Assembly: GCA_024305745.1 (NCBI GenBank)
Contig: JAHRBS010000004.1
Span: forward strand, 3,844,001 to 3,908,000
Origin: Polyporus tsugae
Lineage: Eukaryota > Basidiomycota > Agaricomycetes > Polyporales > Polyporaceae
Length of the DNA: 64,000 bases
Direction of reading: 5' to 3'
Shown here: piece by piece, positions 1 through 64,000 of the stretch
Numbering within the stretch: the first letter of the stretch is position 1
How the letters are laid out: the number at the start of each line of letters is the position of its first letter
The notes under the pieces: model-generated
Seen by the model: only the letters and a program-made list of their open reading frames with translations
The model's database searches: none
Told to the model about the DNA's origin: nothing
Position numbers and translations under genes: made by a program

Positions 1-1989
1 ATCCACACCAAGGGCTATCTTGTCCTCTCGGCCTTCTGCCAACGTCGTCGCTTCGAGGCATCTACCCCAGAGGAGGGGACTCAGTCGATATGTCGCACGT
101 TTGACGCCCCAGCTGCGTCGCGAATAGCGGACACCGAAGAGTCCGAGGCTCTCGCCGGGCTCACTTTCCTCTCCTCCCTCTTCGACGTCGACCATCTCGC
201 AGGTTCTGCCATCTTTACCCGGGATGGCACGCTCGAAGCAATCATGGATTCCTTGGATCTCTTTCCGAAATCACGCTCCGTAGACCTCGCTGTTGCGCAC
301 GTCCTGGGACACGCAGCCGCTCACAAGAAGTGTCGTGCGCTGCTCGGGAGGGAACACCGGGACTGGCTGGAGTGGAAGTCGCGCCAGGCGGACGACGCGG
401 AGCTCCGTGCTGCTGCTGCGGTTGCGCTCGTCAAGCTTGGAAGAGGGTCCAAGGCGGACGCGGCGGAGGTCGGCGGCACGCCCGAGCAAGATGCCATGGA
501 AGATCACGAGCTCGCCGCGCTCATGAAGGGGCTCGTCGTGGATTCGCGTGAGGCTTCTTCGCTCGGCGACGCGGTCGAGGGGCTTGCGTACATGAGCACC
601 AACCCGGACGTCAAGGAGACGTTGTCGAAGGACTCGGCGTTTCTCGCGCGGCTGTTCACGCTCGTCCCGAAGCGCAAGGGCGCGGCTGCCGAGCTCCTCG
701 GAGACTCTGCGGCTTCCCCGCTGTACGGTACCGTGGTTGTCATTGCGAATCTATGTGTCTACCGTCCGCGTTTGTCCGCAGAGGAGGCACAGATTGCGAA
801 GCTCCGGCAGATGGCTAAGACACCGAAAGGTCCGGGCCAGTCCGAGAGTCAACAGGAGGAAACCGACCCGCTCGACGATGACGAGCATGTAAAAGAGCGC
901 GGGCGTAGGTTACTCAAGGCGGGCGCCATGCAGGCTTTGACATCGGCCGTGCGGGCGACCGGCAGTCGTGCCGTCCACTCGGCCGTTGGAAAGGCTATAC
1001 TCAGCCTGGTGGAGGACAAGGAGAACCGAGGGAAGGTCCTTCAAGCCGGCGGCGCGAAAGCACTCCAAGCCATCGTCCAAGCCGCGCTCCCCGCTCTCAA
1101 ATCCTCCGACTCCAATGGGACTCCACAAATGGAGAAGGGCGACTTTGACCCCATTCAGGCGTTGGCAAAACTCGCCATCACCGCTGCCCCCGTCCAGGTA
1201 TTTGGCCCCAACGAGGGGGCCATCTACGACGCGATCCGCCCGTTCGCACTCATGCTCACTCACTTCAATGCGTCACTCCTCCAGCGTTTCGAGGCCATGA
1301 TGGCTTTGACCAACCTGTCCTCCGTGTCCCCCGAAGCGGCGACTCGTATCTCTTGCGCCGACGGCCTCATGAACAAGGTGGAGCTCCTCATGCTCGAGGA
1401 CCACACGCTCGTCCGTCGGGCCGCCACGGAACTCATTTGCAATCTCGTTGCGGGATCTGAGGAGATCTTCAACGAGTGGGGCGGAGACCGCGATAAGGCG
1501 GCGCGTGGAAAGCTCCAAGTGCTTGTCGCGTTGTGCGACGTCGACGACCTTCCGACGCGGCTTGCGGCATCCGGCGCGCTCGCAACGCTCACCGCGTCCC
1601 CGGACGCGTGCGAGAGCCTAGCAGAGCTCGAGCGCGATCGGCATCGTGTCCTCCCTATTCTCGGCCAGCTCATCGACCCGAGCGTCGTGGCCCGCCCTGT
1701 CGCAGATGAGGGTGTCGAGGTGGAGGATGACGAACAGGACTCGCTGGAGACCGACCCCGGGCTCGTGCATCGCGGGATCGTTTGCATGCGGAATCTGTTC
1801 GTCGGCGTGCGGGGGAAGAGCATGCCGGAACAAGTGGAGCTGGCGTCGGAGGCGAACCGGGTGGGCGTCGTGCGGGCACTGGTCAGTGCTGTGAAGGGCT
1901 GCGCGGACAGCCCGAGCTCGCCGATCTTGCGGCCTGCGGCGGAGGCGTTGAAGTGGTTGCTGGAACATGGGGTCGAGATTCCGGTGTGA
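1..1989 (+). CDS. SHE4: UNC-45/Cro1/She4-family myosin chaperone, 5'-truncated by window edge
   Basis: The reading frame is open from base 1 to the TGA at 1987, so only the C-terminal 662 or so residues are in the window; the first internal ATG (244) is unlikely to be the true start. The protein is an alpha-helical, armadillo-like array of short repeats (runs such as RRAATELICNLVAGSEE and LAASGALATLTASPDACESL), with an acidic linker around 1690-1760. This matches the central/UCS region of the UNC-45/Cro1/She4 family, cytosolic chaperones that fold and stabilise myosin motor heads. No intron is visible in this part. The gene directly downstream on the same strand is a class I myosin, a likely client, which supports the call. 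Family recognition is from repeat pattern and composition; a generic ARM-repeat protein is the main alternative. Confidence 0.8.
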   Translation: MHTKGYLVLSAFCQRRRFEASTPEEGTQSICRTFDAPAASRIADTEESEALAGLTFLSSLFDVDHLAGSAIFTRDGTLEAIMDSLDLFPKSRSVDLAVAHVLGHAAAHKKCRALLGREHRDWLEWKSRQADDAELRAAAAVALVKLGRGSKADAAEVGGTPEQDAMEDHELAALMKGLVVDSREASSLGDAVEGLAYMSTNPDVKETLSKDSAFLARLFTLVPKRKGAAAELLGDSAASPLYGTVVVIANLCVYRPRLSAEEAQIAKLRQMAKTPKGPGQSESQQEETDPLDDDEHVKERGRRLLKAGAMQALTSAVRATGSRAVHSAVGKAILSLVEDKENRGKVLQAGGAKALQAIVQAALPALKSSDSNGTPQMEKGDFDPIQALAKLAITAAPVQVFGPNEGAIYDAIRPFALMLTHFNASLLQRFEAMMALTNLSSVSPEAATRISCADGLMNKVELLMLEDHTLVRRAATELICNLVAGSEEIFNEWGGDRDKAARGKLQVLVALCDVDDLPTRLAASGALATLTASPDACESLAELERDRHRVLPILGQLIDPSVVARPVADEGVEVEDDEQDSLETDPGLVHRGIVCMRNLFVGVRGKSMPEQVELASEANRVGVVRALVSAVKGCADSPSSPILRPAAEALKWLLEHGVEIPV

Positions 1990-2447
1990 GCTGGAAGTTG
2001 GGGAACGAAGTAGTTTGCGCAAACTTGTAGCCCATAGCGTCAAACCAATTGTAGAAGTAGTGTAAGATTCAGTGCACCCATACATCCCTCCAGTCAGTGG
2101 ATCGACGGCATGCAGCATGGTCTTACGCATTCTCGAGGTGCGTGCACAGTGCGTGTTATGGAGCGTAATTATTCAAGCGCCCATGGCGCGCGCAGCCGAG
2201 GCGGGGAGGTGCAGAGCATCGCACTCAGCACCCACCACCCACCCACTTACCCCCCCGCGTCATCCTCTTCCTTGCTTTCCTCTCATTCACAAACTACCCG
2301 GGGTCCTGCCCTTCTATACCCCGACGACGGCATACCAATTAGAAGCGCATCGCGATCGTAACCGTTTCCACAAGACAATACCCCGGTCTCATTGCAGCGC
2401 TTGCTATCGCCTGTCTCCATCTGCCCCTCTGACCTCTCATTTGCACA
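1990..2447 (+). promoter_or_regulatory. Intergenic region, 3' end of the chaperone gene and promoter/5' UTR of MYO1
   Basis: No coding potential is supported. The right half holds a C/T-rich tract (about 2230-2290), common upstream of fungal transcription starts, and there is no clear TATA box. The myosin start codon ends the region. Confidence 0.5.
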
Positions 2448-5400
2448 ATGGTCAGCAATCTCGAGTGCGGATGCGCTGGCACATCCACTCAATGACGATT
2501 TGCAGGCTCCCTCTAAGAAGGCGGGCAAGAAGGGTGGCGCCGCGGCGACGCCTAAGAAGGGCGGGGCGAACAAGGTTGCCAAGGTGCGTCGCCGTGCATA
2601 CATTCCGCACGCACCGTATCGTGCTGAAGGCCCGTCTGTGCGCTGTAGGCAGACTGGAAGGAGGGCTTCAAGAAGAAGCAGGTCGGCGTGTCCGATATGA
2701 CCCTCCTCACCACCATCACGAACGAGAGCATAAACGAGAACCTCGATAAACGGTGGAAGAACGCAGAGATCTACACCTACATCGGCTCGGTGCTCATCTC
2801 CGTCAACCCCTTCCGAGGTGCGCATCCTCCTTCCTGCTTCTCTTCGGCGTCTCAGACCAACCGACGTCTGTGTGTGCTGGGTAGATCTGGGCATCTACAC
2901 GGACGAGGTGCTCCAGAGGTACAAGGGCAAGAACAGGCTGGAGGTGCCGCCACACGTGTTCGGGATCGCGGAGAGCGCGTACTACAACATGAACGCATAC
3001 CACGAGAACCAGTGCGTGATCATCTCGGGCGAGTCGGGCGCAGGCAAGACCGAAGCGGCGAAGCGCATCATGCAGTACATCGCCGCCGTTTCGGGCGGGC
3101 AGGACAGCAGCATCCAGGAGATCAAGGACATGGTCCTCGCCACGAACCCGCTGCTGGAGAGTTTCGGATGCGCGAAGACGCTGAGGAACAACAATTCGAG
3201 TCGACATGTGCGTACTGAGTGTGTATGCTTCCGCCAGAGGACCCGGCCTCACAACTCGTGCAGGGGAAATATCTGGAAATTATGTTCAACGACCACGGGG
3301 AGCCGATCGGTGCCCAGATCACGAATTACCTCCTAGAGAAGGGTCGTGTGGTCGGCCAGGTGGAGAATGAGCGGAATTTCCACATATTCTACCAATTCAC
3401 GAAGGCAGCCTCAGATGCGCAACGAGGTAAGCGATACGTTAGGAGGTGGGGATGGATCTTTAATGTCAATATCTGCAGAGGCCTACGGGCTGCAGGGTCC
3501 GGAGGCATACGCGTACACAAGTCTAAGCAACTGTCTCGACGTTCCTGGCATCGACGACACGCTCGACTTCGCCGAGACGATCGTAAGCTAGTTTTCTGCT
3601 ATGCGTTGCGAGCGATTGAACTAACCTCTTACAGAAAGCGATGCAAATTATCGGGTTGGATGACTACGAACAGGGCGAGATTTTCCGAATGCTCGCGGTG
3701 ATTCTTTGGCTCGGTAACGTTCAGTACTCCGAGAAGGACGACGGGAACGCCGACGTCACGGACACTAGTGTTACGGACTTCGTTGCGTACCTACTGGAGG
3801 TGGATGCCGCTCAGGTGCAGAAGGCCATGACCACCCGGACTATGGAAACGCAGCGTGGCGGTCGTCGTGGTTCCGTATACGATGTGCCCTTGAACCCTGC
3901 GCAGGCAGGTTCAGGACGCGATGCTTTGGCAAAAGCAATTTACAACAACCTGTTCGAGTGGATCGTGTCCAAGGTCAACGTTTCGATGAAAGCCCGCCAA
4001 GCTACCGCGCAATTGATCGGTATTCTTGTACGTCATAAGCATATTCACACACGAAGGGCAGTGCTGACCCTTTTTTGAAGGATATCTTCGGTTTCGAGAT
4101 CTTCGAGGTCAGCTTGATGGATTAGCTTGTTCCGTTATTCTCACGCGAAACCCTTGGTAGGACAACTCCTTCGAGCAACTCTGCATCAACTACGTCAACG
4201 AGAAGCTCCAGCAGATTTTCATCGAGCTCACCCTCAAGACCGAGCAGGAGGAGTATGTTCGCGAACAGATCAAATGGACGCCTATCAAGTACTTCAACAA
4301 CAAGATTGTATGCGATCTCATTGAGGAGCGTCGCCCCCCTGGTATATTTGCGGCACTCAACGACGCGTGTGCGACTGCCCACGCCGACCCGACGGCTGCC
4401 GACAGCTCTTTCGTCCAACGTACGGCGGCACTGGCTAGTAATCCGCATTTCGAAGCCCGTGGTGCGCAGTTCCTGGTCAAGCACTATGCCGGTGACGTAA
4501 TGTATAACGTGTCGGGCATGACGGACAAGAACAAAGACGTGCTCGTGAAGGATCTGTTGGACCTCGTTGGCGGTAGTGGCAACCAATTCTTGCAGGGTCT
4601 CTTCCCCGACCGCCCTGACCCTAACAGCAAGAAGCGGCCTCCTACTGCCAGCGACAGGATTAAGGTTTGTGGTTAATCTAATGTCTCTCTTGGTTATTTT
4701 GTGGACATTTCATCTTTGCAGTCTTCCGCCGGAGCTCTGGTCGATAACCTCATGCGCGCGCAGCCCTCGTATATCCGTACCATCAAGCCCAACCAGAACC
4801 GTAGCGGTAGCGAGTATGACACCAAGGCGGTTCTGCACCAGGTTAAGTACCTCGGTCTCCAGGAGAACATCCGTGTCCGTCGTGCTGGTTTCGCGTACCG
4901 CAACACATTCGAGAAGATGGTCGAGCGCTTCTACCTGCTTTCTCCGGCGACGTCGTACGCTGGTGACTACATCTGGCAAGGCGACTCGAAGTCGGGCTGC
5001 GAGCGAATCTTGACCGACACGGGTATTGCGCATGAGGAGTGGCAGATGGGTGTCACGAAGGCGTTCATCAAGAACCCAGAGACGGTACGTCTCCTATGTC
5101 TAACTGATACTCACTGGCATAAACGTTCGCCACTCATGCGGTTATGTAGCTATTCGCACTCGAAACAATGCGTGATCGCTATTGGCACAACATGGCTGGA
5201 CGTATCCAGCGCGCATGGCGTAACTATATTCGCTACAAGCACGAGTGCGCCCGTCGTATTCAGCGCTTCTGGAAGAACAACAAGGAGGGCATCGAATACG
5301 CCAAGATTCGCGACTATGGCCACCAGGTTCTCGCCAGCCGGAAGGAGCGCAGGAGGTTCAGTTTGCTTGGGTACCGTCGCTTCATGGGAGATTACTTGGA

Positions 5401-7189
5401 CATTAACGGTAAGAGCGCGCTTGGCGAGGAACTCATTGAAGCTTGTGGCCTTGGAAGTGAGTCGGCGTTGACAAGTCATTTCGTTCATCATCTGACGAGA
5501 CGTAATATGTGTAGGAGACAAGGTCACGTTCAGCTCCCGAGGATCTGTCCTCGTCTCGAAGCTTGGTCGCTCAAGTAAACCCAGTCCGCGTTTCCTCATT
5601 GTGGTATATCCAAGACCAATTAATGACCTGTTTGCAACAGCTAACTTTCGTCATGATAGACCGATAAGGCCTTCTATATCGCCGTCACAAACTTGAAGGA
5701 GGGTCAGACGGTCATCACCTTGGAGCGTAAGATCAACCTCGTTACAGTCAAGAGCGTCTCTATGTCAAACTTAAGAGATGATTGGCTGGTGCGAACCCAT
5801 TGAGCTGTTTGTTAAAGGCAACACTGACAAGCTTCAAGGCTCTCAACTTGGGCGCAACCGAAGAGGGCGACCCAATCCTTAGCTGCGTCTTCAAGACGGA
5901 GTTGATCACGCACATGCTTAGGTTGACCCAAGGGAGCATTAATGTTCTCATTGGCACGACGTGAGTTGCTGTGGAGTTGTTATATGAAAGAGACGCTCAT
6001 TCGTTCGCAGCGTGGACTTCAACAAGAAGAAAGAGAAGAAGGCGCAGATTAAGTTCATCAAGGACGAGACAGTTCCCCGGAATGATACCTACAAGAGTCA
6101 TACTGTGCATGTCCCTTCGGGTGAGCCGACATTCAGCCAGTCGCGTCCAGTGCCCAGGAAGAAGGAGGGTGTTGTACGGCCAATCACGCAGGGCAAGCTC
6201 TTGAGGAAAGGTGGCCCATCAGATGTGAGTAGACATGCTACATGACCCTGCGTCCGCTTGCTCATTATCTACGTCAGAAACCCGCCGCTTCTCGGCCCAA
6301 GCCTGCATCGAAGCCATTGCCCGGAAAGACCGCCGTTGCGCCAACGCCCAAACCTCCAGTCGCAGTAGCAGCGTCAACAACATCGTCCGCGACACCCCGC
6401 GCTCCACCACCACCGCCAAGTCGTAATCACGCGCCTCCGCCTCCGCCACCTGAACCCGATGTGGAATTGTACAAGGCGAAGTTCGCATTCGAGGGCCAAG
6501 AGGGCGAGATGACGCTGAAGAAGGATGATATCGTTGAACTGGTCGAGAAGGACAAGGACAACAACGGCTGGTGGCTCGTCAAGATGGGCGGCAAAGAGGG
6601 CTGGGCCCCCAACAACTACCTGGAGCTGGTTCCTCCCAAGTCGAAGGCAGTCGCCCCTCCGCCTCCTCCACCCCCACCCCCACCTGCAGCAAAGCGCCCG
6701 ACTCCTACATCCCTCGCAGCGCCGAAGGTGGGAGTGAAGTCCGTCGCGGCCGACCCTCACGCAAAGCCCATGGCCGTCTTCCCGGGGATGGCTGCAGCGA
6801 ACGGCTCCGCTGCGCCGTGGAAACGTACTGCCTCCGCTGCCGATTCGTCGAACGACAGCACCCCTGCGACGTCAAGACCTGCGAGTGCGGCCGCTCCGAA
6901 GCCGCCTCTCGCCGCGAAGCCGAAGCCTCCTCCGCCAGTTGCGGCCAAGCCTTCAGGGGGGGCACCGCCAAAGGTAGGTGCGAAGCCACTTGTGCCAACT
7001 GCGCCTCGTCCGGGAGCAGGTGCGCCCAAGCCGAAGGTTGGAGGGGCCGCGAAGCCATCAGCAATCGGTGGCCAGATGGATCTCGCTGCAGCGGTAAGCG
7101 TCCTATGTTTCTGCATCGTTTCAAGTCGAGGTTGAACTCGTCCATCGCAGCTGGCCAAGCGTGCACAACGTATCGCAGAGAACGAGTGA
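2448..7189 (+). CDS. MYO1: Class I myosin heavy chain (17 exons)
   Basis: Actin-based motor for endocytic patches and polarised growth, acting at the plasma membrane. Splicing 17 exons gives about 1280 aa, the usual size for fungal myosin I: 2448-2450, 2506-2583, 2649-2817, 2885-3207, 3264-3426, 3479-3582, 3635-4027, 4081-4107, 4161-4664, 4722-5084, 5150-5456, 5515-5603, 5660-5788, 5839-5960, 6011-6224, 6278-7093 and 7151-7189. Phases agree throughout. The motor head has the P-loop GESGAGKT near residue 132, switch I NNSSRH and switch [10 protein letters not shown]. The TEDS-rule site is Ser (RRGSVY, near residue 360), as expected for regulation by PAK-type kinases. IQ motifs follow in exon 11, then a TH1 lipid-binding tail, an SH3 domain (about 1056-1115, ending WAPNNYLEL), proline-rich tracts and a short C-terminal [18 protein letters not shown] that resembles the Arp2/3-activating end of fungal type I myosins. 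The first coding exon is only the ATG. An unspliced start at 2392 would be in frame but would replace the canonical MAPSKK start. Confidence 0.95.
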
Positions 7190-7723
7190 ACGGACCAGGG
7201 ACTTTCTTTAGAATTCATCTGTACTTAACGATCGCTCTAAGTAGAACGCAAACGGGGCTCATAACTTGCATGCATGTGTGCTGTACATATATGTATGGAA
7301 TAAGGCAGGCCTGGCTGATACCTATACGTTGTGTATGGGCGAGAATTAGGTGCATCGTGAGGAAGGCGTGTCGTTATTACTACTGGACAATGGTTGGTCC
7401 GTGCTTGGGTGCTTCTACTTCTGTGCGGTATGGGTCATGAAGGAAGGAACGAGCGAGCGAGCGAGATGATGCGGCGCTGGGCGAGCATGGGGTATGCGTT
7501 CGGAATCCAGTCCAAAAACTCGGATGGCGGTCAGTGACTAATGGTGGGAAGGTATCGGTAGTGCATGGTGCGGCGCGCACAAACGGGGAATTCTAGTACA
7601 ACGAGAGAGCGGATGAAGACATTTAGCGAGATGCATGCAGTGGTCGTCAACAACAGCGAGTAACGAGCGACTAGGTCTAGGACGGCAAATCCATGACAGT
7701 GACAGGGACGGCGATGACAGTGT
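7190..7723. other. Convergent intergenic region
   Basis: This 3'-to-3' space lies between the myosin (plus) and the next gene (minus). I see no ORF of coding character. A short (GAGC)n-like run (gagcgagcgagcgagatga) lies near 7450-7470. Confidence 0.5.
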
Positions 7724-9929
7724 TCAAGAAGAGGGCGTGATTGTGATTGGCGGAAGTGGTGGGGGAGTGTCAGGCTCGATTAACGAAGCTTCCACTTCGT
7801 CCTCGCTCCCGAGCCCATCATCGCTGTCTGGGACCGCTACGCGCGAGGGCGTCAGCGGACGAGAGCTCGCAAAGACCGAGTCTGCATCTGCGCCGAAGTT
7901 GGAACGCGTCTCGGTGACGTCGTCGTCGCCTCTCCATGTCCGCACTTCCTCTGCCGTGAGCACCTTCGCGCCGCCCTTGCCCGTTCCTACGAAGTCTTGG
8001 GGCCGCGACTCGAGGGCGGCGCGGCCGGACTCGAGGAGGGTGTCGATTATAGACCTGACGCGGCGGTATGCCTCGTCCACCTTGTCTCCCAACACGCCGG
8101 AGCCGTCCTCCTCCTCCTCCCCTTCTTCTTCTTCCTCGTCTTCTTCTTCATTTGCCAGATCCTCGGGCGATAATGACGACTTCACTGCACGATAGGCAGG
8201 TGGGGGGAGGATGAGCCGCGACTCGCGGAGCTTGCGCCGGAGGTCGCGGATTTCCTTGGCCTGTCTATTCTTCGTCGCTTCAAGCGTCGTGTTGATGGCG
8301 AGGAGGGAGCGGTTCGTGATCTCGAGGTCTGCGATCTGGGTAATTCAGAATGAGGCATTAAGGTTGAGATTGAAATCATGGTCGGGACGGACGCAGAACG
8401 GGAAAGCGAAATTCGAAATGGAGTGGGTATATGCGCAACAAGAACGTACCTTGCGATTGGACTTCGCCGCCGCCTTCATCTTCCGTTCCTCGTCTTCGCT
8501 ATCACCGTCCTGATGGTGCGCATCCGTGTCGTCGTCGGAGAACTCCATCTCGCTCATTGACGGCTCGCGACTCATAGGCTCGCTACGGATACCAAAACCG
8601 TCGACGCTCCGCCGCGGCTGCGACGACTTGCTAGCTTGTCGTACATGTCCGTTGCCGTTGACGTGCGAGTTCGGCGTCGGCGCTGTACTTCTGCTGGTCT
8701 TCGAGTCGCGGGTCTCATACGATGCTGATGACCGCGACGCCGAAGATCGGGAGGAAAACGACACCGCTGATGTAGGCGGGGACTGTGGTGGGAGAGGGAC
8801 GGTTTCGGGATCGACTTTCGCCCCGCCCTTGAAGGGACCCCGAGCGCCGTAGTCGATCGCCGTATCGTCATTATGTACGAACGACTGAAAAGCCTTGGGG
8901 AGTGGCTGGAACGAATGGTGCTTCGTCTCCCGCGTACTACCGAACCGCGCGGAGTGTGTATCCGCGTCGCGCGCGCTGCCAAAGCGCGTATGGTGCGGCA
9001 GCGGGGACGACGCTGTCGACGACGGGCTGCATGCGCCTGAGTTGCTTGGCATCAACGGCGGGGAAAGGGACAGATTCGAGATGGACGGGACTCGCGCTGG
9101 GCGGTTCGCGAGCTGCGGCGACGCAGGGAGCGAGGGCGGACTATGCACACTGTGCCCATGCGCGGCCACCCGGGAGACCTTCGCCTTGACGCGCACACCG
9201 AGATTTGACGGGGAGGACGCGGGCGTGTTCTCATCAGATTGCGACGGCAATGCCAACACGGAGCGGGCGGGGGATGAACCGAAACTTATCTCTGTGTGTA
9301 CGGGGGAGGATAGGATGGCGGATGACGACGTGCTCCCTCTCCGAGGACGGGCGAACGAGGAAGGTGTCGGGTTCGCCGCTGTGAAGGGTCGTCGTCGGGA
9401 TTCGGGTAATGGTGACGCCGAGTTGTTCCCGTTTGTACGTGCCGTAAGACGCGACCTCGCCGGCTGCACTGTTACAGGAGGAGTATTGGGGCCGCGACCA
9501 TTTGGCGGCTTGAATGGGGACGGGGCGCGATTCGGGGCGGGGTTGGTGCTGTTGCGGACGGAGGGTGCAGTTGATACGACGGTTGCCGGTTTACGTGTCT
9601 GAATCGTGGCACTAGTGTTGACCTTAGCCTTTGGCCGGATCAACGGTGGTGAGAGGGATGTTGTTGGTGACTTGAATGGGGATGCGGGACGGGGTCGATC
9701 GACTCGCACAGTGACCTGGAATGTGGCCTGAGCATAATCTATGGTCGCTCATGCACTCCATAGAGCTAACCTTCGATCGGAGCTGGCCTTCCATGAGACC
9801 AGGGAGTTGAAGGAGGCGAGAGGGGGGTTGGGAGGTGGGAGATGGCGGCGGAAAGTTGGAGAGGAGGAGGTCAGAAAGGCTGCTCCAGGCGGCCACACCC
9901 GTCAAATAGCGCGTTGCCTTCTTCGGCAT
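7724..9929 (-). CDS. Conserved disordered protein with a short coiled coil, function unknown
   Basis: Three minus-strand exons join in frame: about 9929-9771 (starting MPKKATRYLTGVAAWSSL), about 9718-8449, and about 8342-7724. The protein, about 680 aa, is mostly low-complexity Ser/Pro/Arg sequence with many SP and TP sites. Around the second intron lies its only clearly structured stretch, with the core ADLEITNRSLLAINTTLE and then a basic RQAKEIRDLRRKLRESR coiled coil. Acidic patches (EEEDEEEEEGEEEE) follow, and a second short helix (DEAYRRVRSIIDTLLESG). The coiled-coil signature looks like one conserved across fungal proteins of unknown role; no catalytic motif is visible. A cytoskeletal or polarity adaptor is possible but not shown. 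The 235-aa plus-strand ORF at 8895-9602 is an antisense shadow of this gene. Confidence 0.7.
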
Positions 9930-10018
9930 ATCGACTCTGATCGCTTAGAATTAGGCGAGGAGCTCCGACCCCCCATCCCGTCCTACAACATATACATTTA
10001 TCTTCGTTTGCTCTGCTA

Positions 10019-10926
10019 TCACTCTGGAACAAGGCCCTTCTTCACCAGCACATCCTCGACAACCTTCTCTACCAGATCCCGCAATGGACCGCCACCGCCG
10101 CCCAGCGCAGCGTGCACACTCTTTACGACAAACTTGCCGACCATATCCACTTCAATATTAACCTTCGCTCCAACCGGCTTCTTGCTTAGCGTTATCTTCT
10201 CCTGCGTGTGCTTGATGAGCATAACCCCGAACGTCCGTCGCGCGTCGCACACGACCGTCAGCGTCAGCGACGTCCCGTCGATGGCTACGTAACCCTTGGG
10301 GATGAGATACGGGAGTAGCGACGGACGTTCCGGAGTCGGCTCGGGCAGCTGGAACAGCAGGCGCAGCGAGTCGCCATCGGGTGCCCTGTCAACCAGCGTA
10401 GCTGTCGTATCAACATGGGCCTATTCGAGGTGTCGACGTCAGCGAACGGACGTTCCACAGCACTCTAGCCCGAGGCCCGCACCTGGACGAAGTGTCCCCC
10501 GAACCGGACGTGCGCGCCCATCGCCCTCTCCAGATTCACTTGGTCCCCCACCTTGCGCTCACCTGAGAGCAGCGCGCATATGGTCGTCTCAGTTACACGC
10601 CCAAGGGTGCCATTTACGGGACGGCAGCGACGCACCGAGATCGGTCCTGTCCAGAGTCTCGTTCGCGAGCCAGACCTTGAACCACCCGCCCTGCGCCTCC
10701 TTGTGGAACTCGACGACCGTCAGGCACGCGCCGTTGACCGCAATCGAGTCCCCGATGTGGCAGTCGACTAGGATGGGCGCAGAGTCCCCTATCGTGAGCG
10801 TGCACCCACCCTCGTCATGGACGATCTCCGTGACGGTGCCGAGATGCTCGATCTGTTAGAGTGCGATTACTGGGGTCAGCAAGAAAATGATGATGATGCT
10901 TTACTGCATACCAGACCTGTGAACAT
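10019..10926 (-). CDS. RIB5: Riboflavin synthase (4 exons)
   Basis: Catalyses the last step of riboflavin synthesis, the dismutation of two 6,7-dimethyl-8-ribityllumazine molecules to riboflavin plus a pyrimidine recycled by lumazine synthase. The start is MFTGL at 10926-10912, the invariant N-terminus of the family, interrupted by a short intron and followed by IEHLGTV. The first barrel continues with GACLTVVEFH and WFKVWLANETLDRTDLG; after another intron comes ERKVGDQVNLERAM...VRFGGHFVQ; after a third comes the second barrel with GYVAIDGTSLTLT and FGVMLIKHTQEK. The two-fold lumazine-binding repeat and the size of about 230 aa are typical. The gene is single-copy in the window, with no adjacent pathway gene. 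A riboflavin/FMN element was not seen upstream. Confidence 0.93.
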
Positions 10927-11092
10927 TTTGTTATGCTCTCTCAGCTGTAACGAAGCGGCCTAGAATACGAAAGAGGTCGATGTCTGAGAACAAGCCGATG
11001 AGCGAGGCCGGCTGCGCCTCCCGCAAATTGTGACACGCGCGCCGTACCGGTGGCTCGGAATGTGTCTTTGCTCCTTGCCACCACCACACGCT

Positions 11093-11417
11093 ATGTCTCA
11101 CTCACCGAAACCGTCCTCGGAGTCCAGGCAGAAACAGCCGGAGTTCAGATTCCGTACCAAGCCTGTTGGTGAGAGGTCAATATGGGAGTCGTGGGCTGGT
11201 GCGTCGAATTTTCCATCAGCTGCGAGTTGCGGAAAGGCTCAGGAAGCTCCTCATCTCAGTCTTGCCTGCTAAGACGCGGTTGCGCATCTCCCTCGCAATC
11301 ACGGCCTTCGCTGCTGCAGGCATATGGGCCGCTGACCAGCTGGAGAAGGCCATCCCTGCACCTGGAGATGCGGCCCAGACGTCCAAGTCTCCCTCCCCGC
11401 CCCCGAGCTCCGCCTAA
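11093..11417 (+). CDS. Small single-span membrane protein, function unknown
   Basis: Starts MSHSPKPSSESRQKQ, a basic and hydrophilic N-terminus. The second exon reads LRVAERLRKLLISVLPAK and then a hydrophobic segment (ISLAITAFAAAGIWAADQ) that could span a membrane, with a Pro/Ser-rich C-terminal tail ending at the TAA in 11415-11417. To keep frame, the intron should run from a GTTGGT donor just after KP (about 11163) to the CAG at about 11219; the stronger-looking GTGAGA donor four bases later would break the frame. The positive-inside pattern and size fit a small mitochondrial or ER membrane protein, but I recognise no family. It is divergent from RIB5, with about 165 bp between the starts. 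Confidence 0.45.
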
Positions 11418-11565
11418 TCAAACACGCGCACACACTCGTCACTAAATTGGTGTCCACAAAACGATTGTGAGGTAGCATTGCGCTAGAAATACAGCAATGT
11501 GCGAATAGTACAATGTGCCTGCCAGTCCAAATCCTCCTCAGTGACGATCCGCAATCCCTCCTTGA

Positions 11566-12669
11566 TCACTCAATACCGCCGTATACGTCCTCGGGCATTG
11601 GCGCGGCCGAATGGGGATCGCAGAATGGGTCTTCATTCTTCGCTCCCTTCGCGCGTCCGGGTGGAGGCGGAGTCTTCAAACTGAAAGGCGACGTGACCCG
11701 CACATCCGTCCTCTCTTCTCTCCTCAATGTCTTGACGCTTTCCACACGTCCCAGCCCCAATCCGACACCGAGACCAGCGAGACCAGCGCTCGTCCCAGTG
11801 TGTTGATGTCTCGAGACCGACGTACGTCTTGCCAACCTCTGCTCTTGCTGTTCCCCGAACCCTCTCTCCAGAGCCCTGGCTTGGGCATCCCTTCTCGACG
11901 CGCTTCGTCCCAGTGCAACTTGACCTTGCGGCGGGAGCGGCGTCGCTCCTTGCAACATCGACGTTGACGGCTCGCGCTGGAGGATCGGGACGACCGGGAC
12001 GGAAGGCAGCGACGAGGGCAGCGACGCGAAGGACGGGTACCGGGCCAGCTCGGGGTCCTTGGCGAGGCGGAGCTCCCACTGCGCCTTCTCCCAGTCCGGC
12101 ACGAGCTCCTCCTCATTCTCTTTGTTGCGTCTGCGCCCGATGAGGTCGCGGACGAAGCGCCACCACTGGTCGAAGAAGACGGCGAGGAGGAGGATGGCGG
12201 CGACGGCGCTGAAGGCGATGACGGCGACGCCGATGATCTTCCACTCGCTGGTGCTGGAAGACGGGGTAGAATTGGACGGTTGTTGCGTGGGGGATGGAGA
12301 CGCTGTAGGAGAAGACAGAGAAGGTGCCGAGGAGGAGGGTGTTGACATGGAGGACTTTAAGGCGTAAGTGACTGGCGGGAGGGTGCCTATGACGGAGTAA
12401 GAGGTGTCTGTTGGGATAGTGACCGAGGGTGAGAGAGGCGTAGCCTTCTTATCGCCGTTGGATCCAGAAGAGGTGGGGGGTATGAGGGTCGTAGCCGACG
12501 AAGTTTGTGTAGTATGAGGGTTGCCTGCAAGGCCCTTCAGCAAGCCGAAGTCATCCAGAGCGGAAGTTTCCCCAGTGAAGCCCAATTGGTGTGCTGTTAG
12601 GTATCTCGGCACGAGAGCAAGAGACGCGGTTACTAGACTGGAAAGACAGACGAAACTAAGAAGACGCAT
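11566..12669 (-). CDS. Type I single-pass membrane protein, Ser/Thr-rich ectodomain
   Basis: An uninterrupted ORF of 367 aa. An N-terminal signal peptide (MRLLSFVCLSSLVTASLA) precedes a Ser/Thr/Pro-rich ectodomain likely to be O-mannosylated. The transmembrane segment (GVAVIAFSAVAAILLLAVFF, about residues 150-170) is followed by a basic stop-transfer stretch (RDLIGRRRNKENEEE). The cytoplasmic tail of about 190 aa carries the sequence VPDWEKAQWELRLAKDPE and is otherwise low-complexity. The layout resembles fungal cell-wall sensors of the Wsc/Mid2 type, but no cysteine-rich WSC domain is present, so this is only an architectural resemblance. Confidence 0.75.
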   Translation of the reverse strand: MRLLSFVCLSSLVTASLALVPRYLTAHQLGFTGETSALDDFGLLKGLAGNPHTTQTSSATTLIPPTSSGSNGDKKATPLSPSVTIPTDTSYSVIGTLPPVTYALKSSMSTPSSSAPSLSSPTASPSPTQQPSNSTPSSSTSEWKIIGVAVIAFSAVAAILLLAVFFDQWWRFVRDLIGRRRNKENEEELVPDWEKAQWELRLAKDPELARYPSFASLPSSLPSVPVVPILQREPSTSMLQGATPLPPQGQVALGRSASRRDAQARALERGFGEQQEQRLARRTSVSRHQHTGTSAGLAGLGVGLGLGRVESVKTLRREERTDVRVTSPFSLKTPPPPGRAKGAKNEDPFCDPHSAAPMPEDVYGGIE

Positions 12670-12980
12670 AGTGGCAAATGTCGACGGAATCCAGAACGAA
12701 TGCCGCCAAGGGATGCTGAGGGCCTTGGGAAGATTTGGTGATTGGCCTATAGTCTTGATTGTCGATATCTTGAGTCCAGACGGTGACTTGCTTGATGTTG
12801 AGGTCGACAGCAGTCAGCCGGGGCCTGGCGAGGAAGACGGTGCAGTTGAACGCAAACCTCGGTGAGCGCTGGTGAGGAACACCTTGTGTGCACGTGTTTG
12901 CAGTCACCTTTTGAGGGCAGATCTCGATCTCTTTTCGCTGTTCTCGTCTTCCCCCCCATTCCGAGTCCCATTTCTTCTCC
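12670..12980. promoter_or_regulatory. Bidirectional promoter region
   Basis: 311 bp separate the divergent starts of the membrane protein (minus) and TRM6 (plus). A pyrimidine-rich tract (about 12930-12980, tcttttcgctgttctcgtc and neighbours) lies immediately before the TRM6 ATG. No TATA box or operator was recognised. Confidence 0.5.
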
Positions 12981-14864
12981 ATGGACGTCGGCGAAGGCCC
13001 CTCCCAATCTCAATCCCAGTCCCATCATGCTCCCAACACCCGCGAGGAGACCATCCAACTCGGACACACGGTGCTTCTGAAGATCCCGAGTGGAGATATA
13101 CGAACTATCAAGCTCGAGGGCAATGCGTACGAAACGAACCTGTCATCGCCAGCGTCCTGCTCGTCTGACTATTGATACCTTTACAGGTCAATTAATCTCG
13201 GGAAGTTCGGATCTTTTCCTACGAGCGAGCTCGTCGGCCAGCCGTTCGGCCTGACGTACGAGATTGCGGACAAGAAGCTGAAGGTGCTGCTTCCCCGTCC
13301 GATGCAGGAAGTAGGTATGAGCCTCGCTCTCTTTTTACTCCCGTCCCTTGACAGTCGCAAGCAGATGGCACGGACGCAACGAACGAGCTGATCAACGACG
13401 ACCAATTCGTACAACCTTTGACGTTGGAGGAGATCGAGACTCTGAAGCAGAGTGGACTGCATGCATCGGTGAGGATAGCGTCCATCCTAGGCAAGTCACG
13501 CATCCTTTTGACGTGGGGTCGCTGCAGGAAATCATCAAAAAGCAGATTGAGCAGCACGCCAACTACTCCCTCAAGACGGAGTACAGCAAGGAGAAGTACA
13601 AGAAGCGCAAGGAGATGAAGTGCGTCCTCGTGCTTGCTACCGGCTGCGTGCCAACTGACTCGTATGTCTAGGTACTCCAAGTCGTTCTCCGTCGTCGAGC
13701 CTACTATGTTCAATGTATGCGAATACTGGTTCAACAAGGACCAGAATCGGCTCCGGGATATACGACCGGACAGTCTCGCGCAGATGCTAAACCTCGCGAA
13801 CATCCGACCTGGAGGGCGGTATCTTGTAGTCGACGATGCATCGGGAGTGGTAGTTTCTGCTGTCTTGGACAGGCTTGGAGGTAAGCACTGCTCATAGATT
13901 CCCAGACTATCCGCACACGAACAGCTTGCACTCAGGTCAAGGACGCCTGATTACAATATGCGACGTCGATTCCCCTCCCGCGTACCCAGTCATGACGCAG
14001 ATGAACTTCCGCAAGGAAGTCACGAACATCATGTCCTCCCTGAACTGGGCGACAGCAGATGAGGACTACACGCCTCGTGCGTAAAACGTCTCTCCCTTCT
14101 AGGTGGCCTACTGACCCATCAAGCAGTCCTCGCTGCCTCTGAACCATCCGCCGGAAAATACAAGTCTGACGGTCAACGAACCAGACTCAGTAAGAGAAAG
14201 GTCACTTCCGACCTTCTCCTGCAGACTCGGGAAGAGCTCTTTACTGGCGAGTTCGACGGGTAAGACTTGTCCGCTGCATCGACGTGAAATTCCCCATGCC
14301 GACGACGATCACAGGTTGCTCGTGGCTACCCAATACGACCCACACTCAATATTGGAGAAGTTGTTTCCGTATCTCGGCGGCTCGGCATCCATTGTCGTCC
14401 ATAGTCCACACGTTCAGGTATAGCCTCGTTGGCAAGTCCTAGCGCGAACATCCCTCATGAATGGTCTTCCAGATTGTTACAAACCTCCAAAATCAGCTGC
14501 GGGATCGACCAGGATACCTGGGGCCAGCGGTGTCGGAAGGGTTCTTGCGCCGCTACCAGGTGCTGCCTGGGCGCACACACCCGACGATGAACGCCTCAGG
14601 CTCGGGCGGGTTCATCCTGCACGTCATCAAAATGTACGTCATACCACTCGAGATTCTTGTTGACGAACTCACGCTCGAGATAGCCACGACGATGAGACGG
14701 CCGTATCGGTTATGCAGCACCGGCATCGCAAGAAAGCGAAGCTCGGGAGCGAGGAGGCGTCGGCGTCGGTTACTCCAGATGAAACAAAAGACGATGATGC
14801 GCAAACGGCTACCGCTTCGACGACGGACGTGGCAACGGAGGACGTCGATATGCGGACATTGTAG
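12981..14864 (+). CDS. TRM6: tRNA (adenine-58-N1)-methyltransferase non-catalytic subunit Trm6/Gcd10
   Basis: With the catalytic subunit Trm61, Trm6 forms the nuclear enzyme that makes m1A58 in tRNAs, including the initiator tRNA. The start MDVGEGPSQ opens a first exon with LGHTVLLKIPSGDIRTIKL; splicing continues through FGSFPTSELVGQPFGLTYEI and the hallmark TLEEIETLKQSGLH, EIIKKQIEQHANYSLKTEYS and KYKKRKEMKYSKSFSVVEPT. Then come YLVVDDASGVVVSAVLDRLGG, where the SAM-binding loop is degenerate as in other Trm6 proteins, and a C-terminal GRTHPTMNASGSGGFILH. About eight introns are visible (for example one splitting the HVIKI codon near 14634). The tail is acidic and ends DVDMRTL. The catalytic partner gene is not in the window. 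Confidence 0.93.
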
Positions 14865-15924
14865 GGCTAGGACGACGGTGGTGTATATTTGGTTGTATCA
14901 CAATGCTCTGCAGCTCGAACATTGCTAGCGGCCTCGCCATAAAGCCATCATATCATAGACATGTATCGTGAGGACTCTTGAAAGTACTGTGAGTGAAACC
15001 CGAAACAGATGTGCTTTGTATCCGTTGCTGCTAACTGCCACTGCCCTGGTAGAGGCTCCACACCATAATATACCTGTTCTATGTTTAGGCACATCGCTTT
15101 CAGCACTGAGGGTTGCTCCTAGTCCTGCCGTCTACGTGGCGGAAGGATCAACACGTAGAGTCGGAGAAGGGATCTTGTCGACTGGTTGCACTCACTTCGT
15201 TCGACCTTGCCTAGTGCCACTGCCCACCTCGAGTTCTTCAGCCACCGAGCACCCTCTTGCGTGAAGTCTCGCGTCGCTCACGCTGCACTGCATAATACCT
15301 CACCGTGGTTTCTCTTCCACGGAATCCGGTCTATGTGCCTCCATTTGTGACCTAGTACCGTGTGCGCGACGGGTGTCGTCGTCCAGTTTACTGTGTTTTT
15401 ATTTATTTTTACGAACGGCAGACCACAAACCATATGCATGCGTGCGCGATCATGATTCGGCCTTCAAATTCTGACGCATTTCAATTATCTATCAGAGACA
15501 TACTCAGACGATCCAAGGTACAGGACTGCGACAGCGATAGAAGAAGCGGAAAACGAGGGTACATTATCATCTCCAGACCGAAAGGAGCGCGGGTATGTGG
15601 CTGCAGAGCGAGTGGGTGCCAACCAGGCCATGGGGCAGGCATTTTCAAGTACAGTCAGCAAGTGTCCGACGCAAATGCTTTGCGTCTTCCCGCTGCAACC
15701 ATTTGAGAAGATGAAGGGATTTAGACCTCTCCCATCGGGCACTTGTCGCCTTCAAAGTGAGCGGACTGGAACTGGCAAGCCAGGTGAGAATCGCTATGGG
15801 TGAAACATCCGAGTGATCAAGCGAACGTACGTCGTAGTCGGTATCGCGTTGTGTGTCCTTGATTGTGTCGATCCGGATGGCAATGCTGGCCTCACTTGCC
15901 TGTGTCGGCGAAACGCGATGTCGA
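14865..15924. other. Intergenic, no supported gene
   Basis: About 1.06 kb of unremarkable sequence with no long ORF of coding character on either strand. Its right part (15.48-15.92 kb) could still contain the last short exon(s) of the minus-strand DUF6534 gene, whose 3' end I could not fix. Confidence 0.4.
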
Positions 15925-17879
15925 TCAGGCGTCGTAACATGGAATGAGGACTTCGTGCTGCGGCATGTACAACCCATGCCCCATGCAGTTACTTACCGCC
16001 AAGTGTGCCTGGTTGCAGTGGACGGTGGGCATGTTCTGGAGCGACACAGTGGAGTCATGGCCATAGGACGACGCGTCCCGAAGCCGCTTGCGGGCGTTCA
16101 GCGTTGCCATGAGAGAGTTTGAATAGACTGGGTGAAACTTTATTGTTAGGATGGGTTCGGAGAAGGATGATGTGCTCTGACTCACGTCGGCCCATGAGGA
16201 AGAAGAAACAGATGTAAACGGATGTGTTCGGCAGCGCGAGAATGGTGATGAGAGACATGCAAGCGCAAATACTGTCGAACGGGCGTTATTGATTGGGTGG
16301 ACGACTGTTCGCGAGAATACCGCACCTAGTTAATAACCCAGTATTGACAGAGAAGACCATCTGAGCTCGGGAAATCAGCAGCGCAATGACCTGGTAGTTA
16401 TACTACTCACAAGTTTGTTGATAATGAGGTTCGACCTGTGGCAGGAATGAGTTAGCGTTGTCAGACGACGGAGGGCACGTTCGGAGAAGTACAGACTTCT
16501 GGAAGCCAGTCTTCGAGGTCTGAAGGATTGTGCATAAGATAGCGGCAATGCAGACATCCCCTGCTGCAGCGATGGCGTTAACGCTGACGGAAAGGGCCTA
16601 GACGAAGTCAGCATTATTCGGCAGATAGAAAGCTTTCCACCCACCTTGAGCCTTGTAAGGTCGATGTAGGTTTTGAAGGCCATTCTGCATGTGTGGATCA
16701 GTCGGTAAGGCCGCACGAGCTTCGTATCGACACTTACCCCTTGATAGAATACGCTGAAGAAATTGTATGAGCTGACGCTTGTGGCAATGATTCGTAGATT
16801 TGACTCACCCATGATAATGCCTGCCAGCGATGATGTCTAGTTAGTTGAAGAACCCTTGAAGAAGGCTCTGCGGAGCTACGCACTGAACTCAGCAGCAATC
16901 AATAGGCCCTGTGCAGTAGGTGAGAACTCGCGTTTTATGACCCCTAACGTCAGACGTACGACGGGGATAACAAGCCATGCTTTCTTCCCGCTCACTAGAG
17001 AAGCATATTACTAATGTTCGACAATGTGTGAGTACAATAGCTCTTACGCCTGTATACGCGGACTGCGAAGAAGCTATAGAGCGGTCAGAGCATTGAGCCA
17101 CCGCCAGGGAGCTCCGAACGCACCATTGGACAAATAGGGCCGTAAACGCCTGGGATGGTCATGTTAGTCATGGAGGATCGGCCATCAAGGTGCAGTACCC
17201 ACATTGAAAAATACCTCGACAATGATGGTGCTATACAAATAGTCGTTAGCGGCACGATACGAGGTGTTTCAAGCAAGACGACGTACGGCGAAAGCCGACC
17301 GAGGGCTGCCGGATCTCCGTAAGTGGTGACGAAGTACCAATAGACTTTGTGGTGATAAACGTCGAGAAGCAAGGAACAGGGCCACTAGTGACTGACCGGT
17401 GTGCGATATTAGTCCCTGTACGTTAAAGTAAGTCAACAACTGCTTATATGCGTGAGGTATGCTCAGACCGACCTGGTGTGCGGTGTCTGTTATCAATACT
17501 GCGAGTACCTGAACAATTGTAAAGAGGATAAACAGGGACGGGAGAAAGCGGGTCGCTCACGAGAAGCTTCAAGTACAACGGGTCATGTTGATAGCGGGTG
17601 TAATAATAATACACTTGAGACACAGAAACTGTAAAACAGGTTGAGCACACAAAGGTGTTCTGTCGAGCGGCGCATACGCACCTCCATAAAAGCTAGTCGC
17701 GTTCAACCCCCCTCCCAGACTTCAATTCTCCGATCATTGTGTTCAATCGAGGGACGACTTACACCCCGGATATGATCACCCCGATGAGGAGTGGACCCAT
17801 TCTGATGTAGGTTAGACCGTGACACCAATGACGCTGTTGCACGGAGACCGAAGACTCACGTTCCGTCGAGCGGCGCCAT
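15925..17879 (-). CDS. DUF6534-type seven-helix membrane protein, many exons
   Basis: Read on the minus strand from the ATG at 17879 (MAPLDGT), a chain of very short exons joins in frame: MGPLLIGVIISGV, FYG, VSVSQVYYYYTRYQHDP, VLAVLITDTAHQ, GLISHTVYWYFVTTYGDP, TIIVEVFFN, AFTALFVQW, FFAVRVYR, SGKKAWLVIPVV, GLLIAAEFS, a stretch ending DVCIAAILCTILQTSKTGFQ, KSNLIINKL, MVFSVNTGLLT, a stretch with LPNTSVYICFFFLMGR, and YSNSLMATLNARKRLR. The order (DxxH, SHT-YWYFVT-YGDP, TGF, LIN-L, NTGLLT, YSNSLMATLNARK) is characteristic of the large basidiomycete DUF6534 family of multi-span membrane proteins of unknown function. At least fourteen exons lie in about 2 kb. The 3' end is uncertain; the stop at 15925 assumes no further splicing. 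Confidence 0.75.
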
Positions 17880-19156
17880 GCTGGACTATCCTTACGGCAA
17901 GAGGCTGTCGGTCAGGAGCTGTGTGATGCCAGAGGGACAACGGACAATTGGGCATGCGGTCCACGTTGCCTCTTTGTATATTCGCAGAACACCTGGCACG
18001 ATCGCCGGGACTTTGGTTTGAATCCTAAAGGCGGCCATGCGGCGCGCGTCGGATACCTGCATCTTGGATTTAGAAGCCGACTGAAGTTTCACTGAAACCG
18101 TATTGACACACGGAGAGTAGAGAGATGCCCCCACTGCGCCCGTCGGCGGAATGTTTCGAAGGCAGGGAAGGAGAGTCTCGTAAAGTTTTGGTCCCGGGTG
18201 ATGGCAACCTGCGCCGATTGAAAACGCGGAGAACGGACGGGATCTAGAAGAAGATTTACATTCGTCAACTTGCGCGCAGATGGCGGCATCGTCGCGAGGA
18301 TGGGATGGGTCATAGATGTACTGTTAGACCTCGCCGCGACGGTCCACGGAGAAAATCTAAGCGGCACTCCAAACACGTCAGTCCTCACGGAGGTTTATGG
18401 CGGAAGTGAGTGCGCTTCGACTAGACCGACATGCAATATCCACTCGTACCTATGTTATGTACGTTGCAACTTTTATATGAAGGGCGGTATTGACTCAGTT
18501 TTTGAGAGCCGCAATGAACCCACGACGAGCGCCCCGAGAGCTGTCTTGATCGAAGGGAGCCGGCTGTTTCGTGTGGGCGGTCGATGAATGCCATGCCAGG
18601 GCTTCCGAACTTTCCACAACCTAGCGCTATTACTTGCCGCTGAGGTGTACTGACGAGGTTGAGAAGAGTCACTAGGAGGAATGAGATAAACGTGGCCATC
18701 AGCGATTCATATTCACGACAGAAGCTTTGTCGTAAAGCAGCGCTCCAAAATCCCGACTCCGAATCAACCTATTGACGCCTTCTAATTAGGCCTTCTTGCG
18801 ATCTGCGATCGACGAAGGCCTCCTAGCATAATGGCATCTTGAGGCTTGACCGAGATCTTCTGCCTCTACCATCCATTCTTCAATGTCATGTCTACCATTC
18901 TCTCCGCTCTCGTCGTGTTTGGCCACCCTCTCCGCCTGCGGTAATTGCGATAATTGGAGATAGAGGAAGCAGCGGATGTAAATTTCCCGTCCTAATGGAA
19001 GCAAAGAGCCTACGCGGGTACCAATTGACAGGGAAATAGACTATACCATAGGATAAGCGGCGAAGAACTGACTATCCAAAGAGTTAACCCAAATGCCGTG
19101 TAATGACTCACGAAGCGTCCTGGCGTACCCTCCACCCTGCTGAATGCAACACAATC
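17880..19156. other. Intergenic, no supported gene
   Basis: About 1.3 kb between the DUF6534 start and the end of paralogue A. Scattered short ORFs on both strands show no recognisable motif or convincing splice chain. The upstream part presumably holds the DUF6534 promoter. Confidence 0.4.
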
Positions 19157-22100
19157 TCATGTGAGGTCAATGACATCCTTCTCATCGTAGGTTGTCTTCC
19201 TCCGCTTCGCCGGCGGGCCAGTGTCAAGTCTCGAGGATGCTGGAAGCGCGGCAAGTGAGGACGGGCCTTCGCCCTGTGCTTGCGCACTCCGTTGTTTCCA
19301 GTTCCCATGAATTGTACCAGCCGTAGACAGTTGTTTGGATTGGTTGGAGGATGCCGCAATCGCCGCTACGACATTGTGGCTACCGAGTGGTTGTGGGGCC
19401 ACGGCCGCGCTGAGGCCGCCAGAAGGGACACTAGAAAAGGCAGCGAACTTGGTGGCCCCGGCTGGACCGCGATCTTGGAGAAGAGCAGAAATCTCTGCAT
19501 GTTTTGGTCCCAATGTGGCTTGGATCTCAGCAGGATCGGCGCTAACGGACTTGAGCATGTCGAGGCCTTGCTTCTGGTGTTCGACCCATCGCGCTGGCGC
19601 AACGATTGCTGGCAGCTTCGTGACCTGTGCGAACGTTGAAGAGATCAGCGTCGAAACTGCCACATACCACCGAATACTCATACCTTCAGTCCCTGAGGAG
19701 TGGTGCGAATGGTGCTGTACGTCACGACTGGGCGTGCGTGCGACTGGAGGAACTTCTCGACGTGTCCTCTCTTTATCGCTCCAATGCGTTGCCATTCTTT
19801 ACTTTCTGCTGCTTCAGACGTCAAGAATTTGCGGACAGCGGGACACACGTCGCACGAGCACTGCCAGTTGCGGATCGCCTCGAGATGCTTAGACGCTGGG
19901 TTAGGTGGACGCGGTCCAAGCACCTTCTCTGCCCAGTAGAGCATGATGGTCCGGAATGCAGAAGCGAAGACCGTGGACGTCAACGGCTGCTTGTGCTTAA
20001 GCAGAAGCCCACGAATGTCGGGCAAGAGTGGTGCAAGCTGAGTCTTGATGTACGCGACGTCGAGCACGGATGGATTGAGGAGTCGGTCAAGAATGTTGGC
20101 GCATGCTTCCGGGAGGCCGACCTTCAAGCAGAAATCCAGAGCGTCGACAACAGGTTTGGCCCGGTTCGCAGAAGAAGTACCATAGGCATGGTACGTAGGA
20201 AGTGCATGAGTCGTCAAGGAAGTGGTGTCAATCCAATTCTTAAGCAGGCGCAGAAGAACAGAGTCGAGGTCTGTTCCGGCAGGATCGATGACGGCACGCT
20301 TCGTGTGAAGGCCTTCCACTATTTCCCGGAGTTGTGTATCCATGAGATTCAACGCTTCAAGCTTCGGAATGATCCTGCACACCTATATCAATAAATAATC
20401 ATCACGTTAAACATGTTCCAACCCACCAAGTGAGAACCAAGTCAGGTTGACCACCCTCCACGGCGACCTGGACGAGAGACGAGACGTCTGCTTGGGTAAG
20501 GCTCCGTGGATTCGTCGCGAAGCTTCGTAAAGAAAGCGACACCGCCTCCTCACAAAGCTTCCCCAACTCAGGGACCGGTCGAGTCTGACTCCCTGGTCGT
20601 GGACGAGCGAGCTCCCCAACGTATGCTACAAGTGGTAAGAGCACATGCTTGACACGTCGATACACAAGATCTTCCGCTAGGTCATCAAGGGCGAGCAACT
20701 TCTGCACTGCGATAGGGAAAAGTTCTGCGCAATCGAGGACGATGCACGCCTTGAGGTACGGCCTCGCCTTCTCGAGCTGTTGAGATTCGTCGGAAGGTTC
20801 CCGTCGGTATGTGGCCCGGTGGTTTGATAGTCGTTTGCGTCGGATAGCTGGATAGAAGTCCAACTTGGAAAGGCAGTCCCGGAGGATGTCTTTGGCCATG
20901 CAAGCGCGTGATTCGGCCGGAATGCCACCCTCACCGTATAGAGTCACAGCGTAGCTGAGTAGGAGGACGCAGTTCGAACACTGCTTGACAAGTGGAAAGA
21001 TGCTGCAAAAGAGGGGTCTGAAATTATGTACCGAATCGTCAGGAGAACGATTGCACTTACGTCTGTTCGAGGAACTCGACTCCCCTATACTTGAGTACCG
21101 TCGTCAAGAGCACGTCCGGCTTGTCGTGCGCGACGGACTTTACGTCGTCAAGTCGGTTTTCCCTCACTATCTCAAACCACGACGCAGTGAGTGCCGTCAA
21201 CTCTGCCGAACCTTGGCTTGCCACCCACTCCTCGAAGCGGTGCAAGAACGTCAACACGCGAGTGTTAGAGGGGTCCCTCTCTATGGCGCGCTCCAGACTG
21301 AAAACAACGGTGAGTAGACGTCTGGCGTATAGCAATAGTATGGCTTACCAAGGCTGCATCTCGTCAAATCCAAACGTGGCAACCGCACGCAGAATATTGT
21401 CGGCTTGGAGAGTGCCGATCGACTTCTCCGCATCGCACGCTCTTACCCCCCTAAACCACAAGGAGAAATCCTTCCATGTTAAGGCCACGCGGCAAACGCT
21501 CGAGACTACGTCCTTTGCTCGGGAGGCATTTGACCGTGCCAGGACGATGTTCGCAAGCTCCGCTTCTTCCTCGGTTGGGTCCTGGCTTGTGGAGGCACTG
21601 AGTTGTGCGCACGCGAACGCGAAAGCCTTGGAGCCGTGAATGAGATCGAAGTGCGCCGATTCAGGCCAGATCACAAGGACCGTTCGGCGATAGACTAGAG
21701 AAAAAGCCGACTCAGTAATGGTCCATCCAAGATGAGCAAACAACGTTTTCTCACAGCGCTCTAGGGACCCTGCTTCCTGCGCGTGAGATCATCAATTCAT
21801 TTATCAGTACAAACTGGCTACTGTACTCACATTTCCCGTGTATCCTTCATACTCCTGTTCGTCGTGGCCGCCAGAAATGATCTCCTTGACGAACCCGTCG
21901 GGAATGACCTCCTCCAGCTTGTATTCCAGGGAGCCTTGGATCCAGTCCCCGTCCAAGTCAACCAGATTTTCGATATCAACCACTTCCGATACCAGATCCG
22001 TCATCTCGACATCCGAGTCTTCCGGTTCAGAATCGTAACCGTACCGACGCCTGCGACGACCATATCCTCCAGATTCCATACCATATCCCCTCTGCGTAAA

Positions 22101-23482
22101 GTTGAGATTGGCCAAGCCCAAGCAGAACCCAAGCGGAGTCGCGACGTTCTCTAGGAGTGCGATCAGGCGTGCATCCGGCCCTTTGAAAGCACTACCGCTC
22201 AGATTCGCCTCGGAGTACTTGTGATCGAGCAGTCGGATGATCTTCTTTGGGGTCTCCTCTTTGCCTTCGACCTCCTTCCAGGAGAGCAGGATATGTCGGA
22301 GCTCGGAGGAGATACTGCATTCGCGGACGGCCGGCCGGAGAGAGCTCGTCGTGTGGATGAGGTTGAAGGAAAGGGCCAGGCGATAGCCGCTCGTTACCTG
22401 CTTCACGGCGTGCTCGACATCGGTGTACCATGCTAACACGGTGGTCTCGTTCAGGCTGTTCGTGCAGTGCTTGTAGACTTTCGACATATCGCCATGCGAG
22501 ACGCAGACGGCGCCGCCAGTGAACCTCGACGGTAAGACGACGACTATGGTTGCAAACATCCCATCGGCCTTTTCTGTACTGTAGGGTGGTATTGAGCTAT
22601 AGCGCCTCGGCACGAAAAGAACCACCTACTCGACATGAGAAAGGAAACTACACTAAGATATCAGTATGCACATTTGCCAGAAAGAAGCCCATAAACGTAC
22701 TGGGATCCGGCCTCGTATAAAAGCAATTTGTATAAGTCACAGCGTGGGTGGCTAGCTTCAAAGTTTACGCCGAGTACTTGACAGACATCGCGTACAATGT
22801 CATCTAGGAATGACTGCCACGCTGGATTCTCAAACTGGACCTGATTTTTGGGGGCCGATAACTAGTAAGCCATCCACAAACAACCACGATATCGTTTAAA
22901 CGTACTCGTTTTCGATCGATTTCCCATGTGTCGCGAACAGACTTATCCACCAAGGTTCGGTCGGCCATACCGAAGGGAGCTTGGTCCGAGGAGAACTTGA
23001 TCGCAGCTGCATCTCTTGGGCTCAAGGGGAGACCGATGGTGCCGAGGTCGTCAATGTTCAGAGATGGATTGGGGGCCGTAGAGTAGGCGCGATGGAAGGA
23101 GAACTCGCCGGTGAACTCTAGGTCGTCTTCCAAAAGCGTCGCGAGATCATCCTAATCCACGTACAGACTCGCATGGGTACAAGGCAGTGTCGCACATTTA
23201 TCCACTTACTCGTATGTTCCCTGAGGCCGGGATCCGTGCAATCTCTTTGTCGTCCTCCGACGCATCGTCCGACACCTCATTCACCCCATTCTTGGAAACT
23301 ATCTCATTTGTCGAGCCAGGACTGGAAAGATCGCCAACATGTGTGGAAGCGTTGGTGGGCAAGGTCTCCTGCTCTTCTTTCGCGGACAAAGCTGTGGAAT
23401 CTTCGAGGACACTATGCCGCTCACTGTTGGTGGGACCTACGATGGGGTCACGATAAGCGCGCCGAGTACCGTAAGAGCACAT
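19157..23482 (-). CDS. Paralogue A: 2OG-Fe(II) dioxygenase domain fused to a long helical region with terminal NLS and SIM-like motif
   Basis: Exons run from about 23482 to the stop at 19157, roughly 1100 aa. After an acidic N-terminus, the catalytic domain reads DLYKLLLYEAGSHFLSHVDT (spliced; HxD at 22630-22637), MFATIVVVLPSRFTGGAV and AWYTDVEHAVKQVTSGYRLA. This supplies the Fe(II) ligands H, D and distal H and the 2-oxoglutarate-binding Arg of prolyl-4-hydroxylase-like dioxygenases. An acidic segment follows (DSEPEDSDVEMTD), then about 700 residues of mostly helical sequence unknown to me. That region includes a Cys-containing CAELFPIAVQKLL and the motif CSCDVCPAVRKFL. The C-terminus is PPAKRRKTTYDEKDVIDLT: a basic nuclear-localisation-like cluster and an acidic, hydrophobic VIDLT resembling a SUMO-interaction motif. 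Substrate unknown; a nuclear, SUMO-connected hydroxylase is inference. The start is uncertain and may lie upstream of 23482. I saw no break. Confidence 0.75.
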
Positions 23483-24144
23483 AGCTCAGCAGGCGCACCA
23501 TCACCGCCGTCTATGTTGCCTTCAGCGGAGGCTTCGCGGACTTGGACGCTTGATACAGCTGTCTGAGAAGGCTGGTGTTTCCGATTCGAACCCAATTACT
23601 TAGTCGGGACGTTGCTTCCGGGTAATGTTCACAACTCACCGCCGAAAGGTCGGTCCCGAAGGGCGCGACAGGGGTCGTCATTCCTTAAACATGTCCGTCG
23701 CGTCGTGCGATGCAGCGTCAGATGGGGGAGAGCAAAAGGACAAACAACCGCCCCGGGCAGCGACACCGTGACCACCGCGGCTTCCGGTAACGTCACGTGA
23801 TCGCGCTCTGGAGAAACTGGTTCAAGGCAGCTTCGCCGACTTTCGACGTCTCGACGTCCATGTATTCGGACTCGCGAGACTGGCAGAAGAAAGACGCCGG
23901 GAGAAAAGTCATCACAATTGACACCTAGGGGCCTAGGACCAAGCTGAATATGTAAACAGGGTGTCAAATGCGCAAGTCATATACAGTACTCAAGCGGAGA
24001 TACTACGAGAACCTATCATAAGCAACACTACAGCAGCAAATACGTATAGTACAAACAATAAGGCTTCATCTTACATATGGTAGAGAAGTCTTACTGATAA
24101 GTGCCAATGATAAGGTATGATAGGGCACGGGAAACCGTGGCGTG
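23483..24144. other. Spacer between paralogues A and B
   Basis: About 660 bp. The left end may include an extra N-terminal exon of paralogue A (23490-23570 is open on the minus strand). Otherwise I see no gene. A cacgtga E-box-like hexamer lies at about 23794. Confidence 0.35.
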
Positions 24145-27100
24145 TCAAGTGAGATCAATAACGTCCTTCTCGTCATATGCAGTCTTTCTACGCTTGGCCG
24201 GAGGCGCCGCAGCATTCGAGGAGCCTGCCGTCGCGCTTGTTGATGCCGGGATGCTTCCGGATGCGGAAGTTGTGGGATGCGATTCTGCGACGCCCGGTGC
24301 GGAGCTGTGTGGCCATTTGTTCGCGTTCGATACCGAGGCCGCCGTTGTAGCGGCACCTAGCGGAGAGTTGTATACACCTGCCCGTGAAGGACCCGCAAGT
24401 GGCTGCGGGGCTGCGGCTTGAGCTGGGATGGCACTAGCCATAGTCGCATTGCTAGGACCAGCTGGGGCTGGGGTATGCGTGAACAGACGTCCGAGCAGCA
24501 GTGCCGAGATCTTCGCATGGTCAGGACCAAGCACTGTCTTGACCACCGCAGGATCAGCACTGATGCTCTTGAGCATATCTAGGCCCTTCTTCTGATGCTC
24601 CACCCACCGCGTGGGGCCGATAAGGTCTTTCGACTTCGTGACCTTCGCGCCGTGTCATTAGCTCCCCGCACCAATGTGCGATACTTTCAGCGCCACGTAC
24701 CGTCAATCCTTGAGGTGTGGTGCGGATCAGAGTGTAAGTCGCCAACGAACGGGCGTGCAAGTTGAGGAACTGTTCAACGTGGCGCCGCTTCGGGGCCCCG
24801 ATCCTCCCCCACTCTCTGCGCTCATTTGCCTCTGACGTCAGGAACTTGCGGACAGCGGGGCAGACGTCGCAAGTACACGTCCATCTGCTGAGGGCTTGCA
24901 GATGCTTGCTCGCTGTATCGGGAGGACGAGGACCAAGAACCTTCTCCGCGAAGTAGAGCATGATCGTGCGGAACAGCAGTGCAAACGTAGGGGAGGAAAG
25001 CGGCAGCTTCTGTCTCACGAGGAGGGTGCTGAGATCAGGAAGGAGGGGCGCAAGCTGGTTCTTGATGTATTCCGCATCCAGTTTGGCAGGGTGAAGGAGG
25101 CGCTTCGTGACAATGACGCATACCTTGGGGAGAGCGAGAGTAAGACAGTATTTGAGGACCGGGATGGCGGGCTTGGTGGATTGGCCGCCGTAATAAGACG
25201 ATGGGCTGTAGGCCGTCAAGTTCACAATAGAGACCCATTTCTTGAGAAGACGGAAGAGGACGGGGTGAACCTTGGTGCCCGATGGATCAGGAAGAGCGCG
25301 TTTCGCGTGCAACTCGTCCATGATGGCACGGAGCTGCGTGTCTTGAAGGTTTAATGCTTCGAGCTTTGGAACGATCCTGGTAATGGAAGACGAAATATGT
25401 TCATAATGGTCACCCCACTGTGACAGACGAACATACCCAGTCAGGAAGAAATCAGGCTGCCCGCACGTCGTGGTGGCCTGTATCATCCCCGCTACACCAG
25501 TCCGTGATATATTCAGAGGATTAGCGAGGGTAGCCTTGAGGTGCAAGGCAAGAGCCTTTTCAGCCAAGTCGCTCAAACCGGCCACAGGACGGGAGCGAGC
25601 AGCCGCCAACACACGTGCGATGAGTGGCAGAATAACTTCCTTCACACGAAGCTGTATCACGTTCTCCTGGAGACCATCGAAAGCGAGTAGTTTCGGGACA
25701 GCCAACGCGAACAGGTCTTCACAGTTGACATCCAGGCATGCTTGTGCATACTCTTGGGCCCGCTTGAGCTCTTCGGGTTCTTCGCTCGGCCGGTAGTAAA
25801 CAGAAGGCGCTACGGGCTGCTGAACCTTGTAGAAGTCCACTATGGACATCGCGACGCTGAGGACATCTTTTGCCATCCTTGTGCGGACCTCTGCAGGGAT
25901 GGTCTCAGCGTTATGAAGATCGACGGCCCAACCCTTCAAGGAGTGTGGATTCGGGTACTTCTTAACTAAGGGGAGAACACTGAAGTGTGTATGAGTATTG
26001 CATTGGTTATTCTAGAACCGACCGTAGGCTTCAAGCGGACCTACCTCCTCTCAAGGAATTCAACATCTTTGTGTTTGAGGACGAGAGCGATCAAGAGACC
26101 CGAGCTATCGTATGCTATCTCCTTCAGCTCGGAAAATCTCATCGTTCGCTGCGCCTCGATCCACGGTGATGCAATGATAGTCAATTCTTCGGACTGCTGA
26201 CGCTCGACCCAGTTTTCGAAGTTGTCAAGGAATTGAATCGCGCAGACATTTGAATTCTCTGCACAAACCGCGCGCTCCAAGCTGTGAAAGCACCAGAGGT
26301 TCAATTTCGCCTGCGGAGTAATGCAAGTAGTCTGACTCACGAAGACTGCACCTGCGCAAAACTGAAGGCGGTGATAATCCCATATATGTGATCATCCTTG
26401 AGGACCGCGACAGAGGCATGGCATGCCTGGACCACTCTGGACCACAGCACGACATCTCTCCACCGAAATGCCGCTTGACAGACACTGGAGACGACCTCAA
26501 CGCTACGACCCAATGATCGGGAGAGAATGATGTCCACAAGTTTGAGTTCTTCTTGCGTGGGGCGATTGCTAGTGGAACCGCGCACTTTTTTGCATGCGTA
26601 CTCCAAGCCTCGCCCTCCGTGAATGATGTCGAAATGAGTGGACGGAGGCCATATGAGGAGCACGGTCCTTCGATAGACTACCAGCACAATTAGCATAGGA
26701 GACGGTGAGCCAAATCCATTGAAAGGCGTACAGCGCTCCAAAGATCCAGCATACTATGACAGAGAAAGAGTAAGCGTAGTTGCATTGAAGCAAAAGTACA
26801 GAAACAAGGCTCATGTTGCCCATGTATCCTTCATAGGATTGGTCATCGTACTGGCCGGATGTGATCTCCTCTGCAACCTCTTTGGGTATGACTTCCGCCT
26901 CCAGATCGTAGCTGATCGTCTCGCGGATAAGTGTGCCATCCAAGTCGACTAGGTGTTTGATGTCAACATCCGTCTCCTCGACCTCGTCCATGTCAATGTC
27001 TTCATTGTCTTCATCATCTTCATCTTCATCGTCATCATAATAGCAACCACCCCATCCGCCACGTCGTCATCTTTCGTATCGACCATAGCTGCAGCCGGAG

Positions 27101-28011
27101 TCCGCTGCGGAACCACGCTGAGTGCAGGTGAGGTTCGCCAAAACGAGATGAAAACCGAGAGCTCGCCCGGCATTATCTAGCATCGCGACTAGATGTGCGT
27201 CAGAGCCCTTGAGTGCACTGCCGTTCATGTTCGCCTGCGAGTACTTGTGGTCGAGCAAATAGATAATCTTGTCTGGTGCATCGTAGTCATTCTTCGCCCA
27301 GGACGCGAGGACTCGACAAAGTCGAACAGCGGCGTCACTAGCCTTCAAAACGACCGGGCAGAGAGAGCTTGTCGTATGGATGACGTTGAAGGAGAGAGCG
27401 AGCCGATATCCACTGGTGATAGGTTTCACCTCATGCTCGACGTCAGTATACCATGCCAGAATGGTCGTGTCGGTTTGACTGCGAGCACTGTGTTTGTAGG
27501 TCTCCACGAAACCGTTATGGGGGACGTGGACCGCGCCTCCAGTGAACTTGGACGGGAGCACGACCACAATTGTTGCGAACATACTGTCCACTTTCTCAGT
27601 GCTGCGATCCTTCAGCAATGGTGCCGCGGCAAGAAGCGAGGGAGCACTTACTCAACATGGGGAAGAAAGCTACATTCAGATTGTTGGTACGCTGTGCAAT
27701 GAAAAGGAAATTGCCCCGATAAACTCTAAACCGCCTTCTAGGATGTCACCAAGCTCTTCCTGAGGGTTGGTGCACTGAGTAAAAGAGGATGGTTAGACAA
27801 TACTGCCATGACTCACGTGGACGTGAATCTCTTCCTCCTCTTCCTCTTCCTCTTCCTCTTCATCGGCATCTTCCTCCTCCTCGTCATCTTCTTCATTATG
27901 GTTATCCGGGTTCTTGCCATCGCTCACAACCTCACCATGGTCATCAACCTCGCGTCCTTCCACTGCAACCCCAGTGGCAGCGCCTTGAACGAAGTCAGTC
28001 CTGAACGCTGA
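24145..28011 (-). pseudogene. Paralogue B: disrupted copy of the dioxygenase-helical-SIM gene
   Basis: Closely follows paralogue A along its length: FLPHVDTEK (HxD at 27652-27659, split by an intron as in A), MFATIVVVLPSKFTGGAV, AWYTDVEHEVKPITSGYRLA, the helical region with CLDVNCEDLFALAVPKLL and CTCDVCPAVRKFL, and the same tail KRRKTAYDEKDVIDLT ending at 24145. Two lesions stand out. First, the 110 or so residues that in A lie between the EFTGEFSF segment and the HVD exon are missing; B jumps from EFIGAISFSLH to that exon across only about 20 bp (27671-27695), and the direct reading hits a stop. Second, an in-frame TGA (27067-27069) separates the dioxygenase part from the acidic and helical part, in an otherwise continuous frame. 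An unusual intron could hide the TGA, but the deletion would remain. The acidic N-terminus (27830-27900) is also expanded. Confidence 0.7.
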
Positions 28012-28646
28012 TATACACTGTCATCACGCGGATGACAAATTGCAAGACTGACTGTTGCCTTCCGGAGCGTTGGGTAAAGTAGGTGTTTGTGGGTTCATAT
28101 AGTTTGGTGTGAAGTTGTCTGGCGGACCTGTTGCCTGGGTAGGTGTGGCTGCTGCCGGTTCGCTCTGGCGTATCAAAGTCAACGAGTGATTCAGGGATTG
28201 CGCTCATGACACGCACCATCATAATATGAGCAGATTCGTGCAGGTCGCGAAAATAGCAGAGAGTAGGGAGCAAAAGTGGTGGGAAAGGAAGAGGAGGCCA
28301 GTTCTTCGCGACCTCAGACGCGTTGTCATAGGCACGTGATCGCGACCCACAAACGCCCATGACCCCAGCCACCGCCAGTGGTCGCTCTCAGTGTCTGCAG
28401 GGCAGCCATTGAGTATGATATTACTTTCTTACCAGTGCCCTCAGACCATCTACACACTGCATGCTCATGGACCTATATATATTACCTGAAATCCGAATAT
28501 GGAGGGAACATCAAGCTGCGCCGCCCATCTCTAGACTGTAGGTACATATATCAACACAGTGTTGTGGCCGCACATCGTGTAGGCATGTGTAGGCATTAAG
28601 TACGTGAATTGGCCAAAAGTGGGCGAAACCACAGACTACACATCAC
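28012..28646. other. Spacer between paralogues B and C
   Basis: An open minus-strand stretch (28372-27995, with AIPESLVDFDTPERTGSS) may be a 5' exon or leader of paralogue B. Nothing else is supported. Confidence 0.3.
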
Positions 28647-30802
28647 TCATGTCAAGTCAATCACATCTCCAGATCCATCCGTCCCAACCATCTTCTGACA
28701 CTTCGGCGGTGGATGGGTCAAAGAAACGCCCGCCGTCTTGGAGTCCGTCGGACACTTCTTCATCGTGGTCGTCGTAGTCTTCCTGGAAGGACCAGCCACC
28801 GCATTGACTTGTCCCAAGCTCACGATTGTTGCCTGAGACATAGCTAGTCTAGGGATGGCTGTGACAGCCTCAACTCCGAGCTGTGCCGCAACCATCGCAT
28901 ACTCTGGGCTGAGCATGGCTCGGAGATCTTGGGCATCCGTGCTGATAGCGTCGAGCAACTTCCGCCCTTCTGCCTGGTTCTTCATCCATTGAATAGGTTT
29001 GATGAGCAGCTGCAACTTGGTGACCTATAGAACAAGGGGGGGCGTATGCTCAACCAGCTATCATGCCACAATCATCGAAGAAAACATACCACAAATCCTT
29101 AAGGCATCGAGTTGTCCACGAACCACGTCGCCATGCCCGACGCATGCTTCTTGAGGAACTTCTCAATATGCTGGTGATTCGATGAACTGATGTTCGGGAA
29201 CGTACTGGTCCCTTTGGGAGACTGGGTCAACCACCGACGGATGGAGGGGCAGTGCTGGCATGTGCACTTCCACTTCTCCAATGCGCTGATGGGAGCGAGA
29301 GCAAGGTTTGTGTTGAACGGCCGCGATCCCATCACTTCTCCGACCCAGCTGAAGAGCAGCGAGCGAAGAGGATCCGCGATTGCGTCGGTGGTAACCGGCA
29401 CGTCGTGCTGCTTGAGCAGAGGACTCAGCTTCTCCAACAGCGGGAGGACATTGGATTCCAGGAAACCACTATCGGGACCATCGGATTTGGCCAAGAACCG
29501 CTTCAGCACCTCAGTGGACGCATCTAGGACTCCAGCTTCGAGACAGAACTTGAGAGCGTCGAATGCAGCCTGCACTCGGAGCCTCTCATTGTTGACGTGC
29601 CTCCAGTTTGGGTTCGGCAGGGGGAATTCAACGATTGTGACGTACTTCTTCGCAAGTCGAGCCATGAGTATCTTCATCAGTCCTTTGGTAAGACCGATGG
29701 TTTCGCTTTTGGCGTGGCATCCGTTCAGTAGGGCTTTGAGAGTGTGTGAAGACATCTGCAATGCCTCGAGTTGGGGGAGAAGTCTAATCCCCAGAAAAGA
29801 TGAGCACATCAGAAGCGGGAGAAGGCGGTCGCACTTACTGAGATTCGATCAGTCCTGCATGGCCGATGGCTTCCAGAGCTCCACAAAAAGAGATGATGTC
29901 GCCGGAGGCAACGTAATGAGGCGAGGCAACAACGACCTTCAGGTAAGATGATGTGGCCCACTTCGCAAAAGCGGCTAAGTCGGGGAAGGTCTTGTCCGCT
30001 GACCATGAACGGGCAGCATCTCCGAGGAGTGAAAGAATCGGTAACACGGTCTGGACGCCATACTCCTTGTGTCCTGATTGCATGAGGCGATCGAGGACTT
30101 TCGGCAGGAGGCCTTCACATCCAGAACAGAGACATGTCTCTATAAAAGAGGTGGCCACCTCCCTGGGTGTACAATATACGCGGGAACCGACATTGTCGAA
30201 GTCAATCTCGGCCACTGCCAACTCTAAAAGATCTCGTGCCATGCGAGTCCGAGCAGCTACAGGTATGGATGTTTGGTCATACAGGGACTTGGCGAACTTG
30301 GGCAATGCGGAACGGTTACAGCGTGACTTCACTTGAGGCAATACCCTAAAAGTGTGGATCTCAGTCCCTTGAAGTGGAATATGGACTAAACACGGCAATA
30401 CTTCTTTTCGAAGAAATCTGGGTCGTTGTGCTTGAGGGTGAGTTCTATGAACAGCCTGTGGTCACCTTCGCTTGGCCTGTTCAGGACCTTCAGGTCATCA
30501 AGCCGATGAGTTCGTCGAGCGGAAATCCACTCATCGATGGGCTTCGCGATCTCGCTTGCCACGGTGTCCGTAATCCAGGATTCAAAGTGATCCAGGAAGG
30601 TCAGGACCGCAACATCCAATAGGTCTGCCTTGAGGGCAGTATCAATCCTGAGAACGACCATGCTCAGCGATTAGGCTTAACGACGCCGGTTGAAAGTGGG
30701 CACTGACCAAGGCTCAATCGCGTTGAAACCAAGCATCTGAATAGCTGTGTGGATGCTCCCTTCTACTAATGATGAGGACAAAATGCGGTGCACAAGTGTA
30801 GC
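28647..30802 (-). CDS. Paralogue C: helical region plus terminal SIM-like motif, no dioxygenase domain
   Basis: Homology to A and B begins at the exon starting at 30802 (HRILSSSLVEG...GFNAIEPW), the point that in A follows the dioxygenase and acidic segments. It continues through TFLDHFESW, SGCEGLLPKVLDRLM, LLPQLEALQMSSHTLKALL and CTCQHCPSIRRWL to a terminal tail ending GDVIDLT at 28647. Four or more exons join without internal stops. Conservation is clearly lower than between A and B. The basic cluster before the tail is weakened (PPPKCQK in place of PPAKRRK), yet the last six residues are identical. No dioxygenase motif occurs between 30802 and the LTR at 31357. The start codon is unresolved; a further exon near 30.85-30.9 kb (ARSWFRDHKL) is possible. 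It could be a functional shortened paralogue or a 5'-truncated remnant. Confidence 0.6.
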
Positions 30803-31356
30803 CTATGTGTTAACATGAGGTATGCGAGAAAGGGAGCTAGTTGGAGATTCCAGTTTGTGATCCCGAAACCATGAACGTGCAAGGTCAAGGTCAAGACAAT
30901 GCTGGCAACCGTTCAACCCCAGTCAAAACCCACTCGAGAACACCCGAGATCTGTGGAGAAACGAAATGATCGGAGTTGTTATCGCCAGTTCTCGTAGTTT
31001 TCGGTGAAAATGAAATAACACAGGGGTCTCCAGGAGAACGTGCGAGAAGTGTCATCATCTTGACTTTCATCTCAATGAGACCCCACTGGTGTCTGCCAAT
31101 GATGGCTGTCTGTTCCTTGCCCCGCTCACGTGTTCCGTCGAGAGTCATGGAAAACTGTCAGAATACTACACGCACAGGCTTAGATTCCCCTAGGACTAGT
31201 TTGCGCCAAATAGACACTCTGTACACGATACACCTACCACACTACTACTATGCGGAACCCAGTGGCCTAATTGCGCACCACGGTCGAGCACCCTCTCTCA
31301 CGCGGTGTTCTTCACCTGCCCCTCCTTGGCCTCCTCCTTGCGCTGTCAAAGGTACT
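30803..31356. other. Left flank of the retrotransposon
   Basis: About 550 bp between paralogue C and the 5' LTR. There is no dioxygenase-like coding sequence on the minus strand. It probably contains the promoter or first exon of paralogue C. A cactactacta string near 31230 looks superficially like a CACTA terminus, but no partner was found. Confidence 0.35.
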
Positions 31357-31802
31357 TGTCATGAACGTTCCATTCGGCGCCTGCTACCAGCGCCTTAGTT
31401 TCCTTTTTTGGACGATCTACTTCTCACATTGTACTTATTGTTCTCCGTTGCATTGTATCTCGTCCTTTGTTCCTCAGCACAATAGCTCCTTATTGTCCGT
31501 CGTCACTATTGTTCCGTTTCCATTGTTCACCCGTGTCCATAGTTACCTATTGTCCCCAGGTTCTCATTGTCCTCTATATATATATATAAGGACCTGTACT
31601 TCGCTGCCTGGAGACCTCAGTTTCGACCTCTTGTCCCCAGGTAAGCCTCACTGTATTTCCCTTGTTAGTTACCTCACTCAATACATCTTGTCTCCAGCCC
31701 TGACCGTCGAGCCTTGCTCCGCTCTCGCTGCACAAGTGCTTGTCGGCGCTCCTGCTCGTCTTGTACGTATCCCTGATCCTTACTCAACGTCCAGTCGTAA
31801 CA
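31357..31802 (+). repeat. 5' LTR
   Basis: 446 bp, starting tgtcatgaacgttcc and ending cgtaaca. Aligns along its full length with 37388-37831 with about 20 differences plus one 2-bp indel in the TA run. Most differences are CG against TG or CA. Confidence 0.95.
31575..31588 (+). promoter_or_regulatory. LTR TATA box
   Basis: An uninterrupted (TA)7 run followed by aagg inside the 5' LTR, in the position expected for the U3 promoter TATA box. The 3' LTR has (TA)6 at 37605-37616. Confidence 0.6.
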
Positions 31803-32754
31803 TTAGGTCAAAACTTCTCCACGAGCACCAGCGCACCTTTCCCCCAGGAGTTTACACACGTTTATCATTCCCCTTTCCCCTCGTACGGTACGCACTCAGA
31901 TCCTCTGTGTTGGCCTAGTGTAGTGCGCGCTCTAGTCACACCATCGGACATGGTCTTGATTCAACTTGAGGCTTGCCACTTTTAGTGGTACAGTGCGCGG
32001 AAAGCTCCTAACCCGAGACCCCGGCACTGACAGAAGTGGTCCGCCTCACGGCATGGGAGGCTAGAGAAAGGCGGCGAAACAAAGCCAAGGCAGGACACCC
32101 CTGGGCTCGTGTCCCTCGTGGTTAAGACACAGCAATAGGCCGAGGAGGCTGAGCAGACAGTGTTGGATTGTGCACCTGCCATCTCTGTTCCTTGGATAGG
32201 AAGCAAGTTCCAACAACCTGGCGAGCTGCAGTACATACGGGCACGTCTTCCACGTCATCGCGGTCAAAGACCAGCATTGACACGAGTTCGACTCACGGTG
32301 GTACATCTGTGAACAACAACCCTGCCCCAACCAGTCGAACACCTTTGACTGGGACGAGGAAAGCTGGTCTCAGTATCCCAGTTTTGTCGCAACCGGCCCA
32401 GAGCAGAACGATCTCATCACCCAGTCACGACCCAGAATCCCCACCAACCGCCTCCCACAAGCAGCCTCTGCTGCTGCAATCAGCCAACCAGGCACACGTC
32501 CCCCTAGCCGTGCTCCTAGTCGTATCCCCACTTCCAGCGGATCACCCTCGTTGGGATCCATTCCACTTGGCCAAGCACTTACGTTAGCCAGTGACCGTAT
32601 TGCATGACAAACATCCAACCCCCCACCCACACCCTCTCCAGCAGGGACCCCTCCACAACAATCCGTTGTTCTTAACACCCTGAGTAGCCCCTCACCTGTG
32701 CCAGGTCCCTCACCCGTGCCAAGTCCCTCTCCACCCTCATCACCCGCTTCCATC

Positions 32755-33591
32755 ATGGCCACGCCCATCCCCTTTGATGTTTCCAAACTCCTCTCTCAAA
32801 TTGCCCCTCGCAAGTACGATGGAAAACTCGCGCAGGAAGGGCTTCGCTTTGTAGCTAATGCCCGCATCTACTACGATCTTCTTGAGGCGCAAGGAGTCGC
32901 GCACGAGATCCGCTGGATCACGATCCTCAACAAGTTGACCAGTGGCACTGCTGAGTGGGCCGGTCCATACATCGTCATGGTGGCCAGTGGCAATGTTGCG
33001 TGGTCGGACTTTGCGGCCTTTGAAGGGTCATTCAAGGCACACTTCTGCGCTGCGAACGACGAGGAAGCGGCCGTCGCAGAACTCACCAAACTCTGCAAGG
33101 CTTCGCATCGGCTTGGCACCATCAAGGACTATACCAGTCAGTTCAATGCCATCGCTGCTCGCACCAGGTTCGGTGACGCGGACAAGCGCGAATGGTACTG
33201 CACGGCACTCCCTTACAAGATCAAGGACACCTTTGCGACCACAGCGCACAACATCTTGGACCTTGCCAAGATCCAGAAAGTCGCGCTGCAGATGGACCAG
33301 CAACTTGCCGCGCGCAAGGAGGAACGGCCGAAGCAATTTGGATGGAAGAAGAAGGGCGAAAAGGCAGCCGCCTCCGGTTCGGGCAAGAAGAAGTTCGACG
33401 GAGAGTGCTGGAACTGCGGCAAGAAAGGACATCCTGCGTTCCACTGCCCAAAGCCCAAGGTCGAGGGCCAACGGGCTGCCTCTTCTTCCTCATCCAGTAC
33501 TGACGAGCTCACGACACTCAAGGCCCAGCTCAAGGCAATGGAGGAGAAGATCACCACCCTTACGGTGGTCGATAAGAAAGAGGGTTTTTGA
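32755..33591 (+). CDS. gag: Retrotransposon Gag polyprotein
   Basis: Starts at the ATG of MATPIPFDVSKLLSQ (278 aa); the frame is open upstream to about 32698 without another ATG. The Gag core includes WITILNKLTSGTAEWAGPYI and a run ending FKAHFCAANDEEAA, matching Ty3/gypsy Gag. A single CCHC zinc knuckle, CWNCGKKGHPAFHC, follows a Lys-rich stretch and serves RNA packaging. The C-terminus is a short coiled coil (LKAQLKAMEEKITTL). Gag ends at the TGA in 33589-33591, within a run of five Ts, and pol continues in the -1 frame, consistent with -1 frameshift expression. Gag itself has no internal stop. Confidence 0.9.
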   Translation: MATPIPFDVSKLLSQIAPRKYDGKLAQEGLRFVANARIYYDLLEAQGVAHEIRWITILNKLTSGTAEWAGPYIVMVASGNVAWSDFAAFEGSFKAHFCAANDEEAAVAELTKLCKASHRLGTIKDYTSQFNAIAARTRFGDADKREWYCTALPYKIKDTFATTAHNILDLAKIQKVALQMDQQLAARKEERPKQFGWKKKGEKAAASGSGKKKFDGECWNCGKKGHPAFHCPKPKVEGQRAASSSSSSTDELTTLKAQLKAMEEKITTLTVVDKKEGF

Positions 33592-36500
33592 TTAGAACCG
33601 CATTGGACGCTGCGCGTGCTGGTTCTTGTAGTAATAGTCGATTTTCTGTACTGGGTTCGTTGTTTGTATATGAAGTAAATCACGATGGTCAACACTTTCA
33701 TATACTGGTACGGTTAATCGGCAAGCAGCAACATAAGGACATTGTAGCTATGGTAGATAGCGGTGCTACTACTAAGTTCCTACATAGACAATTCGTAGAA
33801 CAGAATAGGGTTACGACGAGGAAGTTGGCAAGGCCAATTCCTCTGTACAACATCGACGGTTTGGAAAACCGTGATGGTACAATCACAGAGGTTGCCATGT
33901 TGGATATGGCAATCGGAGACCACAGGGAGAAGGTGGTCTTTGTAGTGACGGATATAGGAGAAGAGGATGTCATCATCGGCCTGGACTGGCTACGCGAGCA
34001 CAACTCTGAAGTAGACTGGGAACGTGGCTCGCTGCGCCTTTCGAGATGTCCAGAGACATGCCCGGCTAACCAGAGAACCTCTGAACCTGTTGAGACCAAA
34101 GCGCGTGATACGGAGGTACGGCTTACGGCGCGCCGCGGTCCTTGACGGGCAAAGAAGGTTAGGAAGGTTGGAAGGGTGTGTGCGGCTGTGATGACTGAGG
34201 AGAAGGAGGAGGATAGGCCCTGGCCGCCAGGATTCCTGCCACGGTGGGATGGAACTGAGACGTCTCTTCTCAATGCATGGGAGGATGGACAACGCCTTTA
34301 TGGTGCTCCGCAACTGTTTGCTTCAGCGACATACACATACTCGCAACAACTCGCTGAGCAAGAGTACCAGAAGAAGGTAGTCCGCCCCGTCGAAGAAATC
34401 GTACCCGAGCACTATCACGAATACTTGCATGTGTTCTCGAAAGAGGCGTCCGAATGTTTGCCAGAACACGGACCCTATGACCATGCGATAGAGCTCGTGC
34501 CCGATGCAAAGATGTTCCATTCCCGTGTATACCCCCTATCGCCCAGCGAACAAGGAGAGCTTGACAAGTTTCTCGCTGAGAACTTGGCCAAAGGCTATAT
34601 TCAAGAGTCGAAGTTGCTGATGTCATCGCCGTTCTTCTTTGTCAAAAAGAAGGATGGTAGCCTACGTCCAGTCCAGGACTATCGGCGACTCAACGAGATC
34701 ACCATTAAGAACCGTTACCCACTACCGTTGGTATCGGATCTGATGGATCGACTCAAGAAGGCCAAGTACTTCACAAAGCTCGATATTCGCTGGGGGTACA
34801 ACAATGTGCGGGTTAAGGCCGGCGATGAATGGAAGGCTGCCTTCGTGACCAATTGAGGGCTGTTTGAGCTAAATGTTATGTTCTTTGGGCTAGCCAATTC
34901 GCCCAGCACATTCTCTGCGCTCATGAACGACATCTTCAAGGACCTCATCATACTCGGCAAAGTCACTATCTACCTCGACGACATCCTCATATTCACTGAC
35001 AGTCTTGAGGAACACCGCACATTGGTGCGCGAGGTCCTGAAACGTCTTAAGGAGAACGATCTGTTCTGCAAGCCAGAGAAGTGCGAGTTCGAACAGCCTA
35101 AGGTGGAATACCTCGGTGTACTCGTCTCGGAGAACTGCGTAGAGATGGATCCGGTGAAGGTGAAGGGTATCGCGGATTGGCCTGTCCCTCAGAACGCCAC
35201 AGACGTACGGAAGTTCCGCGGTTTCGCAAACTTCTATTGGCGGTTCATAAAGGACTTTAGTGCCATCTGCAAACCCTTGGATCGCCTCATGGGCAATGTG
35301 CCATGGCAATGGGGAGACGAAGAGCAGTCTGCCTTTGACGAGCTCAAGTGTTGCTTCACCAAAAGCCCTGTCCTGACGATCTATGATCCAGACCACAACA
35401 CCCGCATCGAAGTCAACGCATCTAGCTTCGCTACGGGCGCGGTTCTGTCTCAGGAGGGGGAAGACGGCAAATGGCACCCCATCGCTTTTCACTCCGAGTC
35501 GATGAACGACGCTGAATGCAACTACGAGATCTATGACAAGGAGATGCTCGCCATCATTCATGCCCTGCAGGCCTGGTGTCACTATCTCGAGGGTCTCCCC
35601 AGTGTGTTCGAAATCCAGTCGGACCACAAGAACCTCAAGTATTAGCGCACAGCACAGAACCTCACACGCAGGCAGGCACGATGGGCTCTCTATCTGTCAC
35701 GATTCGACTTTGTCATCTCGCACAAGCCTGGGACGTCTAATGGTAGGGCCGATGCACTGTCGAGACGGCCCGACCACCAGCACGAGGATGCAGATGACAA
35801 TCTCAGTCGAGTCTTGTTGCAGCCAGAACATTTCCGGGTACTGGCAGCCAAGAGAGGGCATCTATTGGTGATTCCAGAGAAGGCACTGCTTCGACGCATC
35901 CGCGAGTGCGGAGAGCGCGAGCAGGAGGTCGTGGAGGCACTCAGTAAACTGGACAAACTTGGACCAGCGCGTCTTCAGAATGACCTGGTGGACTGGAACA
36001 GTGAGCAAGGCTTGCTACTGTACCGAGGCAAAGTCTATGTCCCCAAGGACAACGCGCTGCGTGCTGAGATTGTACGCATCCACTACGACCTCCCGCCCGC
36101 TGGACACCCTGGGCAGTCGAAGACGTTGGAGTTGGTCATGCGAAACTACTGGTGGCCGGGCATGGCAAAGTTCATTAAGGATTACGTTGAGACCTGCGAC
36201 ACCTGTCGCCGCGGCAAGGGTTCGCATGCCAAACCACACGGTCCTCTTCAACCAAACGAAATCCCTAATGGCCTGGGCCAGATTGTGACGTGCGACTTCA
36301 TCACTGGACTCCCAGAGGTGGATGGATACAACGCGCTTCAGCTCATCGCTGATCGGCATGGAAAGATGATACATCTTATTCCTTGCACCGAGGAGATCAA
36401 CGCAGAAGGAGCTGCTGACAACTTCATCCGAGAACATTTTTGTCTTCATGGGCTGCCACGGAAGATCATCTCTGATCGTGGGCCCCAGTTCTCAAGCAAG

Positions 36501-37355
36501 CTCTTCCGCGCCGTACTCAAGGGACTCGGCATAGAAAGCGCAATGTCCACAGCCTACCACCCGCAGACAGATGGGCAATCGGAACAATGGAACCAGGAGA
36601 TAGAGGCGTACCTTCGTATGTTCTGCTCACGGCGCCGTGATGACTGGGTCAAGTGGCTGCCAATTGCAGAGTTCGCCTTTAACTCGCACCAGCACTCGTC
36701 AACGGGTTACTCGCTGTTTTACCTCATGTACGGCTACGAACCCCAGTTCCACATTCCAATGTTGCCTACGGCGGTGCCTGCAGCTGATGAACGCCGGGAG
36801 GAGTTGCAACAGGCGTGAGAGGATGCAACCGCGGCCTTGACTCTAGCAGCTGAGCGGATGAAGGAGTACTATGATTGGTATGTCCGTGACGCTCCAGAGT
36901 TCAAGGAAGGCCAGAAGGTGTGGCTCGACACGAGGAACTTCCGCGTTCCTGGAGTCTCTCGGAAACTGGTGGATCGATATGCTGGCCCGTATCCGGTTGT
37001 ACGCAAGGTGGGCAATCTGGCTTACGAGCTCAGACTCCCCAAGGACCTTGTAATCCACTCTGTATTCCACGTTTCTCTCCTGCTTCCGCACAAGGAGAGT
37101 CGACTCTCCGGTCGTCACCTGGCAGAGCCAGCGGCAATTGAGGTGGAGGGGGAGGAAGAGTACGAAGTGGAGGAAGTGTTGGAGTCGCGGCGGTATGGGC
37201 GGTGGAAGAAACTGCAGTACCTGGTACACTGGAAGGGTTGGGGCCCTGAACACGACAGCTGGGAGGATGCAGTGGACCTTACAAATGCGCCACAACTCAT
37301 GCAGAAATTCCATTCAACACATGCAGAGGCGCCTGGTCCTCTCAAGAGGACTTAG
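33588..37355 (+). pseudogene. pol: Retrotransposon Pol polyprotein (PR-RT-RH-INT-chromodomain) with four in-frame stops
   Basis: One frame covers all domains. Protease: VDSGATTKF. Reverse transcriptase: KLDIRWGYNNVRV and YLDDIL, the active-site aspartates. RNase H: IEVNASSFATGAVLSQ. Integrase: the HHCC zinc domain around 36080-36210, then TCDFITGLP, SDRGPQFSS and AYHPQTDGQSEQWNQ with the D,D,E triad. C-terminal chromodomain: LVHWKGWGPEHDSWED. Breaks are TGA at 34143-34145, TGA at 34854-34856, TAG at 35643-35645 and TGA at 36816-36818. By comparison with the family, several look like CGA-to-TGA changes. The first RNase H aspartate reads Asn (35415-35417). Chromodomains direct such elements to heterochromatin by binding methylated histone H3 (family knowledge). 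Confidence 0.9.
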
Positions 37356-37373
37356 TCGTGAAGGCATGACCCT

Positions 37374-37386
37374 TAGGAGGGGGGTA
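37374..37386 (+). other. Polypurine tract of the retrotransposon
   Basis: The purine run taggaggggggta ends directly before the 3' LTR, the expected plus-strand primer site for reverse transcription. Confidence 0.6.
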
Positions 37387-37387
37387 T

Positions 37388-37831
37388 TGTCATGAACGTT
37401 CCATTCGGCGCCTGCTACCAGCACCTTAATTTCCTTTTTCAGATGATCTACTTCTCATGTTGTACTTATTGTTCTCCGTTGCATTGTATCTCGTCCTTTG
37501 TTCCTCAGCACAATAGCTCCTTATTGTCCGTCGTCACTATTGTTCCGTTTCCATTGTTCACCCATGTCCATAGTTACCTATTGTCCCCGGGTTCTCATTG
37601 TCCTCTATATATATATAAGGACCTGTACTTTGCTGCCTGGAGACCTCAGTTTCGACCTCTTGTCCCCAGGTACGCCTCGCTGTATTTCCCTCGTTAGTTA
37701 CCTCACTCAATACATCTTGTCTCCAGCCCTGACCGTTGAGCCTTGCTCCGCTCTCGCTGCACCAGTGCTTGTTGGTGCTCCTGCTCGTCTTGTATGTATC
37801 CATGATCCTTACTCGACGTCCAGTCATAACA
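37388..37831 (+). repeat. 3' LTR
   Basis: 444 bp, starting tgtcatgaacgttcc and ending cataaca. Homologous to the 5' LTR along its whole length. Confidence 0.95.
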
Positions 37832-37882
37832 GCGCACAACTAGGATATCCTCAAGGTCACCAGCACTCCTAGGACGAGGCTC

Positions 37883-40731
37883 TCAGGGATGAAGCAGTAT
37901 GAATCCATCGCCGAGGTCGCGTTTTGGGGCCTGCGAAGGACGAATGGGGTCGAGTTCAGGAAACATGACTTTGAGAACATTGTTCTGCGCACGACGTAAT
38001 GCATGCTGAGCGAGGTTCTCAAAGGGGAGTGATGCCTGCCTGAGCTCTGAAGTAAGGTCCCCAATCATGCGCTCCATCGTAAATTGTGATGTGCCAATGA
38101 GGGGGCCGATATGGGTAGTCTGCGTGGGCATATGGGACAAGGAGTGCAAGCATTGTGGGGCAAAATGCATGTGTGAGATCTTCCGCTGGATATAGAGGGT
38201 CTCGTAATCGAAGATGAAGTTGGATAGGAGAGTGTGTGAACATTCGCGTTGGGTGGCGCACGATTTGCGCTGATACACGATATGAGCTCCTGCGACGAAC
38301 TTGCAGAAGTTTGACCAGTACTTGTCAGGGAGAACACGGTAGAGAAAACCGGGGGCGAGACCGTAGATCCATGTCAGAAACTCCCAGCACTTGTAACCAC
38401 TGGAGATCTTCTCTGCAGGGTTACGAGGGGGCCGATCGAAAGACCCGGAAAGGTAGTGTCTCGCAGCGGCCACCTTTGCTCCATGCTCGGCCCAGGTCGC
38501 GGGATCACGGAGGCACGCCCAGTCCCAACTCCGCCGATCATCGCCATTCTTTGTGTCGCAATCAATTGTCCCCCGCCAGAGACTCACAAGGAGATCTATG
38601 AGGTTGAGACTGAATAGATGCATGATATCACCGGGAAAGATGGTCGGGATGGGCGCGGTGTGTTTGGGATCCAATCCCCAGAAGATGCTGGGCTTGACAA
38701 GACCGGTCTTGAGACGACGAGCCCTATAGTTATTCTGTGTGGTCGCCCGGCGAAGATCGAGAAGGTCTTGGATGTAGTCCTCGGGAGAGGAATCGGGCAC
38801 ATCGGAGGGCTCGCTGTTAGGAACAGACCAGCCGCTGAACCAGCTACGCCAAAAGGGTGCAATGTCAAGCTTGGCTTGACACTTGGCTGGTACTATATAT
38901 GTAGTTCGTAATGCATTCATGACACTCGCAGTCATCGTGATCACAACCACGTTCGGAGTACCCATCCGGTTTCAAGCATACCGAGTAGTAGTGTGACCCC
39001 GCAGGCTTGCAACGACCTGGACGTTTGCAGCGATGCCGGCACCCATGCTTTCCATGATGAGCAACATAGCCTGTCATGTCGGTGCTACCAACATGGTCAG
39101 CTTCACCAAGCATCAGATAGATATATGCACGGAAAGGGGGGCGGGTAGGGTGCGAGTAGGGTCCGATGCATCCCAGACCATGAAGCCCTCATGTTGGAGA
39201 GCGGTGATGTGTTGGAAACCAGGGTAGAGGAATGATTCGATGCACTTCAGTTTGTTCGGGCCTGGCACAATTGCACCTGGGAGGATGTACTTCTTCTTGT
39301 ACCACTTGTCCGGCGCGATGTCGACAAGCACCCAGATATAGATCCAACAGTTTGAGGCCTTGTGTTCAAACAACTGCGCGCCATCCATCGAGAAGATGAC
39401 GCACACATCGTCCTTCCCAATGCGACCCTTGCAGTATGCATCCCAGAAGTCTGAACCCTCGTAGACATCTCCAATGTCGTCAAGCTTGCCTGCACCCTTG
39501 ACCAACCTCTCAAGGATTTCCTCCATCCTGCGCTCCCGGTGTCGCATGTCGTGCGCGCCTTCTGGGGACCGGAAACGCGATTGAATTTGAGGCCCGAGAG
39601 GAAACGTGGCGAACTGGCGGAGAGGCGTCTTTGTCCCAGTCTTGTAGCAATCAAATGCGACGGTGGGGTCTTTGCAGAACAAGCATTTGCTGTCGTCCCC
39701 GAATGGACCTGTGTACGCCATGCAAGAGTCTGGACACATGTCATGCCATAGAGGTTTGACTCTGCTCAGATCCGCAATGACCTTTTGGAGGCCGTACAAT
39801 GAGGGGATCTCATCTTTTGGATGTCGCTCAAGGATGGCATCGCGGTGATTCACATAGATGTCGTCCGCTCCATTTGTACCCGTCAGATACAGTTTCAGGG
39901 CGAGTCGCTCATCTGGAGTGAGAACGGCCGGCTCGCGCAGAGGGTTCTGGAGACGAAAGAGGGTCTCGTCGTCCAATCGAGAGTCCTGAAGACGATGATT
40001 GGCCCACAGCGCGTTCACAAACTTTTGGGCGATGTCAATCTCGGAGATCCCAGTTGCAGGGAGCGGCTCACGATTGGATTGACTAGGTGGATTGTTTCGA
40101 CCGATATCGACAGGTGGCGGCCTTGGATGAGAGGACGGCAGCGGAGCGGCGGAAGGGGAATCCACTGGTCGAGGTGAGCCTGAGGTATGTCCCATGGAGG
40201 GCACCTCCGCATCCAGTGCTCCGTCTGGACCCTGGAAATTGAGAACAGAACCACGATTGTCCTATGGATGAACAAAATATGTGTTAGTCCTGTAATTTCC
40301 GATGTTCGAGCATGGAAGACTATGGGAAGCATGCTTACCTGAATCTCCGATGAAGACTCCGCTGCAGGGGCCTCTGTATGCGGCTCAGACGTGCGCACAC
40401 GTCTGCGGGGAGGGCTCTCATCATCGCGTCTCAACGCTAAACATGGCGACGGATCCTCATTTGGCTGCTCTCCTCGATTCCTCTTCTTCCCGGTCTTGCT
40501 TGGTTGTGCATATGATGGATGCGGAGGACGGGAAATACGGCGTGCAATCCCTTGCTCTCGCACCTCCTCGTGCCAGATCCAGGTGCCTTTTGAGACGAAA
40601 ACTTGACCCTTCCCTATGCAGCCCGGACATCCGCAAAACCACTTGTCTCCGGGCAGTTGCGGCAGGGGTGGAGCAGGAGAGAGTGGGCGCCATAGCTCTG
40701 AGGCAGGTCCCGTGGTGGGGGGCTCGGGCAT
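37883..40731 (-). pseudogene. Tnp2-type (CACTA/EnSpm-like) transposase, degenerate
   Basis: Starts MPEPPTTGP at 40731. An N-terminal Cys-rich motif, WFCGCPGCIGKGQVFVSKG, is followed by a disordered basic region, an intron (about 40340-40250) and a long transposase body. The body includes WHDMCPDSCMAYTGPF, CLFCKDPTVAFDCY, VCVIFSMDGAQLFEHKAS, YILPGAIVPGPNKLKCIESF, VAHHGKHGCRHRCKRPG and PDGYSERGCDHDD, the signature order of the Tnp2 family found in fungal and plant CACTA-like elements. Later come VKPSIFWGLDP and PGDIMHLFSLNLIDLL, then a long helical C-terminus. The frame breaks inside a six-base G run at 39134-39139, and again near 38900-38940 where neither frame nor an obvious intron joins the parts. 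The C-terminus stops early (LLHP then TGA), next to the retrotransposon. Terminal inverted repeats were not identified. Confidence 0.8.
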
Positions 40732-42214
40732 TCCTAGAGACACTGTTAGTGAATTTCACACAATACATAGATTTATCGTACTGCTGTTTGAGTTTTAAGG
40801 TCAAAGGCAAGGCCAGATAGAGTGTCAGTATACCACAATTACCGCAGCGAGGGAAGGGAGCAGAGTGCAATGGAGACAGACAGCAATCCGAGAGCAATGT
40901 CATCCCATCCAAGTGCAGCAAGTAAGGAGATGTATTAAACATAAGGCTAGGCACAGTAAGTAACTATCTCTATCAATTCCGGGAGTTCTCGAGGATGGAG
41001 AGGGCTGTCGACGACAGTGGTGGTAGTGGTGATGGGAGTGCCTGCACTAAGCACCTATGTGGCGATTATTCCGACCATTCTCCAACAATTATCAGCATCT
41101 AACTTCCTTTCTCCAGGATTCCCCAGCGTTCTCGGAGGCGTTTTGACTAGGGTTCAACCCCAGTGAAAAGTCCCCCATTTGGGACAATTCCAGATCAACT
41201 GAGATGGCCAGTCTCACGGCGCCTACCATTTGACAACAGCTGTGGCCATTCGGACCGCTCATCTCGGTGCTTGTACCTCATATTTGCTTGCAATACACTG
41301 CGAGGTGTGCTCTCGTCCCCTCACCTCATTGGTTCCCCAGCTTGCAGCTTGAAGGTCGCATGATTGCAGGGATCCAGTTACGAGCACAAGTCCACTCGAG
41401 TCCACTCGAGCGCTTCCCCCACTCACCCTCACCTTCATCAGCGACCACCACTCCGCCTGCTGGATGCCTCGTTCTCCCTGACTCACGTTCCTGGCCTTTG
41501 GCAATTGGAGGTTTTATCGTAAGTCTGGTCCCTAAACCTGCTTGTATTATATGGACAACAGCCTGCTCTTGGCTCATTGTGATGGTTTTTGGTACACATA
41601 CGTGGTAAGTCTTGTGTATTTGTGATGTAGCAGAAGTCCTCCATCCAGCCGTGGCTCATTGTACGGTGAGTGTGGGTGCTTTAACCTCCGTGCTGCATGC
41701 AATTCGGTTCAGGTGAGCGGCATATTCAGTTCCTAATCCATCACGATGGCAGGTTGGTTTCGAGCTTATCTGGCCGGCCTAGGACTTGTCTGGTATGTAG
41801 CTTTCCACCTAGATCCTCACGTTCTCTGAGGCACTCATCATGCTACTTCCTGGAGCCCGACTCAGTGTTCTTCGAGGACTTCCCCAAGTGCAAGCTCACC
41901 GCTCATCCACATTGCGGGCAAGTTTGACCGTGCCGCGATTATCCTCCCGAAGTCTCCAGCGCGAGTCTGAGTATCTCCTGTGCTTCCTCGACCATGGGTA
42001 CATGTGATGTGTTGTGCTCCCTCCCTTTTCCCTCTTCTCTTGTAGGTGTGATTATATGACTCACAATCGTCCGCACCGAATCACAGCCCATCAACCGCAC
42101 AGCACGACTCCTCTCGACCACCTTGTCCCTCTCCACCGCGCATGCACACACACCGTCCGGCGTCACTGCACCGAACTTCAGCCCTCCTCGAACACATCTT
42201 CCTAGTAGAGAAGC
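40732..42214. other. Intergenic, possibly the end of the Tnp2 element
   Basis: About 1.5 kb with no supported gene. It contains a short direct duplication, agtccactcg repeated in tandem at about 41388-41410, and a tggtggtagtggtgatggg run near 41020. No terminal inverted repeat or target duplication was identified, so the transposon boundary remains open. Confidence 0.35.
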
Positions 42215-42486
42215 ATGGCCTCCCCAGCTGTGCCTCTCGGCGAACGTCGAGCCGGGAGCTCTGCGCGCGCACACCTGATCGAAGATGTCGCGGCCGATAT
42301 GCTCAGGGAGGGAGACGAAGCAGCTCACCGGTGTGTCCGCAAGCTGTCTCATCGCCTCTGGTCTCTGTGTGCCCCGGACGCCATCCCACTAGGCAACCCG
42401 TCTGTCGTAAGTCCCTTTTGTTATGTTTTTCATTACTATCTATTGCGCCGTAGTACTACGTATGGACCATACTCGCAGTCGCCTAG
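42215..42486 (+). CDS. Candidate small two-exon protein (about 74 aa)
   Basis: The first exon starts MASPAVPLGERRAGSS, contains an amphipathic helical stretch (AAHRCVRKLSHRLWSL) and ends at a consensus GTAAGT donor (about 42409). After an intron of about 44 nt ending GCCGTAG, a second exon reads YYVWTILAVA and stops at the TAG in 42484-42486. The strong donor, matching phase and immediate stop make a real short gene plausible. It could instead be the first exon of a gene whose remainder was lost to transposon insertion. No family recognised. Confidence 0.35.
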
Positions 42487-42894
42487 TATAGCATATAATG
42501 AAATGATTTGGCATCAATCGAGAAACTTGTGTGAAATGCTCCCAAATGACCAGAAATGAGGGTGGAACTGCGTAGAGCCCCAGCATGCCTGTATATTCCC
42601 TGCAGAGCCGCTTCCAGATGCTATGAATTGTTCTCAAAATATTCAGTCTCATTTTATCATTCAACATCATTCTGGATGACTGGAGAATGATAGACGCTAG
42701 GTTAAATCATACGAGATGGTCCCAGTTGACGGACTTTTCACTGGGGTTCAACGTTCAACTGTACATGCCAAGCGCCAAGCAGGAACGCGTGAGGCTGGGC
42801 ACGTGACCGTCGCGTTCGAGCGCTTAAACGATCGAGCCCCGGCTGTCAGCCGCCCAGTGCGAAGCGAAGACATTACGTTTTTGCCTCCACCCCC
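42487..42894. promoter_or_regulatory. Intergenic region upstream of NAF1
   Basis: AT-richer sequence to about 42720, then GC-rich sequence directly before the NAF1 start, with a cacgtgac E-box-like element at about 42799. No gene seen. Confidence 0.4.
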
Positions 42895-44784
42895 ATGGCT
42901 ACCGATTTGTCCTTCGCGGTCCCTTCTACAATCCCACAGGACCTTCAGCTCATCCAAGACATCCTCGGAGATCTTCCGTTGACTCACGTTCCTCAAAAAG
43001 CCCAACAGCCGCTTCAAGACCATACGTCCTCCGACGATGAGCACGGGACAGACAGCGATACTGATAGTGAGAAGGAGGTGGAGGCAGGTATTCTTGGTGA
43101 TGTAGATGGTGACGGGTGCGTTCGCGAACATTTTTTCCCTGTCTTCCTTCTAACAGAAACAGTGTCCCCTCCGAGTCCACAAGCGACTCAGAATCCTCCA
43201 GTGATTCCGACCCAGAGCCCGAGGAAGGAGAGGCACAGAAACCAAGACAGAGACCTCCTGTAGAAGACGATGATGAGGATGGAGATCCAACAGCAGCTTC
43301 CGAGGTGCACGTACGGACGAAGAACGAGTTGGTAGACCTCGACATTGCGATACCCGAAATTTCCCATATCGGTCCCGACGAACGTCTGGAAAAGGTCGGG
43401 GAGATTATGAACATTGTGAACCATGTGGCCATCATCAAGGGCGTCCCATCTCCGATCGCGAACCGTGGGTCTGAAAGGGCCCTTGACTCTGAAACACTAT
43501 TGGTCTTTGAGGATCGAAAGGTCCTGGGATATGTGCGTATTTTCTCCCTGCACTGTGAGGCTTAAGGCCGACCGTCCCACAGATCTTCGAGACTTTCGGC
43601 CCTACTAGCGAACCTCTCTACCAAGTTAAATTCAACTCAAAATATCCCCTCGACACCGAGAGGATTCAAGTTGGCCGACCCGTGTTCCACGTCCCAGAGA
43701 AAAGCCACTACGTCTTCGTTCAGCAACTCAGGCATCTGAAAGGAAGTGACGCAAGTAATGTTCATGACGAGGAGCCCGGAGAGGATGAAGTTGAGTTCTC
43801 CGATGATGAGGCGGAGGCTGCACACAAGAGAGCTCAGACGCAGAGGTACGTCTCACAATTATTTAGTTAAGATAGACTCAATTATCTTATACACGGGCTA
43901 GACGAGAGCAACAGCGCGCACGCTCCAGCTCAGTGGTCTCGTCGCGTCATGGGACACCCGTTCCTTCCTTCATGAGGGACCAGGACATGGTCGACGATCC
44001 ATACGGGGGAACATCATCTACATATGACCGTTCCCCAACGCTCTCGTATAGCGACTTGGATTACGGTGCTGGTCCTTCTAGGCCTGCTCCCATTCCCTAC
44101 GACGATCCGTACTCGGATTCGTATGGCCTACCTCCGCCCGAGGTAGAACGGGAGAAGATCGAAAAATTAAGACCACAGGCGTCGCCTCCCAGCTCTCCAA
44201 GAGGACACGGACGTGGTCGAGGACGAGGCGGGTTTCAAGATCGAGGAAGGGGCCGCGGCCGCGATCGAAACCACGGAGATCGTGGTCGGGGACGAGGACG
44301 AGGACGTGGACGTGGACGTGGTGGCGGTGACGACCAGCGACACTCTTCGGGCAGTTGGTCTGGAGGGCAAGGCCCTGCTGAGCCTCAGCAACCCCGATCC
44401 CTCTCACCAACTTCGCTCGCGATTGCTCGAGCTACTGGTCAGTATTCAGATGGTCCAGCTATGGATGCCCAGTATGACCCCACAGCGGGCATGGGCAGTG
44501 GATGGGGGTACCAGCAGTACCCGACGCCGCAGATGCAGCAGTCGTTCGATTACTCGTTTGGTTATCAGGTTCCTCACGTCCAGCCCCATATCAACCCTCG
44601 CTTTGCTGCCAACTTCGGGATGGCAGGCATGGGCATGGGTTACGGGGCATATGGTGGCCAGTCCGGCCCTTACAGCCACGATGCGTCGGGATATTCGGTC
44701 GGGAACGCAGCAGGCGGATGGAGTGGGGAGGAGCGGTGGTCGCAAGCGCCTCCAAATACGGAAGGCGGAAACCAAAATGCATGA
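42895..44784 (+). CDS. NAF1: H/ACA snoRNP assembly factor Naf1
   Basis: Naf1 is the nucleoplasmic placeholder for Gar1 during assembly of box H/ACA snoRNPs and telomerase-type RNPs. Four exons join in frame. Exon 1 is MATDLSFAVPSTIPQDLQLI with an acidic Ser-rich region. Exon 2 continues acidic and reaches EVHVRTKNELVDLDIAI and IMNIVNHVAIIKGVPS. Exon 3 carries the Gar1/Naf1 beta-barrel signature IFETFGPTSEPLYQVKFNS and VFHVPEKSHYVFVQQLRHLK. Exon 4, from about 43902, is long and disordered, with an RGG-rich block (RGHGRGRGRGGFQDRGRGRG), an RNA-binding feature, then a Gly/Tyr/Gln-rich tail. Domain order and size (about 560 aa) fit fungal Naf1. The call is firm because the GPTSEPLYQVKF barrel motif is diagnostic. 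Confidence 0.92.
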
Positions 44785-45062
44785 TCATATCGTAGACAGC
44801 GCACGTCGCTCTCTTGTTGTCTAAACCATGTATCTGTTATACATTGTGCACGGGCCACTTTCTCTGACGTCATACAATCTCGCGAGGGGGGCGCTGGGCG
44901 TTGAATGGAGGAGGGCAACGGCTTCTGAGAAACCAGATTTGGGACAAACGCCTCTCAGTGTTCGCGCGCTAAAGCAATGGCGGCCCAACTCGACACCGCT
45001 GAGCTCGGCCCTCCTTCCCATCTCCTCCCAGCCCACCCTTGCCACCCTTGCCACACCCAGCC

Positions 45063-47304
45063 ATGGTCAGCGCCCGAAACGGTAAGGCCGCGACCACCAA
45101 GTCGCGCGCAGGGAGCAGCCAGCAACCCGCCTCTCCCGCGCCTCCCCAACCACCTGGCTCTGCATCTGCAGCGACGGGGATCAAGACACATGGATTGGAC
45201 TCGACGGAGAGCATTTCAACGCGGCAGCGACGCGTGCAGCCCACGCGCTCGAGGCGCGGGGGGCCTGGCGTGGGCACCTGCGAGAGCGACGTAATGATAT
45301 TGGAGACCATGAAGCGCAGATGTACGTCCTCCCCTTCTACTCTGTCCCATATCCTTCTTCGCCGCTTATATTTCCATCGCCGTTCTTGGGTTGTCCGTGC
45401 TTACGTTCGTGCGCGCAGTCGAGAACGAGCCCCTCATCCCAGCCACGACCCCCTTCCTGCTGACGACCAACTCGGCGCTCGTCCCCCCAACCCCCGCCCC
45501 CGCCCCCACCCCACCTCCAGACTCAAACTCAAATGCTGCTTCAACATCGACGTCCGAGGCGGCAAATGCGCAGCTCAACACGCTCGCGTACGGCCGCTAC
45601 TTCGACCGGCCGGAGGTACGCAAGGCGTACATGGAGCAGCAGCTCATCCAGACGCCTGAGTTCACGGAACTCCCGCAGGATGCGCACGTCGGCGGTCGCT
45701 TCCGCCCGCGGAACTCGGAAGACGTTCGTCCCCCTCCTGCCCGTACATATGCACGTACTCACACGAGTTTGTTTGTTACAACGATGCCAATACATGCTGC
45801 CCGCACCGTGCGCCGTATCCCTCTGTCCCCCCCCCTGCCCTGCCGTTTGCCCAAATCCCCTGCGAACGTGCAGGAGACGGTGGACACGTCCGACGCGGCG
45901 TACGAGAAGCGTCACCGCAAGTACGAGACGTTCGAGAAGCGGCAGCGCCTGCGCGAGAAGGAGAAGCTCAAGCACGAGCACTACAAGCTCAAGGAGCGCA
46001 TCGAGCAGCTCCGCGGCATGGACACCGCCGCCTTCCTCGCCATCCCCGCGTCCGAGTTCGCGGAGGCGCGCAGCAACACCCCCGGCGCGGGTGCGGGCGA
46101 TGCGCATGCGCCGGCGGACGAGCCCGCATCTGCGTCTACGTCTGCGTCCGATGTTGTTGACGCGTTCAGCCTGAACCTGCATGGTGCGGCGGCGTACCAT
46201 GAGGGCGAGCGGAGACGGAAGGAGATGCTCGACGTCGCGATGGCGCTCGAGGAGCGGTACCGGACGCTCTTGCCGCCGGATAGGAGGTGGATGGAGAAGA
46301 AGGAAATGATGAAGAGCAAAGGCGCTTCGGTCGAGGTTATTGAAGTCGAGGATGAAGGAGAAGAGGAGGTGATGGAAGTGGTGGACGAGGGCGAGGACGA
46401 AGTAGTGGAGGAGGAAGAGGAGGAAGAAAAGGACGAGCTGGAGGAGGCCGAAAAAGACGAGTTGGAGGAAGCAGAAGAGGATGAGCTGGAGGAAGAAGAG
46501 GACGAGGACGAGGAGGACGAACTAGTCGAAGAGGAAGACGAGGGCGAGTCCGAGATCGACGCCGAGGAGATCGAGCAGCGCAAGTCCAAACAGCTCAAGC
46601 TGCGCATCAAGTTCCTTCCCCGGATGTTCGCCCCCAAGGAGGAGTCGCCGAACCCGTTCCCGACGCGCGGAGGCGGGAAACAGATCACACTCTCCCCCTT
46701 CTTCAAGAACCCGTCTGGCGGCAAAAGCCAAACGACGACCTCCTCTCTCCGGTCCGCGTCCTACGCGGAAAAGTACGGTCGCTACTCCGAAGAGGCAGAA
46801 GACACCCTCCCTTCGCCGCCCCCCGCCAAACGGCAAAGGGTCCACGGAGGATCTGCCTCCGCTGTCGTCAAGCCGACCAAGTATGCAAAGTCCGCGAAGT
46901 CCACGAAATGGTCGAAGGCCGCAAGGGCAGCCGACGACGCGGACGCATGGCACGACTATGGAGAACCACACTCGGGTAGGCCGTCCCACAGTGTTACTGC
47001 ATACACGGCCACGAGATCTTACGCAACCTATGCAGAGCTTGCGGGCAGGAAGGAGCAGACGTGCGTGCTCCTGGTTGCCGCCATCCGCCAGTCGAGCGCG
47101 CCGACTGCGCGGAAGACGCAAAGGCATGTCGCCGCGTTCGGGTGCCGGGTGCCACAGGAGATCGAGGAAGTGCGCGACTTCGAGATCCCCGCGTACGTGC
47201 TGGCGGAGGAAAGCGCCAGCCAGGCTGGTGACCACAAACCCAAGGGGCCGCACGACCGCGGCGAAGACAGGCGTTCAGTGTCTGTAGATGATCCCGGAAC
47301 ATAG
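45063..47304 (+). CDS. Nuclear-type acidic coiled-coil protein, function unknown (weak PEHE resemblance)
   Basis: Exon 1 starts MVSARNGKAATTKSR, is basic and Ser/Pro-rich, and ends after ILETMKRR. Exon 2 begins about 45418 with ENEPLIPATTPFLLTTNSAL and includes YGRYFDRPEVRKAYMEQQLI. A short intron (about 45724-45872) joins SED to ETVDTSDAAYEKRHRKYETF and a basic helix, EKRQRLREKEKLKHEHYKLK. A very acidic run (46330-46570) separates this from a C-terminal region with RKTQRHVAAFGCRVPQEIEE and FEIPAYVLAEE. The EAYxKRHRKYE-like helix with a later FEIP block recalls PEHE domains of MSL1/KANSL1-type histone-acetyltransferase scaffolds, but this is a weak pattern match. Basic motifs (KRQRVHGG) suggest nuclear location. 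Confidence 0.6.
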
Positions 47305-47439
47305 ATCCCACAGTCGGACAGTTTATTGCATGATGCTGTTGTCTCTCTCCCAGATTGTTGAGCCGTTAACTGTTATTTTCCGTCGCAGCGTATGTATAGC
47401 GTATGTATTATCCAAATCCTAATACCCTATCCCAGTCGT

Positions 47440-48320
47440 CTATGGGGTCGCAGACTGCGTCTCTTTGACCGAGAATCTCTTCACAACCGCGAGCACGTTC
47501 TGGCGCGCCAGGGGCGTGACGTCGCGCCGGTACGACAGGGTGAACTCCGCCAACTTCAAAGGCCCAAGTGTCGTGACGTTGGTATCGGGGAAGGGGCGGG
47601 GGACATAGCGAGAGTAGTCACCGGCAGTCCTCTCTAAGAGGAGCTGAACACGAGTTTGGGAAGGGGTGACGTTGCGTGCTGAGGGAGTGCGAGGGCTTTT
47701 GGCGGGTGCAAGAGGGGCGGGCGACCCAAACAGGTCGTCGATGTTGCCAAGCTGGACCTTCGGGTGCGCAGGGGAAGGTTTAGTGGGTATCTCCTTCACT
47801 TCTTGCGTTTCCGCTTCCGAAGGGACAGCATCCTCCTGCCATTGTCGCGGAGCGATTGGACGTGAGACAGCGTAGGCGGGCCGACTTCGCGATTGGCGAG
47901 GATCAGCTTGCGCCTGACCGTCGCGGCGGGAACCGTTATTGTAACGCGGCGGACGTGCTTGTCGCTGTCCGTCTCCGCCTCCCTCCCAAGACTGCCGCTT
48001 TGGCCCACGGTTCTTGGCTTGACCCCACTTCTTCGCTGGGGAGTGTCATGCTTAGAACTCATATACATGACAAGATGGCGACAGTACTCACAGATAGAGA
48101 TAGATATATCCCCAAGACTTTCCGCGAGAGGAATCGCCCTTTTCTTTGGCGCGGATTCAGTCTGACCGTCAGAGTTTGCTTGCGCCTCAACCTCAGGTGC
48201 TGGTGCTGCTTCCGAGGAGTTGAACCGTGCGCATGAAGGGAGCCACTGGATGGAAGGCGTCGTGCCCCTGGCCAAAGCGGTTGCCGCGTGTGGCAGCGAA
48301 GAGGGCAGACGAGCGAGCAT
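47440..48320 (-). CDS. Probable mitochondrial protein, family not recognised
   Basis: Start MLARLPSSLPHAATALARG at 48320; the Arg/Ser/Ala-rich, acid-poor first 35 residues, ending RFNSSEAAP, look like a mitochondrial presequence. Exon 1 ends after AESLGDISISI at a GTGAGT donor (about 48093). After a short intron the frame continues KKWGQAKNRGPKRQSWEGGG, a Gly/Arg/Gln-rich disordered stretch (QADPRQSRSRPAYAVSRP) and QWQEDAVPSEAETQEVKEI. A more ordered C-terminus follows, with LGNIDDLFGSP and GDYSRYVPRPFPDTNVTTLG, ending at 47440. The presequence, basic composition and size of about 260 aa would suit a mitoribosomal or mitochondrial RNA-binding protein, but I do not recognise the family. It diverges from the palmitoyltransferase gene, with 201 bp between starts. 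Confidence 0.6.
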
Positions 48321-48521
48321 GGAGAGGTAAGTACCGGGGACAGCAGGTCGTGACGGACACGCAAAGCAAGGAAAGGCGCCCGAGCTGCGATGCGTCCGCA
48401 GCCGAGGCGCCCGCGGACCGAAGCAGCTCCCCGAGTCCCCGCCGTCGAAGTCCCCAGTCGCTACACCGACACATCTCTACCTCTCTCTTCCTGTACCTCG
48501 CCCCTCTGGTCTCGGTCTGTC

Positions 48522-50619
48522 ATGGGCCGTCTCACTGGACGGTTGTTTGTATTCTTCACTACATGTCTCATCTGCTTCATCGCCTACTCGGTACAAATAT
48601 TCGTAATATGGCCATGGTACGGCCGGGAGTTCTCGATTGAGCTGCTGGAGCTGCTGGCACCATTCAAGTGAGTCCGAGGAACGCTCAGGATGTCTTTGTC
48701 TAACTCCGAGGCGATAGTGTCCTGGTGGGCATGCTGTTGTGGAATTACCGCCTATGTGTAATGACCGATCCAGGAGGCGTGCCACCATCTTGGGTATGTC
48801 CGTTTCGCAAACTCTCGGACTGCGTGTTCCACTCTAAACGTCCGTTCAGAGACCAGATATAAACGATTCAGACGGATATGAGGTCAAGAAGCTGACCAGG
48901 GGACCACGGTACTGCCGGACATGCGAGAACTATAAGCCGCCACGGGCACACCATTGCAGGCAGTGTAAACGGTGCGTTTGTTACTATTGCTGCACTGCCA
49001 ACAACTCATAGACAAGCACAGATGCGTGCTTAGAATGGGTGCGCAAGAATCTCTTCCCGTTCATGTATCCGCTCAATGTCGGATGCAGACCATCACTGCC
49101 CTTGGGTAAACAACTGCGTCGGTCATTACAACTACGGACATTTCATCCGCTTCCTCTTCTACGTCGACCTTGCATGTACATACCATGTCACCATACTCAC
49201 GAAACGGGTGCTTTATAGCACAACGTTCTGGGTAAGTTTCCCATTGTACTTTCCACCTAATCTTCCCTCACGAGACACGTTTAGGAAGAGCCTAGCGGGC
49301 GCGAGTTAATATTCATCGTCCTAAACTATGCAACATGTATTCCCGTGCTGCTTGCCGTCGGCATCTTCAGGTGCCGTTCCCTGCTTCCTGCTTCCGACTT
49401 TATCCATCGACTGACCCACTTATTCCAGCCTCTACCATTTCTACTCAGTATACAGCAACACCACGACCATCGAGGGGTGGGAGAAAGACAAAGTCGCAAC
49501 TCTAATTCGCCGTGGGAGAATACGCGAGGTATGCCCCGTCCACCGCCTCCCTTCAAGCTAGCTAATGTTTTACTGTCCACGCAGATTAAGTTCCCCTACG
49601 TGAGCCTAGAGTTTGCTCGGCGTACGACTTCTTCCGGCGTCGTAACTATCTGACTGGTACCTTTAGAACTTAGGCCTCCGCCGCAACATTGATAGCGTCC
49701 TCGGCCCGAATCCCCTCCTCTGGTGCTTTCCCAACGTCCCCCCGGGGAATGGCCTGAAGTATTCGCTCGCCGACGGAGACGGTAAGTGGATTGAGTTCAC
49801 AATGCGGAGGCACGGGGGCGAGGACGGGGAGGACGAGACCTATGGCGTCGACGGCGACTACCTTCCCGAACCTTGACGCGAGCAACAACCACGCGACATG
49901 ACACGGTGCGACCGATGCAGGTGTGCGACCTCACGAATCACGCTCACGAAGTAAGCACTCATCCGGCCTCTTCCCGTAGCGCTACCTGTTTCTCCTCACC
50001 CCCGTTTCTCCCTGTTGCTTCGTACCTTCTTCCTTGCACTTTATAAAGCTGCTTGGAGTCGGCGCTCACATTACTCGCAGACGACGACGGCGAGCAATGG
50101 CCGCCCCAAGACCCCGACCGATACATATACCCCGAGGACGACCCGAACCACAAGTTGGAGCTGCCCCCCTCGCCCTGGACGTACGAGAATGGGACGCTGA
50201 ACCCCGACCTCCACGCAACAACGACCCGCCGCCGGCACACCTCCTCCCGCGCCAAAGCGGCTGAGGGACCGTACGCCTCCGTCCCGCCCTACCACCCCGA
50301 CTACCACCGGCAGGAGAGCCACGAGACGTACCCCGTCGATTCCGGGTCTGAAGACGACGATGCCGGCGACGAGGACCGATACGCGCACCAGGGCCGTCCG
50401 CGCGAGTTCGTCAGGCGGGGCTCGGAGGGGTACGAGGTGCGGCCAATCCATAGGGAGGAACTCTTACAGCGGTACATCGAGGACAGGACAGCAGAGCCGG
50501 GGAGATACAGGCTGTACGTGCCGGAATCGCCCAGCGAGCCGGAGAGCGGGCCCGAGGTGGAGGACGAGCAGATACCTTTCGCGGAGAAGCTGGAGCGGTG
50601 GCGGGCGACGAGCACATAG
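48522..50619 (+). CDS. PFA4: DHHC protein S-palmitoyltransferase, PFA4 type
   Basis: Transfers palmitate from palmitoyl-CoA to protein cysteines; Pfa4 acts in the ER, classically on chitin synthase Chs3 (known family role). The N-terminus has two hydrophobic spans ([39 protein letters not shown]). The DHHC-CRD is spliced across three exons: [27 protein letters not shown], and the catalytic [19 protein letters not shown], where the Asp codon is split by an intron ending at about 49086. Two more spans follow, then [20 protein letters not shown] with the TTxE motif, and [20 protein letters not shown], which is typical of Pfa4. The C-terminal part from about 50083 is a long acidic, Pro-rich extension ([19 protein letters not shown] onward) ending WRATST. 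About eight introns are visible. Confidence 0.92.
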
Positions 50620-50934
50620 CCATAGCGGACACCAGTTACCATTCGGTTACCACCCATACATAGATGCTCAACCGCGTATCCACTCCATAACTTATATTGG
50701 CTTGGACCTCAGGCTTCGGCCTTCAGCTTCAGGCCTCAGGGCTTCGGACAGACTATCACTTGATGTACTCGGATTATAAACGCTATACCTATATACCGTA
50801 ATACTTGTACATCGACACGGAAGACAGGAATGAACACGATTCCACACAGCAACCGACTGACAAAGCAAGACAAGAGGTCCGATATCCACGATGCAAAAAA
50901 ATCCAGGGGAAAAGGCAAGCTGAGACTGAGGTAA
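50620..50934. other. Convergent 3' intergenic region
   Basis: 315 bp between the ends of PFA4 (plus) and the bromodomain gene (minus). No gene seen. A ggcttcgg/ggcctcagg/gcttcgg purine-pyrimidine repeat lies at about 50710-50750. Confidence 0.45.
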
Positions 50935-53332
50935 TCAATACACAACTTTGTCCAAGTAGACCTTCCACACCATCCCGCCCTTCTCACCAACTTCCAGCAT
51001 GTTCAAGCTCGGAAGAACAGCCGTCTCCCACGTGCCCCCGTCGGTCGCTTTGAGGACAGCCCCGTTGAGCTTGACCTGGATAGGCCCAGCCTGGCTCTCG
51101 GACCCCTTCCCCTTCCCCTTCTTCGAATTCAGGATCCTCGCTGACCGTATCCGCTTGCGAGACGGGCGGCCGGGACCCTTGCGCTTCGACGGCGACGCGG
51201 GTTCCGCTTCCGCTTCCGCTCCAGCTCCCTCTTCTTCTTCTTCTTCCTCCTCCTCTTCCTCCTGCCGCATGGGCGCGTCTTCGTCGCTCTCCTCGTGCTC
51301 ATCGTGGTTGAGGAAGGCGACGTCGGACACTACGATGCTGGTCTCGGTCCCGTCCAGCCGCATCGCCCACGTCCTGACGCCATCCGAGTGGTCGAGAACG
51401 AGCCTCCGACACGGAGGAAGCGTCGTAATCACGGCATGCCTTAGTGGGTGCGCGTACTGATTGGCAGTTGGGGGCGATGGGCGCGCAGCCGCGACGGTAG
51501 GGGCAGGGGCCGGCGCGATGGCAACGGGGAGAGCCGATGGCTTCGAGGGCGCCTTGGGAGGGGCCGGGGCTAGGGTGGGCTGTTGGCTCGGACGATATGT
51601 GGCCGCGCCGTTGCTCGTAGCTCCATGTAAGTAGCCGGGCGGCTGCAAGGACCCTGCACTGGCGTGTTTCTGTGCCTGTGGCACCGGTAATGAAGGTGTC
51701 GGAGCGATAGCGGGCGTTGAAGAAGACGCTTGGGAAGAGACCGCTCGGATAGGCGGAGGTGCGATGGCAGGCGTGACAGACGGGGACTTCACGGTGTTCA
51801 CTTGAAGCTGCGGAGATGACCCTACCGCAGCTGGTTTGGCATCCTGCTTTGTTTGTGTTTGGAGGTTCGAGGAGGCTGCGTGAGAACGACCAACAAAAAT
51901 CGAGTTCGCGGACGGAAGCGAAGGAGCGGGGGCGGCAATAGGTTGTGCAGGGGCAGGAGCTTGTGGCATCTTCATCTTAAGCTTGATCTTCGTCGGGTGT
52001 TCACTAGAATTCGCATACGCAGGAATCGCAAATGGCTCAGGGAGATCGGATATCAATTTCCTGAAGTATTCCTACCGAACGTGTGATAGATGTCAGGACG
52101 AGGATAACGCTATATGCGTCAAAAACGTACCCGTAATGCCACCGCATCTTCCCAGATCTGAGTGTGCTCCTGGTTGAATTCCAATGCGTTCGAGAAGACG
52201 AGCTCGACATCATTCGTGAAGTCGATCGGCTTGTAGTACTCTTTGCGTTTCAACGTTTTCTACCATGACAGAAGCCCTAATCAAGAAAGGAGGGAACAGT
52301 AGCAGTGGTATAACTTACGAAGATGTTATCCAGACATTGAGGCTTCTTGATGATGGTGTAATAGATTGGCCATTGTTTGCGGTTGGGAAGCTCCATAAAT
52401 TCGGCCGATAGCACACGACCCCTGAACTGGGTGGTCAGTCTGATGTGATGTAGATGAGCTGCAGGAATACGCACTTGTCGTCTGTCCGATCCACCAGCTT
52501 CTGCAGTCGAGTTTTGAGGAGACGGGATAGATTGGGGGCTTTCTTCTTCTTTTCCCCATCCTCGTCGTCTGACCCTTCGCCATCATGGGGGTCTTCGTCC
52601 TTCCCGGCGAGGCGATTGTACTCTTTGATGAATAATTTCTGCTCGCCAGAGGGGCCTTGTGAGCAACAAGGGACATCGAAGAAACAAGATAGGTGCAGAC
52701 CGACTGCTTGTGTTCGGAGTATATGCAGAACTCACATGCAAGAATTTCGCGTCCTTGAATATCTGACTCTCCTTCATGTTGTATCGCTTGGCGTTGCGGA
52801 AGCATGTTTCAAAATCCTGTCGGACGGCATCGAGGGTGGCATATTCGCGTGTTTCAAGCTTGGACTTGATATCGTCGAGAGCTATGGGCCGCTTGATCTG
52901 CACGTAGTAGTCCGGGTATTGTCGTTTCGAGGGAAGACGCATGAACTGGAAAGAGGCGATTTGGCCTCTGAGTGAGTGAGGGAGGATATGGGAGCAGGCG
53001 CGTGCATGGTGGTGGCGGTAAAAAGAGAAGAGGTGGACGTTAGGGTAGCATGCGAGATGCTATTGAACCATCACGTACTCCTTGTTGACTGCGTCCTTCA
53101 ATGTCTGCCACAGCTGCAGCCCCTTCAGCCTGACCTCCTCCTTGTCCTCGACCACAGCTCCTGCGTCCTCGGCGGCCCCGTTCGCATCTCCCTTCGACTT
53201 GTGCCCCTCGGCGTCATGCTTGCGCTCCGGACTTGCGCTGCTCGTGGCCGGGGCCTCCTTCCGACGTTTGGCGCGCGGTGCGTCGATGTCCACCCCTTCC
53301 GCGGCAATGCTCCTGGCCTCCCTCTTTGACAT
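50935..53332 (-). CDS. RSC4: Tandem bromodomain protein, RSC4-like chromatin-remodelling subunit
   Basis: Starts MSKREARSIAAEGVDID at 53332 with a basic segment (RAKRRKEAP), then LKGLQLWQTLKDAVNKE. Bromodomain 1 is FMRLPSKRQYPDYYVQIKRP, IALDDIKSKLETREYATL and a run ending CFRNAKRYNMKESQIFKDA, with the acetyl-lysine-binding Asn in KRYN. An acidic linker (DEDPHDGEGSDDEDGEKKKK) precedes bromodomain 2: FMELPNRKQWPIYYTIIKKP, YYKPIDFTNDVELVFSNALE and FNQEHTQIWEDA, again with the key Asn. After EYFRKLISDLPEPF comes a Pro/Ala-rich linker and a C-terminal domain, including RRLVLDHSDGVRTWAMRLDG and ending GGMVWKVYLDKVVY at 50935. Two adjacent bromodomains plus this C-terminal fold match fungal Rsc4 of the RSC complex; Rsc1/2 would carry BAH and AT-hook motifs, which are absent. 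At least five introns in the N-terminal half. Confidence 0.88.
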
Positions 53333-53695
53333 CGTACCGGTGCTGCAACAATGCGAGAAAGCTAGCTGTCCAAGTTTACCGAGGGTAGCAGTGGCGACAA
53401 TGCGCGAAAATGTCTCGGAGACGGCTGCCTTCGCTCAGGCTCTTCCGGCTTGCCTCCAACCGCCACTACACCGCTCACGTGACCCGGCCTTGCTCGCTCG
53501 CGACGCGCCGCCCCCTTCCAACTCAGCCAAGGAATATTTGTTTGTCCCCTTCCACCCGCTGTGCGACGCATCCATACTACGAGCGTAAACGGTATTATTC
53601 TGTTCATCGTATGCTATAGTACTAGCATTACAGACAAGTCTACGAATTTCATAATCACAGGGAAATAACTGAATGAAGCCTAGTATTAAGTAAGA
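53333..53695. promoter_or_regulatory. Intergenic region upstream of the bromodomain gene
   Basis: 363 bp between the start of the RSC4-like gene and the 3' end of the P450 gene, both on the minus strand. A cacgtgac E-box-like site lies at about 53475. No gene seen. Confidence 0.4.
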
Positions 53696-55974
53696 TTATA
53701 TTGTGTGCTCCCGCTTCCGTTTTCTGACCACAACGGGCAACGGCGGTCGAGTCAGGATAAAGTAGTTCAACATGTCGTTCTCGTATGCGTTCGGGTCGAA
53801 GTCCTCAGCCAACGTCAGGTCGACCCGCTGAATCATCGCGCTCACCACCATCCGCAGTTCCTGCATGGCCAGTCCCTTGCCTGCGCAATTGCCAGGCCCG
53901 AATGAGAATGGGAAGTATGCAGCCGTATTGTGCACCAGCTTCATCCCGATTCCATTCTTGTCCCCGGCCGCCGCATGGATCCAGCGCTCAGGCCAGAAGT
54001 TATCGGGAAGGGGGGAAAAGTTGCGCCCGTCTCGGTGTATGCTGTACATGTGCACCGTTGTGATCGTCCCTTCCGGAAAGTAGCTGGGATACGTAATGTT
54101 AACGACGATGGCAGCTTTGTTAGACGATGTTTACCTGTCTTCCAGGATCTTTCCACCGCTGCCGATGGGTACCACACGCTGGCTTCCGTCGCTTATGGGT
54201 GGGAAGAGACGCATTGCTTCGTTTCTGGTCGATTGATAGTCAGCAGACGTGGTCTTCGGCCTAGCTGCCCCTGAAGGGACTTACATGACAGCGTTCAAGT
54301 ACGGCATATCCGCATGGTGCTTCGTGTTCAGAGCACTTTCGCCCGGTGGGTAACAGGAGTCAACTTCGGCACGCAGCCGGACGTACGCTTCCGGGTGAGT
54401 GAGTAGACAGTAGAAAATGCTCGAGAGGACGCTTGAGGTAGTGTCTGAGCCTGCTATAATGGCCAAGGTTCCGTCCGCTATAACTTCAGGAAGGGGTGGC
54501 GAAGGTTCGGCGCCGTCCTCGTTGTTCTAGACAGCGCTCCGTTGAAAATGAAATACCCAAATAACTAGCGGTGAAATCCTTACCAGGTAGTAGAACAAGT
54601 CTTTTCGGGAGACGTTTCCTAGTCTGACACGCTCCTCGACGCGCTGGATGCAGAAGCTACGCATCTGCTTCATTTTCGCTCCGAGAGTAGGGAACGTGCG
54701 GATGTAATCTGCCAGCCATGGGAGATGGCCAAAAGTGTCTGAGTTCCTATTCGCCATCGCGTCAACTCATGTCAGTCTAGGAAAACGTGACCAAGTGCAC
54801 CCACACGAGGCCCACTTCGAGCAAGGGCCAGACGCTGCCCTCGTCCCCGTTGATGAGCATCTCGGACCCACCGCCGAACCTGGACGACCGTGGAAAACCT
54901 GTCAATATCCAAACGCAGCTTCCTGTTCCGAAGCCGCGTGATACTCACGCCATGTCGCTCATCAGGTCGTATCTGCCAAATTCACTCGTCAGCACGTCGT
55001 AGTCGCGTAACCTCAAACGAAATTCGCAAGGCAGTGTGCCGGTGTACCATATGGGAACACTCACGCAAACCAGCTGAACCATTTTGCGAGGTTCGTCGCG
55101 CCGTTTGGGGCTATACTCCGGCTGTGGGAGGTAGCGAGAAGGTTCACCAGCTGCTCGGCGCGATTCGCAACGAGCGGCTCGAGGTCCTTCAGACTCGCGA
55201 CGTTCAAGGCACGATTCCACGGCTTGCGGCGACGCAAGTGCTCCTTCGGGTCGCTGATGGCGATAAGGGGATGCACGCTCTGGGTGGCCGTTCGTGCTTC
55301 CCATTCTGCCCCACCGTGGACAGGCATCAGGATTGCTACATCGATCGGGAGAACCAGCAGGGGAGCACTCACGCGGACCCTTGTGTAAGCCCGAGGTTCC
55401 CATGAAAGGCTGGATAGCCGCGGGAGTACTTATCGACACCTCGTTCGGGCCTGCGCAACCGGTCGGATTCTTTATGTGAGCTCATGATGGGAGAAGGTCC
55501 AATGCCACCGATGAGGTCACTCACCAACCCTAACAATATCCCCGTACCGTCGATGGAGCTCTTGCGTGTAGATGTGGCGTCTGCCTCCGCGAGAGACCCA
55601 AGCCATGGGCAGCTTGGATACCCTCAGGATGAGGGGGCCAGGGTAGCGTGCGAGTGGGTGCCAAGAGGAAAGACGATAAAAAGCAATCGAACAGAGAAGC
55701 GTGAACCAGAACGTCAGGAAAGACACCGCGAGTGCCTTGATGGCTGGAAGGTGATCGAGAAATAGCAGACTGAGGAAAGAAGGTACGGCGACGAGCAGCA
55801 GTGAATGCGTCGCTACACGCTGTGGTTCATATCGCTTGAAGACGAAGTGCACGATCTAGATACACGGTAAACAGTCGGTCAGCATCATTAACACGGAACA
55901 CAAGACGATCCACTCACGAATGCGGCGCCGACGATGGTCAACAGTGCGTGCTGGGTGGGTAGATGGTGGGTCAT
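53696..55974 (-). CDS. Cytochrome P450 monooxygenase
   Basis: Heme-thiolate monooxygenase. The start is MTHHLPTQHALLTIVGAAF at 55974, joined by an intron to IVHFVFKRYEPQR and a second hydrophobic segment (LFLDHLPAIKALAVSFLTFW), so the N-terminus is a membrane anchor of fungal type. Then come the proline-rich hinge ARYPGP, RYGDIVRVGPNE and substrate-recognition segments. The I-helix is AIIAGSDTTSSVLSS with AGxDTT intact, followed by EAMRLFPP (ExxR), PERW, and the heme-binding loop FSFGPGNCAGKGLAMQELR with its Cys ligand. It ends KRKREHTI at 53696. Around eight to ten introns are used. The order and the PERW/FGPGNC motifs resemble basidiomycete microsomal P450s; family number and substrate cannot be assigned by eye. 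No backbone synthase lies nearby, so there is no sign of a biosynthetic cluster. Confidence 0.92.
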
Positions 55975-58278
55975 CGTGATAGTAGCCGCCATGACAGCCT
56001 AACGGGACCGGGTCGGTCAAGACACCTCTTATACCAACAACGTTGCAATTCGAAAACCCCAAGTATCGGAGCGTTTCCGAGTCCAGGCTATCGGAAAGGG
56101 CGCCACGACCGATGGATGTTCGGTTATCAAGATGGTGTGCGAGCCATCGTTTATGCAGTCGGGACAAATCACAATGCCGACTGTGACGTCCTACCCATTG
56201 CCCTGAAGGTGGTCTTGCGCCCATAGAACCGCCAGGTTTGCCGCCACAGGGCAGTCCTATTGCTATCCGATAGCTCATGATCTAGGGCCGAGAGCGAGCG
56301 GCTCGCCAACTCGTGTATGAGAGAGCATCGCCGGTACCCCTGGTAATTTGAGCGCCCCCACTATGCTGAAGGCGTGCTACCGAAGTTGACACCGTTCAGC
56401 TGGTACACCTTACCAATGCGCAGCCGTGTTTCTCGGGCAGAAGGACGGATCGGGAGGCAAGACAGCCGCCACCGGGAGCACGAGAGCCTGCTCATGCTTC
56501 CATGCCGCTGTCTTGGATCCGGTGACTTAATGCCCTGGCGTTGTCGGAGTTCGGCAACCCGTTGGGAAAATTGACCGGTGTGGAAACCTGCAGATGGTGG
56601 CTCCCTAGGAAGGCGCTAACTGCGGCAATAATGCAAGGTCGCCTGACAGAACTCTACTTAGTGGCCGGGTCATCGGAGCAAGTGAACTCGGTTACCTACC
56701 TTGGGCGGCCGCACATGTTCAATTAAGATTTGTTCTGCGATCTCGGATGTTAGAAGGACTGAAAAGGAGAGTTAAGTGCATCTGCAAACCGTTTTCATGT
56801 TCCCATTGGGGCGGCTCTCTTCCTGCTCTCATCTGATAAGAGCAGACGGGCATCGTGGGATCTGCACTTGCGATTTCTCGCGTACCTCGGCCATAGGCTG
56901 GTTTCAAAAGCCAACGCCGACGCTTCTAGCAGTCCGTTCGTCCGGAGGTTGAGCGGCTTCAAGTGGGAGAAAAATCGCCGGACTGGGGCGCGTCCGATCT
57001 GAGAAATCGCGATAAGCGCTACATGGTAACGTACAGTAACGTACCCATGAGTCGTGTCCCCATATACATGATGTAGATCTTCAAGGGTGCACCTGCGCGT
57101 CCCACTCGCAAGCGCCATTGTCCTAGTGCGGATTTTGCGAGGCTCCGCCGGTCGACGTCCCCACTCGGTGCAAACCGAGGCCTCACGGTCTTATCAGGAT
57201 AGCGTGTAATATACTGCGTCACCAGCTAATGCAACTCACCTCGTGTGGTCAGGGCTCTGGGAAACTCCAGCCGGGGAAACCCCTTTGGCGAGCCACCAAC
57301 CTAACTTGCTGGAGCGGATCACCCTCGGCGTCCCACCCGTGCCTCGAGGACTCGCTGTGCGAGGTCATCGTGTCTTCAATAACCTCGTACGAGTTCCCTT
57401 TGTCGGTGAAACACGCGCGTGCATGGCCACAGGTCGAAGCAGAGCTTTCGAGGGCAACTGAGGTTCCCCAAATGCGCGTGTTGCCCCTGCCATGCATGTC
57501 TGTATCGGAGTCTGACAACGTGCCCGAGTAGCGAGTCGGTTGGGGGTCCAGTCACTCCGGAGGATGCGCAAACTGTCGACTCCGCACAGCCGCTCTCGAA
57601 CTTCTGGCCGCACCGTTCGGTGGGGTTCGGCGTCGAGTGCCCGGCCTAGAGGGGTTAGCCATGCAGAGTGTCAATCGGCGAAATTTACACGACCAGCTTT
57701 CCAGGCGAGGTGAAATGGGGTACGATGCCAATATACGGACATTACAGGCTTGCCATCCGACTGGATACCTGAGACTAGAGCCTGTAGGGTTCTCTCCCGA
57801 TTACTGTCATTCTTGCACCCGACACTGGCATACGTGGGCAATTGAACGGTCTTAGAGCTTAGCTTCGCCAGCGAATGGTGATCGATGCCAAGTGACGCCC
57901 TAGCCAACTGGTCCCTCGGCATTGAGAATGACATCGTGCTCACCGGACTTCTTGAGAATGTTCGTGTCATCCTTTCGGGCGATTTAATACAGCATACGAG
58001 CTGACGGCGGCACCCGGAGCAGCTGAACACGGGATACCATGGCCGTCTGAGGCGCACACGGACCCGAATGTCAAGGTCGACTTTCTGTGCATAGAAGACC
58101 GTAAGTGTGGTGCAACATCACCGACCAGCGAACACCGTATTGGAAATGGATAAATATACAGAGACCCTACTGACGCCCTAAGCCCATACGAGTCCCACCG
58201 AGTAGCCCCAAAACTCTACTCCCCCCGTGCTTGTCATGTACATGTCGTGCTTATGGTGGATGACACTTGTTTTCGTGT
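55975..58278. other. Gene-poor region
   Basis: About 2.3 kb. Both strands contain only short ORFs without recognisable domains or consistent splice chains. The left end is the P450 promoter. The unusual length for this otherwise dense arm suggests degraded gene or repeat remnants, but I can identify none. Confidence 0.4.
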
Positions 58279-60521
58279 TCATTGGACCTTCGCCACGCGG
58301 AGTTTGCGCATGCGTCTCTTCGCCGCCTGGGAATGCTTGTTAATTCCACCACCGAAGGCCCAGTCCGCGTCATGTCCTTCTTCATGACCCGTCTCGTTGT
58401 CGCTCGCCTTCCCGACTGCGTACCGTCGCAAAAGAGAAGCGCCGCCGGGCTGTTGGCCGCGTGAGCCGTCTCTCGTTCCCGGAAAACGTGGGAAGTCCCC
58501 GATGGAAAAGACGTACATGCTCTGCGAGATACCGAGTCACATCGACCGCATACCCGCCAAGCACAATAACACAGCGGTTGTGCTCCTGGGCGTATTCGAT
58601 CACTTGGTGTCGGCTCCAGCACTCGCCGTCCCACTGGTCGCTTTCGTAATCGCTGCTAGCCGGGGTCGGAGTGGCTTGCGAAGAGGGCGAGCTGGAGTTG
58701 GATTCCTTCTGGAGCATGTAGTCTCTCGCCGCATGGATCTCCTCCATACGCGCTCGCCGAAGGCCCGATGCGAGCCCGAAGTGATGGAGTACCATGATGG
58801 CCCACTTCGAAGGGTCCCAGTCGAATGACGACGGTCCCGACCGGAAGTCCTGCGGAAAACTATGCTGCACGATGTGAAGAAAGGGGTCAAAGAGAAGACG
58901 GGGAAAGATGAAAAGAAGATGTGGCGTTAGAGTGACCCGAACGCAAAGGAGGAAAGGACGAGGGCTTACATGCTACTCCGAGGAGGAACGGAAGAATGAA
59001 GTGAGAAGTCTGTCATGAGTACGGGGGTCGGGACGGGACATACGAAGTTATGATTCCCTTCCCCGCATGTTAAGAGGGCAAGAACCTAGTGTATCATTGT
59101 GGTTCATCGTTTAGAAAGAACGCGACAGATTAAGCGGGAAAAAACACGTACTATATTGGTTTTGGATGTGTTATCGTCCGAGTACGGCTGGAGTCCGTCC
59201 CAGTGGGCGAGTCTGGTCATCGCGGTTGGTAGGGAAGTAGGGCTGAGATGTTGGGAAAAGTGCTCACGAGTTTACGAGGAATGTGCAATGCCAGACTGCA
59301 AAGCGTAAGCTAGACGTAAAGAATAGAGGCTTAATGACATACTCAACAATCTCGAAACGAGTCCCCCATACACGAACGCCCCTACAGGGTCTCCCCAGAC
59401 CAAGCCGACCGCCGGTGGCACGATGAAACCCGTAATGAGGGCGAGAGGAACTGCAACGTGTCTTAGCTTCGCTTTCCCGATAGAATGATAGAAGCGACTC
59501 GACCATAGTACTGGTGCTGGAACCGCACAACTAAGAAAGGGTCTATCAGCAAATCTGGCAGGGAGGTGACTCGGAAAATAAAGTATATGGACTCAAACAA
59601 CCCCCCAACTGTGCCCAACTGCTGATTGGGTAACGTGCCAAATGCAACCGACAACTACCAGCCATGAGGCGCGCTCAAGGCGTACATCCCTTGACCGCAG
59701 ACATCCAAATGCAATATCTAGGTCCCACAGCCACGTACCTGGGTCGCTTTCCAAATCATCGCGTTCAATGGTCTTCATTCGCTCGTATTGCGATTTGTAA
59801 AATATCCATCCCATATGGCTCCAGAGAAGGCCTCGCGTGGCGGCATACCTGCCGAACCATATCTCATCGTCAACTTCACTCAGTCTCGCGCGGTCGACTT
59901 ACGGATCATGGACGGGGTCGTCGGTGAACCTCTTGAAAACGGAAACTGATAAGTTTACAGGCAATTTGACGCTCGATGGAATGAACGGGCTTACATGATG
60001 TAATCTGTGTCGCAAACACCTGCAGGAATCAATGTCGGAAGCTAGCCCATAACAATGAAGGCCACCGCTTACCACCACTGTAACACATACCGCAGGTCAA
60101 CGTCTTTCAATGTCCCAGTGACGATTGCGTATCGGTCTAAACACTGCCAACGTACCTTGATGGATCCTTGGAACGCGCTCGCTCCCAAAAGCGCTAGAAT
60201 CATCCGGACAGGGAATGTGGCACGGAATGCGCGATGCGAATACAGCCGGTGGTAACCAACGGTGATTCTGCGACGCATGTCTTAGCAGTCAAGAAGAGAC
60301 ACATACAGCGACGGACTGACTCACCCCATGGAAGCCGCCTGCCACAGCACGACCGCGAACCAAAGTGTCTCGCGCATAGCGGTTGCTGGGGGGTAGTACC
60401 AGACGCCTAGGGCAGCAGCGATGTGCGTGGCAATGAAAAAGGTGCCGTTAGACCACCATATGCGCCCGGAAGGCGCGTTTGAGCCGTCGTTCGTCGCGCC
60501 CGAGTCTGTGGATGCGGCCAT
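58279..60521 (-). CDS. OLE1: Acyl-CoA delta-9 desaturase with C-terminal cytochrome b5 domain (OLE1-like), atypical third His box
   Basis: Introduces a double bond into saturated acyl-CoA at the ER membrane, using the fused cytochrome b5 as electron donor. The start is MAASTDSGATNDGSNAP at 60521, close to a divergent CutC gene. Histidine box 1 is GYHRLYSHR, and box 2 is spliced to LRHRLHHRFTDDPVHDP. Membrane segments follow, then VWHCTFLVNS and AHWDGLQPYSDDNTSK. Histidine box 3 lies across an intron: LALLTCGEGNHNF joins to HSFPQDFRSGPS, giving HNFHS where the family has HNFHH. WDPSKWAIMVLHHFG follows. The cytochrome b5 domain (WSRHQVIEYAQEHN to VDVTRYLAEH, then PGGASLLRRYA after an intron) keeps the HPGG heme ligand. 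The tail is basic, ending at 58279. About ten introns. The His-box anomaly could reflect a mis-read splice site. Confidence 0.88.
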
Positions 60522-60696
60522 TGTCGTGCGGCCAAGCAGGCAAGTCGAAGAGGTGGTGGTCGCAAGGAGAGTTGTGAGAGCGGGGACCTGGGGTGCGAAA
60601 TCCCACAGAATTCATGGGGGATGGAAAAAGCCAGGGCGAGATATAAGTCGGGTGGGAAAGAGCAAGGAACCGTCGCGACGGCGGCGCCAATCGAGG

Positions 60697-62073
60697 ATGA
60701 CAGCACAGGAGAAGCTTTCCAGTCTCGACGACAACGACCCGAGCTCGAGTCCGACGCCTTCAAGTTCCCGGGGCGCGCTATCAACACGATCACGTGGCCG
60801 CGCTCTTGGCCCAAGTTTGCGGCGCTGGAGCGAGCCTTATCCCGTTTCTTCCTACTCTCCTGTCCCGACCAACAGACCGCAGCGACGTCCCGTCTTCACA
60901 GTCTACGCTTACCATGTCGTGAGTCTCTCGCGGTGCACTGCCGGCCAGGTCTCAGGAACCTGCGGAAGGACTCCTTTGCCTCAAGCTATCACCATCGAAG
61001 TCTGCGTCGATTCCGTCGAGTCCGCCATCGCGTCCGCTACCTCTATCGCAATACCTCTGCCCTTGTACTCATGCTTCTTTGAAACAGAGCACAGCGGGGC
61101 GGGGCCGATCGCCTCGAGCTCTGCGGCAATCTCGGTCTCGGTGGGGGTACGACCCCAAGCGTCGGGCTGTTCAAGAAAGTTCGTGCAGCAATCTCCGCCA
61201 TACCCGTCATGGTGTGTCCCCCCTTTACTCGACTCTCCGGGCAAGACGCGATGCCTATCTGACACGTCTCCCAAGGTCATGATCCGACCGCGGACCGGCG
61301 ACTTCTTCTACTCGGATGCAGAGCTCGAGACGATGAAAGAAGACATCCGGACGTTCGGAGACGCTGGTGCGGACGGCATCGTGTTCGGTGTTCTTCACAA
61401 GGATGGAACAATCGACATGAAACGCACCCGACTGTGAGGACAAGAACTGTTACTTGTTCGCCGCGTTGCTCAGCCGACTATCCCTAGACTGGCAGAGGAG
61501 GCTGGGAAGATGCAAAGTACGCGAACTATGCCGCCTGCCTCTCCGTCACCTAAACAAAATCAGTATGTTTTCATAGGGCGTTCGACATGAGCAGCCAAGA
61601 TGTTCTCACCGGTGTGTCCGTCGGAAGTCTAACATCATCCGTCGCTTACCCCCGAAGCGCATACAGCTCATCTTGACGTCTCCACCGTTCCGCAAATATC
61701 CCGCATCCTGACGAGCGGGCAAGCTCCGACTGCTCTATCATCCGCTGCGCTCCCCAGGCTGCGAACCTTGATACGCACAGCTTCGCGCATGCCTGCATCG
61801 GCGACAATCCTCGTCGGGTCGGGCGTGAATGGGCACACGATTGGCCCCCTGCTCGAAGAACTGCTTCCGTGCGGACTGCGCGAGGTGCACCTAAGCGGCG
61901 GAGCTTGGGTTGCTAGCGAGATGGAGTTCCGCAGGCAAGGCCTGGGTATGGGAGTTGGCGGAGATGGGGAGTGGGGAATCTGGCGGACGAGCGAGGAGCG
62001 CATCAAAGAGGTGAGAGCCATAGCGGACGCCGTTTGGAAGGAGTTCGAAGAGAAGACCAATGACGTGGCCTAA
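60697..62073 (+). CDS. cutC: CutC-family copper homeostasis protein
   Basis: CutC proteins form a TIM barrel linked to copper tolerance; their exact biochemical role is unsettled. The diagnostic core is AITIEVCVDSVESAIA, spliced (donor in gcgtccgct at about 61031, acceptor about 61086) to AQRGGADRLELCGNLGLGGG, then TTPSVGLFKKVRAAISAIPV, MIRPRTGDFFYSDAEL and GADGIVFGVLHKDGTIDMKR. VFHRAFD motifs follow in a short exon near 61568. The last exon has ATILVGSGVNGHTIGPLLEE and REVHLSGGAW, ending EEKTNDVA at 62073. The start is uncertain. The in-frame ATG at 60697 gives an N-terminus of about 95 Ser-rich residues that the family normally lacks; a shorter start at the ATG near 60914 would need an intron that I could not place in phase. 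It diverges from the desaturase with about 175 bp between the starts. Confidence 0.85.
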
Positions 62074-62296
62074 GGTGGGACGAGAAGGACGGTTGGCGCA
62101 TACAAGGGTGGCATTAGTCCATCTCATGATATTACAACCTGTCGCTGAGGTCCAGGTACTCAAACGCAGCCTCATAACGTACAAAGATTATACACAAGCG
62201 AGATGGGATCCTCGCAGGAAGGAATGCATAGAGTCCACAACGGAGAAAAACGGCGTCGAAAGCGGGTATGATGCCCACACCAAGGAACACGAACGC

Positions 62297-63117
62297 TCAC
62301 CGCGCAAGCCCCTCGTAATACCTCACAATTCCCCTAATGCCCGGACACACCGCCAACCGCACTCGCTCGTTCTCCCTGGACATCACGGCATGCCCATTGC
62401 TCTCCAACCACCTCATCAAGCCTCCGTTCTTTGCCATCTCGCTCCGGTCCTTCACCAAGTGGGCGAGGCGGTCGCGCTGGATCGCCCACCTCAAGCGCCG
62501 CACAGCGGAGACGAGTGGGGCGGCGACGTGCGTACGGGACATGTCGCGGGGTAGAACGCGTGTGTGGTAGAACGCTTCGCGCGCGGCAGGGGAGGAACGT
62601 GTGCGAAGTGAATGTGAGAGAATGGTGCGCGCGTGCGTCCATTGGAGACGGGATGCGCACTCGTATTGCCGCACCATCTGCGGGAACACCCAAGTGTGTG
62701 AGGAATAGCTGTATGGTAGAATCCTTCCGGAGCATGCGACGACGTACGGTTGAAGAACCGATGTACAAGCCATCCCTCCACCGTCTCTCTATGCCCAGAC
62801 CGCGCATGATGTTTCTGTGAACCAGCTCCGGGATCGATGGGCGCAATCGCAGTCCTGCGGGATTGGTGCCAAAGAGCGAGTGGGAGACACGAGAGGGTCC
62901 GACGACCCAAAGACGTTCACGGTTCAAGATGGGATCATCGACGAGCGGCGTGAGCTCTGGGAAGACCAGTGCCAGAGAGCCCAGGTCGGGAATGTCCAGA
63001 AAAGAAACTAGTAGCTCAACATGAGTCTTCGCAGACTGTCTAGTCATTGAGGTGAAAGAAACGCTCACGAATATGTAACAGAATCTCGGGCGGAAGGTTG
63101 AGAAGCATGTCGACCAT
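62297..63117 (-). CDS. F-box-like domain protein
   Basis: Three exons. Exon 1, MVDMLLNLPPEILLHI from 63117, joins across an intron of about 60 nt to LSFLDIPDLGSLALVFPELT. Together these form the F-box-like helix pair (LPPEILxxIxSFLDxxDL) that recruits substrate adaptors to SCF ubiquitin ligases. Exon 2 continues LRLRPSIPELVHRNIMRGLG and ends at GLYIGSST before a GTACGT donor (about 62758). Exon 3 starts MVRQYECASRLQWTHARTIL after CCCGCAG and ends VCPGIRGIVRYYEGLAR at 62297. There are no LRR or WD repeats, so the substrate-binding part is a basidiomycete-specific helical region. The 735-bp ORF that reads through the second intron (to 62334) is not the coding frame. Confidence 0.75.
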
Positions 63118-63499
63118 TCACAGCAGCTGAAGTCCGAGCAGACGATATCAGCGTGGGTGGAGAACAGGTGTCGCGGTGCCAGACCAGAGATGACAGATAT
63201 AAAGCAGAGTGATAGTTTAGCGAGCCTGGGTCATTCCCTCGAGACGAACAACCGCAGCGACTCGAACGAGGCGATCAAGCGACTGTGGCAAGACTCGGCG
63301 CACTCCAGGACTCCAGGCACCGGCTTTTGCCGTCCGATCTAACACGCCAGCGGTCTGGGCGACCATGCTCGGCGACCATTCCTTTGCCTCTCCCTCATTG
63401 CCGAGTCAAATTTCAAAGCCCAGCGTAGTTCTCTTGTTCAACGTTCAACGTTCATGGGCTTCAAACTCAAACATGTGTCGCGCCTGACCCCTCAAATAG
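63118..63499. promoter_or_regulatory. Divergent upstream region
   Basis: About 380 bp between the F-box-like gene (minus) and the partial plus-strand gene at the edge. It holds a tandem caacgttcaacgttcatgg repeat at about 63438-63456. No gene seen. Confidence 0.4.
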
Positions 63500-63923
63500 G
63501 CGCCACAAGTGCCCGCCGGCGACTGGTACTACGGTCAAGGTGTGTTGGCTCGGAGTGTAATCTTCGATGCTCCAGGTCGGCCAGGATACATGAGCCCGTT
63601 CTACGACATTCCGTCAAAGGCGAAAGGTTCAGAGTGGTCAGTCGACTGTTGGAAGGCGAGGTACGCACCAGAGCCTCTTCCCCATTAAATTTGGGTCTGA
63701 CTGGCGTCGTAAATAGTATGCTTGTTTAGGTTTCCGTTGAACCTTCTATACACGCATCCAGCAGGCTCTCGAGGCCGATATGGATAAGAGAACACTATAA
63801 GAGGACAGCGACGAATGGCAGACGGTCGCGCAGTGGCACGGAGCTTGGGTGGGCGATGTTGTGGGAGGTACTACCAAAGGAGTCAACGTTGGTCAACCCA
63901 TAGGGCGGATTCGCACCGACCCG
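63500..63923 (+). CDS. Unrecognised exons, possibly a degraded gene
   Basis: Two stretches look exonic. The first (63500-about 63661), after a TAG acceptor, reads APQVPAGDWYYGQGVLARSV, then FDAPGRPGYMSPFYDIPS and SEWSVDCWKAR, ending at a GTACGC donor. The second (from about 63772, after CAGCAG) reads ALEADMDKRTL, hits a TAA, and continues in the same frame EDSDEWQTVAQWHGAWVGDV to GQPIGRIRTDP before a GTAAGT donor at 63924. The joining phase does not favour this frame cleanly. It may be a disrupted gene, or one with an extra intron over the stop. Family unknown, and the 3' part lies outside the window. Confidence 0.3.
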
Positions 63924-64000
63924 TAAGTGTTCTTCGATGAATAAGTTACGCAATACTATGGCCGCCTGTGAGCTGCGTATGTCACCGCCCCTTTGACAGC

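What the first reader, a model, noticed from the sequence alone, without database searches (positions are those of the whole stretch)
19157..30802. Tandem family of 2OG-Fe(II) dioxygenase proteins ending in an NLS-like cluster and a SUMO-interaction-like DVIDLT
Three neighbouring minus-strand genes share one architecture: a dioxygenase domain (A intact, B damaged, C absent), about 700 residues of unknown helical sequence, and the very last residues DVIDLT. In A and B this tail follows PPAKRRK. The tail is identical in all three although C has diverged strongly elsewhere, which suggests selection on it. VIDL-type cores next to acidic residues are established SUMO-interaction motifs. The combination suggests nuclear hydroxylases or demethylase-like enzymes recruited to SUMOylated targets. 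I know of no described system with this layout; the function is inference.
Basis: partly seen in the sequence, partly recalled or inferred. Interest (0 to 1): 0.8.

Follow-up and report, generated by a model that had tools for sequence, protein, structure and literature searches.

The report
Fungal oxygenases with a SUMO-binding-like tail
A family of iron- and 2-oxoglutarate-dependent oxygenases found in many fungi, built like prolyl hydroxylases with a helical scaffold, often ends in a short nuclear-import-like and SUMO-binding-like tail that the bacterial relatives examined lack, which suggests, but does not yet show, nuclear enzymes steered by the SUMO tag.

Summary
Minus-strand genes A, B and C encode the same DVIDLT end with different codons. 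Only A is intact: B has lost the N-terminal part of its 2OG domain and carries an in-frame TGA; C has lost the whole domain and carries a TAA. A fourth copy, D, 15 kb outside the window, has the 2OG domain and the tail, with the helical part deleted in frame.

The tail is not local. With a generous motif it occurs in 42 of 53 Basidiomycota and 26 of 61 Ascomycota rows that keep the C-terminal module (0.4 and 0.9 expected from shuffles in near-identical sets), and in 0 of 6 named bacterial relatives. It usually follows a K/R cluster in a predicted disordered end; its core equals the SUMO-binding VIDLT of PIAS1. Predicted structures of two relatives show a P4H/PHD2-like oxygenase, a helical repeat-like region and a small module; only the fungal one continues into the tail.

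Best reading: a Dikarya-wide nuclear protein oxygenase guided by SUMO. Nuclear location, SUMO binding and substrate are inferred. Extra clues: 3 of 328 relatives start with a histone H3 tail mimic, and 6 of 80 bacterial loci have a TOTE primase-helicase in their flanks.

The parts
19157..23681 (-). Gene A, intact. Modelled exons 23482-23210, 23151-22906, 22840-22701, 22647-22630, 22578-21831, 21776-21349, 21297-21061, 21002-20427, 20380-19684, 19624-19157; the start may instead be the ATG at 23681, where the match to the annotated relative P0001 begins
   Evidence: spliced model; P0001 of G. leucocontextum matches exon by exon, 94-96% in its three best exons, and its residue 1 falls at 23681
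22362..22729 (-). A: 2OG-Fe(II) oxygenase core (HxD, H, R), split by two introns
   Evidence: Pfam PF13640 match to residues 211-298 of the model, converted to window coordinates by hand
19157..19216 (-). A: tail PPAKRRKTTYDEKDVIDLT and stop
24145..27951 (-). Gene B, decayed: acidic N-terminal remnant 27951-27700, then the N-terminal part of the 2OG domain is missing, then 27669-24145
   Evidence: tblastn with P0003; model
27067..27069 (-). B: in-frame TGA inside the acidic loop
   Evidence: ORF 27067-27651
24145..24204 (-). B: tail PPAKRRKTAYDEKDVIDLT and stop
28647..30802 (-). Gene C, decayed: helical part, C-terminal module and tail only; no 2OG domain
   Evidence: tblastn with P0016 matches from residue 520 on; no convincing upstream remnant in 30701-45000
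29099..29101 (-). C: TAA stop before the last intron
   Evidence: ORF 29099-29848
28647..28667 (-). C: DVIDLT and stop

Best explanation
Gene A and its relatives are a Dikarya-wide family of nuclear protein oxygenases. An N-terminal Fe(II)/2-oxoglutarate domain of the prolyl-hydroxylase type hydroxylates a protein residue. A helical repeat-like region (alpha-solenoid-like) and a small C-terminal module hold substrate or partners. A disordered end carries a nuclear-import-like K/R cluster and a type-b SUMO-interacting motif (V-I-D-L-T) that brings the enzyme to SUMOylated proteins, probably chromatin-bound. Bacterial relatives share the folded part and stop before the tail, so the tail is the eukaryotic addition. 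Shown here by sequence or computation: domain order, catalytic residues present in A, conservation and placement of the tail, its absence in the bacterial relatives examined, decay of B and C. Inferred: nuclear import, SUMO binding, hydroxylase activity, protein substrate, chromatin as the site.
Against: No binding, location or activity data. 35 of 61 Ascomycota and 11 of 53 Basidiomycota rows lack the motif, and parsimony needs 16 changes among the fungi. P0016, the relative of C, ends GLWRCD as annotated, without the motif. Some motif-bearing members may be catalytically dead: P0112 has R where the first iron-binding H should be. D's first exon was not resolved and no protein named Ganoderma appears among the 120 listed, whose length filter leaves out long relatives. 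The terminal pattern is no commoner in the genome than its reversed control (8 against 9), and at least one reading frame that looks unrelated also ends in EVIDLT (L008).
Confidence: 0.58

Rival explanations
1. The terminal motif binds something other than SUMO (another ubiquitin-like protein, an import or degradation factor), and the K/R cluster alone explains nuclear location.
For: No SUMO-binding data. Ascomycete proteins keep a K/R cluster more often than the motif: 51 of 62 against 26 of 62.
Against: The core is identical to the PIAS1 SIM; at least one acidic residue lies within 6 residues upstream in 54 of 62 ends, and acidic or Ser residues often follow; variable residues after it argue against a C-degron or a PDZ ligand (inference).
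Confidence: 0.2
2. The motif serves SUMOylation of the enzyme itself or scaffolding in cis, and oxygenase activity is secondary in many members.
For: SIM proteins can use the motif for their own SUMOylation (recalled). P0112 keeps the tail but has R in place of the first iron-binding His.
Against: A, D and P0105 keep the HxD motif; H219 and D221 of P0002 lie in columns conserved in 90% or more of A1, a hand-picked set.
Confidence: 0.12
3. The oxygenase acts on nucleic acid or removes methyl groups from histones (TET/JBP-, AlkB- or JmjC-like).
For: The nuclear-type tail, the H3 mimics and the TOTE genes near some bacterial relatives fit a chromatin or DNA role.
Against: The 2OG enzymes among the listed fold matches are mainly protein prolyl hydroxylases, PiuC, Tpa1 and OGFOD1, with a few small-molecule enzymes such as SnoN; an unlisted family is not excluded.
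Confidence: 0.1
4. The tail looks conserved only because the copies duplicated recently or exchange sequence.
For: A, B and C are neighbours; B and C are decayed.
Against: 2-6 synonymous differences per pair and recurrence in many genera of two phyla.
Confidence: 0.03

Closest known systems
PHD2/EGLN HIF prolyl hydroxylases
   Different: 10-13% identity in the rows; no solenoid and no SIM tail in PHD2 (recalled); substrate of this family unknown
Bacterial prolyl 4-hydroxylase acting on EF-Tu (4iw3, Pseudomonas putida)
   Same: First-ranked match in all three structure comparisons
   Different: Chain of 201 residues; no helical region, no tail
Tpa1 / OGFOD1 / Ofd1 (ribosomal protein prolyl hydroxylases)
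   Different: Second half is another double-stranded beta-helix domain (recalled), not a helical region
S. pombe Ofd2 (PMC3175000; abstract and section 6 read)
   Same: A nuclear fungal 2OG dioxygenase that interacts with histones
   Different: AlkB subfamily; its relation to this family was not tested here
PIAS1 SIM (VIDLT)
   Same: Identical five-residue core (PMC4907222, PMC3901395; passages seen)
   Different: Not at the protein's end in PIAS1 (recalled); here mostly at or within a few residues of the end
Bacterial PF13640 proteins of about 730-865 residues (A3)
   Same: Same order of 2OG domain, helical region and C-terminal module
   Different: No SIM tail in the named ones examined

Membership tests
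2OG-Fe(II) oxygenase superfamily (PF13640) | HxD...H iron triad and R for 2OG | tested here: met
   A: HVDTEK, H and R in the model; PF13640 30.9 bits over the 27-bit cut-off; 26 of 30 members of A1 match
2OG-Fe(II) oxygenase superfamily (PF13640) | double-stranded beta-helix fold | tested here: met
2OG-Fe(II) oxygenase superfamily (PF13640) | Fe(II)- and 2OG-dependent turnover | not testable with these tools
   needs protein
Protein prolyl hydroxylases (PHD/P4H) | closest fold among solved 2OG oxygenases | tested here: inconclusive
Protein prolyl hydroxylases (PHD/P4H) | hydroxylation of a proline in a protein | not testable with these tools
   substrate unknown
SUMO-interacting motif, type b | hydrophobic core V/I-V/I-D-L with neighbouring acidic residues (consensus recalled) | tested here: met
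   DVIDLT in A, B, C and D; at least one acidic residue within 6 upstream in 54 of 62 fungal ends
SUMO-interacting motif, type b | lies in a disordered stretch | tested here: met
   pLDDT mostly under 50 from residue 1079 to 1148 of P0034
SUMO-interacting motif, type b | binds SUMO | not testable with these tools
   needs a binding assay
Classical monopartite NLS | K-K/R-x-K/R cluster that drives import (pattern recalled) | tested here: inconclusive
   PAKRRK in A and B; C's variant PPPKCQK is weaker; import not tested
JmjC, AlkB, TET/JBP oxygenases | fold closest to those families | tested here: inconclusive
   None among the 50 rows shown; not listed does not mean excluded

The most novel reading that the evidence does not exclude
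A bacterial-type conflict-associated protein oxygenase was taken up by the ancestor of Dikarya, gained an NLS-SIM tail (and in a few lineages a histone H3 tail mimic), and now hydroxylates SUMOylated chromatin proteins, possibly as part of oxygen-sensitive silencing of foreign DNA.
Probability: 0.17. Interest if true: 0.88.

Novelty: new variant of a known kind. Interest (0 to 1): 0.62.

Why it matters
If right, SUMO would steer a prolyl-hydroxylase-like enzyme by a motif built into the enzyme itself, in a family present in many mushroom and mould genomes and annotated, in the hits seen here, mainly as hypothetical or by its 2OG domain. It would link oxygen and iron supply to SUMO-marked nuclear proteins in fungi and give a concrete protein, a concrete motif to mutate and a natural minimal version (copy D) for the test.

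Tried and rejected
Demethylase or nucleic-acid oxygenase reading: the 2OG enzymes in the fold lists are mainly prolyl-hydroxylase-type; JmjC, AlkB and TET are not among the rows shown, which does not exclude them. Recent duplication as the cause of tail identity: rejected on synonymous changes and other species. Solved relatives by sequence: none of value (one match at E 0.84). Remains of C's missing 2OG domain beyond 30802: nothing convincing up to 45000. Bacterial neighbourhoods: 92 of the 138 neighbour ORFs listed, from 35 of the 80 loci, were scanned; mixed content with some restriction-modification, Septu-like and TOTE genes, no baseline run. Distant 2OG-like matches elsewhere in the genome (10 of the 13 matches: eight on contig C7, two on C2): nine loci were translated; no tail was seen in the frames printed, but gene ends were not modelled and no Pfam test was run on them. 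A search for SUMO itself by PF11976 gave 16 matches; three of the weaker ones were translated and looked ubiquitin-like, and SUMO was not singled out. Literature: no paper on this family or layout found (open-licence PMC only; listings, except the passages, abstract and section named in the report). The helical region was not folded or searched alone.

Biases to know: alignment A1 (30 of the 92 proteins) was picked after the tails had been seen, so its conservation figures (VIDLT block 0.86, 2OG 0.72, helical region 0.38, linker 0.23) favour the motif; searches are the fairer counts. Phylum labels were assigned by hand from source names. 'Keeps the C-terminal module' means a profile match to within 75 of the profile's 172 positions from its end. 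In one search, 16 rows were dropped for lacking the module or for an end shorter than 20 or longer than 200 residues, the motif was the generous one, the method was FastTree, and bacterial rows were set to 'no' by hand. Ascomycete sampling follows one query, a Sordariomycete by recalled taxonomy, so that class is over-represented. Each protein search scored only about 8000 candidates; one search listed 120 of 246 hits and one search listed 120 of 124.

Full report
What is in the window. The window is part of a 43.2-Mb fungal genome, G000:C1:3844001-3908000. Gene A is closest, among the hits, to Ganoderma leucocontextum P0001, 94-96% identical in its three best exons. Three minus-strand genes carry an end that reads DVIDLT: A, B and C. 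The motif is encoded by different codons in each. The degenerate pattern was found 3 times, and 0 of 100 shuffles reached that.

State of the copies. A has ten modelled exons and an intact 2OG-Fe(II) domain (PF13640 30.9 bits against a cut-off of 27). B lacks the N-terminal part of that domain and has a TGA in frame; C lacks the domain altogether and has a TAA before its last intron. Relatives of B (P0003, annotated as partial, 80-92% in its five main segments) and of C (P0016, 74-91%) in G. leucocontextum carry the 2OG domain. P0016 as annotated ends GLWRCD, without the motif. B and C are therefore best described as decaying paralogues.

A fourth copy outside the window. A genome-wide pattern for a terminal V-I-D-L-[S/T and a few others] end gave 8 matches, against 9 for the reversed control pattern, so the pattern as such is not enriched; four of the 8 are family members. 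The fourth, copy D (G000:C1:3827259-3828911, plus strand; L006:5760-7412), encodes the 2OG domain with its HxD motif and runs in frame from YRRTVLVMWPDPTAH to PQKKRRKTAYDERDVIDLT. The helical part is missing. Its first exon was not resolved.

Family and distribution. Three protein searches gave 92, 246 (120 listed) and 124 (120 listed) hits; 328 proteins were held. A profile of the C-terminal module reached near its end in 192 of the 328. Among these 192, the generous motif lies in the last 30 residues of 42 of 60 named basidiomycete and 26 of 62 named ascomycete proteins, 0 of 6 named bacterial ones, 0 of 48 unnamed ones with under 25 residues after the module and 5 of 16 unnamed ones with longer ends; shuffled ends give 0.38, 0.93, 0.01, 0.09 and 0.14. 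With the strict motif the two fungal counts are 40 and 20. Motif matches elsewhere in these proteins are few: 4 in 60 basidiomycete and 6 in 70 ascomycete proteins. On a FastTree tree of 132 rows rooted on 16 bacterial rows, the fungi are one side of a branch (support 99), the basidiomycete rows one side of a branch (100), and the motif needs at least 16 changes among fungi. Bearers occur in both phyla and in several ascomycete groups, so presence in the ancestor of Dikarya with repeated loss is the simplest reading; repeated gain is not excluded. A large ascomycete clade (Daldinia, Monosporascus, Cytospora and others) mostly lacks the motif, and many of its members keep a K/R cluster.

The tail behaves as a separate element. 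A linker of low conservation separates it from the folded part (on the biased alignment A1). What follows the motif varies: nothing, SP, SD, GE, ED, EDASD and others. Proteins without the helical part keep it: D, and Tulasnella P0105 and P0119, seen in full; P0108 and P0121 agree by length (521 and 534 residues) and end. Lentinus brumalis P0112 (579 residues) keeps the tail although its HxD motif reads RVD, so it may be a pseudoenzyme.

Mechanism, with its inferred steps. The enzyme would be imported through the K/R cluster (inferred), dock through V-I-D-L-T on SUMO carried by a nuclear protein (inferred; [quoted passage not shown] passages seen), and hydroxylate that protein or a neighbour (inferred from fold). 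The genome has one SP-RING (zf-MIZ) match of the kind found in SUMO E3 ligases (the link to SUMO is recalled); SUMO itself was not singled out.

Further clues. Three of the 328 proteins start with a histone H3 tail mimic: P0021 Dichomitus squalens (RTKQTARKSTGGKAPR), P0148 Tetrapyrgos nigripes (ARTKQSARKSSGG) and P0093 Trametes versicolor (ARTKQTARKS), with scores 89, 76 and 47 against at most 41 in 984 shuffles. P0021 and P0093 also end in DVIDLT. P0141 has TTKQTARKSTG near its end. The Ganoderma copies do not show it: in the window's genome an exact nucleotide pattern for T-K-Q-T-A-R/S gave four places, three that start like genuine H3 genes and one unrelated. Among 80 bacterial loci, a TOTE-type primase-helicase matched strongly in six flanks (L017, L029, L061, L067, L068, and a contig-edge piece in L051), plus a weak helicase match in L064; in L017 and L068 it lies immediately downstream and in L029 just upstream, on the same strand. 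No baseline was run.

Verdict. The finding is real and wider than reported: a prolyl-hydroxylase-like family with an added NLS-SIM-like tail across Dikarya. No description was found in the held papers. The functional claim rests on motifs and folds.

Noticed in passing
P0021, P0148, P0093 (N-termini); P0141 (near the C-terminus): Histone H3 tail mimics in members of this family from Dichomitus, Tetrapyrgos, Trametes and Abortiporus.
   Followed up: partly
L017, L029, L051, L061, L067, L068: A TOTE conflict-type primase-helicase lies in the flank of 6 of 80 bacterial homologue loci (a fragment in L051), in L017 and L068 directly downstream; no baseline.
   Followed up: partly
window 32608-33591 +: Gag-like ORF with weak Ty3 capsid and zinc-knuckle matches, all below the curated cut-offs, about 1.8 kb upstream of truncated gene C.
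   Followed up: no
G000:C7:48888-130741 and two places on C2: Ten distant matches to A's 2OG exon (E 1e-6 to 5e-4), eight of them near the start of contig C7; 5 of the 9 loci translated show an FFSDV(E/D)HEV motif; no terminal motif seen in the frames printed.
   Followed up: partly
L008, minus strand: A reading frame that looks unrelated to the family also ends in EVIDLT, after KKSKTVVKREASP.
   Followed up: no
P0064, P0288, P0091, P0092: Unnamed metagenome relatives that end in VVDLTAD, EVIDLT, DVIDLT and EIIDLT; P0064 and P0288 fall among ascomycetes on the tree, P0091 and P0092 may come from other eukaryotes (guess).
   Followed up: partly
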